A DNA stretch of 64,000 nt from Ensifer adhaerens (GTDB lineage: Bacteria > Pseudomonadota > Alphaproteobacteria > Rhizobiales > Rhizobiaceae). This document shows, in pieces, positions 1-64,000 of this stretch; position 1 is the stretch's first letter; each line of letters begins with the position of its first letter. The stretch lies in assembly GCF_020035535.1 (NCBI RefSeq), contig NZ_CP083350.1, positions 2,180,501 through 2,244,500 of the forward strand. Reading direction: 5' to 3'. Made by a program: the position numbers and the translations under genes. The notes under the pieces were generated by a model. The model was not told the origin of the DNA, did not search any database, and saw only the letters and a list, made by a program, of their open reading frames with translations.

Positions 1-19
1 TCTATTCTGATGCTGGAGC

Positions 20-49
20 ACGGTCCGAAACCGTAAGGTCGCGGACCGT
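20..49. terminator. Hairpin downstream of the MFS gene
   Basis: An 8-bp perfect stem (ACGGTCCG at 20-27, CGGACCGT at 42-49) encloses a 14-nt loop just beyond the stop codon of the leftward MFS gene. There is no clear U-tract on the leftward strand, so factor-independent termination is only an inference. Confidence 0.35.
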
Positions 50-67
50 TTCTGATGGTCTACGGCC

Positions 68-1258
68 TCACAGTTGTCGGTTCTTTCCGGCCGCGATGCC
101 AACCAGAGCCATGAAGCCACTCGCCACGATACATAAGACGAGCGGCAGCCCCCAGCTTCCAAGAGCTTCATGGAGTCCTCCGATCAGGGGTGGGCCGGCT
201 GCGGCCAGAAGGTAACCGATGCATTGGGCCATGCCGGAAAGCGTTGCCGCGTCGGAGGCGTTTCGCGTGCGCAAACTGAGAAAAGCGAGCGCCAGTATGA
301 GCCCGCCTCCTGCGCCGAAGCCAAAGAGCAGGATCCAAATCACGGCCAACCCCGGCGCGATCAACAGACCGAGCAATCCAGATGTGATGCTCAGTGCTAG
401 ACCGCAGGCGAGCCCGCGCTGGTCCTTCAGTCGGGTGATAAGTGGAATCAGTACAAGGCCCGGGATTGCTGTCGCGAGAAGAAGTACGCCGTGCATCGTT
501 CCGGCCTGTTCGGCCGAAAAGCCTGCGTCGCGGAGGATTTCCGGCAGCCAACTGACACCAACATAATAAAGGAGGCAATCCAAACCGAGAAATCCAGTGA
601 CCTGCCATGCGACAGGAGACCGCCAAACTGATGCCCCGTTTTTGCGTCTCGTTGCGGTCGTAACTTGTTCAGCTCGCCTTCCAGACTGAGGGAACCATGC
701 GAGTGATGCCAGTATTGGTAAGATCACTGTGATTGCAGCGACGTATCGCCAGTCGTTACCCGACAGGTGCGAGAGCGGGACCGCAAGTGCAGATGCCGCG
801 GCGGCCGTTACGCCCATCGCGAGGACGTAAGTAGCCGTCAGCGGGCCAACCTTGCTGGGAAAATCGCGCTTCAGGAAGCTTGGTAGGAGCACGTTTCCGA
901 CGGCAATGCCGCTTCCGACAACGGCGGTGCCGACATAGAGCATAACAACATGTCCAGTGGACCGGACGCAGATCCCAACCGCGATGAGGACTAGCGCCAT
1001 CAACAAGGTGCGCTCAAGTCCCAGGCTCCTCCCGATGCTGGCGGCAATCGGTGAAACGATCGCGAAGCAAATCAGGGGCAAAGTGATCAATAGACCGGCT
1101 TGTAAGGCATTAAGCTCGAAGACGAGTTTTAGTTGCTCCAGCAATGGAGCCATGCTTGTGAACGGAGCCCGCAAACAGGCTGCGATCATCATGATGCCCA
1201 CCAGAGCAAACGCGTTGATGTTCGAACGTCGAGGGGTTGTATCCAATGCAGTCATCAA
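68..1258 (-). CDS. MFS transporter, CynX/NimT type
   Basis: This 396-residue, very hydrophobic protein has about twelve predicted membrane segments and the sequence style of the CynX/NimT branch of the major facilitator superfamily. It has a short cytosolic N-terminus, an early R-A-P-F-T-S segment, and a central polar loop around residues 190-215 separating two six-helix halves. Family members move small anions such as cyanate or confer resistance to small drugs such as nitroimidazoles; the substrate here cannot be read. The start is divergent from an AraC regulator 92 bp away, a layout that usually means local control. Length is normal and I see no frameshift. The family call is secure, the substrate unknown. 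Confidence 0.88.
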   Translation of the reverse strand: MMTALDTTPRRSNINAFALVGIMMIAACLRAPFTSMAPLLEQLKLVFELNALQAGLLITLPLICFAIVSPIAASIGRSLGLERTLLMALVLIAVGICVRSTGHVVMLYVGTAVVGSGIAVGNVLLPSFLKRDFPSKVGPLTATYVLAMGVTAAAASALAVPLSHLSGNDWRYVAAITVILPILASLAWFPQSGRRAEQVTTATRRKNGASVWRSPVAWQVTGFLGLDCLLYYVGVSWLPEILRDAGFSAEQAGTMHGVLLLATAIPGLVLIPLITRLKDQRGLACGLALSITSGLLGLLIAPGLAVIWILLFGFGAGGGLILALAFLSLRTRNASDAATLSGMAQCIGYLLAAAGPPLIGGLHEALGSWGLPLVLCIVASGFMALVGIAAGKNRQL

Positions 1259-1308
1259 AATTCTCCTGTTGATGCCTGCACGCTAGCAAGTTGTGTCGGT
1301 GGTGAATT

Positions 1309-1333
1309 TCGATAATATGTCAGAAAATATCGA
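1309..1333. promoter_or_regulatory. Inverted repeat in the AraC/MFS divergent region
   Basis: TCGATA (1309-1314) and TATCGA (1328-1333) form a 6-bp inverted repeat in the 92-bp gap between the divergent MFS and AraC-family genes. It is a plausible operator for the AraC protein, but the assignment rests only on position and symmetry. Confidence 0.3.
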
Positions 1334-1350
1334 GAAACGGTCATAGAAGA

Positions 1351-2139
1351 ATGTCGGTTCTGGCCTACCTGAGGGCAAACAATGATCTTGATCGGATAAT
1401 GCAGTCCGCGATTGCACTGCGCGCTCACGTTCCGGTAGATGATCGAGACCCTGAAATGCACTTTCACAGGAAGGGGCAACTCGTCGCCGCCCTCCGAGGC
1501 AGTGTGATATGCGAGGTGCCGACGGGACTTTGGATGGTGCCACCTCAATGTGGCGTTTGGATTCCGGGTGGTACTCCTCACAGTATGCGTGTCAGCGGCG
1601 GCACCGACTTGTTGCTTTTGTGCGTTGAACCAGATGCCGCGGGACTGCCGAAGAACTGCTGCACCCTCTCCATCACACCACTGCTGCGCGAGCTCATTGT
1701 CCGATTGTCCTCGTTGCCGAAATATTACGAGCGTGGCCAATCCACAGATCGCCTCGTTTGCGTTATGCTGGAGGAGCTCAGCGAGATGAGTGTCGAGGAG
1801 TTGTACTTTCCCATCTCGAACAACATTCGCATACGGAGGCTAGCCGATGAACTGGTTAGGAATCCTGGAGATCGGCGCACAGCCAAAGACTGGGCTGCGC
1901 ACGCGGCGATGAGTGAACGGACCTTAACGCGTATCGTCTTGGAAGAAACCGGGATGACGTTTGGTCGGTGGCGGCAGCAACTGCAAATAATTGTCGCTTT
2001 GCAGTGGCTGTACTCCGGCAAGAGTGTTCAGAACATTGCTGAGGGCCTCGGATACGAGTCCGTTAGCGCCTTCATCAATATGTTTAAAAAGACTCTCGGA
2101 AAATCTCCTGCCCGCTACCTGGCGGAAACCGCGCGGTAA
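1351..2139 (+). CDS. AraC-family regulator with N-terminal cupin
   Basis: The 262-residue protein has an N-terminal cupin sensor domain (residues about 20-100, with F-H-R-K-G and P-G-G-T-P-H motifs) and a C-terminal double helix-turn-helix (about 165-260). The latter ends in the typical AraC signature, with G-Y-E-S-V-S-A-F followed by F-K-K-T-L-G-K-S-P. Such proteins are ligand-responsive transcription factors. It is transcribed away from the CynX-type transporter, so it probably controls that gene and itself. The start is preceded by a weak AGAAG sequence. Length and domain order are normal. The ligand cannot be inferred. Confidence 0.88.
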   Translation: MSVLAYLRANNDLDRIMQSAIALRAHVPVDDRDPEMHFHRKGQLVAALRGSVICEVPTGLWMVPPQCGVWIPGGTPHSMRVSGGTDLLLLCVEPDAAGLPKNCCTLSITPLLRELIVRLSSLPKYYERGQSTDRLVCVMLEELSEMSVEELYFPISNNIRIRRLADELVRNPGDRRTAKDWAAHAAMSERTLTRIVLEETGMTFGRWRQQLQIIVALQWLYSGKSVQNIAEGLGYESVSAFINMFKKTLGKSPARYLAETAR

Positions 2140-2147
2140 CGCGGTGG

Positions 2148-2179
2148 GAACGCAATCGATTGTCACTTTCGTTGCGTTC
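2148..2179. terminator. Bidirectional hairpin between convergent genes
   Basis: GAACGCAA (2148-2155) and TTGCGTTC (2172-2179) form an 8-bp stem with a 16-nt loop between the convergent AraC and hydrolase genes. A second GC-rich stem (GGGGCG 2207-2212 with CGCCCC 2225-2230) follows. Either could terminate transcription; neither has a strong T-run. Confidence 0.35.
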
Positions 2180-2246
2180 TCCGATCGGATGCGAGCCACC
2201 GACCCCGGGGCGGAATGTGAAGCTCGCCCCGAACGTCGTGTAGGTG

Positions 2247-3017
2247 TTATTTCGAGACTGCTTCTGCGGCCGTCAGGATAACGTCGGCGACTTCAGCAGC
2301 CTTCGATACGTAAACAGCGTGGCTCGCGTCGAGTTCGGAAACCGTGCTGCCGGCGCGCTTGGCCATGTCCCTTTCGAGTTCCGGATTGATCGATCTGTCT
2401 TTCGTCGCGATAACCGACCAACTTGGTTTAGTTTTCCACGCAGGCTCGCCAGCCTTGGTGGTAAAGCTCGCCTTGCTCGCGAAAACCTGTGACCGCGCGA
2501 TAAACGAGGAATCTTCTTGCGGCAGATCTGCGGCAAAGGCCTCAGAAAACGCGTTCGGGTCTAGGTAGAAGTATCCATCGGAGGTCGCTTTAACAAAGCC
2601 AGGCTTCATATTCGGATCGGGCTTGCTTTGTGCAAGGCTGACAAGGCTCTCGCCCTTCTCCGGTTGAAACGCAGCGACGTAAACCAGGCCCGCGACATTC
2701 TTGTCGTTACCTGCATCGGAAATGACCATGCCACCATAGCTATGGCCGACGAGCAAGGCCGGGCCGTCTTGCAAGGCCAGAACGCGGCGAGTTGCTGCGA
2801 CGTCGTCTTTCAGCGACGTCAGTGGCTGTTGGACGATTGTGACATTGAAGCCTTTCGAGGAGAGAATGTCGGACACCTTGCGCCAGCCGGAACCATCGGC
2901 AAATGCGCCGTGAACGATGACAACGTTTTTGATATCCGCGGCGAGGGCCGCGGACCAGCCAGTTGAAGCAGTGACGACAGCTGCGAGTGCCGCAGCGGAG
3001 AACAAGCGGGAAATCAT
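2247..3017 (-). CDS. Secreted alpha/beta-fold hydrolase
   Basis: This 256-residue protein starts with a signal peptide (about 27 residues ending in A-L-A-A-D), so it is probably periplasmic. The mature part shows the alpha/beta hydrolase fold: V-H-G-A-F (oxyanion region), the nucleophile elbow G-H-S-Y-G-G, a late aspartate in A-T-K-D-R-S, and a catalytic histidine in D-A-S-H-A-V. This is the compact esterase/salicylate-esterase-like branch common in rhizobia and pseudomonads. The substrate is unknown. It is monocistronic and convergent with the AraC gene. Confidence 0.87.
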   Translation of the reverse strand: MISRLFSAAALAAVVTASTGWSAALAADIKNVVIVHGAFADGSGWRKVSDILSSKGFNVTIVQQPLTSLKDDVAATRRVLALQDGPALLVGHSYGGMVISDAGNDKNVAGLVYVAAFQPEKGESLVSLAQSKPDPNMKPGFVKATSDGYFYLDPNAFSEAFAADLPQEDSSFIARSQVFASKASFTTKAGEPAWKTKPSWSVIATKDRSINPELERDMAKRAGSTVSELDASHAVYVSKAAEVADVILTAAEAVSK

Positions 3018-3040
3018 GGGATGCCTTTCGAGTTAATTGT

Positions 3041-3057
3041 GTCATGTTATTTATGAC
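3041..3057. promoter_or_regulatory. Short inverted repeat upstream of the hydrolase
   Basis: GTCAT (3041-3045) and ATGAC (3053-3057) flank an AT-rich core about 25 bp before the hydrolase start codon, where a repressor operator would sit. Weak evidence. Confidence 0.2.
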
Positions 3058-3189
3058 GATAACGAACTGATGGTCCCAGACCTGCGTGGCAATGTCCAGA
3101 GAAGCAGGCATGTTCAATGACCGCCTTCATCCTGTTTTTTGTCAGGTTTTGTAGTCGATGCGCGTCCAGATACATTGGCGTACAAATTT

Positions 3190-3400
3190 CGGCTATTCGG
3201 ATTTTTGTGTGGAACCGCGGCCGATCGCCGAAGCTGACGAACCGGTGCAGTCTCCTGAGATTCCGTTCCATTCGACCCTTGAGATCAGACCCTTGCGGCG
3301 CCGCTCGAACTCCGCTCGACCGCCGAAGATCGCCACGCCATTGGGTGCCAGCTTGCGCTTCCAGATGCCGAGCTTCGTCGCGCAAGCTAATGCACCATCT
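3190..3400 (-). pseudogene. TnpB-element scar: one terminal repeat plus an N-terminal tnpB fragment
   Basis: Positions 3190-3219 carry one copy of the ~30-bp terminal repeat that bounds the intact TnpB element at 29083-30731 (one T/C change in the core). Directly after it, the minus strand encodes a fragment matching the N-terminal part of that TnpB (A-T-K-L-G-I-W-K-R-K-L, then E-R-R-R-K-G-L-I-S-R). A shift of frame follows, into R-F-V-S-F-G-D-R. The C-terminal two-thirds and the other terminal repeat are missing. The scar directly adjoins the truncated DUF1194 gene, so it probably marks a past insertion and deletion. The match was made by eye within this window. Confidence 0.7.
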
Positions 3401-3443
3401 CCGACCTGTGGTATCCTGCGGCAAGGACACCGTGGGGGATGCG

Positions 3444-3797
3444 ATGTTTCGCGTGCTGGTGCTGATCCTTGCTCTCGTCGCATATCCGTTGCGGGCCGTC
3501 TCAGCGCCTCCGGACGTCGATTTGGAACTTGTGCTAGCGGTCGACACATCGGGCTCGATGGACACGGGGGAGGCGCGCGTACAGCGCCTTGGCTATCTGG
3601 AAGCGCTTCGACACCCGGACTTTATCAACGCTGTCAAAGGCGGATATCTGGGACGCATTGCCATTGGCTATTTTGAATGGGCGGGGCAGGTGAACGAGTC
3701 GTCGGTCGTCACCTGGCAGGTGATTGAAGACGCCAATGATGCCGAAGCCTTCGCCGCCAAGCTTGAAGCCCGCCCGATCAGCACGCGACGACAGTAG
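3444..3797 (+). pseudogene. Truncated DUF1194 (von Willebrand A-like) secreted protein
   Basis: The ATG at 3444 opens a signal peptide (about 22 residues) followed by V-D-L-E-L-V-L-A-V-D-T-S-G-S, a MIDAS-type D-x-S-x-S motif, and the G-R-I-A-I-G-Y-F-E-W-A-G segment typical of DUF1194. Intact members are roughly 230-260 residues. This one stops after 117, within the conserved A-x-P-I-S-T-R region, so the second half of the domain is gone. DUF1194 proteins are periplasmic VWA-like proteins of unknown function. The upstream flank is a TnpB-element scar, consistent with local rearrangement. Confidence 0.72.
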
Positions 3798-3968
3798 GCG
3801 TTCCTACGGCTGGCTCCCAATTGAGGATCTTGAGCGTCCTTTGCGAAACATGAGTTCCCGTCGATGAGCATCGCCTCAGAACTCTATAGAATATTCTTCT
3901 CTCGATAGTTGCAAAAGGCATTCTGTCCGTGCATATTTCCAAAGCATGTCGTCGAGGGGGACATCAAG

Positions 3969-5750
3969 ATGCCATCAGTTTTCACGCATTTTCTTATATT
4001 GGATGAAGTAATAAATCAGCTTCCTCAAAAGGTAGCAGATATTGCGAGGCAGCATAAAGAATATTCTTACTGGGGATCAGTCGGCCCGGATTATTTCTAT
4101 TTCTTCGAGCAGGATTGGTCACTCGCAGGCAAACTCGCTGGCTTCACTTTTAAGCTATATGACCAACTCGAAGAAGTGGTAGACATCTATAAAACAGCGT
4201 CAGCGTTCCGCTCCAGCGTTACAGACTGGATAAGTGGCGGGTTGACCGGTGAAATTGAGGGGATCGCCAAACGGTTCGAAGTAATCATAAATTCTCTTGT
4301 CGTGACGTTCCTGTCCAAGGGGGTGGATCTCTTTGAGGAATTCACGCCGCCAATCTCAAAGGATGCCAGCGTCTCGAAGGTGAATGACTGGTGGCTAGCG
4401 GATCTCGCCCACCAACGCCGCACAGTCGATTTCAGCCGATCGCTTTGGGATCACTCCAGAGGCAACCCGCGGCTCGAAGCCTACACGCTCGGCTATCTGA
4501 CGCATGTGGGCGGAGACGCATCCGGACACCCGCTCGTGAACATGATCGTTGGCGGACCTTGTCGGACGCAATGGAGGAGACACGGCCTAATCGAAAAGGC
4601 GCAGGACACCCACTATTGGAACAAGTATCGGGGACAGAGGGTATCCGATTCTCATGCCCACAAGCTAATCGAGATGGAGAAGCCATCATCGCCGACCCTG
4701 CTCCCCGACATGCCGGAGGACCTGATCGATCTCATAAGCAATGCAATCAACAAGAACTATTCGGAATTCAACCTGAAGAACGGGCTTCCCGACCGCGACA
4801 GCATCAACAACATGTATCGCCTGTATTACAGGTATCTGCGTTCCTCCTCGACTTTGGGCGGGGTCAACATGCCTCCCCCGGAAGATTTTGACTGGTATGA
4901 CCTACCGGAGTGGGTGAGAGACCAGCTACAGGACACGTGGGACAAGCGCCCGACCAAGGGGCTTCCAAGCATATCTGACCCCACAAACCTCGGGCAGTGG
5001 AAGTCTTTGATTTCAGGCATAGTACGGTCGGTTCTATGGCTGTCCGAACTCGTCATCAAGATTGCGACGCTGCCGCAGGCGATAGTAGCGAGACTGGGGA
5101 CGGCGCCTGCGAGATATCTGCTCTGGCTGATGGAAAAGGCCCTCTATGAAGCCTACAGGGATATCCGGAGTGGCCTCGCCCTGGCCGCCTTCATCCATCC
5201 GGAGCCGGAACAGGTCCAGAGGCATTTCTCCGCCATCGTCAATCCGTCAGACAGGGATTGGAATATCTACCTGGAGGCATTCGGTTTTGCCCACTACACC
5301 AACGGCGACCAGACATACCATCTCGTTCATCCCTTCGTCTTCAATCCAACCCTTCCGAAAGAGCGGCCATACGAGCGGCCCGTCCCGCGTTTCCCCGACA
5401 AGATCAGAGCCATACTTAAGAGTGGCGACCCCAGCGCTGGCGACGAAGCACTATCGAGGCTGCTATTCGATGCGGACCTCTATGATGGCGTTGATGCCCT
5501 CTACGAGAGCGGCGCGCGCTTTAACCCTATCAACGGCGTCCCTCAGCAAGCTCCCAACCTAGACGTGCCGCTCCCCAGCGCGGTGGCGGCATCACTCGAA
5601 CTGATCCGATATTTCCGGAGCAACGGCGCAGCGGGCCTGAAGAACATCAACCTCGACGGCGACAGAGGTTACATCTGGCCAACATGGGAATCCACGAAGA
5701 CATCCGACAAGTGGCAGCAGTATTCCGACTTTAAATTTGGAGATTGGTGA
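3969..5750 (+). CDS. Zinc-dependent phospholipase C-like protein
   Basis: I chose the ATG at 3969 because a GAGGGGG Shine-Dalgarno lies just upstream and the zinc-dependent PLC-like family begins this way (M-P-S-V-F-T-H-F, with an early histidine). The protein has about 593 residues. Visible features are W-G-S-V-G-P-D (about residues 37-43) and a G-Y-L-T-H-V-G-G-D-A-S-G-H-P block with histidine and aspartate spacing expected for metal ligands. A long C-terminal region of unknown fold follows, with a hydrophobic segment around V-L-W-L-S-E-L-V-I-K-I-A. No signal peptide is seen. The next gene starts 1 bp after the stop, so the two are probably translated as a unit. The family call is moderate; the substrate is unknown. 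Confidence 0.72.
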   Translation: MPSVFTHFLILDEVINQLPQKVADIARQHKEYSYWGSVGPDYFYFFEQDWSLAGKLAGFTFKLYDQLEEVVDIYKTASAFRSSVTDWISGGLTGEIEGIAKRFEVIINSLVVTFLSKGVDLFEEFTPPISKDASVSKVNDWWLADLAHQRRTVDFSRSLWDHSRGNPRLEAYTLGYLTHVGGDASGHPLVNMIVGGPCRTQWRRHGLIEKAQDTHYWNKYRGQRVSDSHAHKLIEMEKPSSPTLLPDMPEDLIDLISNAINKNYSEFNLKNGLPDRDSINNMYRLYYRYLRSSSTLGGVNMPPPEDFDWYDLPEWVRDQLQDTWDKRPTKGLPSISDPTNLGQWKSLISGIVRSVLWLSELVIKIATLPQAIVARLGTAPARYLLWLMEKALYEAYRDIRSGLALAAFIHPEPEQVQRHFSAIVNPSDRDWNIYLEAFGFAHYTNGDQTYHLVHPFVFNPTLPKERPYERPVPRFPDKIRAILKSGDPSAGDEALSRLLFDADLYDGVDALYESGARFNPINGVPQQAPNLDVPLPSAVAASLELIRYFRSNGAAGLKNINLDGDRGYIWPTWESTKTSDKWQQYSDFKFGDW

Positions 5751-5751
5751 G

Positions 5752-6687
5752 ATGACTGTCTACAGATACTACCGGATGAACGAAGAGAACCCGATCAACT
5801 ACGGTGCCAGCCTCTCCCTGGCCAATCCTGAGAACATTCCCTCAATCAACTCAGGGGCAGCGCTCATCGAAAAGACTCCATTCGGCCCGACAAGCAGTAT
5901 GCGAATTGCCAGCACTTCTCCCGTCGGGCTGAAAATCGAGTGCCTAATATCCAACAGGGGGGACACCAACAGCACGGATTGCCAGCTCACAATCGTCTTC
6001 TGGGGCATCGATGGGAGAACTGGTACCTATCGCGTCCCTGGATCAAACATCATCCCTGCCGGAACGGTCATGGGCCAGATTGGCAGTGCGCTGGTGACGG
6101 CTGACGTCCTCTTCTCGCAGATCGCTCATCCAACCAACCTGCCGCCATTTACGAACATCGAGCAGATAACGCATGTGTATGGCATTGCATCTGACATACT
6201 TCGATGCCCGATGGACAAGCCGAGCTACGATTTAGTCAGCGGAGCCAAGTCAGGCCAAAAGCTTGCAATTAATCCACTCCGGATGAGCAAGGCGATTGGC
6301 TGCTGCAAGCCGCATCAGACATTCAGCCTGAACGGAAATCAGATACTCCTTGCCCAGGAAGCATATATCGAACTTGTGTTCACCCATGCTCAGGCAGGGC
6401 TGGATGCCGGCTTCGGACGCATGCTTGCCAACGGCGGTATCGAAAAGTGGTACCCGTCCCTCCTCGGGTCGACTCCTCCGAAAGACACGCTACTCCCGGA
6501 CAAGCGGCTCCTTCCGGCAGGGGAGCTTGTTTTCGCACTGCTTAGCCCCCTCGGAACGCGGTTGAGTACCGAGCCTCCCTATTGCCGCATCACCATGGAG
6601 GGCGGTGATCGATCCATGAAGCTGGAATTCGAAGACGGCGGCGGCGGACAGTACTCTGACTACCATGTTCGGATCTTGGAACTCTAA
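5752..6687 (+). CDS. Unknown protein coupled to the PLC-like gene
   Basis: The 311-residue protein starts at the ATG at 5752, one base after the upstream stop, with a GGAG-type ribosome site inside the end of the previous gene. I recognise no domain. It is rich in beta-type sequence, glycine and proline, lacks a signal peptide, and ends in a G-G-G-G-rich acidic stretch before Y-H-V-R-I-L-E-L. The tight spacing argues that it acts with the phospholipase C-like protein, perhaps as an accessory or immunity/chaperone partner. That is inference only. Confidence 0.65.
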   Translation: MTVYRYYRMNEENPINYGASLSLANPENIPSINSGAALIEKTPFGPTSSMRIASTSPVGLKIECLISNRGDTNSTDCQLTIVFWGIDGRTGTYRVPGSNIIPAGTVMGQIGSALVTADVLFSQIAHPTNLPPFTNIEQITHVYGIASDILRCPMDKPSYDLVSGAKSGQKLAINPLRMSKAIGCCKPHQTFSLNGNQILLAQEAYIELVFTHAQAGLDAGFGRMLANGGIEKWYPSLLGSTPPKDTLLPDKRLLPAGELVFALLSPLGTRLSTEPPYCRITMEGGDRSMKLEFEDGGGGQYSDYHVRILEL

Positions 6688-6719
6688 ATTGGCGCTCTCG
6701 TTCGATCTGAGCACCCATA

Positions 6720-6760
6720 AAATGGTGGGCAACAAAAGCCTTTTTGGTGGCCCACCATTT
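6720..6760. terminator. Strong hairpin after the PLC-like operon
   Basis: A perfect 11-bp stem (AAATGGTGGGC 6720-6730, GCCCACCATTT 6750-6760) with an A/T-rich loop lies 33 bp after the stop of the unknown gene. It is a good candidate terminator for the two-gene operon, although it could also be an end of a small mobile element. Confidence 0.5.
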
Positions 6761-6762
6761 CG

Positions 6763-6870
6763 CTATCGACGCATCGAAGGCACGAGTGAGGCTTCCAGCA
6801 GCGAGTCGATAGCCGAGACGACGCAGTCATACTGCAAGATGTGATCGCGTTCTGTACGCCCTCCGCGACC
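6763..6870 (-). pseudogene. Possible 3' remnant of an unknown gene
   Basis: The gap 6688-7111 has no convincing full gene. On the minus strand a protein-like tail (ending S-A-I-D-S-L-L-E-A-S-L-V-P-S-M-R-R and a stop at 6763) reads for about 35 codons. It loses continuity upstream, where another frame (V-I-S-A-P-S-H-T-R-A-I-N-D-I-T-R) looks coding. This suggests a frameshifted relic that I cannot name. Confidence 0.3.
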
Positions 6871-7111
6871 CGCCCAATGCCTTGAGTATCGGCGAGCGAT
6901 ATGATGTCGTCACAGCGCCGCGTGGCCTGCTTCCCCTTAGCCCACCGATTTGGCATCTCGTCGATATGCCGGGTGATATCGTTGATGGCCCGTGTATGAC
7001 TCGGAGCACTGATCACAGCGGACATGCGGGCTACAAGCCGCTTACCTCGAAGACTATTCCGTGTCTGATGATCTGCATCAAACACCGTTATAGCACTGCA
7101 CGAAAGACACA

Positions 7112-7690
7112 ATGACCATGACAGACGAGACCCTAGCGGACCGTGTAATTCGGCTTTCGGAGGAAATGGCGTTCCCCACTACCGAATGGGAGGCAAGTAC
7201 GCTAGCGGAGGTTCTCACCTTGCCTCGAGTTGTCGTGACCCGTCCCTCCAAGCAATATCTGCTGAGCATCGGCATGATCCCTTATGGCTGCCATGTCAAT
7301 TGTGCCAAATATGTCGCCCGGGATCCCGAGCACCTGACACGTCATGTCTGCGGATGGATAATCCATGGATCCGATCTCATTCTCCACTCAGTTGTCGAGC
7401 GTAACGGAGGCTGGCGTTGCCTGACCCCACAACTGGTCGAGGCGCCGCCGCAGTTCGTCTTCATTCCGGACCCGGCAATAGAGTGGGTGGAGACGCACGA
7501 TGGATCCGGACGCGAACCCATCCGTAGCGGAAACCGGCTTCCTGATGCCCTTCGTAAATATCCCGAAGACCATATCCGCATGAGAGATCGTTTTCGCGAG
7601 CTCGTCAGCTCGGGAGTGTCCGTGCTCGATGCTCGGTCAATGATCGACGCTACGTTGGGAGCTGAGTTCAGCGCAAAGCCCGGTATCTGA
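7112..7690 (+). CDS. Hypothetical protein
   Basis: A 192-residue soluble protein with no signal peptide or membrane segment. It has a compact central block rich in Cys, His and Trp (C-H-V-N-C-A-K-Y, H-V-C-G-W-I-I-H-G, G-G-W-R-C) and a charged C-terminal helix. Codon use and composition match its neighbours, supporting a real gene. The start could be 7112 or the second ATG at 7118. I do not recognise the family. The paired cysteines and histidines could bind a metal, but this is only a suggestion. Confidence 0.6.
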   Translation: MTMTDETLADRVIRLSEEMAFPTTEWEASTLAEVLTLPRVVVTRPSKQYLLSIGMIPYGCHVNCAKYVARDPEHLTRHVCGWIIHGSDLILHSVVERNGGWRCLTPQLVEAPPQFVFIPDPAIEWVETHDGSGREPIRSGNRLPDALRKYPEDHIRMRDRFRELVSSGVSVLDARSMIDATLGAEFSAKPGI

Positions 7691-7829
7691 TCGGTATTGC
7701 CTTTCAAAGCGATTGCTAGCGCACCTCACTCTCGTGGAGTTACCGAGCTGGAAACGCCGATCGGCTAGTTCCATTTTGGTTGCACTGCTGTAGGTTGCGG
7801 AAAACATCGCGACCACGGGAAAGAACTAG

Positions 7830-8030
7830 ATGACCAGGCAGGTATTCGACGTCCACGTGGAGTGCGTCAATGAGGGCGCCAACAAGGAGGCAGCATTCGA
7901 CACGAAAGCAATTGCCATCAGCGTGTCAGCAGACGGCCAGCTCAAGATCGATGGGGGAGAAGGCAGGTCACAGACGCTTGGCGCGACCACGTGGGGAAGT
8001 GTCACTATCACCCGCCTCCCGCGGACTTGA
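7830..8030 (+). CDS. Small hypothetical protein (66 aa)
   Basis: A short, acidic, beta-rich protein with no membrane segment. Its stop codon is immediately followed by the ATG of the next gene (TGA-ATG), so the two are probably translationally coupled. No family is recognised. The conserved-looking alternation (A-I-A-I-S-V-S-A-D-G-Q-L-K-I-D-G) and coupling are the only support. Confidence 0.5.
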   Translation: MTRQVFDVHVECVNEGANKEAAFDTKAIAISVSADGQLKIDGGEGRSQTLGATTWGSVTITRLPRT

Positions 8031-8504
8031 ATGAGAGAGCGGGGGACCAGGAGGCTATTGACTTCGGACAGCCTGTTGCGTGGCATCTATTGGATCTTCT
8101 GGATCGGGGTGTTCACGCTGGCGGCAGCACAACTCCTCTATCTTGTTCGAGGTTACAGCGAATTAGGGACAGCACTTTCATTGGTAGTTCCGGCTGCGTT
8201 CCTCGAGTACTATGCCGGCACACTCCGAACCGAAAAGGATGCTGAAGCCGAGCACCAGCTTCGATCCCATCAGTCATTCGCGAAAGGCGCTCTGGTCTGG
8301 TCCGGTCCCACGGTCTTTCCAGTGAATGATACCAGACAACTAGACGAGGGCCTGGCTTTCAGAAAAGTAATCGCTTCGACCGTAGGATTTGATGCGTACA
8401 ATGGCGGATCCAAAGGTTCCTATTCCGACATCGTGCGCGAACTTCTGCCATCTGAAGTCTATGCATACCTCGGTCACGTCAAAGAACTCGAGAAGATCGA
8501 CTGA
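8031..8504 (+). CDS. Hypothetical two-TM membrane protein
   Basis: This 157-residue protein begins directly after the preceding stop. Two hydrophobic segments (about residues 18-38 and 48-65) suggest an N-terminal membrane hairpin. A cytosolic C-terminal domain of about 90 residues with no recognised motif follows. It is likely the membrane partner of the 66-residue upstream protein. The architecture resembles small signalling or toxin-like membrane pairs, but nothing in the sequence proves that. Confidence 0.55.
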   Translation: MRERGTRRLLTSDSLLRGIYWIFWIGVFTLAAAQLLYLVRGYSELGTALSLVVPAAFLEYYAGTLRTEKDAEAEHQLRSHQSFAKGALVWSGPTVFPVNDTRQLDEGLAFRKVIASTVGFDAYNGGSKGSYSDIVRELLPSEVYAYLGHVKELEKID

Positions 8505-8926
8505 TCGATTTTTCTGCACCGACCAGGAATGCATCGGTGGCGTTACCGAGAGCGTGGCCGCACGCATTCGAGGTGGTGTAGGAACTTAGTCCGACCGAAC
8601 CGCGCAAAAGTCTTAGCCGCATTGCGCGAATCTCGGACTTTCGTCGGGAGATGTTTCCATTGAACTGTCGAATCCTTGGCGACAACTTTGACTTAGGAAC
8701 AGCTCCCCCGGGCGTCCCGCACAACAATGCGCGAAATCGGGCATTCTCAGCCACGCGGACGCCTAAAGATGTTAGCCGTACGATCGCGGCCAGGTGACAA
8801 CGGTTGTATCCCATGGCCCAACTCTCGCTTTGCATAGCCATGCTACGCGACAGGGCGGAGCCGGGCGGTGATTGTTCGAATTGGCTCCAATCGAGGACGA
8901 GCATGCAAAAACACCGTAGAGCATAC
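8505..8926. other. Intergenic region with no gene seen
   Basis: About 420 bp between the membrane protein and the TetR operator region. The only long ORF is on the minus strand and has a shadow-like, serine/arginine-rich composition. I see no RNA gene, repeat or strong terminator here. Confidence 0.4.
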
Positions 8927-8942
8927 TTGAACATTCGTTCCA
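8927..8942. promoter_or_regulatory. Candidate TetR operator
   Basis: TTGAAC (8927-8932) and GTTCCA (8937-8942) form an imperfect inverted repeat with a 4-bp spacer, 19 bp before the TetR start codon and next to an AT-rich ATATATAT stretch. TetR-family repressors commonly bind such short palindromes in their own promoters. Position and symmetry are the only evidence. Confidence 0.4.
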
Positions 8943-8961
8943 GAATATATATGTCATACCC

Positions 8962-9528
8962 ATGGCGAGACCGAAAGAATTCGATACGGAAGCAGCCCTA
9001 GATGGCGCAATCAAGGTGTTCAGTGAGCACGGATACGAAGGTACGTCCGCGCAGATGCTTGTGGACTCGATGGGGATCGGCCGTCAGAGTATTTACGATA
9101 CGTTCGGTGGCAAGTGGCAGCTTTACCGGGCGGCCTTGCGGCGGTACGGCTCTGGCGAGTGCTCAGCACACTTCGAGGCCCTACGGAAAGGCCCCCGCGC
9201 TATCGATGGTCTCTCAGCTATGCTCAAACGCGTAGTGGAAACTGCGGCTACGCCCTGCCTTGGCATGAGTTCAATTTACGAGTTCGGAACATCTAAACCC
9301 GATGTCACCGAGATCAACGAACCCCTAGCCTCCGCCATGAGCAGCGCGATCGCGGCGCAAATTCGAGAGGCCCAGCGGGACGGCGATGTGGCGGCAGACC
9401 TAGACTCTGAGATTGCCACGCAGTTCCTTAAATCGGCAGTCGCCGGGATCCGGCTTGCGGGGCGCAGCGGTGCCGACCTGCGTACCCTTATGGGTTTGGC
9501 GGAAATCTCGTTGAGGTCCCTACGCTAA
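8962..9528 (+). CDS. TetR/AcrR-family transcriptional regulator
   Basis: A 188-residue regulator with an N-terminal TetR helix-turn-helix (about residues 8-55; F-x-E-H-G-Y-E-G-T-S, then G-I-G-R-Q-S-I-Y-D-T-F-G-G-K) and a helical ligand domain. The DNA-binding part is typical of repressors of oxidoreductase operons. It lies 48 bp upstream of a quinone oxidoreductase and a short-chain dehydrogenase in the same direction, so it most likely represses that three-gene operon and releases it on binding an electrophile or similar small molecule. Confidence 0.9.
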   Translation: MARPKEFDTEAALDGAIKVFSEHGYEGTSAQMLVDSMGIGRQSIYDTFGGKWQLYRAALRRYGSGECSAHFEALRKGPRAIDGLSAMLKRVVETAATPCLGMSSIYEFGTSKPDVTEINEPLASAMSSAIAAQIREAQRDGDVAADLDSEIATQFLKSAVAGIRLAGRSGADLRTLMGLAEISLRSLR

Positions 9529-9576
9529 TTTTTTTTGACCAATTCTGGAACAATCATTCAACAAAGGATGGAGCTT

Positions 9577-10545
9577 ATGAAGGCAATAGTAATGAATGGC
9601 ATCGGTGGCCGTGACATGATGGAACATGTCGAGCTACCAGAGCCAACGCCCGGTCCCGGAGAGGTACTGGTCGATATCGCCTATGCAGGTGTCAACTTCA
9701 TGGACATAGGTGTCCGACAGGGGATCGCCTGGACCGAGAGACCAAATCCCAAGGTTCTTGGCGTCGAGGGCGCCGGGCGGGTTATCGCTGTAGGCGAGGG
9801 CGTCGAGGAGTTTGCCGCCGGCCAGCGCGTCGCCTGGGTATATGCTCCCGGCAGCTATGTTCAACGGATTTCGATCCGCGCGACGTCGCTGGTCCCGATC
9901 CCGGATGATATCGACGATCGGACAGCGGCATCGGTTATGATGAACGGGCTTACCGCCAGCCATTTCGCAACCGAATTCTATCCGGTACAGCCGGGCGATG
10001 TTGCGTTCATCCATGCCGCTGCGGGGGGTGTTGGTCTCCTGCTTACGCAGATCATCAAGCTTCGCGGCGGCGAGGTTATCGGCCGTGTTTCTTCGGAAGA
10101 AAAGGTGGCGATAGCCCAGGCCGCCGGGGTCGATCATGTCATCGTCGATACGGAAGGCAGCTTTGTGGACGAGACGCTTCGCCTGACGAACGGTGAAGGT
10201 GTCCACGTGGTGTACGACGGCTCGGGTCCGACCACATTCCAGGGTTCGCTCGATATTCTGCGTCGGTCTGGAACTTTCTGTTGGTTTAGTCCCGTACTTG
10301 GGGGCCCTGGCGCACTCGACCTGATGAAACTCCCGAGGAGCATCAAGATCGGATATGCGACCTTCCTTGACCATATTCACACGCCCGCATTGCTGCGGCA
10401 GCATTCCAAGCAGCTCTTCAATTGGATCTCGGAAGGAAAGCTCAAGATCCATGTAGGAGGTGAGTATCCACTGGCGGACGCAAGCCGTGCTCATGCCGAT
10501 ATGGAAAGCCGCAAGACGGCGGGAAAGCTGGTGCTGGTCCCATGA
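9577..10545 (+). CDS. Zinc-independent quinone oxidoreductase (MDR family)
   Basis: I chose the ATG at 9577, preceded by AAGGA, because members of this family begin M-K-A-I-V. The 322-residue protein has the GroES-like N-terminal domain (V-N-F-M-D near residue 45) and a Rossmann domain with A-A-A-G-G-V-G-L-L. It lacks the cysteine cluster of zinc alcohol dehydrogenases. It should use NADPH to reduce quinones or enones in the cytosol. It overlaps the next gene by 4 bp (ATGA), implying translational coupling. Confidence 0.88.
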   Translation: MKAIVMNGIGGRDMMEHVELPEPTPGPGEVLVDIAYAGVNFMDIGVRQGIAWTERPNPKVLGVEGAGRVIAVGEGVEEFAAGQRVAWVYAPGSYVQRISIRATSLVPIPDDIDDRTAASVMMNGLTASHFATEFYPVQPGDVAFIHAAAGGVGLLLTQIIKLRGGEVIGRVSSEEKVAIAQAAGVDHVIVDTEGSFVDETLRLTNGEGVHVVYDGSGPTTFQGSLDILRRSGTFCWFSPVLGGPGALDLMKLPRSIKIGYATFLDHIHTPALLRQHSKQLFNWISEGKLKIHVGGEYPLADASRAHADMESRKTAGKLVLVP

Positions 10546-11264
10546 CGAACGAAGCAGCGATGGTTTTTGGCGGTGGCCGAGGAATCGGTAGCGCCATCGT
10601 CAAACGCCTTGGCGCAAACGGTTTCGACGTCGCGTTTACCTATGTGTCTCAACCGGATCGTGCTGCCGAGGTTGTGGCCGCTGTCGAGGCCACTGGGCGC
10701 CGGGCAATCGCTTTGAAGGCGGACAGCGCTGATGACGGAGCGATCGAAAAGGCGGTGGAGTCGGCAGCGGAGCAACTCGGCGCGCTTGATGCCGTAGTTG
10801 TGAATGCTGGGATCCTGCGTCTTGGAACGATCGATACGTTTTCGCTCGAAGACCTCGATCTATCGTTGGCAGTGAATGTGCGCGGCGTCTTCTTGGCGAT
10901 CCAATCTTCGTCACGCCACCTGCGCGACGGCGGAAAAATCGTGACTATTGGCAGCAACACGGCCAAGCGGCCCGGCGGTCCGGGGAGCAGCGTCTATTCA
11001 ATGACGAAGGCTGCTGTCGCGGCGATGGTCAAAGGTGTCGCCCTGGATCTCGCGCCTCGGCGGATCACGGTAAACAACATTCAGCCCGGTCCGATCGAGA
11101 CGGACATGACTGCGCCTTTCGCCGACCATTTGCGAGATGCAATGCCTATAGGGCGATTGGGCAAACCCGAAGAAGTTGCCGCTCTGGTTTCATACTTGGT
11201 CGGGCCGGAGACTGGCTACATGACGGGCGCAGATATAACCATCGATGGTGGGTTTATCCTGTAG
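10542..11264 (+). CDS. SDR-family oxidoreductase
   Basis: A 240-residue classical short-chain dehydrogenase with a G-G-G-R-G-I-G cofactor motif near residue 10, N-A-G at about 88, catalytic Ser in T-I-G-S, and Y-S-M-T-K. The family C-terminus is G-A-D-I-T-I-D-G-G. It resembles 3-oxoacyl reductase-like enzymes, but the substrate is not readable. It is coupled to the quinone oxidoreductase by a 4-bp overlap and probably controlled by the TetR gene upstream. A hairpin follows its stop. Confidence 0.9.
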   Translation: MTNEAAMVFGGGRGIGSAIVKRLGANGFDVAFTYVSQPDRAAEVVAAVEATGRRAIALKADSADDGAIEKAVESAAEQLGALDAVVVNAGILRLGTIDTFSLEDLDLSLAVNVRGVFLAIQSSSRHLRDGGKIVTIGSNTAKRPGGPGSSVYSMTKAAVAAMVKGVALDLAPRRITVNNIQPGPIETDMTAPFADHLRDAMPIGRLGKPEEVAALVSYLVGPETGYMTGADITIDGGFIL

Positions 11265-11293
11265 CAACAATAAGCTGCTTTCGGCAATTTCGG

Positions 11294-11318
11294 TCGCTCC
11301 GTCGGTTGAACGGAGCGA
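11294..11318. terminator. Hairpin after the TetR/MDR/SDR operon
   Basis: TCGCTCCGT (11294-11302) and ACGGAGCGA (11310-11318) form a 9-bp perfect stem with a 7-nt loop, 30 bp after the SDR stop. There is no T-run, so it may work with Rho or as a 3' end stabiliser. Confidence 0.5.
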
Positions 11319-11423
11319 TCACAAGTTAGCAGTTCGCTGACCTTCCACCACGCGTCGACGTTCCTTCCCAAGCCCCGCGCCTTGCCTGCCTGGGCGTGTC
11401 CGTCGCTTGACTTCGGGCGAAAT

Positions 11424-11438
11424 GTTCCTTATTTGTTC
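11424..11438 (+). promoter_or_regulatory. LexA (SOS) box, GTTC-N7-GTTC
   Basis: GTTCCTTATTTGTTC is a perfect match to the direct-repeat LexA operator of Alphaproteobacteria. It lies about 60-105 bp before the unknown gene that follows on the plus strand. Known LexA-regulated rhizobial genes carry exactly this motif near their promoters. Confidence 0.6.
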
Positions 11439-11530
11439 CAAAATGGAGCTGACGCAACGAATACCTTTGATACGCTGATCCGGGACGCCGCCGCGGCGGC
11501 ATGGGTTTTTCGTGTCATGGAATTCGTGCG

Positions 11531-12145
11531 ATGCTAGACAATCTTGCAGTCGACCCCTCCATTCTCGACGCCGCATTCTGCGGTGCGTCAGCAAACGTCT
11601 TTTACCCCCGGGCAACCGTTTTCTGCAGAGGCGGATCGGCGTTCCGAAGCCAGCTCGCACGTGACCTTGGATGCCTCCTTGATGTCGACGACAATGTGGC
11701 TGCGTGGTCGTGCCTGCGGTTCGGATTTGCGCTCGAACGGGGGCCTCATGTGAGTGACTTTGTCGTTCACCGCGAGGACGGCGCCCGGCAGGCCATGGAC
11801 GCTGTGGAAGGTGAAGGCAACCCGGCTGTCACCGCCGCTGCCGCTCGACTTGGCATCGACCACCGCTTCATTCCCCGCTCCGAAATCGAACGAGGATTTC
11901 GACTTCAGAATGCAAAGGACATTTTGCGCTACGCCAGATATCGAACCCCTTTGAACGACCGCGTCCGGGTGCTGGCTGCGCTAGAAGAGAACGGGACCAT
12001 CACCGTCTCCGAAGCCTTCTCGCTGTTTAGGGAGGTCCAGCCAATGACAGGAATTTCCTGGTTGGTCCTAAACCGGTTTATCCGGGTTGACCTCGACGAG
12101 GCAATCTTGGGGCCGGAAACCGCCATCCGTCGTTTTCATCGTTGA
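11531..12145 (+). CDS. Unknown protein behind a LexA box
   Basis: The frame is open from ATG 11501, but ATG 11531 (M-L-D-N-L-A) is my preferred start because the upstream stretch is a GC palindrome without a ribosome site. The 204-residue product has a central segment (F-A-L-E-R-G-P-H-V-S-D-F-V-V-H) that resembles the core strands of PD-(D/E)xK nucleases of the TnsA/VRR type. Its C-terminus is helical (L-N-D-R-V-R-V-L-A-A-L-E-E-N-G-T). A perfect LexA operator upstream predicts damage induction. The nuclease idea is weak; the gene itself looks real. Confidence 0.6.
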   Translation: MLDNLAVDPSILDAAFCGASANVFYPRATVFCRGGSAFRSQLARDLGCLLDVDDNVAAWSCLRFGFALERGPHVSDFVVHREDGARQAMDAVEGEGNPAVTAAAARLGIDHRFIPRSEIERGFRLQNAKDILRYARYRTPLNDRVRVLAALEENGTITVSEAFSLFREVQPMTGISWLVLNRFIRVDLDEAILGPETAIRRFHR

Positions 12146-12262
12146 AGAGGATTTAGCGCTGGACACAGCCCGACGAGGGCTGAGCAGAGCTGCGCTTTTG
12201 GGGGCGAAGAGTAAGAAGCTTGGCTGACTCTTACCGGGCGTCCGAAACAAGCCAGCAGACAC

Positions 12263-12658
12263 TCAACTACCGCTACGCACCCGGAGTTTCAGCCCTTTGC
12301 GCGCCGCCTGCGGATCGATCTTCGCGTAGCTGTGCTGTTCCAGGAGATGCAGCAAGTGGGATGCTGTGAAGAGGCTGATCGCTTTCCCAATCGGGAATTT
12401 GTGAGCATCAGTGTGGCCGGGAGGCGATCGGGTCTAGGTCGACGGAGACTGTATCGACGCCCCAGACGCTGCTCGCCTGGGTCATGTCAAACGTTGCGCT
12501 ATGGATTCGATCCGGTCTGAAGTTCAGCGTCTGATCCGCGCGGGCCGACAACCCGCCCCGGTCGCAGGTTGCCTTCAGACCAACAACTTCACCGACATAC
12601 AGGCCCTGAAATCGCGCTGGAAGGCGGCCCGCCCACAGAAGCCTTCGCTTGCTGAGGC
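12263..12658 (-). pseudogene. Frameshifted remnant of an unrecognised gene
   Basis: The minus strand reads as protein-like sequence in two frames joined near 12420. First comes R-F-Q-G-L-Y-V-G-E-V-V-G-L-K through S-S-V-W-G-V-D-T-V-S-V-D-L-D. A one-base shift leads into F-P-I-G-K-A-I-S-L-F and L-L-H-L-L-E-Q-H-S-Y-A-K-I-D-P, with a stop at 12263. No in-frame start codon is seen near 12658, where a stop interrupts. I read this as the 3' half of a decayed gene. I cannot name its family. Confidence 0.4.
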
Positions 12659-12700
12659 CTATATCTCAGTCCGGTGTTCCATGGACACAGCTGCCCGCCA

Positions 12701-12768
12701 TTCGATATTTCGAATTTCCGGTTCGAGATTTCGAATGCCTGGTTCGAGATTCCGAACGCCAGTTTCGA
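12701..12768. repeat. Iteron-like array, four units with 21-bp period
   Basis: TTCGATATTTCGAA (12701), TTCGAGATTTCGAA (12722), TTCGAGATTCCGAA (12743) and a degenerate TTCGACTTGCG (12764) recur at exactly 21-bp intervals, two helical turns. Each of the first three is a near-palindrome. The spacing fits binding of a protein on one DNA face (replication initiator, partition or repressor protein). No replication gene lies next to it. Confidence 0.5.
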
Positions 12769-12952
12769 CTTGCGTCAGAGCTGCATCCTTGCTGCGCGCA
12801 ATCTTTAATGGTCAAAATTGGGGCATTCCGTTGGAGATCGCGATCGAAAAGGAGCCGAAATTTCAACATTTCGAACGATCGTTCGGTAATACGGAATAAA
12901 AATCGGTATCGTTCGACAGATCGGAACAATCTGGTAGCCGACAATTGGGGTA

Positions 12953-13026
12953 ATTCCCTACACGTAGCCGCTACTTCACTTATGGAGTCGCCTAGTGGTT
13001 AGGGAATTCCATTAGTGAAGTAGCGG
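12953..13026. repeat. Long inverted repeat in AT-rich non-coding DNA
   Basis: An 18-bp arm at 12968-12985 and its partner at 13009-13026 match with one mismatch around a 23-bp spacer. An additional AATTCCCT (12953-12960) / AGGGAATT (13001-13008) pair nests with it. The stretch to 13259 is AT-rich and carries three TTAGGG-type repeats (about 13055-13100). It could be a structured RNA, a terminator complex or an origin-like element. No gene is visible between 12770 and 13259. Confidence 0.5.
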
Positions 13027-13259
13027 GGAATTTGCAGATATTCGCTATTGCTAACTTAGGGTGTTGCGAATTTTAGGGGAGTTTGTGTGGAATCTTAGGG
13101 GATTAAAAATTCTTCCATCCGATTCATGAATGATTTCAGATATTTAACACCCACTCGAAATCGCCGAATATATAGAATCTTGGGGGACCATCGAGCATAC
13201 GCTGACGAGGCTACTCGACGCTGGCCCTCCCACCCTTATCCGTTGGGACGACGACCCGA

Positions 13260-16200
13260 TCACAGCGCTATCGTCTCCGCCAACTCCAGATATCGACAGA
13301 AGGCGTTTGCGAGCTGCATCTGCCGGGGTGTCTTGCATTCGGCCTCGAACACTTGCGGGGAGGCGACAAGGATGGCCATGCACTTGGCGCGACTTATCGC
13401 GACGTTCAACCGGTTCGCGCTGTACAGGAACTCCATTCCGCGTGGCGCGTCTGCATGACTCGACGTTGCCAACGAGAAGATCGCGACCGGCGCCTCCTGA
13501 CCCTGGAACTTGTCGACAGTGCCCACGTGGGCGCCCGGTACGCGCTCCTGGATTTCAAAGACCTGTGCGTTGTAAGGCGCGATTATGATGATGTCTTGGA
13601 GGCCGAGGGCTCGTGTCTCACCGTCGCGGTCGGTCCATCGGGCTTCGGAATTCAGAAGCGCGTCGACGATCCTGGCGACGGCGATGGCCTCCTCCACCGA
13701 GCTTGACTGGTTGCCTGCGTGCACCACGGGAACGTACCGCAGACCGGTTCCCGTAAACGGCCCGTTCGAGGCGATGTCCTGAACACTGCATGACGGGATG
13801 GAGAACAGCTTGCCTTCATAGAACAGTTCGGAGTTGAAGGCGGTGATGCTCGGATGGAGTCGCCATGTATGCTCCAGGAACAGCCCATTTTCTGGCGCTA
13901 TCGTCTTGCTGCCTTGGAGCACGTGATCTAGCGCGGAAACCCCTGTGCCGTCGGGATGCGAACCTTGCGTCGGCTGCTCCAACTGCTGCTGGTCACCGAG
14001 CAGGACGAGGGTAGGTGCCGCGGGCGAAACCGCTAGCACGTTCGCAAGCGACATTTGCGCGGCCTCGTCGGCGAAGAGCACGTCGACGCTGTCGGCAACG
14101 TCATCTCTGGACCAGAAGTACGGCGTTGCGCCGAGGACGTTGACCTGACCTGATTTAATAGATGCAGCCGCTTGCTCGTTGCTAGCAAAGATGCGGAGAT
14201 GATCGGTTCCGTCTTTCTCCGTCTTGTGGCCCGCCAGGACGCTCGTACCGCCCACTTCGATTACCTTGTCGATCAAGTTCCGGATGACTTTGTGGCTGTT
14301 GGCAGTGATGCCGATCCTTTTGCCGTCCTGTATGAGACGACAGATCATATTAGCCGCCGTGAAAGACTTCCCCGTGCCGGGCGGTCCTTGGATCGGAAGC
14401 ACTCCGCCGCGTAGCAAGCGCGATATCCGCAGCGCGCACTCAAGAGTGCTTTCGTCGGGCGCATGCAGCGGTCCATCCACGCGGGGCCGGTGGCGAAGGA
14501 GGAGGTCGCGGGCCGCCTGGTAGCGTCCTTCGCCTTCGATGCCGTTGTCCGCCACGTACTCGGCTAAACGGAACAGAGATCCTTCCTGCTGTTCGGTTCC
14601 GATGACTTTGTGAGCGAACACCCCTTCAGGGTGCATCTCGGCCGACTTACCCGTCTTCTTCACGTCGACGGTCCGCTCGTCCTTCGAGATCGCGACTACT
14701 TTACCGAAGTGCTCTCCTCCCGCTGCGCGCAGCTCCGCGTCATCCCGGATATCAGTATCCTGAGCGTCAAATCCGTAGCGGTCTGTAGGAATCCCTCGCC
14801 CGGTTACTTCTACGGTGCCGAGGAACCGCAGTCCGCCCAATCCCGCCTTTTCATCCATCAAATCCGATGCGGTGAGATCGCGAAGGCGAAAGAACTCCCA
14901 CCAGACCGCCTTGGCTTCCCGGCGATGCCAGCCGAGACAGTGGGCGAGAACCCAGCGGCCCTGCTCGGCAGCACTTCTTTCGGTTACGTCTACGGGAACG
15001 TCGTGCGTGAGACGTTCGATAAGTGCCGCTACGCGTTGCTCGCGCTCCGAGATGTCCTCCCGCGGTTCATCGGGGCCGTTGACGGGGCGATCGATCAATG
15101 CGCCCGCTGCAATGGCCCCCGTTCGGAGCTGTTCAAGCCAGTCCCGAAGCGCTTCAGTGGACCGACAGTCGTCGTCGTTGTAGCTGGAGACCACTTCCTT
15201 TGTCGCATCCCCAATAGACAGCGCATCGTCGAGTTCGAGCGCGGCCTGCATCGATGTGAGCGCGAGGTTCGCCTCTTGCAATGGTGTCGAGCGTTCGAAA
15301 CTGTAGAAGGGCTCGAGCCTCTTTATCGAATAGCTTTCGACGCTCGCGCGGAGCGCATGCCTCACCACCCCGTAGAGGTCGACCATAACCTTGCCGCGCA
15401 GCAGGTCGTCGACTTCGGCCTCGCGCGTGGCATAGCGTCCCATCAGGCGCTTCAATGCCCCAGGCTCGTACGGGGCATAATGGTAGACGTGCAGCTCGGG
15501 GTAGAGAGCCAAGCGCTCAACGACGAAGTCCATGAACCGCTCGAACGCGGCCCTTTCCGACCTCCGGTCGAAAGCCCAGTCGGCGACGCGGACGCGTTTG
15601 CCGCCATCGTCTCGATAGTGGTAGCCGAAGAGATACTCAAGCCCGTGTTCGCCGATGAACGGGTCGCCTTCGAGGTCGAAGAAGATGTCCCCGGGCGACG
15701 GTTCCGGGAGACGACAGAGGCCGAAGCCCGGAACGACATCGAGAAGCTCGTACCGCAGGTCGTGCGCCTCGCGTGCGCTGACCTGGATCTGCGCCTGTGA
15801 AATCACCTTCTGGAAACTTGCCGGAGATCCTCTGTCAGGCTTCCAGGGCATCGGAAATGGAAGCTGCGACAACGCGGCGGAGGTGCTCACGCCGTGTGCC
15901 TGAAGTTCGGTAATCTGTGACTTCGAGATGTTCGCCACAAGACAGAGGTGATCGTCTTCGCGTCGCCGGGTTTCGCACGCGGGTGCCCATCGACAGACGT
16001 CACAATGTTCCGTCGGTTCCGGGTAGTGGGTAGGGGCCCCGCCGACGGAAGAGGCCGCCTCAGCCGCTCTGCGCGCCTTCCTGTAGAATGCGCCGTAGTC
16101 AGCGACGCGAAACATCTGCGGAGCGAAGTCCGACCAGGGGACCACTACGTGAACGAATTCCGGCGTGACTCCCTGAAGTCGTTCAAGCAAGTCTGCGTAG

Positions 16201-16649
16201 AGGCAGAGCTGAAGTACGGTGCCTCCCTTGGTCTCGCGCGACAGCTTCGTGTCAACGATTTCGTATGACCAGGGGCCGAGGTCGCTCCCCACCTCGACCC
16301 TGCGAAGCACATCGGCCCGCCCGATCCATCTGTCGCCACCGAGCGCGGCTTGTGCGATGACATGCACACCGGAGCGCATGGCTTGCAGTGTCGCGTCCAC
16401 CGTCTCATCCGTCACGCCCACCCCAGCGATCGCTGTGGCGGTGAGCCCGAGGCTTGCGAGATGATCGAGGAACTGCTGCTCGTGCCGAAAACCGCGCTCC
16501 TGGAGAACCTCAAGAAGCGGATCCGAACGAAACGGTTTGGCACGGGCTCCGTGCGCTACTTGGAGATCAAGCTCTGTCAGATGCCGACAGTTCAGGTGCC
16601 CGACGAGGTCACTTGCGCTGAGGACAATGTCTGTGCCGATTCGCCGCAT
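13260..16649 (-). CDS. RecB-like nuclease / RNase H / SF1 helicase fusion (TM0106 type)
   Basis: I start at the internal ATG (M-R-R-I-G-T-D-I-V-L-S-A-S-D-L), where TM0106-family proteins normally begin; an in-frame TTG at 16745 is an alternative. About 1,129 residues in three parts. First, a RecB/Cas4-like nuclease (G-R-A-D-V, then I-V-D-T-K and L-Q-L-C-L-Y) closed by a cysteine cluster C-D-V-C-R-W-A-P-A-C. Second, an RNase H-like domain (F-F-D-L-E-G-D-P). Third, a superfamily-1 helicase with Walker A G-P-P-G-T-G-K-S at about residue 754, a D-E-A-A box, G-D-Q-Q-Q-L and a late D-K-F-Q-G-Q-E. It is predicted to unwind and cut DNA, or RNA-DNA hybrids, in the cytosol. It sits 114 bp after an HNH nuclease gene in the same direction, suggesting a nucleic-acid defence or repair pair. 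Confidence 0.9.
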   Translation of the reverse strand: MRRIGTDIVLSASDLVGHLNCRHLTELDLQVAHGARAKPFRSDPLLEVLQERGFRHEQQFLDHLASLGLTATAIAGVGVTDETVDATLQAMRSGVHVIAQAALGGDRWIGRADVLRRVEVGSDLGPWSYEIVDTKLSRETKGGTVLQLCLYADLLERLQGVTPEFVHVVVPWSDFAPQMFRVADYGAFYRKARRAAEAASSVGGAPTHYPEPTEHCDVCRWAPACETRRREDDHLCLVANISKSQITELQAHGVSTSAALSQLPFPMPWKPDRGSPASFQKVISQAQIQVSAREAHDLRYELLDVVPGFGLCRLPEPSPGDIFFDLEGDPFIGEHGLEYLFGYHYRDDGGKRVRVADWAFDRRSERAAFERFMDFVVERLALYPELHVYHYAPYEPGALKRLMGRYATREAEVDDLLRGKVMVDLYGVVRHALRASVESYSIKRLEPFYSFERSTPLQEANLALTSMQAALELDDALSIGDATKEVVSSYNDDDCRSTEALRDWLEQLRTGAIAAGALIDRPVNGPDEPREDISEREQRVAALIERLTHDVPVDVTERSAAEQGRWVLAHCLGWHRREAKAVWWEFFRLRDLTASDLMDEKAGLGGLRFLGTVEVTGRGIPTDRYGFDAQDTDIRDDAELRAAGGEHFGKVVAISKDERTVDVKKTGKSAEMHPEGVFAHKVIGTEQQEGSLFRLAEYVADNGIEGEGRYQAARDLLLRHRPRVDGPLHAPDESTLECALRISRLLRGGVLPIQGPPGTGKSFTAANMICRLIQDGKRIGITANSHKVIRNLIDKVIEVGGTSVLAGHKTEKDGTDHLRIFASNEQAAASIKSGQVNVLGATPYFWSRDDVADSVDVLFADEAAQMSLANVLAVSPAAPTLVLLGDQQQLEQPTQGSHPDGTGVSALDHVLQGSKTIAPENGLFLEHTWRLHPSITAFNSELFYEGKLFSIPSCSVQDIASNGPFTGTGLRYVPVVHAGNQSSSVEEAIAVARIVDALLNSEARWTDRDGETRALGLQDIIIIAPYNAQVFEIQERVPGAHVGTVDKFQGQEAPVAIFSLATSSHADAPRGMEFLYSANRLNVAISRAKCMAILVASPQVFEAECKTPRQMQLANAFCRYLELAETIAL

Positions 16650-16763
16650 TCCCAGACTATACGGCGTCTGCGGGTATTGTCGAACTGCCTCAGCGATAAA
16701 TTGAACCGTGGGCAGATCTCGCAGCGCGCAAAGCCAAAGCGGCAAGCTGCCGCCTGCTCAAGT

Positions 16764-18188
16764 TCAGGCGCCTCCGAGTGATCCGACCGCAATTCCATTC
16801 GGCACCGGTTTTCGCCAGGATAGCCGCGCTGCGTCATGATGCTCCGCCAAGCGCCTTTCACACGCATGCAAGTGGACCTTCTTGCCGTGAAGGTCGGCGT
16901 ACTCGAGGTGGGTCGCAATCCACGGAGCGAGCCGGATGGTCATCGTGTCCGGATCAATCGACAGCAATTTGCTGTCAAACAGCCCGTGTATGTCTGAGCG
17001 CAGAAGTAGCCCGTTCCTGGGGCTGTTGACCAACGGTCCGCCCTTATAATGCGGCGATATGTGCGCTGCCTGCAGGATGTCGGCGATTGCGGTTCCAGTC
17101 ACGCAGCATCTTGCGCCGTACATCTCAATGAGACGCCGCCGAAAATAGGTTTGCTCGGGGCGGGTCTGCACGAGGGCGTATGACGGAATACGCACTCCGC
17201 TACTGTCTGCGTCGTGTTCCAGGAGGGCGGAGAGGGCCTGCCAGTCCGAGTAGATGACGTCCACGATTGCATCCCGGTGTCTTTCAAGGCTTATGCAGGT
17301 GGCCCTTGCGTTGAGAGACGCAACCACATCGTCGCCGAAAGAGGACTTGGCATAGGGCTTGCCATCATTGAGCCAGGCGACGCTACGGCGGAAGGCCGTG
17401 TCATGCTCCACGAGTTCGGGATAGTAAATTGGTGAGCTAAGAACTCGCCCCACGTATACATCGGTGCTGTGAGGGACCAGGACTGCGTCTCCGATCTTCA
17501 TTCGCCGCAAGAAGCGCTGCATTTCTCCGGCGCCTTTTCCCGCGTGAACACGGTCGCCATACGCGCCTTCGATGATTGCCCTAAATTCGTCTTCTTGCAC
17601 GTCAGCGGAGATGAGCTTCGATGCTTCGCTCCAGCCGATCGAGATCTGATCGTCTTCGATCACTTCTAGGACCTTGTCGATCCCTCGGGGTCTGATGTGG
17701 AGCCGATAGAAATCCACGCCTGGGAGCCGGACAACCGATCCCGACTGAGGATCGGGGGCGCGTTCCTCCCTCAACTGAGCGGCCCATTCCAGGAAGCGTT
17801 TCGTCTGACTGACGATGTCGCGAGGCGCTCCATCAAGGCATGCGACCTTGTAATAGCGTTTGATGCCGTTCGACAGTTGGACATTAACCAGAGTTCCCGG
17901 GAGGGGCTCCAACTCTTCGAGATGCCGAACGCCAGCGGCCACCTGGACCGCGCTTGAGCGAAGAAGCCAGAGCTTTCCCTCGGCATCGCGCGCCACAAGG
18001 CCCCGATTATTGCCTGGCAGGCCATCTCGCGCTGGATTTATCTCGATGATCTTGTCACTGCTGCGACCTTGTTCATCGATCAAACCAAGTACTGAGTAGA
18101 ATGGCAAGTCGGCCCGATGCCATTGACCCACTTCGATCCAAACACCCAGATTGGGGGGCCGGCAGAGTTCGTTTTGTCCGACAGACAT
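16764..18188 (-). CDS. HNH endonuclease with EVE-like middle domain
   Basis: The frame is open to 18326, but the ATG at 18188 has a good AAGGGAG ribosome site and begins a compact protein (474 residues). The middle has a stretch (I-G-D-A-V-L-V-P-H-S-T-D-V-Y-V-G-R-V) like the EVE/MrcB-type modified-base reader fold. The C-terminus is an HNH nuclease: C-C-V-T-G, A-A-H-I-S-P, then R-N-G-L-L-L-R-S-D-I-H-G-L-F-D. This resembles modification-dependent restriction enzymes that read a base and cut. It lies directly before the RecB/helicase fusion. HNH is certain; the reader domain is tentative. Confidence 0.85.
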   Translation of the reverse strand: MSVGQNELCRPPNLGVWIEVGQWHRADLPFYSVLGLIDEQGRSSDKIIEINPARDGLPGNNRGLVARDAEGKLWLLRSSAVQVAAGVRHLEELEPLPGTLVNVQLSNGIKRYYKVACLDGAPRDIVSQTKRFLEWAAQLREERAPDPQSGSVVRLPGVDFYRLHIRPRGIDKVLEVIEDDQISIGWSEASKLISADVQEDEFRAIIEGAYGDRVHAGKGAGEMQRFLRRMKIGDAVLVPHSTDVYVGRVLSSPIYYPELVEHDTAFRRSVAWLNDGKPYAKSSFGDDVVASLNARATCISLERHRDAIVDVIYSDWQALSALLEHDADSSGVRIPSYALVQTRPEQTYFRRRLIEMYGARCCVTGTAIADILQAAHISPHYKGGPLVNSPRNGLLLRSDIHGLFDSKLLSIDPDTMTIRLAPWIATHLEYADLHGKKVHLHACERRLAEHHDAARLSWRKPVPNGIAVGSLGGA

Positions 18189-18362
18189 CGCGCTCCCTTC
18201 GGCCCAGAAGGCGTTTCGCCAGACGATCATTGCGGACATGATAGTGGCGCGATCTTCGACGGACTGCATATCGGCGGCACTCGGCATCTTAAACTCACAA
18301 TTGCACGGATAAAAAAGTGGCCCCATCGCGAATGACAGGAACAGGGCAGACTGGATTATGGG

Positions 18363-18857
18363 CTAGGCAGTGGCCACTTCCGCTCGGAGGGCCTCGTACG
18401 TCGGGAATGTCCGGCCGACCTTCTTGCCGCGTGTGATGATGTACGAACCCTGTTCGGTGCGGCGGAAATATGTATCGCCAAGTTTGCCTTCGATCGGATT
18501 TGCTTTCGTATGCTCGATCACCTTCTCAACAATGCTGTCCAAGTACGTTTTGTCGTTTAACGCCAGATACTTTTCGGCAAGCAGATCAACGGCGGCGGGA
18601 CTGATGGCGGCGACCTTCGCTGCGGCAACTGCCACATCCGCGTCGACCTCTAAGAGGGTGTTCCAGCGCCTCATGTCGGGCGCTGGGGTTCGCGCCGCCA
18701 GGCTGGGATCAGTTCCGACGAGGAAAAGAACGATGATCCCAAAGATCCCGGTGATGCAACACGCGATCCCCCATGCCATGACATTTCGATTGCGGGAACG
18801 CGCCATAGCGGCCCCGATCATTCCGAAAACAGGTGCGAGCAAAATGGCGATCAGCAT
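18363..18857 (-). CDS. Small membrane protein, unknown
   Basis: The ATG at 18857 has a GAGGGA site six bases upstream and starts at a hydrophobic segment (M-L-I-A-I-L-L-A-P-V-F-G). The 164-residue protein has two membrane helices in the first 55 residues. A cytosolic helical domain then ends in a small beta unit (G-S-Y-I-I-T-R-G-K-K-V-G-R). It is co-directional with the HNH and helicase genes 175 bp downstream and might be transcribed with them. No family recognised. Confidence 0.6.
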   Translation of the reverse strand: MLIAILLAPVFGMIGAAMARSRNRNVMAWGIACCITGIFGIIVLFLVGTDPSLAARTPAPDMRRWNTLLEVDADVAVAAAKVAAISPAAVDLLAEKYLALNDKTYLDSIVEKVIEHTKANPIEGKLGDTYFRRTEQGSYIITRGKKVGRTFPTYEALRAEVATA

Positions 18858-19144
18858 GATTGGTCCCTCGTTGTTCATTTCTAGGTTGTAAGCTCCGACG
18901 CGTAAATTTTTGGAAAAAAGGCTTTGAAGACTTGAACCCTCGCCCACGGCACTTCGAAGGATTCGAGGAAATCGTTACTGGTTTCGTCATCGCCCTGCAG
19001 TCGCTCGAATGTTGACAGGGTTCACAGGCCAGTAGCGTCGAATGATGAAGAACAATCGCGTCGAGGATGGGGCTTCCCGACCTTTGTTGACTACGCGTTG
19101 CGTTCGATGGAAAAGCAGATTGCGTACTCAAACAGGAGAAAGCC

Positions 19145-19609
19145 ATGGCCGAGACCATTGCGGAACAACCAGTTGCAACAAATGAGGGTGGTATAGAAAA
19201 GGAAAAGCCGAAGCCGTCGAAGACTAAGAAGTCGTCGGGCCAAGCTGCCCGGAAACCTGTCGGAAAAACTGCTGAAGGCACGGCGCGTAGGATCGGGAAA
19301 TACACTGACCAAGAGCGCCGAGTGAAACTGAATGCGATCGACGACATGGTGAGATCGGGGACCCACAATCTCAAGGCTGCAGTTAAGGAGATGGGGATTG
19401 GTGATCAGACCTACTATAATTGGAGGAAGGCGCTCGCCACTCCAGACGCCTTGAATGAAGAGCTGGCGGCAGATCATGGCCCGGCGGGCGCTGACACGTT
19501 CCAGGATCTGGTGCGGCTTGAGGAAGAAAATAACCGGTTGCGAAAGGCGCTGGCAGAAAAGTTGCACGCGGAGAATGCTGAACTTAAAAAGAAACTCGGA
19601 TTGGACTAG
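19145..19609 (+). CDS. SyrB-like transcriptional regulator
   Basis: The 154-residue protein starts after an AGGAG ribosome site. It has a lysine/alanine-rich N-terminus, a helix-turn-helix-like block (E-R-R-V-K-L-N-A-I-D-D-M, then M-G-I-G-D-Q-T-Y-Y-N-W-R-K-A) like that in IS3-type OrfA and SyrB proteins, and a C-terminal coiled coil (E-E-E-N-N-R-L-R-K-A-L-A-E-K-L). This matches the SyrB family, originally a rhizobial regulator of symbiotic exopolysaccharide genes through SyrM. Many paralogues of unknown role exist. Here it stands between two defence clusters. Confidence 0.8.
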   Translation: MAETIAEQPVATNEGGIEKEKPKPSKTKKSSGQAARKPVGKTAEGTARRIGKYTDQERRVKLNAIDDMVRSGTHNLKAAVKEMGIGDQTYYNWRKALATPDALNEELAADHGPAGADTFQDLVRLEEENNRLRKALAEKLHAENAELKKKLGLD

Positions 19610-19840
19610 CAACGGACTTCGCCCCTCGCTGAGGCGGACTTCAAAGTAGCCAGCGCGCCACGGTTCTTAAGCGGAAGCAACGATGGAGATTGGAGGGCTC
19701 GTCAAATGATGGCCCGCCGCTTCCAGCGAGCCTTGCGTCGACAGTTGCGATTTCTAAAGAGTAAATTGACAGCCGCCGCTCCGGAACGTATCCCCGCGTA
19801 AGTGATCCACGAGTATCCGGATGGAGACAAGCAGTCCTAC

Positions 19841-20380
19841 ATGAGAGCGTCGATAAAAACATTCGTCGTCGAGGTTAAGCGCAATCGCCGGCTTGCAAAG
19901 CCTCGCGTAGACTCGATCTGGGGAGATATAGACTTAAGATCCGCGGCTCGGGAAGTAATCGGGTTCGATTATGTCGACTCTGGCCGCGAAATCTTCAATA
20001 CCGGGGAAGAGACATCTCTGGAAGTGAAGGGGGAAACGGAAAAGTCTCAAGTTCTCGCTTCGGATGTCCCTGAATTCGCGGCGGAACTCTACGACGCTGA
20101 CGACCCAATCGAAAATGTTGTCGCACGGAAACCGCCTCGGCGGTCGCCACGAAAAAAGAAAGCTTTTCGGGAACAGGACCAAGGAAAGCTGCTTCGCGTC
20201 GCCGATGATGAACCGGATGCGACGCGACCGACGTTCGCTGACCTAGAATCGCTTGCTGTTCTCGAGGCCGAAAACGCACACCTTAAAACTCTCTGGGCGG
20301 AACAGCTCCGGCGAGAAAACGAACAGCTCAGCATAATGCTTTCCCGAGTTTCGTTCGCGTCTGTGCATCTGCCGGATTAA
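19841..20380 (+). CDS. SyrB-associated/SyrB-like hypothetical protein
   Basis: The frame is open from a GTG at 19802, but the ATG at 19841 (M-R-A-S-I-K-T-F-V-V-E-V-K) is the likelier start. The 179-residue protein begins with a basic block containing I-W-G-D-I-D-L. An acidic linker and a K/R-rich patch follow, then a C-terminal coiled coil (L-E-A-E-N-A-H-L-K-T-L-W-A-E-Q-L) strikingly like the tail of the upstream SyrB-like protein. The two probably form a related pair, perhaps heteromers through their coiled coils. Confidence 0.65.
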   Translation: MRASIKTFVVEVKRNRRLAKPRVDSIWGDIDLRSAAREVIGFDYVDSGREIFNTGEETSLEVKGETEKSQVLASDVPEFAAELYDADDPIENVVARKPPRRSPRKKKAFREQDQGKLLRVADDEPDATRPTFADLESLAVLEAENAHLKTLWAEQLRRENEQLSIMLSRVSFASVHLPD

Positions 20381-20456
20381 TTCCTTTCCTAAATCGCACC
20401 GGCGCTCTTGCCATGACTACGGGGGTGAGAAAGACTTCCATAAGGGAGATAATCAG

Positions 20457-20675
20457 ATGCAGTCAGAAGCGAGCAATGGAGTGGATCCACAGGAGCTGCG
20501 TTATGAGGACGGTATTGTGATTTTCTGTGGTGAGTTTTCGGAAAACGATCAACGGCTACTTAGAGAGGCCGCCTTGTCCGCGGTTCAACTCGATCTAGTC
20601 CGGAGTATGCCAAGCACGCTGTCGCACTTCACGACCAGCGCACGCAATGTCGTCGGTAACATCAGAATATGCTGA
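20457..20675 (+). CDS. Small hypothetical protein (72 aa)
   Basis: An ATG preceded by a strong AAGGGAG site opens a 72-residue acidic protein (Y-E-D-G-I-V-I-F-C-G-E-F-S-E-N-D). Its last 90 bp overlap the 3' end of a convergent ORF on the other strand, so one of the two may be shorter or not real. The ribosome site and N-terminal composition favour this one being translated. No family recognised. Confidence 0.42.
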   Translation: MQSEASNGVDPQELRYEDGIVIFCGEFSENDQRLLREAALSAVQLDLVRSMPSTLSHFTTSARNVVGNIRIC

Positions 20676-21064
20676 TAGCTTTGATCCTTTGCGTGTGTGC
20701 TGAGTTCGCACAGATCGCCCTCTGCGTCAAATTTGAAGGCGTCCTTCATTTCAGACGCTGAGAAGTTTTCGTAGTCCTTCGAGGTCATTTCGGGTCGATG
20801 ATCACGAAGAAGATGAACAGCTTCTTCATAGGCCTCTCTCTCGGATCCAGTTCTTTCCTTTTCCTCCCAGCCAATGAACTTATTCGTCAAGAGTTCGCGC
20901 CCCTCGGCAGCGAAGTGCGTGAGCGATTCGCGCATCACGATCAAACGGGTCGACCGACCGTCGATGTCAACAAATCGAAAAATCGCGCCTCCACCGAAAC
21001 TGGTGACCGCGGCGATATTGAATGAGATGGCGAAGAAGGCTGTTGGCTTTTCGGGACGGTTCAT
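20585..21064 (-). CDS. Hypothetical protein
   Basis: From the ATG at 21064 the frame gives 159 residues with even, globular composition (F-R-F-V-D-I-D-G-R-S-T-R-L-I-V-M-R-E-S-L, followed by a charged helical middle). No membrane or signal segment and no known motif. It is convergent with the 72-residue ORF and overlaps it by about 90 bp. The ribosome site is weak. It may be a rhizobial orphan; confidence is limited. Confidence 0.45.
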   Translation of the reverse strand: MNRPEKPTAFFAISFNIAAVTSFGGGAIFRFVDIDGRSTRLIVMRESLTHFAAEGRELLTNKFIGWEEKERTGSEREAYEEAVHLLRDHRPEMTSKDYENFSASEMKDAFKFDAEGDLCELSTHAKDQSYQHILMLPTTLRALVVKCDSVLGILRTRSS

Positions 21065-21498
21065 AGAGTGGTCGCTACCTTGAATTGAATAAAAGCCATC
21101 TATCAACCAATACTTAATTCGAGATAAACGCCTGAAGTCCCGACTGCTTCCAGCTTAATCTGGAAAGGGTCTTGGCTTAGATCTCGGACAAGCCCATCCA
21201 ACGGTCAAGATGAGGAAGAGAACCTGCGTCTGCTCGGGGCGCGGGCCGAAAAACTGGACGTGAAGTATGTCGAGTGAAAAGCTTCGGAGCATCAGGGTGA
21301 ATCCTACCAGGCCTGAAGTTCCATCGTGAATATACAGACTGCCTCAGTTTTCGACCGAATGAGGGCTTGGCTGGCGGTATCAATGCAAGCCTGGTGCGGG
21401 TCGAGCCTTCGCGAAAGGTATTCTCTTCCGGACCATCCGAAATGGTTGGGACAGGCTCTGCGCCGTCACCCGAGCGGGTAACGGGCTAGGACGATCCC
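21065..21498. other. Intergenic region with no gene seen
   Basis: About 430 bp before the nuclease/motor operon. No ORF has convincing composition or a ribosome site, and I see no RNA gene or clear repeat. Confidence 0.35.
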
Positions 21499-21511
21499 GT
21501 TTACCGTAAAC
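21499..21511. promoter_or_regulatory. Palindromic operator candidate upstream of the Zorya-like operon
   Basis: GTTTACCGTAAAC is a perfect 13-bp palindrome around a central C, about 95 bp before the first gene of the operon. A degenerate echo, TTTACTTGTAG, follows about 20 bp later. The AT-rich surroundings would suit a promoter. Regulator unknown. Confidence 0.4.
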
Positions 21512-21606
21512 AAAGTCTTAATTTACTTGTAGTTGAAAAATTCCGCGTCCTGCATTAACCACCAATTCTAAGGGGATAGGGGCGCGGAAAAATTTGTAGA
21601 TTCCTT

Positions 21607-22251
21607 TTGATCGTCGCATGGGCGCTTACCGCATCGATCGCGGTGTCTGGAGAAGCCGTCAGGGTTGTCGACGGCGACACCTTGGACATTGGTGGCATTC
21701 GCTACCGGCTTCATGGAATTGATGCACCGGAAGCGGGCCAAGCCTGTAGCGCCAAGGGCGGCGGTACTTGGCCATGCGGCAGAGACGCGATCCGCCAGAT
21801 TGAAGATCTCGTCCAGGGCCGTAATGTCACATGTGAACCCAAAGGCCGCGATACCTACGGGCGAGTGATCGCCGTCTGCTTCGCCGACGGCGGCGAAATC
21901 AATTCCGCCATGGTTCGCGCTGGACTGGCCTGGGCATTCCGGAAATATTCCGAAGACTACGCTCAATTGGAGCAAGAGGCCCGGCAGGCCCAGGTGGGCG
22001 TCTGGCAGGCCGAAACCGAGACACCTTGGGACTATCGCGCTTCGAAGTGGGCTTCTGCAGTATCCCAGTCGCCGAACCAGGCGTGTCCGATCAAAGGCAA
22101 CATCAATCGTCAGGGCGAGCGCATCTATCACGCGCCGTGGTCCCGAGACTACGCCAAAACCAAGATCAATACCGCCAGCGGTGAACGCTGGTTTTGCTCG
22201 GAAGACGAGGCCGTTGCGGCCGGTTGGCGGCCTCCAATGTGGGGGCGGTAG
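21607..22251 (+). CDS. Secreted thermonuclease-like (SNase) protein
   Basis: The frame starts at a TTG with no better in-frame start. The first ~16 residues form a short signal peptide, so the product is probably periplasmic. The staphylococcal-nuclease fold is clear: V-V-D-G-D-T, then Y-R-L-H-G-I-D-A-P-E and D-T-Y-G-R. R34, E42 and R86 match the spacing of the catalytic R35/E43/R87 of the S. aureus enzyme. A C-terminal domain (W-F-C-S-E-D-E-A-V-A-A-G-W-R) is common in rhizobial homologues. It lies 26 bp upstream of the membrane/motor genes and appears to be the first gene of their operon. Whether it is part of the system or a passenger is open. Confidence 0.85.
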   Translation: MIVAWALTASIAVSGEAVRVVDGDTLDIGGIRYRLHGIDAPEAGQACSAKGGGTWPCGRDAIRQIEDLVQGRNVTCEPKGRDTYGRVIAVCFADGGEINSAMVRAGLAWAFRKYSEDYAQLEQEARQAQVGVWQAETETPWDYRASKWASAVSQSPNQACPIKGNINRQGERIYHAPWSRDYAKTKINTASGERWFCSEDEAVAAGWRPPMWGR

Positions 22252-22277
22252 CCGCACCTCTATCTCAGGATAACATC

Positions 22278-23732
22278 ATGGCACCTCGATTTGACTCGCT
22301 AAACAAGCTCTTCGAAAGCGTCCGGGAATCGAACCACGATTTCCGCGTCACCACCGATCCGTTCCCGCCGCTCGACGTCGACAAGCTGGAACGGACCCTG
22401 GAGCTGGAAGAAAAGGGCACGCGGAACGGCAAAGCAAACACGCCGAAAGAGGACTCGCGCGATCAGGACGAAGTCGAGAGAGGCATAGCCGAACGGATCG
22501 AAAGCTTGCGTGACGACGCATACCAGGTACTTGAGGGGCATCTAAGCACCTACGGTACGCGTTTGCGCAACCTCGACTTCGACGGCCACTTCAACAGAAT
22601 CCAAGTTGTCAACAATGCGAGCGTCGATGACTTCCGTGCCGACGTGGCCACGGGGCGCGACGAGCTTCATGGCCTTCGGAAGGATCTGAGAGAGTCGGAT
22701 GTCGAGCTTGCCAATTTCCGCAAGCTGAATGGTCTTGAGCTGAGGGTCGCCCGCACCAAAGGGCGGATGGCGACCATCCTCAAGTGGTGCGTCATCCTCG
22801 CCCTGTTGATCGTCGAAACGATGGTAAACGGCATCTACCTCGCTAAGGGCAACGACCAAGGCCTTGTCGGCGGCATCGGATACGCCTTTTCGTTCGCGTT
22901 CGCGAACGTGGTCTCGACAGTCGTGCTGGGTCTTTTCGTCGTGCCGCGGGTCGTGCACCGATCGTTCTGGTGGAAGCTGGTGGGCCTGCTGGGCATCGCC
23001 GCCTGGCTGACGGTGGCGTTGGGCCTGAATCTGGTGATGGCCCATTATCGCGAAGTCTCCGCCACGGCGTTCGACAATGTCGGCCGTATTGTCATGGAGC
23101 GCCTGACCAATGCGCCACTGGTCATGAACGATATCGACTCGTGGGTGCTGTTTGCCAGCGGCGTCCTTTTCTCAACGATCGCACTCATCGATTCCCTTCT
23201 GATGAAGGACCCGTACCCGGGTTACGCCGACACCTACACCCGGTACGTCGACGCCCGTGACGATTACATTGATCGCAAGGCGGATCTGATCGATCAGCTG
23301 AAGGGGATCCGCGACGACCACAATCAGAAGGTCGACGGCATCATCCTTGCTCTTTCTCAACGCCGGAAGGAATGCGCTGCCATCATCGACAGCCGTACGA
23401 GGATGATCAAGCAGTTTTCGGAGCACCAAAACCATCTCGAAGTCTCTGGTCGGCGCCTGTTCGCTACCTACAGGGAGGCCAACCGAGCCACCCGCACCGA
23501 ACCTCAGCCCAAACGGTTTTCGACGCAGTACAGCCTCGATCGGCGAAAGCCTGCCATCGATAAGTCGGACGACTGGAGCGACAAGGAACTGGGCGAACGC
23601 ATCAAAGCAGCTCAAGCCGAAATGGCAGACCAGATGAAGCGCATCAGCGCCGAATTCGAAGCCGCAGTCACCGCCTATCACCAACTGGACAATCTTTTCC
23701 CGGAGACGATCAATGGCCCGGCGCAGGCGTAG
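22278..23732 (+). CDS. Four-TM membrane protein with coiled coils
   Basis: ATG 22278 has an AGGA site and begins a 484-residue protein (the frame is open further upstream inside the SNase gene). About 155 residues of charged, helical cytosolic sequence precede four membrane helices (near residues 165-185, 193-215, 222-245 and 280-300). A long cytosolic coiled-coil tail of about 170 residues follows. No known family is recognised. It overlaps the next gene by 20 bp and is part of a tight operon with the MotA- and MotB-like genes. I infer a scaffold or sensor subunit of that membrane complex. Confidence 0.75.
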   Translation: MAPRFDSLNKLFESVRESNHDFRVTTDPFPPLDVDKLERTLELEEKGTRNGKANTPKEDSRDQDEVERGIAERIESLRDDAYQVLEGHLSTYGTRLRNLDFDGHFNRIQVVNNASVDDFRADVATGRDELHGLRKDLRESDVELANFRKLNGLELRVARTKGRMATILKWCVILALLIVETMVNGIYLAKGNDQGLVGGIGYAFSFAFANVVSTVVLGLFVVPRVVHRSFWWKLVGLLGIAAWLTVALGLNLVMAHYREVSATAFDNVGRIVMERLTNAPLVMNDIDSWVLFASGVLFSTIALIDSLLMKDPYPGYADTYTRYVDARDDYIDRKADLIDQLKGIRDDHNQKVDGIILALSQRRKECAAIIDSRTRMIKQFSEHQNHLEVSGRRLFATYREANRATRTEPQPKRFSTQYSLDRRKPAIDKSDDWSDKELGERIKAAQAEMADQMKRISAEFEAAVTAYHQLDNLFPETINGPAQA

Positions 23733-24525
23733 AAGAAAAGACGGGTCGCCGTGGGCGATAGTCGGCATCATCGGCCTGATGGCCTTCGTGTTCCTGAGCG
23801 TTGCAGGCTATGCGATGCTCAAGATCCGGGCTGGTGAAGCTGTGGCGCTTGACGACGATCTATGCCCCGCGACAGGCCCGGTGTCCGTTAGAGCCATACT
23901 GCTCGACTTGACCGACCCAATCTCGGAAATCACGCAAGTTGACCTGAAGCGCCAGTTCGAACGGACAGTGTCGGAGATCGAAGTCGGCGGCCTGCTCGAG
24001 GTCTACGCGCTCACGGACGAAGAAGGGAAGCTGACCCGGACCTACCGGGGGTGCAATCCAGGTGACGGCGCGACCGCGGATCCGTGGACATCCAATCCGC
24101 GAAAGAAGCAGCAGCGTTGGGAAGAGGCTTTCAACAAGCCGCTGCAGGATCTTTCGGAGTCAATTGGCAGCGGCAGCGAGTCGAAGCATTCACCAATCCT
24201 GGCAGGCATTCAGCGCATCGTGATTGAGAGCTTCTCGGCTGGCAAGCTAGAGGGTGCCTCTAAGCAACTGTATGTCGCCTCCGACATGATGGAGAACACG
24301 GACGCGTTCTCGATCTACAAATCCGGTGCTGACTACGAAGCGTTCCGCAAAAGCGCTGCGCGCGACAAGTTCAGAACGCCGCTTGATGATACCGAAGTCA
24401 AGTTCTGGGCATTCCAGCGAGAGGCTGCGGCCAAAGTAAAAGACCTTCCGGAATTTTGGGCGGCTTGGGTGAAAGCGAACCGAGGCGACCTCGTCGGTTA
24501 CGAGCGACTTGCAGGGATTGAATGA
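23713..24525 (+). CDS. Membrane-anchored VWA-like protein
   Basis: The 270-residue protein has a very basic cytosolic N-terminus (R-R-R-R-R-R-K), one membrane helix (about residues 14-36) and a periplasmic domain. The core strand A-I-L-L-D-L-T-D-P-I-S, then L-L-E-V-Y-A-L-T, a middle helix and Q-L-Y-V-A-S-D-M-M, fits a von Willebrand A-like fold. The D-x-T-D-x-x-S sequence is a degenerate MIDAS site. It overlaps both neighbours (20 bp before, 4 bp after), so stoichiometric co-translation is likely. The fold is inferred from pattern only. It may sense or bind something at the cell envelope. Confidence 0.72.
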   Translation: MARRRRRRKDGSPWAIVGIIGLMAFVFLSVAGYAMLKIRAGEAVALDDDLCPATGPVSVRAILLDLTDPISEITQVDLKRQFERTVSEIEVGGLLEVYALTDEEGKLTRTYRGCNPGDGATADPWTSNPRKKQQRWEEAFNKPLQDLSESIGSGSESKHSPILAGIQRIVIESFSAGKLEGASKQLYVASDMMENTDAFSIYKSGADYEAFRKSAARDKFRTPLDDTEVKFWAFQREAAAKVKDLPEFWAAWVKANRGDLVGYERLAGIE

Positions 24526-25970
24526 TGAGGAACATCGACATTAGGACGTTCGTCCGCGATCACGGACCAATTTGTCTCTTCGTCTTGATGACGATCATCG
24601 GGGCGGCCGTAATCTGGTTTGGCAAGCTTTACGACCTGGACATCTCGATCGTCACCACCATCCCGATCGTCTTGATGCTCGTCTATCTTGTGCTCAACCT
24701 GCTGCCCGGACTCAGGGTTCGCAGCGAACAGGCCGGTGACAACCTCTACTACATGGGGTTCATTTTCACCCTCGCGAGCCTCGGAATCTCGCTCTACAAG
24801 TTCACGGGCGAGGCCTCGATCGAGGACGTCGTGCGCAACTTCGGCATCGCGATCGTGTCGACGATCACGGGCATCGCGCTTCGCATCTTCTACAACCAGA
24901 TGCGCCGTGACCCGGCCGACATCGAAACGGCAGTGCGCGTCGAGCTTGCCGAGATGACGCGGCGCGTCAGGACCGAGCTCGACACATCTGCACTCGAGTT
25001 TTCTAGCTACCGCCGCACCAGCAACCAGATGCTGTCGGAAGGCTTCGAGGAGATCGCCAGGCAGGCGCAAAGGAACGGGGAAGCCGTCAGGGCGTCGATC
25101 GAAGCAATGTCCGTCAAGGCTACGCAGACTATTCAAGAGACCTCGGAGAAATTGCTGGCAACGCTCGAGAAGACGCACGCACAACTTGCCGAACTCGCGG
25201 ACAAGAATGTGAAGACGGTCGAGCGGGTCGCGGAACAGGTGGACAAGTCGGTCGGGCAAGTCGTCCAGCGCGCCGATGCCCTTTCGAGTACGATGGAAAG
25301 CCTGACGGCAAAGTTTTCGATCGCAAGGTCTCCCGACGAAATCCTGCGCGTAGACGTCACTCCCGCGATCGAAGCTCTGAAAGACCTGGTTGACGGCAAC
25401 GTGAAGTCGATCGAAGCCAACACCGTGGCAGCGCGCGATACGGCCAAAAAGGTGATCACCGCCATCGGTCCGTTCAAGCAGGTGGCAGCACAGCTAAACG
25501 CGCTGTCCGTGGACATTAAGGGATCCACCGCCGCAGTGGGTTCGTCCGCCGAGGCGTTGGGCAAGGCGTCCGAACAGATCCGGGAGGCAATGGACGCAGT
25601 CCGCTCCATGCTTGATGCGGAGCGCAACACGGCTGAGCAGGTTAGGAATCTCGCCGGCGTGGTGAACACTCTCGAGCTTCGCAGCTCGGAACGCGACGAG
25701 CGGGGCGCAGTTCAGAGCGACCGTATCGAAATAGCGCTGGCGAAGGTCGAAGCCATTGTCGCCGTGCCTGCTGTCGCAGAGTCCGCGTCAGTAGTGGATG
25801 AGCCTGTAGAAGCCTTGGAGAAGCCCGCGGCGGATTCGACGGAAACCAGGCCGATCATGCCGGCGCCGGCTGGAGAGGACGCCATCACGGTGCCGGAGAT
25901 GACCACCGCCGCCATTGAGGCAGCAGAACCGCAGCCTGACAAGTCGCGGTGGAGCATCTGGAACCGATGA
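24522..25970 (+). CDS. MotA/ZorA-like channel protein with long coiled-coil tail
   Basis: A 482-residue protein with four membrane helices in the first ~120 residues. The third and fourth carry small polar residues (T-L-A-S-L-G, then I-V-S-T-I-T-G), as expected for the ion path of MotA/TolQ/ExbB-type proteins. A cytosolic tail of about 250 residues is a continuous coiled coil rich in A, E, V, S and T. It is followed by a disordered proline/alanine-rich C-terminus. ZorA of Zorya has this plan: MotA-like membrane core plus long cytosolic tail. It is coupled by 4-bp overlaps to a VWA-like gene before and a MotB-like gene after. Assignment is by architecture, not by a family profile. Confidence 0.72.
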   Translation: MMRNIDIRTFVRDHGPICLFVLMTIIGAAVIWFGKLYDLDISIVTTIPIVLMLVYLVLNLLPGLRVRSEQAGDNLYYMGFIFTLASLGISLYKFTGEASIEDVVRNFGIAIVSTITGIALRIFYNQMRRDPADIETAVRVELAEMTRRVRTELDTSALEFSSYRRTSNQMLSEGFEEIARQAQRNGEAVRASIEAMSVKATQTIQETSEKLLATLEKTHAQLAELADKNVKTVERVAEQVDKSVGQVVQRADALSSTMESLTAKFSIARSPDEILRVDVTPAIEALKDLVDGNVKSIEANTVAARDTAKKVITAIGPFKQVAAQLNALSVDIKGSTAAVGSSAEALGKASEQIREAMDAVRSMLDAERNTAEQVRNLAGVVNTLELRSSERDERGAVQSDRIEIALAKVEAIVAVPAVAESASVVDEPVEALEKPAADSTETRPIMPAPAGEDAITVPEMTTAAIEAAEPQPDKSRWSIWNR

Positions 25971-26983
25971 GCAACACCATCGCAGGTGCCGAAGGGCGCG
26001 GCTACAATCGTGGGCTCATCCTTGGCTTCACAATGGCGGAATCGTTGCTGCTCGTCGTGTTCTGCCTGCTGCTTGTGGCCGCCGCGATTATTTCGAAGGA
26101 ACGGCAGCGCGCGACGGAGGCTGAGCAGCGAGCGACCCGTGCAGAGGAGCAGGTTCTGGCCAAGAGCCACGATGCCGAAGAGCTGCAGAAACAGATCAAA
26201 GAGATGCAGGTTCAGCTTGCCGCCGCCGGACGAGACCAGTCCGACGACGAGTGGCGTGAGCTGGTGCTCGCCAAAAAAGCCGTCGAAGCGTTGGCTGTGA
26301 AGTTTTCCGACAAAAACCCGAAGGAGATCGTCCGCAAGGTCACTGACATGCTCGAAGATTACCGAGAACTTCAGGCGGCCATTCCGTCTCAAAAGCGTCT
26401 GCAGGACGAGCATCTGAAGGCACTGGCTGAAATTTCTCGGTTGCGACAGGACTTGGATTCCAAAGCGAAAGAACTGGCGTCGCTTGAAAAGCCTTCGAAG
26501 CCACACGAGTGGCCGCCAATCATCACACTCAGCGAGGCTAACAACAACTACTTCCGCTCAGGCAGTGCCGAGTTGACCGTGGCGTTCGCGACCAAATTGA
26601 ACAGCTCCATCGCCGACCAAATAGCGAGCAACTTGCAGGCCTACGGCGCGGATATCGTGGAAGTCATTGGCCACACGGACGAACAGCCGATTTCCCGTGC
26701 CGGATCGAACATGGACAAGAACGCCATCGACGTGCTCCTGGCTCACAAGAACGTAACGTCGCTCGAGCCAGCTGACAACGCGGGTCTTGGTCTGGCGCGA
26801 GCGATCTCGGTCGCGAACGTATTGAAATCCAACAAATCGCTTGCGGATATCACCGTGCTCCCACTTTCGGCTGCTCAGCTAATCCTGCCCGGCGACACAT
26901 TGACGCGCGGCGAGGCGGGCGATGTCGAGACACGCCGCCGCATCGAAATACGCATCAGAAGACGTGAGGTGGCGGCGCAGTGA
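25967..26983 (+). CDS. MotB/ZorB-like protein with OmpA peptidoglycan-binding domain
   Basis: The 338-residue protein starts in a 4-bp overlap with the MotA-like gene. One membrane helix (about residues 17-40) begins G-F-T-M-A-E-S-L-L-L. The acidic residue E25 falls where MotB and ZorB carry their essential aspartate. A coiled-coil linker (about 45-185) leads to an OmpA-like domain: Y-F-R-S-G-S-A-E-L, V-E-V-I-G-H-T-D-E-Q-P-I, and a final E-T-R-R-R-I-E-I-R-I-R-R. This is the anchor expected for a stator-like complex tethered to peptidoglycan. Glu replacing Asp is unusual. Confidence 0.82.
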   Translation: MSNTIAGAEGRGYNRGLILGFTMAESLLLVVFCLLLVAAAIISKERQRATEAEQRATRAEEQVLAKSHDAEELQKQIKEMQVQLAAAGRDQSDDEWRELVLAKKAVEALAVKFSDKNPKEIVRKVTDMLEDYRELQAAIPSQKRLQDEHLKALAEISRLRQDLDSKAKELASLEKPSKPHEWPPIITLSEANNNYFRSGSAELTVAFATKLNSSIADQIASNLQAYGADIVEVIGHTDEQPISRAGSNMDKNAIDVLLAHKNVTSLEPADNAGLGLARAISVANVLKSNKSLADITVLPLSAAQLILPGDTLTRGEAGDVETRRRIEIRIRRREVAAQ

Positions 26984-27009
26984 TTGGTGGAGAAAGCGGG
27001 TAGCGAGAG

Positions 27010-28113
27010 ATGATATCGGACGACAAGCACTTTGAGTTGATCACGGCGGCGCTCCAACGCTTGACGATTCCAAACTCCGAAGTCTCGTGGAACACGCGTA
27101 TCGACAACAGACAGTTCGATGTTTTGGCCCGGATTAACGTCGGGCTTCATTCAGTGCTGCTTGCGTACGAAGTGAAACATAGATCGCGACCGGTCGGAGT
27201 AGATGCGGTCGAGGCTTTCGTGACTAAGGCGAGGGATGCGAACGTAAACAAGGCAACGTTCGTCAGCACGTCTGGGTTTCAAAAAGGCGCTGTTAACGTT
27301 GCGAAACGGCACGGGATCGACCTCTTCACCTTGAGCTTGCAACCCAGTGATAAGCCTAGCTTTTCACCGCAGGCGTCATATCTTGTCTTCAGCCGACTCG
27401 GCTCAGCGAATGCACGGCTGTCGGAAATAGAGGTGGTCGAGACCGACAAACCAATGAACGCGGTCGTGAAGTGCGTCCTCCACTACGTCGACGGGCAAGA
27501 GGTGGTGCTACCCGATGAGCCGACGCAGATGACCTACTGCCTCGAGCGCAGCAGCATTGGAAAGAGGTCGTTGGCGGACCTGATCAAAATACAAGCGGGC
27601 AAGCCGGTGGCTACGGGCACTACGAACGTGCGTTACGTTCCGGTTGACGGCGAAGTAGTCCCGCCTGACGAGTTCTTCATCCACCGGGGGAGGCTTCTCC
27701 AGATAGAGCTTCACGTGGAAGGCGTTATCGGCAACGTGCTTGGCGGCGACGTCCGTATAGATCTCACGGCGCTGCAGAATACAGTCCGCTACCAGAATGT
27801 AATTTCTGGATCGATCGCGGAATTTCCGCTGTCATCACTGCCCGTAGGCGAACCTACATTTACGCCCGGAGCTTTCTATTTCTTGGAGAATCCGCTCCGA
27901 TACTACTATTGCGACGCTGTTAGAGGAAATATTGCTACTATTTTTTTAGTGGAGAGTTTCCAGTTGGGGCATCTATTTGGGGCGGAATTCACTCAGGAAG
28001 TGCAATTCGCATCGTTTTATATCCCTCTGGATGACCGGAAGATTTTGGAGCGCCTGCGGCGTAGGCTCCAGCGAATGAAGTCGCAAAGTGTTCTCACCTA
28101 CCGCCCTGGATAG
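27010..28113 (+). CDS. Mrr-type PD-(D/E)xK nuclease
   Basis: A 367-residue soluble protein, 26 bp after the MotB-like gene with a GAGAG ribosome site. The N-terminal 110 residues show an Mrr/restriction-endonuclease fold: R-Q-F-D-V-L-A (D37), then A-Y-E-V-K-H (E54, K56), and later T-F-V-S-T-S-G-F-Q-K-G-A and G-I-D-L-F-T-L. The remaining 250 residues are beta-rich and unrecognised, possibly a target- or partner-binding part. By analogy with Zorya, whose cytosolic effectors are nucleases or helicases, it is the likely effector of this operon. Confidence 0.8.
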   Translation: MISDDKHFELITAALQRLTIPNSEVSWNTRIDNRQFDVLARINVGLHSVLLAYEVKHRSRPVGVDAVEAFVTKARDANVNKATFVSTSGFQKGAVNVAKRHGIDLFTLSLQPSDKPSFSPQASYLVFSRLGSANARLSEIEVVETDKPMNAVVKCVLHYVDGQEVVLPDEPTQMTYCLERSSIGKRSLADLIKIQAGKPVATGTTNVRYVPVDGEVVPPDEFFIHRGRLLQIELHVEGVIGNVLGGDVRIDLTALQNTVRYQNVISGSIAEFPLSSLPVGEPTFTPGAFYFLENPLRYYYCDAVRGNIATIFLVESFQLGHLFGAEFTQEVQFASFYIPLDDRKILERLRRRLQRMKSQSVLTYRPG

Positions 28114-28133
28114 AGTCTAATCAGAGCACGGTC

Positions 28134-28151
28134 CCGTCGCCATCCCGACGG
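28134..28151. terminator. Short hairpin between convergent genes
   Basis: CCGTCG (28134-28139) and CGACGG (28146-28151) form a 6-bp GC stem with a 6-nt loop between the convergent Mrr-type gene and the next ORF. There is no T-run. Confidence 0.35.
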
Positions 28152-28189
28152 CGCAGGACTCATGGTTGTCTTCGCATCCTCGCACGGGA

Positions 28190-28579
28190 TTATAGTTCCA
28201 GCGCGGCTATTGCAGCGGAGGCAATCCGGTCCCAGCCCAGTTGGGTCACGACAAATAGAGCGGCAGGTTCGTCAACCTCCAGGCGGCCGCTTTTGACGAG
28301 CGAACCGATTACCCAAGCGTCGGGGCGAAGGAAACCGTCAGAAAATTTTATGCCCCGCATCGGAATGCTGCCTCCGCTGAAGAGGGTATATCCGAATAGG
28401 AAAGCGTCGGTCCTGGAGCTTTCGCCTTTGGCGTTGTTAGCGTTTTGCCCCCAGGCCTCGAACTTATCGAGTTCGAAGAAGGGCGTCGCGCGAACAGTCC
28501 AAGCGGACGCTCGCTTGCCGTCCATCCTCAGGCAGATCTTATCGAAGATCGACCGGGCAGCAGCGCACGTCAAGTACAT
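28190..28579 (-). CDS. Hypothetical protein (129 aa)
   Basis: A 129-residue protein of globular composition, convergent with the Mrr-type nuclease gene. Features are an early cysteine pair (T-C-A-A-A and I-C-L-R-M), an aromatic block (F-F-E-L-D-K-F-E-A-W-G) and a C-terminal helix. No signal peptide or membrane span. No family recognised. Its place at the edge of the operon might mean an antisense-oriented regulator or simply an unrelated gene. Confidence 0.5.
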   Translation of the reverse strand: MYLTCAAARSIFDKICLRMDGKRASAWTVRATPFFELDKFEAWGQNANNAKGESSRTDAFLFGYTLFSGGSIPMRGIKFSDGFLRPDAWVIGSLVKSGRLEVDEPAALFVVTQLGWDRIASAAIAALEL

Positions 28580-28762
28580 TGCAAATCGCCTTTCTGTTGA
28601 TGAGGTGCCCTCCGCACTGTGATGGCATCAGAAGAACGTTAAGTTAATGGGGCATGGCCAGCGGTCGCCGACTGACCGTCATGTGCGGGTGAGGCTAAGC
28701 AGTCGAACTGCCGCATCTGTGACGACCGCGGCCGTCACGAGGGGACAAAGTAAAGGTGCTGT

Positions 28763-28784
28763 CGGACCGAGTTAACTCGGTCCG
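28763..28784. repeat. Perfect 22-bp palindrome
   Basis: CGGACCGAGTT followed at once by its reverse complement makes a loop-less 22-bp palindrome, followed by GTGTTTTC. It may fold as a terminator or serve as a protein site. The surrounding 28580-28912 shows no gene. Confidence 0.45.
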
Positions 28785-28912
28785 GTGTTTTCAGGAAGGG
28801 CGACCGAGACGAGTTGGGGTTCGGTTCGGCACGAGCGACGTATGCCGTTGGTGGCGCTAGTGACGCGCTGTCCGTTGACAGGACCCCGAGATCGGAGATG
28901 GCTCAATCCGCC

Positions 28913-29079
28913 CATTCGCGTCGAACAAACTGTCCTATCTCGTCGGCACGCTTCTTGACTCCAGCCTCGGTCCAACCACCAGCCTCCTTGACCAGGCGAC
29001 CGACAAGCATCGTGCCTCGGATCCCGCACGCCACATAAGCTTCGGCTTTATCCTCCGGTTGATCTGCTTGCAGCGATGA
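28913..29079 (-). pseudogene. C-terminal fragment cut by the TnpB element
   Basis: The minus strand reads about 55 protein-like codons from the left end of the TnpB element to a stop at 28913 (A-Y-V-A-C-G-I-R-G-T-M-L-V-G-R, then W-T-E-A-G-V-K-K-R-A-D-E-I). There is no start codon, and the frame enters the terminal repeat, so this looks like the end of a gene interrupted by insertion. The W-x-x-x-x-V-x-x-R-x-x-x-I tail loosely recalls DUF262/HNH defence proteins; I cannot be sure. Confidence 0.4.
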
Positions 29080-29082
29080 GTT

Positions 29083-29111
29083 CGGCTATTCGGATTTTCG
29101 TGTGGACCGCG
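29083..29111 (+). repeat. Left terminal inverted repeat
   Basis: Begins CGGCTATTCGGATTTTCG and ends in GTGTGGACCGCG. It is the inverted partner of 30702-30731 and the homologue of 3190-3219. Confidence 0.7.
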
Positions 29112-29115
29112 GCTT

Positions 29116-30576
29116 TCAAGCGACGCATCCACGTTGAGCAAAAGTCCGAACTACTGCGTCCGACTTGAATGATGCCAGCCGGAATAGAAGTCCCGGACGA
29201 TGACATCTCCCAAGGCGGACGACCGCATGCCCACAGAACATTCGCGTTCCGTGGACATCGGAACCCCGAGTGCCAAGCGGCACGTCGGGGTGCGGGCGGC
29301 GGTAGCCAATCTTCGCCGCTTTGATTGTCCGATGGACGTCCTGCCATGAGCCGAGTTCGGCGGGCACCTTCCCATTCTTCCATAGACGGGAAACACACCC
29401 TTCCTCGAGAGCTGGCAGGACCTCCTTCATTCCAGCCAGACGGGCGATGCCGCGCCTGGCGATCTCCGTTGCCGACGCACAGGCGTCGGGGGCATCGAAG
29501 GCGAGGTTTCCAATGGTCGAGGAATACCCCGCCCAGACCTCAAGCACTTCGATCCCGGCAAGTCGGGCGCGGCGTATCAGCATCTGCACGAACACAGCTC
29601 TTGCCCAGTAGTTCAACAGCCTGTTGAGGGTGCGGTTCTTGCCGCTCGACCGCAACTTGCCAAGGCCCTTCTCCAGAACGATCGCGCCGCAGCGATGCTT
29701 GCGCGCCATCGAGATGGCGCGGTCGCAGGCCGCTGCCAAGGTCTCGCGCACAAGCTCTGACGACGAATCCTTCGGCATGTCGGGCTTCACCAGGGCATGT
29801 TCCAGCAACCTGGTATCCTTGACTGACGTGGCGTTGGCTTTGTTCGCCGCCGCCGCGAAACCGATCCAGTTGGGATTAAGATCGATACCGAGGCAACGCC
29901 CCTTGATCGGCACGACCGGTCGCCGCCGCTGCGGGTGGTTCGGCAGATGGGCAGGATCGAAGGTCACGCTCACATGCGTGTCGCTGATGGCGAAGCTGAC
30001 ATTGATGCGATCCGCCTCCGCCTTCTTTGCGCAGATCTCAGCCAACTGCCGCATGATGATGCCGCCGTTTCCGGTCATGCGGGCGAGGTTGAGAACCGCC
30101 GTGCGCGTCACCGTCTTTCCTGAGCGGCCGCCACTCTCCTTGCGGCCAATCCTGACGACGACCGTTGTGTCGTCGACCAGGTGGATGTTTTGGTTTCCGC
30201 GCACCTTTTGTCGATCGCCGAAGCTGACGAACGGGTGTAGCCTCTTGCGCTGCCACTCGTCCCTTGAGATCAGACCCTTGCGCCGGCGCTCGAACGCCTC
30301 TTTACCGCCGAAGATCGCCGTACCATCGGAAGACAACTTGCGCTTCCACATGCCAAGCTTCGTCGCGCAGTGGATAGCCCAGCTGTCGAGCAGACCCTTA
30401 TGGGCAAACCGCGCCTTCACCAGATTGCGCAGGTCCATTTCCTTCGTCTTGGAACCGTCGGCGAGCAGCGCGTTAGCATAGGCCGTTCTGATCGCTGCCG
30501 ATTGCACACGGCGCAGATCGTCGAGGAACGACTGGTCGTCATCTGAACAGCGATAGGGGACGGAGATGGTTTGCAA
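29116..30576 (-). CDS. tnpB: TnpB-family RNA-guided nuclease-like protein, zinc-finger-less
   Basis: A 486-residue protein with an N-terminal helical region (A-T-K-L-G-M-W-K-R-K-L) and a RuvC-like nuclease. Candidate catalytic residues are D232 in G-I-D-L-N-P, E302 in I-V-L-E-K-G and D364 in F-D-A-P-D-A-C. The C-x-x-C zinc finger of canonical TnpB is absent. Instead it has Y-S-S-T-I-G-N followed by A-T-E-I-A-R-R-G, the pattern of the TnpB-related subgroup. TnpB proteins use an RNA from the element's 3' end to cut DNA and keep the element in place. Here the gene ends only 5 bp from the left terminal repeat, so any guide RNA must overlap the coding region. The C-terminal ~80 residues look element-specific. 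Confidence 0.8.
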   Translation of the reverse strand: MQTISVPYRCSDDDQSFLDDLRRVQSAAIRTAYANALLADGSKTKEMDLRNLVKARFAHKGLLDSWAIHCATKLGMWKRKLSSDGTAIFGGKEAFERRRKGLISRDEWQRKRLHPFVSFGDRQKVRGNQNIHLVDDTTVVVRIGRKESGGRSGKTVTRTAVLNLARMTGNGGIIMRQLAEICAKKAEADRINVSFAISDTHVSVTFDPAHLPNHPQRRRPVVPIKGRCLGIDLNPNWIGFAAAANKANATSVKDTRLLEHALVKPDMPKDSSSELVRETLAAACDRAISMARKHRCGAIVLEKGLGKLRSSGKNRTLNRLLNYWARAVFVQMLIRRARLAGIEVLEVWAGYSSTIGNLAFDAPDACASATEIARRGIARLAGMKEVLPALEEGCVSRLWKNGKVPAELGSWQDVHRTIKAAKIGYRRPHPDVPLGTRGSDVHGTRMFCGHAVVRLGRCHRPGLLFRLASFKSDAVVRTFAQRGCVA

Positions 30577-30701
30577 GACAGGAACATCGTTGGATGGATG
30601 TTCCTATTGGACAGTTGAATCCTTGCCGGGGTCAAACGCCGGCGGAAATCGGATTGCAACTCTGAGCTTCGAACAACTTTCGCCGCGATGGTCAGAGGAT
30701 T

Positions 30702-30731
30702 CGCGGTTCCACACGAAAATCCGAATAGCCG
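30702..30731 (-). repeat. Right terminal inverted repeat
   Basis: Reverse complement of the left repeat, with one extra base (GGAACCGCG instead of GGACCGCG). A 9-bp hairpin (AGGAACATC 30580-30588 / GATGTTCCT 30597-30605) lies between tnpB and this end. Confidence 0.7.
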
Positions 30732-30915
30732 CTTTATCACGCTGTTCCGGCTAGGCCCATGTTCAGGGCTATACGGCTCTGGCGATATTGGACCGAAGTC
30801 ATAGCTGTGCATGCGTTCGATATCGCGGTGTTTGCCCAACAAAACTCCGTCACCTCACGCCGCCGCGACGAATACTGATTTGACAAGGCGATATTATTGA
30901 ATGAACTTCCGATGG

Positions 30916-30948
30916 TCACCTTAAGTTGCGGGACTCAACGTAAGGTGA
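30916..30948. promoter_or_regulatory. 13-bp inverted repeat, operator candidate for the DISARM-like operon
   Basis: TCACCTTAAGTTG (30916-30928) and CAACGTAAGGTGA (30936-30948) are inverted with one mismatch around a 7-nt spacer. They lie 62 bp before the methylase start. A TTGACA at 30880-30885 could be the -35 box of a promoter overlapping this site. The arrangement suggests a repressor operator or a 5' UTR hairpin controlling the whole operon. Confidence 0.5.
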
Positions 30949-31009
30949 TGCTGGGGGACATCTCGACGATTTCGTTGCGTCGAGTGTCGCCGGCGGCGAT
31001 CCTTGATTG

Positions 31010-32635
31010 ATGACGACTGGGGTATTGGAATTGCGGGGAAGGGATCAGTTCGGGCTGCCGATGCTTGCGGTAGTGAGAGCGGCCGCGCGTGAGTTATCTC
31101 AAGTTGTTCCTGAGGGCGCCGACCTGGGAGAGGTCTGCCTGCATCTTGGTTCATTTGACACCAAGGCCGTGGACGTTTTGCGTCTTCGCCTGTCGTCTTT
31201 GGCAGCGAGCGAGCGAAACTACTGGATCGGCACCCTTTACACGCTGATGATCTCGGCGGACTTGCGGCGTGCTCAAGCCACGTATTTCACTCGCCCGGAT
31301 CTTGCCGAAGCGGTTATCGACCTGGCGATCGAGCATGGATTCGATCTTCGGGAACATAGTGTCCTCGATCCCGCAGCTGGTGGCGCTGCTTTCCTTTCGC
31401 TGATAGCCCATCGGATGCGAGCGGAAAAACTCGATCCGGCAGACATCGCGAGCAGGCTGAACGGAGTGGAGATCGATGTCAGCCTCGCCACGATGTCCGA
31501 ATCCTTAATCGCCGAACAGCTCGAAGGATACGCTGGCAGGCGCATCGTCTCTCCTGGGGACAGCCTCCGTCATGAGTTCGCGAAATCCTATGACCTTGTG
31601 ATCGCGAATCCACCATACGGCAGGATCACTGCCAAGGATTTGGAGAACGACCACTGGATGAAGGTCGCCCACAGCGGGCATATCAACAAGTACGCAGTAT
31701 TCACGGAGCTATGTTTTAGACTGACGAAGCCCGGCGGTCTTGTCGCACTAGTCATCCCGTCGAGCTTCAAGGGCGGGCCGCTCTATGACCGGATGCGCTC
31801 CTTCATCGCCAACCGCGGTCAAATCCTCGCCCTTGGCACCGTGGTCAGCCGTGAGGACGTCTTCGCCGATGTTACCCAAGATATCAGCGTACTACTTGTG
31901 AGGGTCGGCGGCTCGCACCCGCCATCCGCAGCAGTGAAATTCCCTTCGTTTATTGCCGGAGGCATCGCACGCCCGGTTCCGGCCGGGATCCTGCCTGGGG
32001 ATGTGTCCATGCCGTGGCTGGCGCCTTGGGATTCGCGTCGAGACCGGGGAGGTGCCACGATCGCGGACTATGGTGGTCATGTGAAAGCTGGATACTTCGT
32101 TTGGAACCGCTCTCAGGAGAAGTTCTGCGCGTCGACGGATCCGGGTGCACTACCGCTTTTCTGGGCCAAAAACATCCGCGCAGGTACACCCTGCAAGCCG
32201 CGCAATCGCAAAAATGACGGCACTGACTTTGTCACGGTTCCGAAGGATAGCCCCGCGATAATCAGCGGGCCTGCCATCATGGTCCAGCGCACGACGAACA
32301 GCAGCCAGTCCCGAAGAATAGTAGCCGCCGTAGTGGATCAGAACTCGATCGCGGGGTGGCCGGGCTTCGTCAGTGAGAACCATACGATTGTCATTACGGG
32401 CGACCGTGCCGACGATCTCGCGCTGTTAGCCTCGCTGTTAAACACGAAAGCAGTCGATGAACGTTATCGCGCGGTATCTGGCACTGCCACGGTGTCCGTG
32501 AAGCTTCTCAGGGAACTGGATCTGCCCTGGCCGCAGTCGTTCCGCGACGCCCTTCTAAACGGTTTCGACGCGGAGGAGGCGGCCGTGCTTGCGTATCGGA
32601 ATGGCGAGCGGCGTCCTCTTGCGGAGGCTTCGTGA
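31010..32635 (+). CDS. N6-adenine DNA methyltransferase, DISARM-like locus
   Basis: ATG 31010 follows an in-frame TTG. The 541-residue enzyme has the SAM-binding motif L-D-P-A-A-G-G-A-A-F near residue 125 and the catalytic N-P-P-Y at residues 200-203. These place it with Eco57I/type I-like N6-adenine methylases. The C-terminal part, with a D-Q-N-S-I-A-G-W-P-G-F segment, resembles target recognition regions. It should methylate host DNA to mark self. The stop overlaps the next start (TGATG). In DISARM, N6 methylases mark class 1 loci, but the neighbouring large gene does not look like the class 1 helicase DrmD. Confidence 0.87.
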   Translation: MTTGVLELRGRDQFGLPMLAVVRAAARELSQVVPEGADLGEVCLHLGSFDTKAVDVLRLRLSSLAASERNYWIGTLYTLMISADLRRAQATYFTRPDLAEAVIDLAIEHGFDLREHSVLDPAAGGAAFLSLIAHRMRAEKLDPADIASRLNGVEIDVSLATMSESLIAEQLEGYAGRRIVSPGDSLRHEFAKSYDLVIANPPYGRITAKDLENDHWMKVAHSGHINKYAVFTELCFRLTKPGGLVALVIPSSFKGGPLYDRMRSFIANRGQILALGTVVSREDVFADVTQDISVLLVRVGGSHPPSAAVKFPSFIAGGIARPVPAGILPGDVSMPWLAPWDSRRDRGGATIADYGGHVKAGYFVWNRSQEKFCASTDPGALPLFWAKNIRAGTPCKPRNRKNDGTDFVTVPKDSPAIISGPAIMVQRTTNSSQSRRIVAAVVDQNSIAGWPGFVSENHTIVITGDRADDLALLASLLNTKAVDERYRAVSGTATVSVKLLRELDLPWPQSFRDALLNGFDAEEAAVLAYRNGERRPLAEAS

Positions 32636-35403
32636 TGAGAGGTGACCGCAAGGATTTCAGAGGCGCTCCGGGAGCAGCCCTTTCCGATCGTCTGCGACAG
32701 CAGCAGGAACAGGCGCAGCGCCGTTCCGACATGTTTGCCTCCCGGAAAACTCGATCTAACGGGCCGTTCGCTGGCGGGCAGGATCGCGCAAATGAGAACC
32801 TCGTTGAAGGCAGAAACGCGGACGCATGGATCGAGGCGTTGCGGAAGGTTCCCTTGAAGGCGGTCGCTTGTGAACCGCTTCCACTCTCAGAGGTATACGA
32901 GAGCATATTGCGCGCGGCGGTCGGATCGATGGACCAAGGGAAGCCAGTCGTCGTGATGACATGGCCCGCAGGGGATATCTGCCTTTCGGCGGTTACATCC
33001 CTGCTGGCACTCGCAGATGTCGCGGCATGTCCGGGGGTTGAGGTCGAAGCCCACGGGGGCAGGGTGAATTCATTCGAGCGCCCGCGCGGTCTGAAGGCCC
33101 TCATTTATCCGTACGCCCGCACCACCCACGAAGCCGCGCGGGATATCCAAGTGGACCGCGACTACCTCTATCGCACACATATTGCCCATCTCACGAGGCA
33201 CACGAGCGGGAACGACGACCGTGAGGCGCTGAAAGACTACCACCAGATACTCAGCCGGGTGCGCACCCTCAATGGAAGGCGGAGAGACGGAAGTGTCCGC
33301 CCGGAGTTCGAACATCCGACACTGGATGAGATCATGCCACACGGCAACTGCGAGGGGACGGCCCATCCGAACGGCACGTTGCTCTGGAGGACGAGTTCGA
33401 GAACCGATCTAAAGGAGCACAACACGGCCCGCACCCACGCCGACGTGGGTAACAGCGCGAGCTACTTCCTATACGGGGCGCGCAGGGGAGATGAGATCGG
33501 CTTCCGCAAGATCCGGGGCGGTCTTGACCTGATCATCTTCGATCTCACGAAGAAGGGCCGGCTCAGACTCGGGGAAGACTGGGTCGTCACGATATCCCGG
33601 ATGTACCGTCACCTGCGCAAGTTGTTCCCCTTCGCGGGCGTAGTCGCCGTGACAGAGGATCCATGGTCTTTCGACAAGGCCAGATTCGGAATTTTCAATG
33701 ATGAGCCTTCGCAGCTGAGAAATCGTGTCGTCCGGCCGTCCAGGTCTTTGACGGTCACCGCAATCTCTTCTTCGATACTCTGTGATCGTACCGAAAAGCC
33801 GACTTGGGTCGGCGGAGGCGATGTCCGTGCGAAGGGGTTCAACGGCGAAGGCAGAGCGGTCGCGGAACAGCTCCGGGTCGTCCTTAATCGGCTTCATAGA
33901 GCTCGCGACCGGGATGGGGCCGCTGCTGTCAGTGACATCATGGGTAAGCTCCGGCGCGCTGCTTCGCTACCCGGCTCGCTGCACTCGCTCGCCGATCATC
34001 TCGTGAATGGAGAGGGGGAGACGGTAGCTATCAACGTGATGGACAACTACAGCATCGCGGAACAGGTCCGGTACCTCCGACAGCCCTCGTCGGCCGCCTT
34101 CGTCATCGGCGGCGAGGATCTCGCGGGTCCATTGCGCGAGGCCACGGCCGTCATGAAGCGGCTGAACCAAGCCACGCCGATGTCGTACATGCTCGAGGAT
34201 GAGGTCTCTGCCATACTGCATTCCTCCTCCAAAGCCCTCTTCATGTTCCGCAGTCAGATGATCGCCGAGTTCGCTCGAACTGCGCTGTGCAAGCGGCTGC
34301 CGAAACTTTCGAGCCGTCTCGAAAAGGAGATGATCGTCTTTTCGGGGCCAGGTGGACGTTTGGACGTAGCGGGCCTCCCAGTGTCGGAGCGGAACAAGTT
34401 CAAACGAATATACGTGGTTGCGCCGTCGCGGGACGGCGTACTGACCTTCTTTGCGCGCGAGTGGCTGCCTTCTGAGGTCTATGTCCTGGCGGACGGCGAC
34501 ACACTTGCCTATTCGTCCCGCGATGCCTTCCGGCTCGCAGATCAGGTCAAGGAACCTGAGATAGCGTCACGTCTCAGGAAATATGCGTCATCGGCGGCCG
34601 AGGAGATCGCTGGCCTCGGAATGTCGCCGATCGAAATCACCAAAACGCCGGATCTACCCGAGGAGCTTCAGTTTCCTTCAGAGTCGGTCATCAACCTCGC
34701 TGGGGACATACGTGCAGCCAGCGGCGATCTTCTGGAGCTCGCGATGGACAGCGGCCAGAAAATCATCGCGCGTCCAGGGACCGGCCTCGTTCGCCAGGAT
34801 CGATCGAAGTCCATCACAGCTTTCCGCCAGATCGAGGCGAAGGATGTGAAAGTGGGGGAAAATGTCTGCGTTATCAGCTCGGGTTTCGTTGACCGCGCAC
34901 GCCTTCTACTCAGCATCCCAGCGAATGCGTCAGAGGCAATCCGCGGATATCATCAGGATGTCGTTCGGAGGTTCTCTCTCCTCCCCGGCTTCCATGAGAC
35001 GGACAAGATACGGACCCTCATCGACCGGATCGGGGATCCCACCCTGCAGGTTCAGACGGTGCGGCGTTGGATTCATCTCGACAAACAATTGCAGGCGCCT
35101 CTCCACGAGGTTGTGACCCAAGCTCCACGAGAGCGGGAGACCTTCCTGAAATTCACGGCTGCACTCGGCATGAGCGATGATCTGGCCGGACGCTTCTGGC
35201 ACTGGGGCGTGAAGGCGCAGCGGAGCTTCAGGATGAAGGCGGGGATGGAATTCCACGATGCGTACCGGAACATCCTGACGGACCCGCATGCCGCGCTGGC
35301 CTTTGCAGGGGATGCTAAGCGCGTCTCTGAGATCGAAGGGCTGCAGCGCCTGGCAGAGGAAAACGTCAGTCAGGTGACATCGGTGAGGAGGTTCAAGCAG
35401 TGA
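32635..35403 (+). CDS. Large defence protein in the DrmE position
   Basis: A 922-residue protein starting at ATG 32635 after a GGAGG site. The N-terminus is basic and glutamine-rich. Later come V-V-V-M-T-W-P-A-G-D-I-C-L-S (about 100), a long region with no clear motif, and a C-terminus with F-W-H-W-G-V-K-A-Q-R-S-F and F-H-D-A-Y-R-N-I-L-T-D-P. I do not see helicase motifs. Its place just before a DrmA helicase and DrmB suggests a DrmE-type component, the large protein of class 2 DISARM with no assigned activity. That naming is tentative. One-base overlaps join it to both neighbours. Confidence 0.6.
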   Translation: MRGDRKDFRGAPGAALSDRLRQQQEQAQRRSDMFASRKTRSNGPFAGGQDRANENLVEGRNADAWIEALRKVPLKAVACEPLPLSEVYESILRAAVGSMDQGKPVVVMTWPAGDICLSAVTSLLALADVAACPGVEVEAHGGRVNSFERPRGLKALIYPYARTTHEAARDIQVDRDYLYRTHIAHLTRHTSGNDDREALKDYHQILSRVRTLNGRRRDGSVRPEFEHPTLDEIMPHGNCEGTAHPNGTLLWRTSSRTDLKEHNTARTHADVGNSASYFLYGARRGDEIGFRKIRGGLDLIIFDLTKKGRLRLGEDWVVTISRMYRHLRKLFPFAGVVAVTEDPWSFDKARFGIFNDEPSQLRNRVVRPSRSLTVTAISSSILCDRTEKPTWVGGGDVRAKGFNGEGRAVAEQLRVVLNRLHRARDRDGAAAVSDIMGKLRRAASLPGSLHSLADHLVNGEGETVAINVMDNYSIAEQVRYLRQPSSAAFVIGGEDLAGPLREATAVMKRLNQATPMSYMLEDEVSAILHSSSKALFMFRSQMIAEFARTALCKRLPKLSSRLEKEMIVFSGPGGRLDVAGLPVSERNKFKRIYVVAPSRDGVLTFFAREWLPSEVYVLADGDTLAYSSRDAFRLADQVKEPEIASRLRKYASSAAEEIAGLGMSPIEITKTPDLPEELQFPSESVINLAGDIRAASGDLLELAMDSGQKIIARPGTGLVRQDRSKSITAFRQIEAKDVKVGENVCVISSGFVDRARLLLSIPANASEAIRGYHQDVVRRFSLLPGFHETDKIRTLIDRIGDPTLQVQTVRRWIHLDKQLQAPLHEVVTQAPRERETFLKFTAALGMSDDLAGRFWHWGVKAQRSFRMKAGMEFHDAYRNILTDPHAALAFAGDAKRVSEIEGLQRLAEENVSQVTSVRRFKQ

Positions 35404-38400
35404 TGGTTCCAAAGAACGCCGCCGAGCTAGGGAAGATAGACGTCGAACTCAAGGAGGCCGTCTGCGATGCTCTCGTCAACATGATCGCCCGCAGGTCTAG
35501 CGGCACTGACGAGGCCGGACGCATCGTATACGGCAAGTCACCGCAACGGAGTGTGTTCTCCGGTCAGCTACTGCCTCGTCTCTCCAGCGCCGACGTTGAC
35601 GAAACTTCGGACATCCGGATCGCCGCCATCGGCATCGACTTCAACATGGATGCGGCCTCGACCTCCATTCTGGAGGCGAAGCCCAAATTCTCTGTCTATG
35701 TCCGCGTCCTTCCGACGTGGGAGGAGATTTCGAGCGATCGCTTTGGAATCAAGATCGACTTCAAGCTCCGCAACGACAAGAAGCGGGAAATTGACTGCAA
35801 GATCAAGGAGCGTCGAGAGGAGTTGTACGCGAGGGAGAATCTGGCGCAACCCGACTGGGGTTCTCTCGATCCTGACCAGCGGCAGCGGCTGAACCGTCGC
35901 CGCGAGGAGATCCAAAGCCAGGTTCGCACCAGCGTCTACGCCGAGTACGGGATCCGGCTTGACATCGGAAGCGCCATCCTGCGCGAGCCATCGGTTGACG
36001 AGCAGGAGGACGTTGGAGCCGCAACCGCCTCGGCTGATGGCGACGATGCCCTCGAATCCGAACCGAGACCGGACATCGGGCGACTCGTGACGGCTGGTGC
36101 GACGATCCCGGCATCCCTGCACTCGCCAGCGCCCATTCCTCCCAAGTGGATCAGAATTGATCTTGAGCTACCCGAATGCAGATGGGCCGCAGACCTGTCG
36201 GACGATGCCCTGAAATCGGTATTGTGGGAGCATTCCATCGCCATGAACGCCGCCATCACGGCGCAGCTTCGCAGCTGGCTTCAGGGCGAGGGATCAAAAG
36301 TGGCGTGGCGCGACCGAATGGTCACTCAAGCCGATGCCGCGAACGAAGAAAGCTGGAACAGCTTTGTCGAAAGCCTCGCGAATGAGACGGCGGATCCGAA
36401 GATTTTGCCGAGCCTCGCGGGAGTGGCTATGCGGATCGAGAGACAGCGCGACTTCTTGGATGCAAGTCGCCTATCGCTCCGGGTAACGCTGGACAATTCG
36501 TGTAAAGAACTCAGCAAGATCGATGCCCGGTTCCAGTGCAACGCCATCTTCGGCACCGGAGTTACGATACGTCTGGCCAAGGTCGCACATCGCCCGGTCA
36601 AGCTTGACCGAGTCGAGCCGTCCTACAGGTTTCGGGATTACATGAGCTACCCCGCAATCGGCCTGAACTGCGGCGTGGAGACGGACGAGCCGTCGGAGGG
36701 AGCCATCGAGCTATCCACAACGTGGGCACCTAGATTCAATCAGCCGCGAGTGGTGCCGAGGAACATCAGGCTCGAGTATCGATTCCGGCCGCTCGCCGAC
36801 GGCCATGACGTTTCGAAGCTCGGCATACTCGTTGACGAATATCGAACCTGGATCGATGAGCAGCAGGCAACGCTGAAGGGTTCAATCACTCAGGGGCTCG
36901 GATATGAGGATGGAGAACGTGAGCGAGCGCGCTTCGAAGAGGATGTTGCAGGACAGCGCACGGAGGCGCGCCATATCGAGCAGGGGATCAATATTCTCGT
37001 AGCCTCACGCCAGGCAGCACTTGCGGTGGCGAACGCCTCCGGTTCAGAACGCGAGCTTTTGATCCGCAAGTCGATTCCATGGCGCTCATGGCTAATGCTG
37101 AACGAGTCCTTCGCGCGTCGTGACGAAAAAACGGGCCTCAAAGACAGAGGCTGGAGACTGTTCCAGCTTGCGTTCATTCTCGCTCACATACCCACGTTTG
37201 CCTCGAGGCTCGAGGAATTCTCCGAATTCTTCGACGCGGATCGAGACGAAATCTCCGCGAGCCTGCTCTACTTCCCCACCGGAGGCGGAAAATCGGAAGC
37301 CTTCTACGGCGCCCTGGTTTTCGCCATTTTCCTCGACAGGCTTCGGGGTAAGGACCGCGGGATCACGGCGATGATCCGATATCCACTGAGGCTGCTCACG
37401 CTGCAGCAGGCGCAACGTCTCCTGAAGCTCATCGTCTGGAGTGAGATCGTTCGAACGGAGAATGGAGCGGGATCTTGGCCAATCGAGATTGGCTTCTGGG
37501 TCGGCGCATCCAACACACCGAACCGTTTTGCCAAGATTGGACCCGATCTGCCAGATCTCGCAACCCAGAGTAAGGGCGATGACTTCGCCCTGGCGGCCAA
37601 CTCCGAGGCGAAGCGCTACCAGGACGCACAGGCATCCTACAACAAGGTTCCGGCTTGCCCGTGTTGTGGCGAAGCGACAGGTCTGAGGAGATACAGGGCA
37701 GCCGGAGGGAAGGAGCGGGCTGTCATCGTTTGCTTCGACGAGAAATGCGACTGGAACAGGTCGCATGGCAGGATCGCTCCCCTGCCGTTCTTGCTCACCG
37801 ATGACACGATCTATCAGCGCGCGCCGGCTATCCTTCTCGGGACAGTGGACAAGCTGGCCATGATCGGCCAAACCACCACGACAATCACGGACATTCTGGG
37901 CATGTTCGGGCTCGCTCGATGGATCGGACCCGATGGCCATTTCTCCAATCCGTTCCAAGAGCAGGATCTCGCGAGAGGACCACAGAGCGTCGGCGCCTCT
38001 CCCGTGTTTCCCGCCTACGACGGCGGGAAGAAGATCTTCAAGGATCCTTTCCCCAGCCTTATCATCCAGGACGAAGCTCATCTTCTTGAAGAGAGCCTAG
38101 GTACCTTCAGCGGTCTCTTCGACACCCTTCTTGAAAAAACGCTCATTTCGATCGACGATATCTGCGGGAAGCAGCTTAAAGTCGCTGGATATCGCGACGA
38201 GCAGGGGAAGTGGTCACCGCGCCTTCCAAAGATCATCGCCGCGACCGCAACGATCAGTGATCCTGAACGCCAGATCAAGACACTCTATCAGCGCAAGCCT
38301 GTGCGGTATCCGTACCCGGGGCCGGACATCTATCGTTCATTCTTCTCCGAACCCCAGGAGGCTCCTTCCGCGAACGGCGAACGGTCGGCCCTTGCGCAGT

Positions 38401-39737
38401 CGTTGCCACCACATCTAGCTCCAGAGGCCACCACACCGCTGATGCGCCTATACGTGTCGCTGATGACCAATGGAGCGACCCACACGGTGACAACGGTAGG
38501 TGTACTCAGTTCCTTCCATGCGATCGTCACGGGTCTCTGGCAGGATCTGCTTGACCCGTTAAAGACGCAGGCCGCCGTCGCAGCGCTTGCTGCGGCAGTC
38601 TCACCGGGGCGGGCTGGCAATTGGCGCAGAGCCGCGATCCAGCGAGCGGCCGGCGAAGGGAGAGCCGACGAGATCATGGCACTCGTCGATCTCCATCGCA
38701 TTGCGCTCGCTTACGTCACGAACAAGAAAGGCGGCGACCAAGTCATCGATGCCCTTCACACGGCGGTCGCGCAAAAACACGAGGTCGCAGGCCTGCCCCA
38801 CGATCGCTTTGTCAGTCGCCTGATTTCTGGGGGCATCGACATGCAGGAGATCCAAAGCGTCATGAAGCTCGCGGAGACGCCCTTCGAAGGAGGGGCCTAT
38901 CCGAGTATCGGAGACACCCTCAGAAACATCGTCGCCACGTCCGCAATCAGTCACGGCGTGGACGTGGACAGGTTCAACAGCATGTTCTTTGCTGGCCTTC
39001 CCTCAGATATTGCCGAGTATATCCAAGCTTCCAGTCGCGTCGGCCGCACCCACGTCGGGTTCGTGATGCTTCTGCCGACCCCGCAGAGCCGTAGGGACCG
39101 GTATGTGATCGAGACGCACGACATATTCCACCGTTTCCTCGAGCGGATGATCGCGCCACCTGCCGTCGAGCGGTGGTCGGAGACCGCGATCGAACGGGTT
39201 CGACCCTCCTACGTCCAAACCTGGGCGATGCTGAAGGACGCAAGCGCGTTTCGGAGCCTTCCCGACGAGCGGAAGTCACAGTTCAAGACGCATGACTCAA
39301 CCAGGGTGCTCAGCAACTTGGCCCGGGCAGACAATGTCCGCTTCGCCAGCGACATTGGTCACTTCATGCTCGATGCCTTGGGTGTCGCAGGCCGCGGCCC
39401 GGAAAAGATCGGGGAACCACCTGCGCGCGATTTCTATAGAGGGCGGACAGATGCCGCCGCGCAGGTGTTAGGGAGGGCAATAAGGGACTTGGACATAACC
39501 GCCCGGCTTCGGACGTTCTGGGAGGAGCAGGACTCCAAGCTCCGAATGCCCATGACATCGCTGCGGGACGTGGATGAGGCGGGCATCATCCGGGCCTCTG
39601 ATTATGACCGCGGATCGAGAGGTGGCTCCAGGGAAATGAGCCTGGATGACATTGCCATCGCAATGAAGATCATCCGGCGGCAACGCGGCGATGCTGCTGA
39701 AACGGACACAGATTTCGACGAGATTGCGGGAGACTGA
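35403..39737 (+). CDS. drmA: DrmA-like DISARM helicase
   Basis: A 1,444-residue superfamily-2 helicase. Walker A is F-P-T-G-G-G-K-S-E-A-F (Thr at about residue 626), Walker B D-E-A-H at about 890, motif III A-A-T-A-T-I-S, and motif VI A-S-S-R-V-G-R near 1210. The insert between the RecA lobes carries a zinc-finger-like set: C752-x-x-C755 and C777-x4-C782. The N-terminal 500 residues are typical of DrmA and lack enzymatic motifs. DrmA with DrmB forms the DISARM core, loading on foreign DNA and controlled by methylation. It is one base pair overlapped with the upstream gene and 1 bp from drmB. Confidence 0.85.
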   Translation: MVPKNAAELGKIDVELKEAVCDALVNMIARRSSGTDEAGRIVYGKSPQRSVFSGQLLPRLSSADVDETSDIRIAAIGIDFNMDAASTSILEAKPKFSVYVRVLPTWEEISSDRFGIKIDFKLRNDKKREIDCKIKERREELYARENLAQPDWGSLDPDQRQRLNRRREEIQSQVRTSVYAEYGIRLDIGSAILREPSVDEQEDVGAATASADGDDALESEPRPDIGRLVTAGATIPASLHSPAPIPPKWIRIDLELPECRWAADLSDDALKSVLWEHSIAMNAAITAQLRSWLQGEGSKVAWRDRMVTQADAANEESWNSFVESLANETADPKILPSLAGVAMRIERQRDFLDASRLSLRVTLDNSCKELSKIDARFQCNAIFGTGVTIRLAKVAHRPVKLDRVEPSYRFRDYMSYPAIGLNCGVETDEPSEGAIELSTTWAPRFNQPRVVPRNIRLEYRFRPLADGHDVSKLGILVDEYRTWIDEQQATLKGSITQGLGYEDGERERARFEEDVAGQRTEARHIEQGINILVASRQAALAVANASGSERELLIRKSIPWRSWLMLNESFARRDEKTGLKDRGWRLFQLAFILAHIPTFASRLEEFSEFFDADRDEISASLLYFPTGGGKSEAFYGALVFAIFLDRLRGKDRGITAMIRYPLRLLTLQQAQRLLKLIVWSEIVRTENGAGSWPIEIGFWVGASNTPNRFAKIGPDLPDLATQSKGDDFALAANSEAKRYQDAQASYNKVPACPCCGEATGLRRYRAAGGKERAVIVCFDEKCDWNRSHGRIAPLPFLLTDDTIYQRAPAILLGTVDKLAMIGQTTTTITDILGMFGLARWIGPDGHFSNPFQEQDLARGPQSVGASPVFPAYDGGKKIFKDPFPSLIIQDEAHLLEESLGTFSGLFDTLLEKTLISIDDICGKQLKVAGYRDEQGKWSPRLPKIIAATATISDPERQIKTLYQRKPVRYPYPGPDIYRSFFSEPQEAPSANGERSALAQSLPPHLAPEATTPLMRLYVSLMTNGATHTVTTVGVLSSFHAIVTGLWQDLLDPLKTQAAVAALAAAVSPGRAGNWRRAAIQRAAGEGRADEIMALVDLHRIALAYVTNKKGGDQVIDALHTAVAQKHEVAGLPHDRFVSRLISGGIDMQEIQSVMKLAETPFEGGAYPSIGDTLRNIVATSAISHGVDVDRFNSMFFAGLPSDIAEYIQASSRVGRTHVGFVMLLPTPQSRRDRYVIETHDIFHRFLERMIAPPAVERWSETAIERVRPSYVQTWAMLKDASAFRSLPDERKSQFKTHDSTRVLSNLARADNVRFASDIGHFMLDALGVAGRGPEKIGEPPARDFYRGRTDAAAQVLGRAIRDLDITARLRTFWEEQDSKLRMPMTSLRDVDEAGIIRASDYDRGSRGGSREMSLDDIAIAMKIIRRQRGDAAETDTDFDEIAGD

Positions 39738-39738
39738 A

Positions 39739-41949
39739 ATGAAGGGAGGGGGAAAGACAGGCCATATGGCGCGCGCGCAGGGCAGGCAGCGGGAGGAAGA
39801 AACCAGCAAGAAGGCGGGGCCGCCGATGATGCAGCGCTCGCGGGCACAGATCGCCACGTCATACGCACCTGGGGTTCTCATGACCTGGGAAGGCGGGCGC
39901 GGGATCTGCAAATCGGTGCCCATCAGGCAACCCTTCGCAGAAAAACTTCCGCGCAATGTCAGCGACACCATCTTCGAGGGTGTCAAGCAATTCGCGCAGA
40001 GTTGGCATGTTCGGGCGCGAGAGGCATGTCCAACCGCACCCGATGAATTCATTCTCGATGAGGCCTTCTACGACATCGAGACTGGAGAAATCGCCGTAGA
40101 TCAGGCGCAATTCGTGCTGAACCAGCCAAACCTCATCGGCTACGTGCCTTATCCTCTGCTCTTCCAATGCGGGGAATGTGGCAGAGTTCACGAGTTCAAG
40201 AGCGTCGCCGAGCTGGCGAAGAAGAAGCTTCCCGCCGCATGCAAGGACCATCCTTCACGGTGGACGCAGGTCGATGTCGTGTATGCCCACTGGTATGGCA
40301 CGATACAGCCGCTCAGCCCGTATAACTGGACGGTGAGCGACGACGGGAAGGAAGTGCGACAGATAGAGCGGTGCACGTGTGGCTGGCAGCAGTTCATCCT
40401 GAGAAACAAGGCACCCGTTTTCTCCGAATGGAAGTACGTCTGCGAAAGCTGTGGCACACAGCGCGATCTCAAGAAGGCTGAGAAGGACGTCTTGCAGACG
40501 CTGAAGATCGACAGCCTCAAGCCGGGCGGTCAGTCGTTCGAGTTCATCCAGGTCGACATGCTGCCGGTGTCATATCGAGCGAGCAGCACCTTCTATCCCC
40601 AGAGAGGCAGCTTCATCGAAGTGCGGGAGACGAAGGTCGTCCAGTTGATGAAACCGGACAGGAAGGATGAGCTTCTTCAAAAACTCGCTTCCATCCACTC
40701 CATCCCATACGAGGAACCCTCCGACGCAGAGATAGAGCAGGCGCTCATTCGCGAACAGAGACAGAACGAGTGGAGCGAGTATCAAAACGCCCGCAACATG
40801 ATAAAAACCTTTACCGCCGGCTCCGCATTGACCCAAAGCTTCGAGGAAGGGGTCAGGCGTCTGAGGGAGAAATGGTTCTCGGATGGCGTCATCGAGCGGG
40901 GTCGGCTCGCAAGTGACGAAATCGTGGTCGCTGTCGACGCGCGCCAGGAATGGGCCCAGAAGTTTGACCCGATCCGCCTTACCGTCGAGCACGCCGCGTT
41001 CGTTGAAGAACACATCCGGGAGGGGCAGCGAGGGCTTCGCAAGACGGCGATAGACGTGACGGAGCCGGATATCACCCTGCACGAGAAAGCTGGGATCGCT
41101 GAAGAACTGAGGCGCTACCAGGCCGATGTCCGGGGCATACTCAAGTCAACCGGTATCAGCGAAATGTTCCTTCTTCGAAGCTTGCCCATCTGCGAGTACA
41201 GCTTCGGGTTCACCAGGGTTTCGGCGACACCCGTCTATGAACGCGAGTCCAACAACCGCAGAGTCCCAATGCCCGTTCGATTAGTGGCCTTCGATAGCAT
41301 GAAGGGCGGCGGGCGGCCAATCTATGTGACCCAACAGAAGAACGAAGCTCTCTACATCAGGCTGGACGAGCAGCGAGTTCTCCGATGGCTTGAACGAAAC
41401 GGAGTTTCCGGCCTTCCGGCCGACGGTGCCAGTCTGGCCCGCAGATACCTTGAGACATACAGTGATTTCGGTCAGTTCCTGGATCGTTTCAAGGACAGGG
41501 AGAGGCAGGGGATGTCACGAGAGCTTGCGCCCTACGTGTTCATGCTCCTGCATTCCATGTCACACCAGCTCATTCACTCTCTCGCTGACGCGTCCGGGTT
41601 GGACAGGGATGGCATCGGCGAATACATCTTCCCGGCGGACCTCGCCTTAACGATCTACCGCAAAGGCATGACTGCCGACCTCGGCAACATCTCCGCGATG
41701 TGGCGCAACCACGCTATGGATTTCCTCAGGCGGTCGATTGAGCTGCGCATGTTGAGATGCGGCTCTGGCAGTCTTTGTGACAGCCGAGGAGGCGCGTGCC
41801 CCGCTTGTATCATGGTTAGCGAGGTGTCGTGCAGCGCATCGAACCTGCTTTTGTCGCGGTCGGTCCTCAAAGGCGGCCCGGCGCCGCAGTGGGAGGCGCT
41901 GGGTTCTCCAGATATCGTCGGCTACTTCGACAAGGACCTTAACCCATGA
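39739..41949 (+). CDS. drmB: DrmB-like DUF1998 protein
   Basis: I start at ATG 39739, just after the DrmA stop. The 736-residue protein has two early zinc-binding pairs (C-G-E-C-G-R, and C-E-S-C-G-T later) and a C-terminal DUF1998 region. That region has H-S-M-S-H-Q-L-I-H, then I-F-P-A-D-L-A-L-T-I and a cysteine set in C-D-S-R-G-G-A-C-P-A-C. DUF1998 following a DrmA helicase is the DISARM hallmark: the two proteins form the complex that senses incoming DNA. No other DISARM gene of known type follows. A small ORF is coupled by a 4-bp overlap. Confidence 0.85.
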   Translation: MKGGGKTGHMARAQGRQREEETSKKAGPPMMQRSRAQIATSYAPGVLMTWEGGRGICKSVPIRQPFAEKLPRNVSDTIFEGVKQFAQSWHVRAREACPTAPDEFILDEAFYDIETGEIAVDQAQFVLNQPNLIGYVPYPLLFQCGECGRVHEFKSVAELAKKKLPAACKDHPSRWTQVDVVYAHWYGTIQPLSPYNWTVSDDGKEVRQIERCTCGWQQFILRNKAPVFSEWKYVCESCGTQRDLKKAEKDVLQTLKIDSLKPGGQSFEFIQVDMLPVSYRASSTFYPQRGSFIEVRETKVVQLMKPDRKDELLQKLASIHSIPYEEPSDAEIEQALIREQRQNEWSEYQNARNMIKTFTAGSALTQSFEEGVRRLREKWFSDGVIERGRLASDEIVVAVDARQEWAQKFDPIRLTVEHAAFVEEHIREGQRGLRKTAIDVTEPDITLHEKAGIAEELRRYQADVRGILKSTGISEMFLLRSLPICEYSFGFTRVSATPVYERESNNRRVPMPVRLVAFDSMKGGGRPIYVTQQKNEALYIRLDEQRVLRWLERNGVSGLPADGASLARRYLETYSDFGQFLDRFKDRERQGMSRELAPYVFMLLHSMSHQLIHSLADASGLDRDGIGEYIFPADLALTIYRKGMTADLGNISAMWRNHAMDFLRRSIELRMLRCGSGSLCDSRGGACPACIMVSEVSCSASNLLLSRSVLKGGPAPQWEALGSPDIVGYFDKDLNP

Positions 41950-42218
41950 CAACTGTTCCGCTTGCACCTCAAGGCACTGCTCGTCGCGTAGTGACCATGC
42001 CGCCGTCGCCCAGCCGCATCGAGCGGGTGCTTGAGAGGAATCCCGCAAGCGCGCTCCTGGCTTTCACTCAGGAGGAATGCCCTTTTGCGGGACATGACGC
42101 TGCAGCCGAGAACTGGCTCAGGCATCACACGTCTCCGTATATGAGAAGCTGCTTGCAGCCCCTGAAATCGGTTAGAAGCAGCGTTCGAACTCTACGCTTC
42201 CCAAACTCGGTCGTTTGA
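41946..42218 (+). CDS. Small ORF coupled to drmB
   Basis: The ATG lies inside the drmB stop (ATGA), which suggests translational coupling. It encodes 90 residues: a proline/arginine-rich start, then a helical part (A-L-L-A-F-T-Q-E-E-C-P-F-A-G-H-D) and a basic tail. Classical DISARM has the phospholipase D-type nuclease DrmC around this position. I see no HKD motif, so this is either an unrelated small subunit or a truncated replacement. The last third looks less coding-like. Confidence 0.42.
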   Translation: MTTVPLAPQGTARRVVTMPPSPSRIERVLERNPASALLAFTQEECPFAGHDAAAENWLRHHTSPYMRSCLQPLKSVRSSVRTLRFPNSVV

Positions 42219-42841
42219 TAGCCGAATGCATTGATGGAAGCTCGCCCAGGGAGCTGAGCTGTCGAACGACAAAAGTGACCGATGCGTCAAAGGAAACTGC
42301 GCTGAACTTCGAATAAAACCCTGAATTTCCACTGAAAGTTTAATGCCTAATATTCGCCGAACGCCACTGGAACACGGCGTGTACGAAAGAGCATTTCTAA
42401 CCCATTCGGAGTATCGAACATTTTGACCGGTCTTCTCAGGAAGGTCGCCTATCGGTTGATAACAGGGGAATTAAGCGAAGAGCTGAAGAGAACGATCAGA
42501 GAACGGAGTATTTCGCGAACTTAGGCTCGAAAACCCTACAGATTTCAGGGTCTCGGGTATGAGCGTTTTAAAGACCCCGTTCCCCCGGACGCCCAGATCC
42601 ATTGCGGAACTTTTGAGCGGCAGCAGGAATGTGGGCTCAAAGAAACCCGTACCATGCCTGGGTTCCGAATTCTCCAGGTCATCCTGATCGGTGCCCTCTG
42701 CCTTCAGTTTTTCAGTCTGCACGGTACTCTCGGAGCGACCGCGTATGTCGATCGCCATGGCCCCGCCGTCTGCACAAAGTCTCAGTGCTGTGCCGTTCTA
42801 TCATGGGGATGCGGCGGAAAGGGCATCCTCCTGTCGCTCGG
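42219..42841. other. Non-coding region after the DISARM-like operon
   Basis: About 620 bp with no convincing gene. It is AT-richer than its flanks around 42290-42560 and holds only short ORFs of shadow-like composition. No tRNA, repeat or clear att site was seen by eye. It is the natural place for an island boundary. Confidence 0.4.
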
Positions 42842-43113
42842 CTATAGAAACCTTCGGCGCGCATCCCTTGCCATACGGCGGACGCACCAGCGAGCATACA
42901 GCGACCCCACCAACGAGCCCAGCAGCTTGCCCGCGAGCGTGCCCGGATAGTCGTAGTCGATGAACACGCGCTGCCTCGGAGCCGCGCCGTCGGGCTCGAT
43001 CTCAAATTCCATCCGGTAGGTTCTGATGACTAGCAGGTCCTGATCGATGACCGTCTCGCCGCGCGGCTGCCAGTCTGCCAATGCGTCGGTGCGGCGGTCG
43101 GTCGCAACTTTCC
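42842..43113 (-). pseudogene. 3' fragment of an SRPBCC-family gene
   Basis: The minus strand reads as the C-terminal half of an SRPBCC (polyketide cyclase/START-like) protein: V-I-D-Q-D-L-L-V-I-R-T-Y-R-M-E-F-E-I, then V-F-I-D-Y-D-Y-P-G-T-L-A-G-K-L-L and an arginine-rich helix at the stop. Upstream of about 43113 the frame passes into the promoter of the copper operon and loses family sequence. The N-terminal half is missing, consistent with a deletion junction next to the metal-efflux genes. Confidence 0.6.
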
Positions 43114-43127
43114 GTGAGCGTCTTCCA

Positions 43128-43523
43128 ATGAGCGCCGCGCTATGCAAGCATAAGTTCATGTTCGTAGTCGTCGCGCTCCGGCGTTTTTTTTGTGTCTTAG
43201 CGTTGCTCGGGGTCGTGCTTGGTCCCGTGAGCGTTGGCACGGCTGCGAGCGCCATGGCTCTTACGCCCGATATGCAGATGGACGAGACGACAGGCATGGA
43301 CGACATGTCCTGTTGCCCGGAGCCGCAACCAGCCCAGAAGAATGATTGCGGAAAGACGTGTCCTCTCGCACTCGTCTGCTCTTCGATTATTCTCGCGCAC
43401 GGCAGCAAGGCAAATAGCTGGCGCATCGATCTGTCGGCACGCGAACTGTCGCATCCGATCCTCCAGGAAAACCTCCTGCCGTCTGCGCTCGTCGAACCGC
43501 CAGCGCGACCTCCCAAAGCCTGA
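43128..43523 (+). CDS. Small Cys/Met-rich exported protein of the copper operon
   Basis: The 131-residue protein starts at ATG 43128 (43158 is an alternative). A hydrophobic signal/anchor (F-F-C-V-L-A-L-L-G-V-V-L-G) is followed by a methionine-rich stretch (M-Q-M-D-E-T-T-G-M-D-D-M-S-C-C) and more cysteines (D-C-G-K-T-C-P-L-A-L-V-C). Clustered Met and Cys suggest Cu(I)/Ag(I) binding in the periplasm. Similar small proteins often lead CusBA operons in rhizobia. The exact family is not recognised. Confidence 0.62.
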   Translation: MSAALCKHKFMFVVVALRRFFCVLALLGVVLGPVSVGTAASAMALTPDMQMDETTGMDDMSCCPEPQPAQKNDCGKTCPLALVCSSIILAHGSKANSWRIDLSARELSHPILQENLLPSALVEPPARPPKA

Positions 43524-43630
43524 TTTCACCCTCCGATCCACTGGATTCGCTCTGCCTGCACGGCGGAGGTTTCCGACATCGTATTTTTTAAGGGACGCGG
43601 CTGCGCGCCCGTCCTGGGTGAGATTTCAAT

Positions 43631-44035
43631 ATGACCGCAAAGGTGATTTCTGCGAAGGCAATCTTCGCGTCGCTGGCGATCGCGCTGGCTTCGACTACTG
43701 TTTCCCACGCCGCAGCGACGGACTATGAATTCAAGCTTGTCGAGTCCGAAGTGACCCACGGACCGGAGGCGACGGTCGCCGTCCGCCTCGTCGACAAGAG
43801 AACTGACGAACCCGTCTCCGACGCCGTGATCTTCACGACCCGCATGGACATGGCACCGGAAGGCATGGAGGCGATGACCACCCCGGTCGAGGCCATGGCT
43901 TCGACGGAACCCGGTGTCTATAGATTCAAGACCAACCTCAGCATGGAGGGCGGCTGGCGTTTGAAGCTGGCTGCGAAGGTCCAGGGCGAGACCGAAACCG
44001 TCCAGGGCGAACTGGTGCTGCAGGCCACGCCGTGA
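43631..44035 (+). CDS. FixH/YtkA-like periplasmic protein
   Basis: A 134-residue exported protein with a clear signal peptide (cleavage near S-H-A-A-A). The single beta-sandwich domain has V-A-V-R-L-V-D-K-R-T-D-E-P-V, P-G-V-Y-R-F-K-T-N-L and G-G-W-R-L-K-L-A-A-K, characteristic of FixH/YtkA. A methionine-rich loop (M-D-M-A-P-E-G-M-E-A-M) may contact copper. It overlaps the CusB gene by 4 bp (GTGA) and is therefore part of the same operon. Confidence 0.8.
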   Translation: MTAKVISAKAIFASLAIALASTTVSHAAATDYEFKLVESEVTHGPEATVAVRLVDKRTDEPVSDAVIFTTRMDMAPEGMEAMTTPVEAMASTEPGVYRFKTNLSMEGGWRLKLAAKVQGETETVQGELVLQATP

Positions 44036-45462
44036 AACCCGTCAAATTCCTGCTCCTCGTTAGCGCCCTCGCCGTTGCCGGCGGGGGAGGCTACTTGGCG
44101 GGCACGCGCGGCTTCGCCACCGATTTCAGCAAACTCTTCTCCGAGCAGACGCTCGGGGGAACCATGCAGCCTGCGGTCATGCCGACGGGCAATGTCATCT
44201 ATTACCGTCACCCGGACGGCTCGCCGGAATACTCGGCCACACCGAGGGAGACTGCCGACGGGCGGGCTTTCGTCGCCGTGCGCGAGAGCGAGGACGTATC
44301 CTTCGACACAAGGAAGAAGGCCGTTCCAAAGAGGTCGGAAGTCTCAGACGCGGCCGCCGAGCGCAAGGTTCTTTACTACCGCAATCCGATGGGCCTTCCC
44401 GATACCTCCAAGGTGCCGAAGAAGGACTCGATGGGCATGGATTACCTTCCGGTCTATGACGGCGAGGAAGCGGACAGTTCCGTCGTCAAGGTCTCGCTCG
44501 GCAAGCTCCAGCGGACCGGAGTGAAGACGGCGACGGCAGTGAGTGGCGTCGTCAGCCGCGAGGTGCGTGTGCCGGGAACGATCACCTTCGACGAGCGCCT
44601 GGTACGGATCGTTTCGATGCGGGCAAACGCCTTCATCGAGGGCGTCGCCGATGTGACGACCGGCGACCGGGTGCTGAAGGGCGACGAGCTCTTCCAGTTC
44701 TTCTCGAAGGACATCGCCAAGGCGGGAGCGGAGTACGCGACGGAACTGCGCAGCGGCGGCAAACCGGACCTCGACATCGGCGGCGCGCTGCAACTGCGCA
44801 ATCTCGGCGTGCCAGAGGAAACGATAAAGGCCATCGCACGAAGCCGGACGGTTCCCCGAAGTATCGCGTATCTGTCGCCAGGCGACGGCGTGGTACTCGA
44901 GCGCGGCGCGACGACGGGCATGATGGCCGAGGCTGGCGACATCCTGTTCAGGATCGCTGACACGTCGAAGGTGTGGGTGATCGCGGATGTGCCCGAGTTC
45001 GATGCCGCGAGCATCCGCAAGGGCGCGCACGCCACGGTCCGCGTGCGGAACCTGCCGGGCAAGGTGTTCCACGGCACGGTCGACCTGATCTATCCCGAAC
45101 TGCAGACGCAAACGCGCACGGCGAAGGTGCGGATCGAGCTCTCGAACGCCGAAGGCCTGCTGCTCGCCAACATGTACGCCGAAGTCCAGATCGCGTCGGG
45201 TGGCATCGCGCCGGTCGTCGCGGTGCCCAACAGCGCCGTCATCGATACGGGTGACCGACAGGTGGTGTTCGTCGACAAGGGCGAAGGTCGCTTCGAACCA
45301 CGCGATGTCGCGCTCGGAGCGCGCGGCGACGAGCGTACGGAAATCAGGAAAGGGATTGAAGCGGGAGAGAAGATCGTCGTTTCGGCGAACTTCCTGCTCG
45401 ACGCCGAGAGCAATCTCAACGCGGCGCTGAACGCGCTCACTGCTGGCGAGGTGAAGCCATGA
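44032..45462 (+). CDS. cusB: CusB-type periplasmic adaptor of a Cu/Ag efflux pump
   Basis: Starts at GTG 44032 inside the previous stop. The 476-residue membrane-fusion protein has an N-terminal anchor and two heavy-metal-binding motifs: Y-Y-R-H-P-D-G near residue 56 and Y-Y-R-N-P-M-G-L-P-D near 114, the latter followed by the family's K-D-S-M-G-M-D-Y. Barrel-sandwich and beta-barrel domains follow. The doubled motif is unusual; most CusB-like proteins have one. It links the CusA pump to an outer-membrane channel, delivering Cu(I)/Ag(I). It overlaps cusA by 4 bp. Confidence 0.9.
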   Translation: MKPVKFLLLVSALAVAGGGGYLAGTRGFATDFSKLFSEQTLGGTMQPAVMPTGNVIYYRHPDGSPEYSATPRETADGRAFVAVRESEDVSFDTRKKAVPKRSEVSDAAAERKVLYYRNPMGLPDTSKVPKKDSMGMDYLPVYDGEEADSSVVKVSLGKLQRTGVKTATAVSGVVSREVRVPGTITFDERLVRIVSMRANAFIEGVADVTTGDRVLKGDELFQFFSKDIAKAGAEYATELRSGGKPDLDIGGALQLRNLGVPEETIKAIARSRTVPRSIAYLSPGDGVVLERGATTGMMAEAGDILFRIADTSKVWVIADVPEFDAASIRKGAHATVRVRNLPGKVFHGTVDLIYPELQTQTRTAKVRIELSNAEGLLLANMYAEVQIASGGIAPVVAVPNSAVIDTGDRQVVFVDKGEGRFEPRDVALGARGDERTEIRKGIEAGEKIVVSANFLLDAESNLNAALNALTAGEVKP

Positions 45463-48400
45463 TTGCCAACGTCATCGCCTGGTCGGCCCGCAATCTGGTA
45501 CTGATCATCGTCGGAGCCGCGCTGTCGATCGCCGCGGGCGTGTACTCCCTGCGCTCGCTTCCGCTCGATGCCATTCCCGACTTATCGGACGTGCAGGTCA
45601 TCGTCTTCACCGACTATCCAGGCCAAGCGCCGCAGGTGGTCGAGGATCAGGTCACCTATCCGCTGACGACGTCGATGCTGACGGTGCCGCGGTCGAGGGT
45701 CGTGCGCGGCTTCTCCTTCTTCGGCATCTCCTTCGTCTACGTCATCTTCGAGGACGGGACCGATCCTTATTGGGCGCGAAGCCGCGTGCTCGAGTACTTG
45801 AACGCCGCCGCGAGCCGACTTCCCGAAAGCGTCTCGCCGAGTCTCGGTCCAGACGCGACGGGTGTCGGCTGGGTCTACCAGTACGCACTTGTTGCCAAGG
45901 AGCTGTCGCTGGCCGAACTGCGCTCCCTGCAGGATTGGGTAGTGCGCTTTGGCGCCTCGAAGTCCGATGGCGTCGCCGAGGTCGCGAGCGTCGGCGGCTT
46001 CGTCAAACAGTATTCCGTTGTCGTCGATCCGGCACGGCTGCGGGCCCAGAACGTGACGCTGAAGCAGATTGTCGACGCAGTGCGGGCCAGCAATCGTGAC
46101 GTCGGCGGACGCACGGTCGAAATTTCCGAATTTGAGTTCATGGTCCGCGGCCGCGGCTATCTACAGGGCATCAAGGACATCGAGAACATCGTGCTGATGA
46201 CCGAAGGCGGTGCACCGCTGCGCCTCGGCGACGTGGCGCGGGTGGAAACGGTCCCCGACGAGCGTCGCGGCATCACCGAGCTGAATGGCGAAGGCGAGGT
46301 CGCAAGCGGCATCGTGCTGCAGCGCGTGGGCGAGAACGCCCTCAGCGTGATTGACAATGCCAAGAAGAGCTTGGCGGCTGTCAAGGACAGTCTGCCGGCC
46401 GGCACCGAGATCGTACCCGTCTACGACCGTTCAGAGTTGATCAACGCGGCGATCGAGACGCTCAAGGGAACGCTGGTCGAGGAGTCGATCATCGTCGCCC
46501 TGGTGACGATCGCCTTCCTACTGCATGTGAGGAGCGCATTCGTCGCCATCATCATGCTGCCGATCGGTATCCTGATCTCCTTCATCGCGATGCGGACGCT
46601 CGGGATCGGGGCCAACATCATGAGCCTCGGCGGCATCGCCATCGCCATCGGTGCGATGATCGATGCGGCGATCGTCATGATCGAGAACGCCCACAAGCAC
46701 CTCGAGCGCGCGCCGCCCGACAAACCCAGAGCCGAAGTCCTGATCGAAGCGGCGAGCGAGGTCGGCCCAGCGCTCTTCTTCAGCCTGCTGATCATCACCG
46801 TGTCCTTCCTGCCGATCTTCACACTGGAGTCGCAGGAGGGGCGGCTGTTTGGACCGCTTGCCTTCACGAAGACTTTCGCCATGGCGGCGGCCGCGCTGCT
46901 GTCGGTGACGCTCGTTCCCGCGTTGATGGTCATGTTCGTGCGCGGACGGATCGTGCCAGAACACAAGAACCCGCTCAACCGCTTCCTGATTTGGAGTTAC
47001 CGCCCGATCATCGCCGGGGTGCTGCAGGCGAAGACGATCACAATACTGCTCGCGGTCGCGGCACTCGCCGCAACGGTTTGGCCGGCGCGTCAGATCGGCA
47101 GCGAGTTCATGCCGACCCTCAACGAAGGGACGTTGTTGTACATGCCGACGACACTGCCCGGCCTGTCAGTAACCAAGGCGGGCGAGCTGATGCAGACGCA
47201 GGATCGGATCATCAAGTCTTTCCCAGAGGTCGAGACGGTCTTTGGCAAGGCAGGCAGGGCGCTGACCGCCACCGACCCGGCCCCGACGGAGATGCTCGAG
47301 ACGATCATTACCCTCAAGCCCAAGTCAGAATGGCGGCCGGGTATGACCATCGACAGCCTGAAGCGGGAGATGGACGCGGCGTTGCAGTTCCCCGGTGTCT
47401 CAAACGCCTGGACCATGCCGATCCGTGCCCGCATCGACATGCTGTCGACGGGTATCCGCACGCCCGTCGGTGTTAAGGTCTACGGAACCGATTTCAAGGA
47501 GATGGAGCGGGTGGCGCGCGACGTCGAGACTGTGCTGAAGGCTGTTCCCGGAACCTCCAGCGCTTACGCCGAGCGTGTGATCGGCGGCTACTTCCTCGAC
47601 ATCGTTCCAGACCGCACCGCACTCGGGCGCTATGGTCTCAGCATCGGCGACGTCCAGGATGTCATCGCTACGGCGCTTGGATCCGAGGTGGTCACCCTGA
47701 CCGTCGAGGGGAGAGAGCGTTACGGCGTGGCCGTCCGCTACCCGCGAGCGTTCCGCAGCGATCCTCAGTCGATTGCGCGTGACATCGAGGTAGCACTGCC
47801 CGGCGGCGGGACGGTGCCTCTCGGAGCTGTCGCCGACGTCAAGCTCGAACGCGGCGCGACGACGATCCGGACCGAGAATGGCCAGCTTGCGGTCTATATC
47901 TTCGTTGACATCGCCGACCGTGACCTCGGCGGCTACGTTGCCGACGCGCAAGCAGCTGTAGCCAAGAGCGTATCGCTTCCTCCCGGCTACACGCTCGCCT
48001 GGAGCGGCCAGTACGAGTATCTGGAACGGGCGAAGGCGCGGCTTGCAATCGTCGTGCCGCTGACCCTCGCGCTGATCTTCCTGCTGCTCTACCTGAACTT
48101 CAAGGCATTGACCGAGACCCTCATCGTCATGCTGTCGCTGCCCTTCGCGCTGGTTGGCGGCATCTGGCTGATGTGGTGGCTGGGCTTCAACGCCTCGGTG
48201 GCGGTGGTCGTCGGCTTCATCGCGCTTGCGGGCGTGGCGGCAGAAACGGGTGTGATCATGCTGATCTATCTGGATCATGCGCTTCGCGAACGTCGTGAGG
48301 AATGCGACCGCGAACAGCGCCCCTTCATGCGGGACGACCTGCATCACGCGATCATGGTCGGAGCGGTGGAACGGGTGCGGCCAAAGATGATGACGGTCGT

Positions 48401-48632
48401 AGCGATCACCGCCGGGCTGGTGCCGATCCTCTGGAGCACTGGGGCCGGATCGGAAATCATGCAGCGCATCGCCGTGCCGATGATCGGCGGCATGATCTCG
48501 TCGACGGTGCTGACGCTGGCGGTGATCCCGGCAATCTACGGACTGGTGAAGGGCTGGCGTTTGCCAGCCCGCACCGACGACCGACTAGCGGTCGAAACCA
48601 CCGAGATGGGCCTCAAGGAGGCGGCCGAATGA
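45459..48632 (+). CDS. cusA: CusA-type heavy-metal RND efflux pump
   Basis: A 1,057-residue inner-membrane RND transporter with twelve membrane helices and two large periplasmic loops. The N-terminal P-L-D-A-I-P-D-L-S-D-V-Q-V and the fourth-helix signature G-A-M-I-D-A-A-I-V-M-I-E-N (Asp at residue 402) mark the HME-RND family, in the variant typical of monovalent Cu/Ag pumps. It uses proton flow to extrude metal through CusB and an outer-membrane partner. No CusC/TolC-like gene follows in this window, so that part must come from elsewhere. Confidence 0.93.
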   Translation: MIANVIAWSARNLVLIIVGAALSIAAGVYSLRSLPLDAIPDLSDVQVIVFTDYPGQAPQVVEDQVTYPLTTSMLTVPRSRVVRGFSFFGISFVYVIFEDGTDPYWARSRVLEYLNAAASRLPESVSPSLGPDATGVGWVYQYALVAKELSLAELRSLQDWVVRFGASKSDGVAEVASVGGFVKQYSVVVDPARLRAQNVTLKQIVDAVRASNRDVGGRTVEISEFEFMVRGRGYLQGIKDIENIVLMTEGGAPLRLGDVARVETVPDERRGITELNGEGEVASGIVLQRVGENALSVIDNAKKSLAAVKDSLPAGTEIVPVYDRSELINAAIETLKGTLVEESIIVALVTIAFLLHVRSAFVAIIMLPIGILISFIAMRTLGIGANIMSLGGIAIAIGAMIDAAIVMIENAHKHLERAPPDKPRAEVLIEAASEVGPALFFSLLIITVSFLPIFTLESQEGRLFGPLAFTKTFAMAAAALLSVTLVPALMVMFVRGRIVPEHKNPLNRFLIWSYRPIIAGVLQAKTITILLAVAALAATVWPARQIGSEFMPTLNEGTLLYMPTTLPGLSVTKAGELMQTQDRIIKSFPEVETVFGKAGRALTATDPAPTEMLETIITLKPKSEWRPGMTIDSLKREMDAALQFPGVSNAWTMPIRARIDMLSTGIRTPVGVKVYGTDFKEMERVARDVETVLKAVPGTSSAYAERVIGGYFLDIVPDRTALGRYGLSIGDVQDVIATALGSEVVTLTVEGRERYGVAVRYPRAFRSDPQSIARDIEVALPGGGTVPLGAVADVKLERGATTIRTENGQLAVYIFVDIADRDLGGYVADAQAAVAKSVSLPPGYTLAWSGQYEYLERAKARLAIVVPLTLALIFLLLYLNFKALTETLIVMLSLPFALVGGIWLMWWLGFNASVAVVVGFIALAGVAAETGVIMLIYLDHALRERREECDREQRPFMRDDLHHAIMVGAVERVRPKMMTVVAITAGLVPILWSTGAGSEIMQRIAVPMIGGMISSTVLTLAVIPAIYGLVKGWRLPARTDDRLAVETTEMGLKEAAE

Positions 48633-48838
48633 AAGATGCAACCATGCACCGAGGTCCCGGCCGGCATCGCGAGGGAGTGTTGACAATGTCGAGGCAATTC
48701 CTCCGCGTCCGGACTCGAGATGCGACACCCGAAGTGCGCAAGCGAAAGGCGCGCTGTCAGTGTGCTCCGGGAAACGGAGAGGGCAGGGAGCGCCGCCTTG
48801 ACGTGTGGCAGCTACCTTGCCCAAATCCATCAATTTGA
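48629..48838 (+). CDS. Small basic ORF coupled to cusA
   Basis: The ATG overlaps the cusA stop (ATGA). It encodes 69 residues, basic and rich in Arg with three cysteines (R-C-Q-C near residue 46). Other members of such operons have a metal-binding gene here, but I see no family match. It may be a chance extension or a decayed gene. Low confidence. Confidence 0.28.
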   Translation: MKDATMHRGPGRHREGVLTMSRQFLRVRTRDATPEVRKRKARCQCAPGNGEGRERRLDVWQLPCPNPSI

Positions 48839-48852
48839 GGATGTTTTATGGA

Positions 48853-49617
48853 CTAGATACGTCCGGCCTCGATAATTTGCCTAAGGAATGCTCGAGTTCG
48901 TTCTTCCCTGGGGTCGCCAAAAATTTGTTCAGGCGGCCCTTGTTCGAGGAGGCACCCTTGTTCAAGAAAGACAACAGTATTTGAAACCTCCCGCGCGAAC
49001 TGCATCTCGTGCGTGGCCAAAATCATCGTCATTCCCTCGACGGCGAGTTCCCGAATGATGTCCAGAACTTCTGAAACAAGTTCGGGGTCGAGAGCCGACG
49101 TAATTTCGTCCAGGAGGATTGCCTCGGGCCGCATCGCGATTGCTCGAACGATTGCCACGCGCTGTTGCTGGCCGCCTGAAAGCTGATCGGGGTAGTAGTT
49201 GGCGCGGTGTTCAAGTCTCACGCGCCTGAGAAGTGCCATTGCCCTTTCTGTGGCCGCTGCGCGGGGCTCGTTCAGCAAAGTCGTCGGTGCGAAGGCTATA
49301 TTTTCTACAACGGTCATATGCGGGAACAAGTTGAAGGACTGGAAAACCATCCCCACGCGCCTGCGCAAGCGGTCGACATCGACACCTGGTCCTGAGACAA
49401 CGTCACCGGCGATTGAGATCGTTCCGCCATTGATTGTTTCCAAGGCGTTGATGCATCTGAGCAGGGTGGACTTCCCCGAACCGGATGCTCCGATCAAGCT
49501 GACGACCTGATGTTTTTCAACCTTTAGGTCGATCCCCTTGAGCACCTCCATTGGACCATAGTTTTTCTTGAGGTCGTTTATCTGAATGAAGGCCACAAGC
49601 TCATCCTCTTCTTGCAC
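48853..49617 (-). CDS. Amino-acid ABC transporter ATP-binding protein
   Basis: A 254-residue ATPase of the polar amino-acid (HisP/GlnQ) family: Walker A G-A-S-G-S-G-K-S-T, Q-loop V-F-Q-S-F-N-L-F-P-H, signature L-S-G-G-Q-Q-Q-R, and Walker B with L-L-D-E-I-T-S-A-L-D. The isoleucine after the aspartate-glutamate pair replaces the usual proline. A GTG at 49593 is an alternative start. It overlaps the permease gene by 17 bp and ends the operon, convergent with the cusA cluster. Confidence 0.9.
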   Translation of the reverse strand: MQEEDELVAFIQINDLKKNYGPMEVLKGIDLKVEKHQVVSLIGASGSGKSTLLRCINALETINGGTISIAGDVVSGPGVDVDRLRRRVGMVFQSFNLFPHMTVVENIAFAPTTLLNEPRAAATERAMALLRRVRLEHRANYYPDQLSGGQQQRVAIVRAIAMRPEAILLDEITSALDPELVSEVLDIIRELAVEGMTMILATHEMQFAREVSNTVVFLEQGCLLEQGPPEQIFGDPREERTRAFLRQIIEAGRI

Positions 49618-50692
49618 GAGTGGCGAGCAGGCGATCTACGAGCCGGGTTTGAGGAATTGTGAAGACGAAAAATAAGATCGCGACCACGGTGACGGACGAA
49701 AGATTAAAGCTCGTGGATGCGTAGAACTTCGCCTGATTAAATGCGTCCATGGTCCCGATGATGTTCACGAGCGCCGTATCTTTTTGGAGCCCGATGAACG
49801 AGCTCAGCAGCGGAGGAATCACGTTCCGGATAGCTTGCGGCAGGATGATGTAGCGGAGTGTCCTCACATATCCTATGCCCAGTGACCTGGAGGCGGACCA
49901 TTGCGATGGGTGGATCGACTCGATGCCGGATCTGAACGTTTCCGCGATATAGGCGCTGTAAGTTGCTGTCAGCGCGACAATAGCGAAGAGGATGGGAGGA
50001 AATTCGCTAACGACGGGAATATTCGCAAGCGGAAGGCCGAATCCCACTAGGTAGATAACGATGACTGCCGGAACCGCCCGAAAGAGATCGATATAGGCGA
50101 CCGCGAGAAATCGAATTGGAGCACCGGCCCGGCCCGGCATCATCCGCGCAACCGCCAATGCAAGACCGAAAATCATGACGAGAATTTGTGCGACAATCGC
50201 CATGGCGATGTTCACGAGGAATGCCAATGACACATCTTGCAAGCTTGCCAACATCACGTCCGGCCGGAGGAACGTCTTCTGCACCGCCCCGTCGTTCATG
50301 ACAACAAGCATCACCGCAGTGCAAGCGATGAGCAGGGTTGCGGAAAGGCCAAAGCAGACCAAGCTTTCCTGCCGCGACCGATCAGACAGTGCGCGAGCCT
50401 CTAAGATCAGGCCTGTTCGGACGCGCGCGTCGGCTTCATGAGATGCCTTGGTCGCGACGAACGAAAACCACAAAACGCCACCTGCGCAAATTACGCAAAG
50501 CAAGTTGAGTGCGTAGCAAAATCGGATCAGGCCCGGGTCGCTGGCTTGAGCGACCGCGAGTTGACACATCAGGTGAGTGAGGATGGCAACGGCGCTGCTG
50601 GATAAAACAGCGCCATATGCGAGTTGTCTGCTAGGCCGAGGTGGCGACAAGGCGTGGCCATGCGCGCTGGCGTCTAAAACTATGCTGGCCAT
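49601..50692 (-). CDS. Amino-acid ABC permease with extended N-terminus
   Basis: The start at 50692 (one base after the upstream stop, GGGAAG ribosome site) is better than the longer frame to 50734. The 363-residue protein is about 130 residues longer than typical HisM-type permeases. The extra part has three hydrophobic segments before the core permease. The core has the EAA loop in the form W-S-A-S-R-S-L-G-I and P-Q-A-I-R-N-V-I-P-P. It should form the channel of the importer, perhaps as a homodimer since no second permease is present. Confidence 0.88.
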   Translation of the reverse strand: MASIVLDASAHGHALSPPRPSRQLAYGAVLSSSAVAILTHLMCQLAVAQASDPGLIRFCYALNLLCVICAGGVLWFSFVATKASHEADARVRTGLILEARALSDRSRQESLVCFGLSATLLIACTAVMLVVMNDGAVQKTFLRPDVMLASLQDVSLAFLVNIAMAIVAQILVMIFGLALAVARMMPGRAGAPIRFLAVAYIDLFRAVPAVIVIYLVGFGLPLANIPVVSEFPPILFAIVALTATYSAYIAETFRSGIESIHPSQWSASRSLGIGYVRTLRYIILPQAIRNVIPPLLSSFIGLQKDTALVNIIGTMDAFNQAKFYASTSFNLSSVTVVAILFFVFTIPQTRLVDRLLATRARRG

Positions 50693-50693
50693 G

Positions 50694-51548
50694 CTATTTT
50701 GCTTCCCAGAACGGGACTTCGTCAGGATTGCCACCGAACAACGGCGCCAAGTATTGCCGCGTCAAATCCGCAATCGAGCCGTCTGATTGCATGCTCGTTA
50801 CCGCCTCATCTACCGCATTGAGGTTTGGTGAGCCTTTTGGAAGAACTACGCCATAGGACTGGCCCAGCTTGAATTGACCGGGAACGACGAGGGCGCCGTT
50901 GCTGGCTTTCACGGCTGTCAAGGTGAGCGCAGTGTCAGTGATGACCGCGTCGACTTGCTTCGCTGTTAGGGCGGTAACCGCGTCTGCTTGGCTCTGGAAC
51001 AAAAAGGGTTGATTGTCGGGTTTCAGAGTGTTCATCACCCATTCGGCACCCATGTTGCCTTGCAAGACACCTATCCGCTTCGCGCGGATGTTTTCCGAGC
51101 TGACATCATCCCCGGCTCTGATCGCAACCCCCAAGTTGGAAGCGAAGTAGGGCGCCGAGAAATCCATGACCGCGCGGCGCTCATCAGTGATCGTCACGGC
51201 GGCCATGGCAATGTCATAGCCGCTGGCAGCGCCTGAAATGAATTGATCCCAAGCCACGTTTCGCACCTCAACGCGCGACAGCCCGGCACGATGTGCAATT
51301 TGAGCGGCTAAGCAGTATTCAAACCCGCTCTTGATGTCGTCGGGCCTCATCCCATTCCACCAGCCGGGTGATGGAAGGACAGTTGTGACGACGAGTGTTT
51401 CTTCTTGAAGGGGTGTGAACTTGATACTTCCTGCAGCACCAGTCACTTGGCAATCACCAAACTGCTCAGCGGGCTGAGCTAACACAGTGGACCATCCACA
51501 CACCGCAACGGCAACGCCTGCTATGATAACCTTCATGTTCATTCGCAC
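50694..51548 (-). CDS. ABC transporter substrate-binding protein (amino-acid type)
   Basis: A 284-residue periplasmic binding protein with a signal peptide (about 25 residues). Family segments are W-W-N-G-M-R-P-D-D-I-K-S-G-F-E-Y, Y-D-I-A-M-A-A-V-T-I-T and M-D-F-S-A-P-Y-F-A-S. The sequence is that of the SBP_bac_3 group binding polar amino acids or related amides. It is the first transporter gene after the glutamine-amidotransferase-type hydrolase, so the ligand is probably a gamma-glutamyl or amide compound; this is inference. Confidence 0.88.
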   Translation of the reverse strand: MRMNMKVIIAGVAVAVCGWSTVLAQPAEQFGDCQVTGAAGSIKFTPLQEETLVVTTVLPSPGWWNGMRPDDIKSGFEYCLAAQIAHRAGLSRVEVRNVAWDQFISGAASGYDIAMAAVTITDERRAVMDFSAPYFASNLGVAIRAGDDVSSENIRAKRIGVLQGNMGAEWVMNTLKPDNQPFLFQSQADAVTALTAKQVDAVITDTALTLTAVKASNGALVVPGQFKLGQSYGVVLPKGSPNLNAVDEAVTSMQSDGSIADLTRQYLAPLFGGNPDEVPFWEAK

Positions 51549-51600
51549 CTCCTACTTGCGAGAAAAGTTTTGATTTTTTGGTGGGCAGTCACGCACTGCG

Positions 51601-52320
51601 CTACGCATATGCTTTGAGCATCGCGATCATCGCCTGCTGATCGGCCTGTATTGCTTCGGGGTGCCACTGCACGCCGATAACAAGATTGTCTCCAGCGCGT
51701 TCGACAGCCTCCACGACGCCATCGTCCGCCCGCGCTGCCACGGATAGTCCTTCTCCCAAGACCTGAACCGCCTGATGATGGGCGGAACTGATCTCGATTG
51801 CCTCAGAGCCAAAAATCGAAGCGAGATGGGTGCCGCTGATGATGTTAACCGGGTGATCAACGAAGGAAGCGCTGTTTTCAGGCGAATAGTGACGGCCCGT
51901 CGGCGGCAAATGTTGTTCCAGGCTCCCACCAAGCGCAACATTCAGCAGCTGCATGCCTCGACAAATTGCAAGGACATCCGTCCCTGTACCAACCGCGTGT
52001 CGAAGCAGGGAAATTTCGAACAAATCTCCCGCTTCATCGGGGGATGTCCTCGTATATCTACTCCGCTCGTGTCCATAGAGGTTAGGATGAACGTCTGCAC
52101 CGCCGAGCACGACAAGTAGATCGAACCCCTTTAGGGCCGCTTCTGGGGAGACGCCGCCTTGCAACGTGTCAACGAGTTCCGCTTCTATGCCGGCGTCTGC
52201 TGCTCGAGCGATCAGATTATGGGTCAGAGTGTCCCCAAAGAGCCTGCTTTGAGGGGAATGGTATGGGTAGTCAAATGTGGAACAAGCAATGAGCGCTCGC
52301 TTGGGCGCTGTTGATCGCAT
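51601..52320 (-). CDS. Class-I glutamine-amidotransferase-type hydrolase (PuuD-like)
   Basis: ATG 52320 with an AGGAGAGG ribosome site is preferred over the longer frame. The 239-residue enzyme is in the gamma-glutamyl-gamma-aminobutyrate hydrolase (peptidase C26) family. The nucleophile is C120 in A-I-C-R-G-M, and the Glu/His pair is in Q-W-H-P-E (H220, E222). An oxyanion loop is seen at L-G-G-A-D-V-H-P. PuuD cleaves gamma-glutamyl amides to glutamate plus amine. Here it leads an ABC importer operon and is divergent from a GntR regulator, so the operon likely takes up and splits a gamma-glutamyl substrate. Confidence 0.87.
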   Translation of the reverse strand: MRSTAPKRALIACSTFDYPYHSPQSRLFGDTLTHNLIARAADAGIEAELVDTLQGGVSPEAALKGFDLLVVLGGADVHPNLYGHERSRYTRTSPDEAGDLFEISLLRHAVGTGTDVLAICRGMQLLNVALGGSLEQHLPPTGRHYSPENSASFVDHPVNIISGTHLASIFGSEAIEISSAHHQAVQVLGEGLSVAARADDGVVEAVERAGDNLVIGVQWHPEAIQADQQAMIAMLKAYA

Positions 52321-52331
52321 TCGTCCTCTCC

Positions 52332-52352
52332 TGTATGATTGGATTTCATACA
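52332..52352. promoter_or_regulatory. Operator candidate for the GntR regulator
   Basis: TGTATGA (52332-52338) and TCATACA (52346-52352) are a perfect 7-bp inverted repeat with a 7-bp spacer in the 51-bp gap between the divergent hydrolase and GntR genes. Size, symmetry and position are right for a FadR-type operator controlling both directions. Confidence 0.55.
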
Positions 52353-52371
52353 TATAACATCTAGAGGTTAA

Positions 52372-53088
52372 ATGCAATACAAGTTTCTGACACCACTGGA
52401 CTCTGCTGGTAGGAGCGCGCCGGAGGTAATCTTTGGGCGTTTGAGCGAAGCGATTGCGACAGGGGAGTTGCAGCCGGGTGATCGGTTGCCCAGCGAGGCG
52501 GATCTAGCGAACGCCTTCGGTGTTGCGGTCATGACGCTGCGACGCGCGCTTGAGACGTTGCGCGAGGTAGGTCTCATAGAAACCAAGCGTGGCCGCTTCG
52601 GAGGCAACTTCGTCAGCTTGAATGCGGCGGAAAATTTCTCTCATTTGTCGAAGACGATGAGTTATTCCCGCAAGGAAGTGCGGGAGTTGGCGGACTGGCG
52701 CCGGGCCGTGTCGGGCGAGGCCTGCTATCTTGCCGCTGAAAGAGGCGAGCAGGCTGACTTCGATGCGATCCGGGAAGCCTCGCTGGAGTTCGACCGTTCG
52801 ATCTCAAAGCACGATGCGATGCGGTTAGCTGACGCAAAGCTTCATTTGCTCATATCCTCGGCCGCTCGGTCCGGACGGCTTCACCGCGAGGAATCCAGCA
52901 TTCAAGCTGAACTCAGCCGACTTCTATCGAGCAATCCTTACTCCGACCCCTGGCGTCTGAATTTGGAGGGACTTCATTCTGGCCTCATAGTGGCAATAGC
53001 GGAGCGACAGAGCGATCTCGCAAGGCGGGAGCTGATCGCCCATGTCGAAAGCACCTTTAACTGGATGGTCGCACTTCTACCTGAATGA
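52372..53088 (+). CDS. FadR/GntR-family transcriptional regulator
   Basis: A 238-residue regulator with an N-terminal winged helix (residues about 18-75; L-Q-P-G-D-R-L-P-S-E-A-D-L-A, then T-L-R-R-A-L-E-T-L-R) and an all-helical FCD ligand domain with histidines expected for a metal-centred pocket. It is divergent from the hydrolase/ABC operon, and a perfect inverted repeat lies between them. It probably represses that operon until the imported compound or its product binds. Confidence 0.9.
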   Translation: MQYKFLTPLDSAGRSAPEVIFGRLSEAIATGELQPGDRLPSEADLANAFGVAVMTLRRALETLREVGLIETKRGRFGGNFVSLNAAENFSHLSKTMSYSRKEVRELADWRRAVSGEACYLAAERGEQADFDAIREASLEFDRSISKHDAMRLADAKLHLLISSAARSGRLHREESSIQAELSRLLSSNPYSDPWRLNLEGLHSGLIVAIAERQSDLARRELIAHVESTFNWMVALLPE

Positions 53089-53344
53089 CAAACGCCATAA
53101 TGTTACAGGGCGTGGGCTGTGGACACCTGGTCGTCTGATTGTAGGACTCACGTGCCCGGCGTGGCTCCGGTGCTGGTAAGGCAGCTACGCGCGGTGTCAG
53201 AGGTCGGCGACGACGCCATCTTCGCAGATCGCTTTGCGACGAGGAGATATTGCTTTCCTAGGTTCAGGTTCCCAACCTGGCGAGGGGAAGTTTCGGACCT
53301 TTTGGCCCCAGGGGCAGATCGACCCGCGGCGATGGTATGCGGGT

Positions 53345-54250
53345 TCATTCCGCGCGATGTGCGGTTGGCGTGTGACCAAAATGCCGTTTGAACGTTGCGC
53401 TGAATGCACTCTCCGAGGAGAAGCCCAGTCTTTCCGCCACGCGGGATATCGCTGCCTTTGTATGACGAAGTTCCCGACTTGCGAGCTGCATGCGCCAGCT
53501 TGCGAGATACTCGAGCGGCGATGTTCCGACGAGCTTCTTGAAGCGAAGCGCCAGATTTGCACGCGACATCCCGGCGATCGATGCCAGATCCGGCAAGGAC
53601 CATCGCCGCGCCGGATCCGAATGCATCGCCTCGAGAACCCGGCCGATGCGCGGATCATGCAGGGCGCCGACCCAGCCGGAATTGATCCCTTTGGTTTCGG
53701 AAAGGCACGATCTGATGCCCTCGACGAACATCAGGTGCATGAGGTGAGACGGCAGCGACCTCGAGCCGGGCCGCGCATCAGAGACCTCGCGGACAAGCTT
53801 TTCGATCAGCCATCTGAGATCGCTGGCAAGCGTGCTTCCCGCCGAAACATGAATCACAGACGGCAAGACATCGGCGAGCAGTCCAGCCGCGGCTTCGTCA
53901 ATCGTCATCTTGCCACCAAGCACGAGGAAATCATCCTTGGCGCCGAAGCGGGCGATATTGCCCTCTTGATCGGCGAACGCGACGCTGGCCGGGGTGGCTT
54001 CGAGTGAGAGATCGCTTGCCAGCGTGAAGCCGATGCTTCGCGTCAGGATGAAGCAATCCCCCTCCACCATCGGAATGGGATCTTCTATGCCGTCTACCGC
54101 CAGCCAAGCCTTCCCCCGTATGACTGCGTTGAACTTCAAGCCGTCGAAGTGATCGATCCTTACCGACCAATCACCCCCTGTCACTAGGCCAACGGAGAGG
54201 TGGCTGGTTGCATCGACAAGCGCCAGGACATCGGAAAGGATATCTGCCAT
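53345..54250 (-). CDS. AraC-family transcriptional regulator
   Basis: The ATG at 54250 (M-A-D-I-L-S-D-V-L) is preferred. The 301-residue protein has an N-terminal cupin-like sensor (AraC_binding-type, about residues 10-180) and a C-terminal AraC helix-turn-helix pair: I-A-G-M-S-R-A-N-L-A-L-R-F-K-K, V-A-E-R-L-G-F-S-S-E-S-A-F-S, F-K-R-H-F-G-H-T-P. It is divergent from a short-chain dehydrogenase gene 95 bp away, its probable target. The ~250 bp to the left holds no gene. Confidence 0.9.
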   Translation of the reverse strand: MADILSDVLALVDATSHLSVGLVTGGDWSVRIDHFDGLKFNAVIRGKAWLAVDGIEDPIPMVEGDCFILTRSIGFTLASDLSLEATPASVAFADQEGNIARFGAKDDFLVLGGKMTIDEAAAGLLADVLPSVIHVSAGSTLASDLRWLIEKLVREVSDARPGSRSLPSHLMHLMFVEGIRSCLSETKGINSGWVGALHDPRIGRVLEAMHSDPARRWSLPDLASIAGMSRANLALRFKKLVGTSPLEYLASWRMQLASRELRHTKAAISRVAERLGFSSESAFSATFKRHFGHTPTAHRAE

Positions 54251-54345
54251 CGTTGGACTGTAGGAACATTCTTTTGGATGATCTCGCATGGATAGTCCAA
54301 CTTCACTGTGTTCTTGTCCAGTCCGATTTCGAAAGGACTAAAGCC

Positions 54346-55311
54346 ATGAGAACACCTCAATTACCGATCGGGTCCGGATTTGGCCCTGCGAGCACCGCTA
54401 TGGACGTAGTGGCCGGTATCGACCTTTCCGGCAGGACGGCCATCGTCACTGGCGGTTATTCCGGCCTTGGCCTGGAAGCTGTCCGCGCCTTGGCCCATGC
54501 GGGCGCACGCGTCATCGTCCCGGCACGAGATGCTTCCCGAGCGCACCAAGCCACCGACGCCATTGACGGCGTTGAAATCGATGTCCTCGATCTGCTGGTC
54601 CCTTCCTCTATCGACGCTTTTGCCGACAGGTTCCTGCAAAGCGGCAGAGCGCTCGACATCCTGGTCAACAATGCAGGCATCATGGCGACGCCCCTAACCC
54701 GCGACAGCCGTGGCTACGAGGCACAGTTTGCAACCAATCACCTCGGGCATTTCCAATTAACTCTTCGATTGTGGCCTGCGCTGCGAAAGGCGGGTTCGGC
54801 GCGGGTCGTGTCAGTCTCCTCCGGTGGCCACACGATTTCGCCTGTGGATTTCTCCGACATCGGTTTCAATCAGCGCGCGTATGACAAATGGATCGCATAT
54901 GGGCAGGCAAAGTCCGCTAACGTGCTCTTTGCCGTCGCTTTGGACAAACGCGGCATGAACCACGGTATCCGCGCTTTCTCCCTTCACCCAGGCACCGTTC
55001 TCAGCCCGCTCGCGCGCCATCTCAGCGAGGCGGAAATCGCAAGCTTCAACGTCCGAGATGCACTGGGTGAAGCAATTATCGATCTCGAGCGGGACCTAAA
55101 GACCGCGGAACAGGGGGCCGCGACCACCGTCTGGTGTTCGAGTAGCCCGGCGCTCACCGGTATGGGCGGAGTCTATTGTGCAAATTGCGAAATCGCCCAC
55201 ATCAACACTGGCGGCGATACATCGGGTGTGAACGCCTGGGCCGTGGACGAGGCAGCGGCCGAGCGCATATGGAAACTGAGCGAACAGATGACCGGGGCCA
55301 CGTTGGTGTAG
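54346..55311 (+). CDS. SDR-family oxidoreductase
   Basis: ATG 54346 follows AAAGGAC. The 321-residue protein belongs to the longer SDR group (retinol dehydrogenase/WW-domain oxidoreductase-like): T-G-G-Y-S-G-L-G for NAD(P) binding, N-N-A-G, S-V-S-S-G-G and Y-G-Q-A-K with the catalytic tyrosine and lysine. The substrate is unknown. It is divergent from an AraC regulator and likely controlled by it. Confidence 0.88.
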   Translation: MRTPQLPIGSGFGPASTAMDVVAGIDLSGRTAIVTGGYSGLGLEAVRALAHAGARVIVPARDASRAHQATDAIDGVEIDVLDLLVPSSIDAFADRFLQSGRALDILVNNAGIMATPLTRDSRGYEAQFATNHLGHFQLTLRLWPALRKAGSARVVSVSSGGHTISPVDFSDIGFNQRAYDKWIAYGQAKSANVLFAVALDKRGMNHGIRAFSLHPGTVLSPLARHLSEAEIASFNVRDALGEAIIDLERDLKTAEQGAATTVWCSSSPALTGMGGVYCANCEIAHINTGGDTSGVNAWAVDEAAAERIWKLSEQMTGATLV

Positions 55312-55525
55312 CTGCTCAATCCCGTTCAATAGAACCAGCCGAACTGGTACATGTCCCGGATAAATGCGGCGGTTTCGAATAATAAATTATTGCCAGCATT
55401 GTGCTGGGAGGCTGCCGGGTTGTTTTGTGGCTCCCCAGCATGAATGGTTGACATCGCAAGGCTATATGAATTTCCCCGCTTTGCGTGAATTCTATTCGCG
55501 TCGTGCGTGTTGAGGCTTTGAGGTG

Positions 55526-55555
55526 TTGACCGTTCGAAAAAATATAGTCGATAAT
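55526..55555 (+). promoter_or_regulatory. Promoter candidate for the small ORF
   Basis: TTGACC (55526-55531), an 18-nt spacer and GATAAT (55550-55555) lie about 55 bp before the small ORF. An AAAATAT/ATATTTT inverted repeat (55539-55545, 55554-55560) overlaps the -10 region and could be an operator. Confidence 0.4.
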
Positions 55556-55608
55556 ATTTTGGAAGGCGTAGCTGCCGGTAGAAACTGAAAAAACGAAGAG
55601 GATTTGGA

Positions 55609-55791
55609 ATGTTCAACGGTCTCGATCTGCCGGAGCTGAAGCGTCGTGAATCGGAGATTTTCGTCAAGTGCTGGGAGCGTAAGTGGGTCCTCGATGCTGC
55701 GGGTATCCCGGCGACCCACGACAAGCTCTTTTGCCTTTGGAAATGGCAGCTCGAGGAGATCGAAGCGGTCAGGAATTCCGCTGCTGCGTGA
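55609..55791 (+). CDS. Small hypothetical protein (60 aa)
   Basis: A good ribosome site (GAGGATTTGGA) and an upstream promoter candidate support translation. The 60-residue protein is helical and aromatic-rich (C-W-E-R-K-W-V-L-D, L-W-K-W-Q-L-E-E), with no membrane segment. It may be a small rhizobial regulator or an orphan. Family not recognised. Confidence 0.5.
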   Translation: MFNGLDLPELKRRESEIFVKCWERKWVLDAAGIPATHDKLFCLWKWQLEEIEAVRNSAAA

Positions 55792-55873
55792 CCGCGGCGG
55801 CCACCGCCATTTAATTCCGGGATCGCACTTCAGGAAGTGCGTGAACTGCCCATCCCTGCGGCAAGAGCTGCAA

Positions 55874-56869
55874 CTAATTTTGAGCCACGACTATCGCGTT
55901 AGACATCCATGGCGCGATCGCCACCAGTTGGGGCATATAGTTCTTTTGTATTGCGCGACGGCAAAGCGTCGAAAGCTGCCTTGAAAACCCACCCAGTTCA
56001 CCGCGGCGCACCACGAGATAGATGTGCCGCGAGAAACCTGCTCCGGGCATCTGAAGCACCTGTATCGCCGGCGCGAGCGCCACACATTTTCGCACACATA
56101 CAGGCGTAAGGATTGACCATCCTATCCCCGCAGCCACAAGGCTGACGATGGATTCGATGGTCTCGCAGGAAAAGGCATGCGGGACTTCCAAACGCATGCG
56201 GCGGAACTGCTGCTCCACCCGTAGTGCAATCCCCGACGTGGTGCCCGATCGGATCATTGGATACCGCATGGCGAAGTTGCGGAACTCAGCTTCGTCACCG
56301 AACGGCGGTTCCCCCCTTGAGACCAGCACGACAAACTGCTCCTGAAAGAGCTCAAACCGCTCGAAGCCGTCGACGTCGTCGAACGGATCAGCCGAAACGA
56401 CGGCGTCGAGTTCCCGTTTCAGCAAACGGTGGCGGAGGGGCTCCATGAAGCCGGTGGCAACCGATATCGACGCCACCCTGTCTCGAAGCGACTTTATGAG
56501 GAGTGGCACGAGTGGATCGGAAAGGGAGTCGATCAGTCCAAGCCTTAGTTTCGGGATAATTCCCACGTCGGCGTTCTGCAAAAGGGTAGGGATTGCTGTC
56601 GCCTCCGAAAGCAGATGCTCGGCGGCGCTCACAAGTCGTTGGCCCGCGAGCGTGGGTCTCACCGGACGAGATCCTCGTTCAATCAGCGTGACGCCGAGGC
56701 GCTGTTCCAGATTTGAGATCTGGCGCGAAACGGCTGGCTGCGTCAGTCCCGTTTGGACGGCCGTGACGGTCATGCTTCCCGTCTTGCAGACCGTCACGAA
56801 AATCTCGAGCGACTGGAGATCAAATCCGAGCCGACGGGCGACCATTTGATCCGAAACGGGCGGTTTCAT
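55874..56869 (-). CDS. LysR-family transcriptional regulator
   Basis: A 331-residue LysR regulator with its N-terminal helix-turn-helix (F-V-T-V-C-K-T-G-S-M-T, then T-Q-P-A-V-S-R-Q-I-S-N-L-E-Q-R-L-G) and a periplasmic-binding-protein-like effector domain. It is divergent from the large amino-acid uptake and degradation operon, with 286 bp between the starts, and is its probable regulator. The effector is unknown; an imported amino acid or its product is most likely. Confidence 0.9.
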   Translation of the reverse strand: MKPPVSDQMVARRLGFDLQSLEIFVTVCKTGSMTVTAVQTGLTQPAVSRQISNLEQRLGVTLIERGSRPVRPTLAGQRLVSAAEHLLSEATAIPTLLQNADVGIIPKLRLGLIDSLSDPLVPLLIKSLRDRVASISVATGFMEPLRHRLLKRELDAVVSADPFDDVDGFERFELFQEQFVVLVSRGEPPFGDEAEFRNFAMRYPMIRSGTTSGIALRVEQQFRRMRLEVPHAFSCETIESIVSLVAAGIGWSILTPVCVRKCVALAPAIQVLQMPGAGFSRHIYLVVRRGELGGFSRQLSTLCRRAIQKNYMPQLVAIAPWMSNAIVVAQN

Positions 56870-56991
56870 CGTGTGATCTGTCCATACTATTACTTTGTTG
56901 CATGTAGTTCAGAAATGTCGGTAATCGTCAACTCTACGATTTCGAGTTATTGCTTAGGTGAGCTGCATCCTGCGATGCTCCATATCGCATT

Positions 56992-57005
56992 GATAATACG
57001 TTATC
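56992..57005. promoter_or_regulatory. LysR-type site candidate
   Basis: GATAA-TACG-TTATC is a 5-bp-arm inverted repeat in the LysR/operon intergenic region, matching the loose T-N11-A pattern of LysR sites. It lies about 150 bp before the operon start. The call rests on pattern alone. Confidence 0.3.
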
Positions 57006-57155
57006 TTTGTTGATTTCTGTGTGCCGTCCACGCTCAATTTCAACGCGGAATTCGAAGAACGGCGACGTTCAGCAAGAAATGTCCTGAATTCATTGTGTTT
57101 GCGCCTGAACAGGGCGTTGGGTATCTCGGGTCCATGGTTTTGGAGGAACGACCAG

Positions 57156-57998
57156 ATGCTTAACAGACGAACATTCGCAATGATGGCTCTAACCTTAGCG
57201 TGCGCGATTTCCAGCGCCAGCGCCGGTTCGGCAGAGACGACGCTTGAGAAAATTCAGCGCACGAAGAAGGTGACCGTCGGCACCGAAGCCGCCTATCCGC
57301 CGTTCGAGTTCGTTAAGGACGGCCAGATCGTCGGTTTCGGCAGGGATCTGCTCACCGAGATCTCGAAGCAATGGGGCGTCGAGATCGAGCAGCTCGATCT
57401 ACCTTTCCAGGGTATCTTGCCCGGTCTGATCGCGGGAAAGTTTGACTTCGTGGCGACATCTGTCGGCATCAATGCAGAGCGTGCCAAGCGCTACGCCTAT
57501 ACTCTGCCGATTGCCGACAGCACCGCCTATGCGATCAAGAAGGTTGGCAATTCGGACATCGCCACGGTGGAGGATCTCAAGGGGAAGGTCGTGGCGACGC
57601 AACTCGCTTCGGCGGTCGATCCCGTCGCCAAGGCGCTTGACGAACGTCTCAAGGCAAAGGGAGAGGGCTTTGCAGATCTGAAGCTATTCCCGACTTTCAA
57701 CGACTCCTTCCTCGCGGTCGCCAATGGAACGGCCGATGCGGCGCTCGCCGGACTGCCCGTACTGCAGAACCTCATGAACGAGCGTCCAGGCATCTTTGAA
57801 CTAGTTGGCAAAGCCGCCGTGGTGCCTAGCTACAACGCGTGGGTTGTCCGTCCGGAAGATCAGGACCTGCGCGACGCGATCAACGGTGCGCTCCTGACAC
57901 TCAAGAAGACCGGCAAGCTCGCGGAGCTGCAGCAGAAGTGGCTGGGCATGACCTATGATCTGCCAGAGCAAGGCTACCTCCCGAAAGGTGCCCGCTGA
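57156..57998 (+). CDS. Amino-acid ABC transporter substrate-binding protein
   Basis: ATG 57156 has a strong GGAGGA site. The 280-residue protein has a signal peptide ending near A-S-A-G-S-A. Mature family segments are V-G-T-E-A-A-Y-P-P-F-E-F, L-P-F-Q-G-I-L-P-G-L and D-F-V-A-T-S-V-G-I. This is the SBP_bac_3 group that captures polar amino acids. It is the first gene of an operon with two permeases, two ATPases and three nitrogen-catabolic enzymes, so an arginine-, asparagine- or aspartate-related ligand is likely. Confidence 0.92.
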   Translation: MLNRRTFAMMALTLACAISSASAGSAETTLEKIQRTKKVTVGTEAAYPPFEFVKDGQIVGFGRDLLTEISKQWGVEIEQLDLPFQGILPGLIAGKFDFVATSVGINAERAKRYAYTLPIADSTAYAIKKVGNSDIATVEDLKGKVVATQLASAVDPVAKALDERLKAKGEGFADLKLFPTFNDSFLAVANGTADAALAGLPVLQNLMNERPGIFELVGKAAVVPSYNAWVVRPEDQDLRDAINGALLTLKKTGKLAELQQKWLGMTYDLPEQGYLPKGAR

Positions 57999-58074
57999 CC
58001 CCCGTCCGACCGGTCTCGCGCCGTCCGCGTGACCGGTCGGTTCCCGTTCCACCACGACATTGGAGGAAACGTCG

Positions 58075-58734
58075 ATGGACTTTAGCGTAGCCGCTTTGAG
58101 CGGCGCCTTTCCCCAGCTCCTGCCTGCGATGGCAATTAATTTTACGATCGCCCTTGTTGCTATGGCGCTCGCACTCGTCGGCGGTACATCGTTGACGATC
58201 CTGCGCACCCTCGGAATCGTCTGGCTGAACGGCGTGATCGCTGCCGTGATTAGTTTCATACGCGGAACGCCAATCCTCGTTCAGATCTTCCTGTTCTACT
58301 ATGGGCTTCCCGCCCTCGGTCTCGACCTGTCGCCGATCGAAGCTGGCATTCTCGCCATCGCGTTCAACAGCTCAATCTTCATTACGGAGATCATGAGGGG
58401 CGGACTATCGGGCATGGATTCAGGGCCGATCGAGGCCGCCATTGCGCTCGGCATCAAGGGGAGGGTGATCTGGCGAAAAGTCATCCTACCGCAACTCTAC
58501 ATTCGCATCATGCCACCGCTCGTCAACGAACTCACCACGATCGTCAAAGGGACGGCTCTGCTCTCCGTAATCACCGTCGTGGAAGTACTGCGGACCGCGC
58601 AGCAAGTCGCCAACTCCTCGTTCCGACCACTCGAGACGCTTCTGGCCGCGGCCCTGATCCTGTTCGCCGTGAACTTCGTCATCAGCCAGAGCGGCAGAAT
58701 TCTGGAAGGGCGCTTCGCGGCGCGGAGAGGGTGA
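58075..58734 (+). CDS. Amino-acid ABC permease 1
   Basis: Starts at 58075 after GGAGGAAACG. 219 residues, about five membrane helices. The conserved EAA loop is E-A-A-I-A-L-G-I-K-G, and the N-terminal domain is of HisQ/GlnP type (I-R-G-T-P-I-L-V-Q). It should pair with the next gene's permease to form the channel. Confidence 0.9.
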   Translation: MDFSVAALSGAFPQLLPAMAINFTIALVAMALALVGGTSLTILRTLGIVWLNGVIAAVISFIRGTPILVQIFLFYYGLPALGLDLSPIEAGILAIAFNSSIFITEIMRGGLSGMDSGPIEAAIALGIKGRVIWRKVILPQLYIRIMPPLVNELTTIVKGTALLSVITVVEVLRTAQQVANSSFRPLETLLAAALILFAVNFVISQSGRILEGRFAARRG

Positions 58735-58738
58735 GCTC

Positions 58739-59461
58739 ATGACCTTCGATTTTAACGTCATCTTTGACAACTGGGCGCTGTTCGCCCGTGGCACCGTCAT
58801 GACAATTCTCATCGCCGCTGCAGCCGTGGCTGTGGGTTTTGTTGTCGCCATACCGATAGCGCTCATGGCGCTGTCCCATCGCTCGCCATTGCGTTGGCTT
58901 GCGACCGCCTATGTTGAGTGGTTCCGGAACGTTCCGTTCATCGTCGTTCTCTATCTCTTCTTCTATGGACTGCCGTTCTTCAACGTTCGGCTTCCTGAAG
59001 CCGTAGTCGGCGCCATCGCGTTGGCATTCTTCGCGAGCTCATATTTTGCCGAGATCGTTCGCGGCGCGATCCTTGCTGTGCCGAAAGGCCAGATGGAAGC
59101 AGCACGCGCTATTGGCATGTCCTACCTTCAGGGACTTTGGGAGATCGTCGCCCCGCAGACGGTGCGGCTCCTTTTGCCACCATCGACCAATACCAGCATA
59201 TCCATGGTCAAGGAGACATCCGTGCTCAGCACGATCACGGTCGCTGAGCTCACCTATCAGGGTCTGGTCGTCCAGGGAGAAACCTTCGCTCCTTTCGAGG
59301 TCTTTCTGACCACGGCGACCATTTACTGGGTCGTCACAGCCGCCCTGGCTCAGGTCCTACATCGCACCGAGCAGGCGTTCGGCGCCGCACAGGGCGCTCA
59401 CCAGACCCGCCCCAGCCTTGCGGACAAGTATCTTCTGATTGGCGAACGGAGACCGGCATGA
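58739..59461 (+). CDS. Amino-acid ABC permease 2
   Basis: A 240-residue HisM-type permease with W-F-R-N-V-P-F-I-V and the EAA loop E-A-A-R-A-I-G-M. It begins 4 bp after permease 1 and overlaps the ATPase by 4 bp. The two permeases differ enough to form a heterodimer. Confidence 0.9.
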   Translation: MTFDFNVIFDNWALFARGTVMTILIAAAAVAVGFVVAIPIALMALSHRSPLRWLATAYVEWFRNVPFIVVLYLFFYGLPFFNVRLPEAVVGAIALAFFASSYFAEIVRGAILAVPKGQMEAARAIGMSYLQGLWEIVAPQTVRLLLPPSTNTSISMVKETSVLSTITVAELTYQGLVVQGETFAPFEVFLTTATIYWVVTAALAQVLHRTEQAFGAAQGAHQTRPSLADKYLLIGERRPA

Positions 59462-60282
59462 GCACGTCCCTTCTGAGAGTCTCTAACCTTGCCAAGAGCT
59501 TTGGGAGCGCCACCGCACTGCGCGACATCAGCTTCGACGTCGCCGCCGGAGAGGTGGTCTGCATCATAGGTCCCAGCGGCTGTGGCAAGAGTACGCTCTT
59601 GCGGTGCATCAATCATCTGACCCCCCCGGACGAAGGCTTCGTGGAGGTTGCGGGGGCTTATATCGGGCGCGAACGGGGGGCCGATGGAAGGGTCCGCATC
59701 CAGTCCCAGGGCGAAATCGATCGGATGCGGCCGAAGATGGGGTTCGTCTTCCAGCAGTTCAATCTTTGGCCCCATCTCACCGTCCTCGAGAATATCGTCA
59801 AGGGTCCGGTCAAAGTGCAGAAGCGTCCCAGGGACGAAGCGGAGGCACAAGCGCTTTCACTGCTGCAGCGCTTCGGATTGCGCGACAAGGCACACATGTT
59901 CCCATCTTCCCTCTCCGGAGGTCAGAAGCAGCGCGTAGCGATCGCGCGGGCATTGGCGATGGGACCTGAACTAATGCTTTTCGACGAACCCACCTCAGCG
60001 CTCGATCCCGAGATTGTCAAGGACGTGCTGACGTTTCTGCGGGAACTCGCGCGCTCCGGCATGACGATGGTCATCGTGACCCACGAGATAGGTTTCGCGC
60101 GCCATGTCGCCGATCGCGTGATCTTTCTCGATCGCGGCGTCGTCGCAGAGGCCGGGCCATCGAACGCTGTGCTCTCCAATCCAACGAACCCCCGCCTGCG
60201 AGAGTTTCTTTCCCAGATTGCGGCCGATCAACAATCTGTCGGCGAAGTCGCCGCGTCGGTCGCCGAACAACATATCCACTAG
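59458..60282 (+). CDS. Amino-acid ABC ATP-binding protein 1
   Basis: A 274-residue ATPase: Walker A G-P-S-G-C-G-K-S-T, signature L-S-G-G-Q-K-Q-R, Walker B with [10 protein letters not shown]. Overlaps permease 2 by 4 bp and ends 12 bp before the ureohydrolase gene. A slightly long loop after the Walker A region is the only oddity. Confidence 0.92.
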   Translation: MSTSLLRVSNLAKSFGSATALRDISFDVAAGEVVCIIGPSGCGKSTLLRCINHLTPPDEGFVEVAGAYIGRERGADGRVRIQSQGEIDRMRPKMGFVFQQFNLWPHLTVLENIVKGPVKVQKRPRDEAEAQALSLLQRFGLRDKAHMFPSSLSGGQKQRVAIARALAMGPELMLFDEPTSALDPEIVKDVLTFLRELARSGMTMVIVTHEIGFARHVADRVIFLDRGVVAEAGPSNAVLSNPTNPRLREFLSQIAADQQSVGEVAASVAEQHIH

Positions 60283-60294
60283 AAGGACAACGAC

Positions 60295-61305
60295 ATGATA
60301 AATCAGCTTACCAGCGCTCCTAAGCACGGTCACACCAGCATGCTCTATTCGAAGGTGCACACCGACCTCGACACGCTTGACGCCCATGTCGCCTTCCTCG
60401 GAATCCCCTACGGCTCCGCCTACACTATCGATGAGGTGACCAACGACCAGACACGCGCGCCGACCGCCGTCCGCCAGGCGACCGACCGGGCCGTTCGAAA
60501 CCTCGACCGGTATGACTTCGATATCGGCGGGCCGCTCTATGACGGGCGCGCGATCAAGGCGGTGGATTGCGGCGACGTCGTCGGCGACCCGCAGGACCCG
60601 AGCGCTCATTATCGGAATGCCGAAGCGGCGGTTCGCAAGATTCTCGCCGCCGGGGCCCTGCCGCTGATCATCGGAGGGGATCACGGCATCCCGATCCCGG
60701 TCCTGCGGGCCTACGACGACCAGGGGCCGATCACGCTGATCCAGATAGACGCCCATCTCGACTGGCGCGATCAAATCAACGGTGTCCGCGACGGCCTGTC
60801 GAGCCCTATTCGACGCGCATCCGAGATGCCGCATGTCAAGGACATCTACCAGATCGGCATCCGCGCGCAGGGCACAGCGAGGCCCGAGGAATACGAAGCC
60901 GCCAAGGCGTACGGGTCCAATATCATCACCGCATACGAGCTGCATGATGTTGGCATGGAGGCGATCATCGATCGCATCCCTGATGGCGGTCGCTACTACG
61001 TCACGATCGATGCCGACGGTATCGATCCTTCGGTGATGCCGGCGGTCGCTGGGCCGGCGCTCGGCGGGGTGACCTATCTCCAGACGCGCAAGCTGCTTCA
61101 CGGCCTCGTCCGCAAGGGTCGCGTTGTCGGTATGGATATCGTCGAGATCACCCCCTCCAAGGATGTCAACCAACTGACTGCGATCTCCGCCGGCCGGTTC
61201 TTCGTCAATCTCATCGGCGCGGCCGTTCGGGCCGACTATTTCGGGACGAAGGAGGAACTTGAGGCTGCCGCCGCCGACAAGGCCCGGCCGGTTGCGGCGG
61301 CCTGA
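60295..61305 (+). CDS. Agmatinase/arginase-family ureohydrolase
   Basis: A 336-residue enzyme with the dinuclear manganese site of the ureohydrolase superfamily: G-G-D-H-G (D129, H130), D-A-H-L-D (D152, H154, D156) and D-A-D-G-I-D (D239, D241). Members release urea (arginase, agmatinase), or formamide or ammonia from related guanidino or formimino substrates. The SpeB-like G-I-P-Y-G near residue 35 favours the agmatinase group, but the guanidino substrate is not fixed by sequence. Its place between an amino-acid importer and aspartase suggests catabolism of a guanidino amino acid. Confidence 0.85.
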   Translation: MINQLTSAPKHGHTSMLYSKVHTDLDTLDAHVAFLGIPYGSAYTIDEVTNDQTRAPTAVRQATDRAVRNLDRYDFDIGGPLYDGRAIKAVDCGDVVGDPQDPSAHYRNAEAAVRKILAAGALPLIIGGDHGIPIPVLRAYDDQGPITLIQIDAHLDWRDQINGVRDGLSSPIRRASEMPHVKDIYQIGIRAQGTARPEEYEAAKAYGSNIITAYELHDVGMEAIIDRIPDGGRYYVTIDADGIDPSVMPAVAGPALGGVTYLQTRKLLHGLVRKGRVVGMDIVEITPSKDVNQLTAISAGRFFVNLIGAAVRADYFGTKEELEAAAADKARPVAAA

Positions 61306-61306
61306 C

Positions 61307-62734
61307 ATGGTTGATCAGCAACAGGCGTGTCAACGCACAAGGCTCGAGCGCGATGCGCTCGGCGAGCGCGCGGTTCCCGAGGCGGCGTATTTCGGGATCC
61401 AGACGCTGAGAGCGGTCGAGAACTTCTCGCTTTCAGACATTGCGATCAGCCACTTTCCAACACTCGTGCGCGCGCTCGCCATGGTTAAGAAGGCTGCGGC
61501 CATCGCAAACAACGCGGAGGGCCAGCTTCCCATCGAAAAGCTCGACGCCATCGTCAGGGCATGTGACGACCTCATCGAGGGGCAGCTCCTGTCATCCTTT
61601 GTGGTCGACGTGTTCCAGGGGGGCGCGGGCACGTCGAGCAACATGAACGCGAACGAGGTCATTGCAAACCGTGGGCTAGAGCATCTGGGGCGGCAGCGTG
61701 GAGATTATCGGGCACTTCATCCAAACGATGACGTGAACATGTCCCAGTCGACTAACGACGTGTATCCCACCGCGGTTCGGCTGTCCCTGCTTCTTAGCCG
61801 CTCGGAACTGCAGGTCGCGCTCTCCGCATTGATCGCGGCCTTCGAAGACAAAGGGAGAGAATACGCTGGAACAGTCAAAATCGGACGAACCCAGTTGCAG
61901 GACGCGGTTCCGATCACACTCGGGCAGGAATTCGGGGCCTTCGCCGCGACCCTGAAGGAGGATACCGCCCGACTGGAGGAAGTCGCCTCGTTTTTCCGGG
62001 AGGTAAATCTCGGCGGCACGGCAGTCGGTACGCGCATCAACGCCTCTCAGTCCTATGCAACTCGCGCCATCGAAGAGTTGTCACGGATTTCGGGCTTTGA
62101 CCTCGTTGCCGCAGACAATCTCTTGGAGGCAAGCTGGGACACTGGCGCGTTCGTGACGTTCTCCGGCATCCTACGGCGTATCGCCGTCAAACTATCGAAG
62201 ATCTCCAACGATCTCCGACTGTTGTCCAGCGGGCCGCGCAGTGGTCTCGGCGAAATTCGGCTGCCGCCGGTCCAACCAGGCTCGTCGATCATGCCGGGAA
62301 AGGTAAATCCGGTCATTCCGGAGTCGGTGAACCAGGTCTGCTACCAGGTAATCGGCAACGACCTTGCCGCGACGATGGCGGCTGAAGGTGGGCAGTTACA
62401 GCTCAACCCCTTTGAACCCCTGATAATCTATAACCTGCTGACATCCATGCGGTTGCTTGGTCGTGCGATGACGAACCTGGCCGAGCGATGCGTGGCGGGC
62501 ATCACGGCAGATGAAGAACGCTGCCGCGCAGGGGCGGAGGGCAGCATTTCGCTGGCCACCGCGCTCGTGCCCGTCGTTGGATACACCGAGGCAGCCGATA
62601 TCGCCAAGCTCGCATTGAAATCCGGGGACACCGTTCTGGAGGTTGCCATGTCGCGCGGCTTGGACGGGGCGATGTTGCAGAACTTGCTTGATCCCATCCG
62701 CATGGCAATACCAGATGAAAGGCATGACAGATGA
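61307..62734 (+). CDS. aspA: Aspartate ammonia-lyase
   Basis: ATG 61307, one base after the previous stop. The 475-residue protein belongs to the fumarase/aspartase superfamily, with the signature [11 protein letters not shown] near residue 325 and the earlier T-S-S-N-M-N-A-N-E and S-Q-S-T-N-D segments. Aspartase converts aspartate to fumarate and ammonia. Its presence in an operon with an asparaginase gives a direct route asparagine to aspartate to fumarate. The overlap with the next ATPase gene is 4 bp. Confidence 0.88.
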
Positions 62735-63480
62735 GTAAGCCCGCCGAACAACCGGCCGTCACCATGCGGTCGGTCAGCAAGTGGTACGGGAACTTCCAGG
62801 TGCTCAGGGATGTCGACCTCGTCATCGGTAAAGGTGAGCGTCTCGTGATTTGCGGACCGTCGGGATCTGGAAAGTCCACTCTGATCCGATGCTTGAACCG
62901 ACTCGAAGAATATCAGCAGGGACACATCGTCGTGGATGGCAAAGCCATCATGGAGGAGATGTCATCGGTGGATGAGGTGCGGCGCGATGTGGGCATGGTG
63001 TTTCAGCACTTCAATCTGTTTCCGCACCTCACCATCCTCGAAAATTGCATGCTCGCGCCGATGTCCGTTCGAGGCGTAGGTCGCAGAGCGGCAAGTGATT
63101 CTGCCATGAGCTATCTGGAGCGCGTCCGGATCGCGGATCATGCGCACAAGTACCCGTCCCAAATCTCGGGAGGCCAGCAGCAGCGCGCAGCGATCGCGCG
63201 ATCGCTTTGTATGAATCCGAAGATCATGCTTTTCGACGAGCCCACTTCGGCTCTCGACCCGGAAATGGTGGCGGAGGTGCTTGATACAATGATCGGTCTC
63301 GCCGACGAGGGGATGACCATGATCTGTGTCACGCACGAAATGGGGTTCGCGCGACGGGTCGCCGACCAGGTGATATTCATGGACGGTGGGAGGATCATCG
63401 AAAGTGGCCCGCCGGCATCGTTCTTCGACGCGCCACGCCACGCGCGGACGCGCGCTTTCCTTAGCAAAATCCTGCACTAG
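62731..63480 (+). CDS. Amino-acid ABC ATP-binding protein 2
   Basis: A 249-residue ATPase with [17 protein letters not shown] and D-E-P-T-S-A-L-D. It is the second ATPase of the same family in the operon, with no permease directly next to it. It could serve the same permeases, or a transporter beyond the window. It overlaps aspA by 4 bp. Confidence 0.92.
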
Positions 63481-63489
63481 GCGAGTGTC

Positions 63490-64000
63490 ATGGGCATGAG
63501 TGATTCACGGCGCCCGAAAGTCCTGATCGTGTCGACGGGCGGCACCATAGCGTCAAGGTACGATCCAGTGGGACGGGCGATGACGAGCACGGCAACCGGC
63601 GATCAACTGCTTGCCGCGCTCGGCGACCTCGCGCCCTCCACGGAACTGACGTTGGACGAGTTCAGCAATCTCGGCAGCAATCGAATCGATCTCGATATGT
63701 CGTTTCGATTGGCCCGACACATTGCGGTCCGAATGGAGGAAGACGCTGTCTGCGGTTGTGTCGTCACCCATGGCACGGACACGCTTGAGGAAAGCGCATT
63801 TCTTGCAAGTCTTGTGATCTCCTCAGGCAAACCGGTGGTGTTCACCGGAGCGCAACGTGGCATAGATGCCTCCGATGCGGATGGACCCCGTAACTTAGCC
63901 GATGCCATCCGCGTTGCAGCATCGCCAAGTGCGAGGGATTTGGGGGTCCTCGTTGTTTTCGGGGGACGGATTCTGTCCGCGACCGATGCCACGAAAGTCA
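63490..64000 (+). CDS. L-asparaginase, N-terminal part (cut by window edge)
   Basis: Reads from ATG 63490 to the end of the window without a stop (170 codons). Both asparaginase signatures are present: S-T-G-G-T-I-A with the nucleophilic threonine, and T-H-G-T-D-T-L-E-E-S with the Thr-Asp pair. It hydrolyses asparagine to aspartate and ammonia, feeding the adjacent aspartase. No signal peptide, so probably cytosolic. Confidence 0.88.
   Translation, partial: MGMSDSRRPKVLIVSTGGTIASRYDPVGRAMTSTATGDQLLAALGDLAPSTELTLDEFSNLGSNRIDLDMSFRLARHIAVRMEEDAVCGCVVTHGTDTLEESAFLASLVISSGKPVVFTGAQRGIDASDADGPRNLADAIRVAASPSARDLGVLVVFGGRILSATDATKV

Follow-up and report, generated by a model that had tools for sequence, protein, structure and literature searches.

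An uncatalogued four-gene envelope locus of Ensifer adhaerens and its relatives with an exchangeable, presumably periplasmic nuclease: a candidate Zorya-like motor

Zorya couples a motor in the cell envelope to a nuclease, and the route from the state of the motor to the effector is, to our knowledge, still open. If the locus described here is a defence system, we know of no other motor-type one whose proposed cutting of DNA takes place in the periplasm. No account of a motor with an SNase- or HNH-bearing OmpA subunit was found in the open, subscription-free literature. The extension of the ZorA of S. kujiense comprises residues 100-378 (PMC11890865). SNIPE, a membrane nuclease with DUF4041 and GIY-YIG domains, is described as cutting phage DNA at the inner membrane during injection (PMC13190303).

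We analysed a window of 64,000 nucleotides from Ensifer adhaerens, in which positions 21607-28113 hold six ORFs, all on the plus strand. The locus was compared with a second copy in the same genome and with its counterpart in Sinorhizobium shofinae. The features are as follows:
21498..21606, + strand: stretch upstream of the SNase that is duplicated along with the unit, a candidate promoter region; the similarity to the second genomic copy starts at 21498, as does that to S. shofinae
21607..22251, + strand: secreted SNase homologue with a C-terminal 'sunset' domain (PF00565, NF051437); the start codon, TTG, is uncertain
22278..23732, + strand: G2, four TM helices, core gene in 90/90 loci, all helical in the AF2 model
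23713..24525, + strand: G3, one TM helix and a presumed periplasmic domain (29-sequence alignment)
24522..25970, + strand: G4, candidate motor A subunit, four TM helices followed by a long helical tail (motifs, AF2, Foldseek)
25967..26983, + strand: G5, candidate motor B subunit with TM helix, coiled coil and OmpA-like domain (TssL/OmpA, ZorB1)
27010..28113, + strand: Mrr-type restriction nuclease (PF04471), a local rider

The four TM helices of G2 and G4 were read by eye from the sequence and the model helices, with no TM predictor. G2 and G3 overlap by 20 nt, G3 and G4 by 4 nt and G4 and G5 by 4 nt, and the Mrr gene follows G5 after a 26-nt gap. The dN/dS values lie between 0.04 and 0.18 for five genes compared with the second copy and six compared with S. 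shofinae, so the ORFs are truly coding. Both the SNase (PF00565) and the Mrr_cat domain (PF04471) exceed their Pfam cut-offs.

A sequence-only reading of this stretch had described a tight operon of six genes with the Mrr nuclease as effector. The six same-strand ORFs are present, but the conserved unit consists of the four core genes and the SNase. A profile search found G2, G3, G4 and G5 on one strand and in the same order at 90 of 90 loci (L003-L092), which represent 85 distinct G4 sequences, the identical duplicates being L003/L090, L010/L092 and L080-L083. Scanning genomes with the G4 profile supplied eighty of the loci (the best 80 of 128 relatives), a plasmid search with G2 eight and a search of the relatives sample with the G4 protein two. 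The co-occurrence on which the earlier reading was to stand or fall held up for the four core genes, at loci that were themselves recovered via G4 or G2. Frames are broken at two loci (G3 of L034; G3 and G5 of L089), and G2 is shortened at three: it is cut by the end of the retrieved stretch in L003 and L004 and is short in L038.

The second copy (L114) matches the window at 95.4% identity over 5485 bp in a single block, positions 21498-26981, which opens upstream of the SNase, closes on the first base of the G5 stop codon and contains no Mrr gene. In S. shofinae (L013) the homology extends over 21498-28116, Mrr included, and this is the only one of the 90 other loci at which BLAST matches the Mrr of the window. 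Because Mrr is absent from the second copy and matched at one locus in 90, we take the unit to be the SNase plus G2-G5 and Mrr to be a rider. The Mrr protein (PF04471, E 8.4e-9) has a dN/dS of 0.12, indicating that it is under selection where present; it lies outside the conserved unit. Missing from the second copy and from 89/90 loci, it was rejected as the effector. The architecture is well supported, namely an envelope machine of four genes, so far uncatalogued, whose nuclease is exchangeable and presumably periplasmic.

The SNase matches PF00565 (E 2.1e-17) and, over its cut-off, NF051437 (E 1.1e-12), and NCBIfam places the 'sunset' domain at its C-terminus. The active-site motifs DGDT, RLHGIDAPE and YGR can be read directly from the window, and the PF00565 domain holds the expected D, R, DAPE and R, residues that we take to be catalytic. 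Among 47 SNase-family loci, 18 match all three active-site expressions, 19 miss only the third and 10 miss the first or second. A domain search of 110 loci (L003-L092 and L114-L133) gave a separate SNase at 44, a nuclease fused to G5 at four and neither at 62. The second series includes four loci with G2-G3 only and some repeats: L127 covers the same region as L012, and L129 and L130 are the loci of L003 and L004, respectively. The SNase counts are slightly low, since L003 was scored without an SNase that the wider L129 shows. When only the 33 loci below 80% G2 identity are considered, 23 have the SNase and one more has an HNH fusion. The placement of the gene varies: across the 29 loci that have an SNase and fall below 85% G2 identity, it is found upstream or downstream, in either orientation, or as a fusion. 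SNase divergence tracks that of G2, G3 and G5 (r 0.57, 0.60 and 0.54; 0/2000 permutations each, host kinship uncorrected), the core genes tracking one another more tightly (r 0.92-0.93 vs 0.54-0.60). These comparisons indicate that the SNase belongs to the unit.

At three loci G5 carries the SNase at its C-terminus within a single protein, OmpA domain preceding SNase (L126, 488 residues; L124, 588; L122, 544). L123 encodes a 601-residue protein in which the OmpA domain is followed by a GmrSD_C-type HNH domain (E 2.3e-11). All four fusion loci have G2, G3 and G4 adjoining. Among 240 listed database relatives of G5 (120 for each of two queries, the G5 portions taken from P0121 and P0124), 12 carry an SNase, 50 an HNH and none both; the first query accounts for seven SNase and no HNH fusions, the second for five and 50. 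Two of these relatives, P0125 and P0245, are 99-100% copies of the queries, and the counts concern the proteins themselves. Our own profile gives 12 SNase fusions (some partial) and precomputed Pfam nine, whereas both methods gave 50 for HNH; a DxDH-type motif is kept in 44/50 HNH fusion proteins. The OmpA-HNH protein of L123 has matches in 12/295 genomes of that family. When 11 other HNH places were viewed more widely, seven proved to hold a free-standing HNH gene next to which no core was found, so that the presence of an HNH domain does not by itself mark the system. L268 combines all four core genes with an SNase encoded in the opposite direction, G4-G5 alone occur in L269 and on the short contig of L266, and L267 has G5 only. 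The strongest single clue is the occurrence of two unrelated nucleases at one position of G5, which suggests that the output of the system is a nuclease working next to the OmpA domain.

G5 had been read as a MotB-like protein with an OmpA domain. It matches PADLOC ZorB1 (E 4.4e-5, residues 26-83), and the MotS/PomB chains are its closest PDB sequences (E 3e-4 to 1e-3), but its OmpA domain stays below the Pfam cut-off (E 4.3e-4), as does the NCBIfam TssL/OmpA match (E 4.5e-8) below that of its own model. Glu25 in the TM helix is conserved as Glu in 104/105 loci.

Pfam searches of G4 up to E 0.1 return mainly coiled-coil models and no match to PF01618 (MotA_ExbB), and the four PF01618 matches of the genome all lie on another contig. 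The PADLOC ZorA models (E 0.005-0.043) cover residues 141-387, past the TM helices and in the tail only, so that the proposed membership in Zorya found no backing from profiles; over residues 87-327, NCBIfam ZorA_4 scores 14.4 bits where its cut-off is 500. As no protein exceeded the ZorA_4 cut-off in 200 genomes, no type II ZorA comparison set was obtained that way. With hhalign, G4 gave less than 1% (0.2-0.3%) against ZorA, TolQ/ExbB and MotA, with 0.3% against six ZorA, and 15.9% against 18 gamma ZorA-like proteins, close to decoys at up to 12.9%. The test is a weak one, as ZorA gives 27.7% against TolQ/ExbB and 10.4% against MotA, TolQ/ExbB against MotA giving 95%. Sequence-profile homology of G4 to ZorA, TolQ or MotA was accordingly set aside as unusable evidence. 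Against PDB sequences, the N-terminal G4 profile retrieved two unrelated ABC transporters (best E 0.23) and the full profile coiled-coil matches only among the best 60.

The label MotA-like, without a profile match behind it, is better served by invariant motifs and the predicted fold. DNxYYMGFxxTLxS in TM3 and FGxAxxSTxxG in TM4 are both present in 102/106 loci and resemble TolQ/ExbB motifs by eye. An AF2 model of residues 1-250 (pLDDT 82.1), in which the TM2-TM3 loop has shrunk to a few residues, recovers ZorA, TolQ, ExbB and PomA chains by Foldseek and VIA, with no Foldseek E below 0.49 and with structural scores (Z) that tie with designed helix bundles; 94 residues align to 8vvi_C at 2.8 A. 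The model lends support to a putative stator-type fold of G4.

In Pfam, PADLOC and NCBIfam, searched up to E 0.1, neither G2 nor G3 matches any family, and their profiles find nothing below E 0.016 among PDB sequences. G2 has long helical parts on both sides of its TM helices, and its AF2 model (pLDDT 84.9) consists of long helices throughout; a fold search gave nothing below E 0.009 and helical bundles only, two of 50 VIA rows being TolQ. In G3, residues C51, C114, D65, D68, S190 and D191 are invariant in a 29-sequence alignment. Its proposed VWA character is a possibility: Pfam detects no VWA domain in any of the 29 members, but a weak, collinear profile alignment gives 3.4% against at most 0.9% for reversed decoys and aligns D65 and S190-D191 with the metal-site motifs of VWA domains. 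Of a set of 20 regions, 15 hold all four genes, one (L121) sits on a contig that ends after G4, and four hold a divergent G2-G3 pair without recognisable G4-G5, so the pair may be a module of its own.

Relatives detected with the G2 profile occur in 13/385 genomes of the class and in 10/398 of a phylum sample, all of the same class; G2-G3 alone are seen in three of these class genomes and in two of those from the phylum sample, G165 and G806 lying outside the wider view. The G4 protein has matches in 3/101 genomes of the relatives sample, the own genome included. On plasmids, tblastn found 24 records with G2 and 24 with G4, and the 20 listed for each are identical. One viral contig gave a match and none of 50,697 phage records did, a near-absence that is neutral toward a barrier against conjugation or transformation.

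The surroundings of the window copy are defence-rich, as first described, with a Mokosh-like helicase and HNH gene on one side and a methyltransferase/DrmA cluster on the other. Elsewhere the contexts are mixed. Of seven annotated plasmid loci, one has clear defence-type neighbours by name (DUF4041, CHAT), one more has a HipA toxin and two lie among metabolic genes; the DUF4041 protein, a domain shared with SNIPE, merely neighbours the core at this one locus. Many of the 62 nuclease-less loci belong to an R. tropici-type clade with the core in a conserved chromosomal setting, next to SH3-domain and DUF4236+SH3 proteins. We compared 108 of 109 ORFs flanking 15 loci, the window not among them, with 141 of 142 ORFs from 16 control regions in those genomes, one flank ORF being lost to a length filter and one control protein to a size limit. 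About 11-12 flank proteins and 4-6 control proteins are defence-like, as read from the families listed (25 of 42 and 25 of 33, respectively) with the generic mad3 model (5 and 5) excluded. The difference, a comparison of raw counts, is at most suggestive.

Our main reading, to which we give a probability of about 0.5, is that G2-G5 form a four-protein, ion-driven envelope motor whose periplasmic nuclease cuts DNA in transit across the envelope. We infer the topology, the 5:2 assembly, the ion flow, the activation by envelope disturbance, the substrate and the defence role as follows. G4 and G5, for which a motor reading is moderately supported, would make an ion-driven stator-type pair of the TolQ/ExbB/ZorA kind, with a G4 ring encircling two G5 helices. 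Ions might pass Glu25 of G5, facing the invariant Thr/Ser of TM3 and TM4 of G4, while the OmpA domain would grip peptidoglycan. The G4 tail and the G2 coiled coils would extend into the cytosol, and G3 may sense or couple in the periplasm. Envelope disturbance would activate the motor. The secreted SNase, or the SNase or HNH fused to G5, would be kept in the periplasm beside the motor and probably acts on incoming DNA, most likely phage DNA at injection and possibly conjugating or transforming DNA.

The Foldseek, Z and hhalign results for G4 count against this model, as do the 62/110 loci with neither nuclease, and the single plasmid locus in seven with clear defence-type neighbours speaks against a defence role. 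The 62 loci, many in a conserved chromosomal context, together with the SH3-domain neighbours and the plasmid loci among metabolic genes, would suit a Tol/Ton-type machine for envelope upkeep or nutrients, its nuclease scavenging extracellular DNA or clearing the periplasm without any defence role. We regard this as unlikely, given the patchy G2 relatives in class and phylum sample, two copies in one genome, plasmid carriage and the swapping of unrelated nucleases at one position.

Carriage on plasmids and the place of the nuclease on the OmpA subunit would fit a barrier to conjugation or natural transformation, not to phages, in which the periplasmic nuclease cuts incoming plasmid or free DNA. 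Against it stands the common view that conjugating DNA travels within a channel, and we hold this reading to be distinctly improbable. Still less credible is a true new Zorya type, in which ZorA and ZorB serve Mrr as a cytosolic effector and the other genes are additions. The ZorB1 match (4.4e-5), the coiled-coil ZorA matches, a predicted G4 fold close to type II ZorA and an Mrr gene 26 nt downstream under purifying selection speak for it; the ZorA matches miss the TM core, no ZorC-G model was found in the scanned proteins, and Mrr is missing from the second copy and all but one of 90 loci.

If the motor-and-nuclease reading is right, it could tentatively define a new class: a peptidoglycan-anchored, ion-driven motor whose B subunit bears, on the outward side of the inner membrane, an exchangeable SNase or HNH that cuts foreign DNA before it reaches the cytosol. 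We put this reading somewhat short of an even chance; such a machine would tell self from non-self by compartment, not by sequence. The ion-driven envelope machines would also gain a hitherto uncatalogued set, in which the window's G2 and G3 match no family of the three databases. Because the nuclease is fused to the motor B subunit in some species, its place is fixed and its coupling directly testable.

Among known systems, Zorya type II (ZorA/ZorB/ZorE, 8vvi) resembles this locus in its A subunit with a short TM core and a long cytosolic tail, as predicted for G4, in its OmpA-type B subunit, for which G5 is the candidate, and in the nuclease proposed as output. The two differ in that no profile links G4 to the TM core of ZorA, G4 has an extra TM helix by eye, two further core membrane proteins (G2, G3) are present, and the nuclease is either a secreted protein or part of the B subunit; ZorE was not found. 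PADLOC models for ZorC/D, ZorE and ZorF/G matched none of eight operon-region proteins at E up to 0.1 and none of seven further window proteins at E up to 1e-5. G5 also has Glu where ZorB has Asp (PMC11890865). Of the 'undescribed Zorya relative' proposed initially, the motor-like pair, the nuclease, the extra membrane proteins and the lack of a description in the open literature stand, but membership in Zorya by profile does not; what fits best is a putative motor that resembles Zorya and is paired with a periplasmic nuclease, and by these tests the locus does not count as a Zorya member. With the TolQR/ExbBD/MotAB stators, the locus shares fold matches of G4 to TolQ, ExbB, PomA and MotA and a G5 domain nearest to MotS/PomB in PDB sequences, whereas G4 lacks PF01618, has a TM2-TM3 loop of a few residues and a long tail, and the system has a nuclease partner. 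SNIPE shares the idea of cutting phage DNA during injection, but its nuclease domain is cytosolic and single-chain (PMC13190303), and it has no motor.

The genome that holds the window also carries a second copy of the cassette, in which an SNase gene accompanies the genes of the core (four-TM G2, anchored periplasmic G3, MotA/TolQ/ZorA-like G4 and MotB/OmpA-like G5) and Mrr is missing.

G000:C2:1426391-1430080, second SNase-G2-G3-G4-G5 copy (L114), 95% identical to the window copy in the same genome

Synonymous divergence between the two copies is uneven across genes (pS 0.05 for G4, 0.33 for G3), a pattern that looks as if parts of the cassette had been exchanged.

Parts of the core also appear to occur separately. 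Divergent G2-G3 pairs are present in L115, L116, L117 and L125, where no recognisable G4-G5 was found nearby within the fetched stretch. Judged by eye, Tat genes adjoin the pair in L115. L269 holds a G4-G5 pair without recognised G2-G3, and its G5 frame spans about 591 aa. Many R. tropici-type loci (L033-L064 group) retain the core, and neither SNase nor HNH was found there; their chromosomal setting is shared, with DHDPS genes in 28 loci and PanE-like genes in 27.

Two proteins that recur beside the core may be further satellites of it.

L015:15992-17719 and 12 other loci, DUF4236+SH3_3 protein
L008:12634-13392 and 6 other loci, separate SH3_3 protein

The window itself contains three further features.

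13260-18326, minus strand, 1161-aa helicase with an RNase_H_2 domain, adjoining a 520-aa HNH protein
29116-30576, minus strand, 486-aa TnpB/Cas12-like protein
31007-39737, plus strand, Eco57I-type methyltransferase, 923-aa protein and 1445-aa DrmA-like protein, consecutive

The helicase matches the MkoA model at 2.9e-34. Matches of the 486-aa protein to TnpB models are weak (1.3e-6 and 5.8e-6) and fall under curated cut-offs. Neither PADLOC nor Pfam recognised the 923-aa protein within the thresholds applied. The row in which it lies is perhaps a relative of DISARM.
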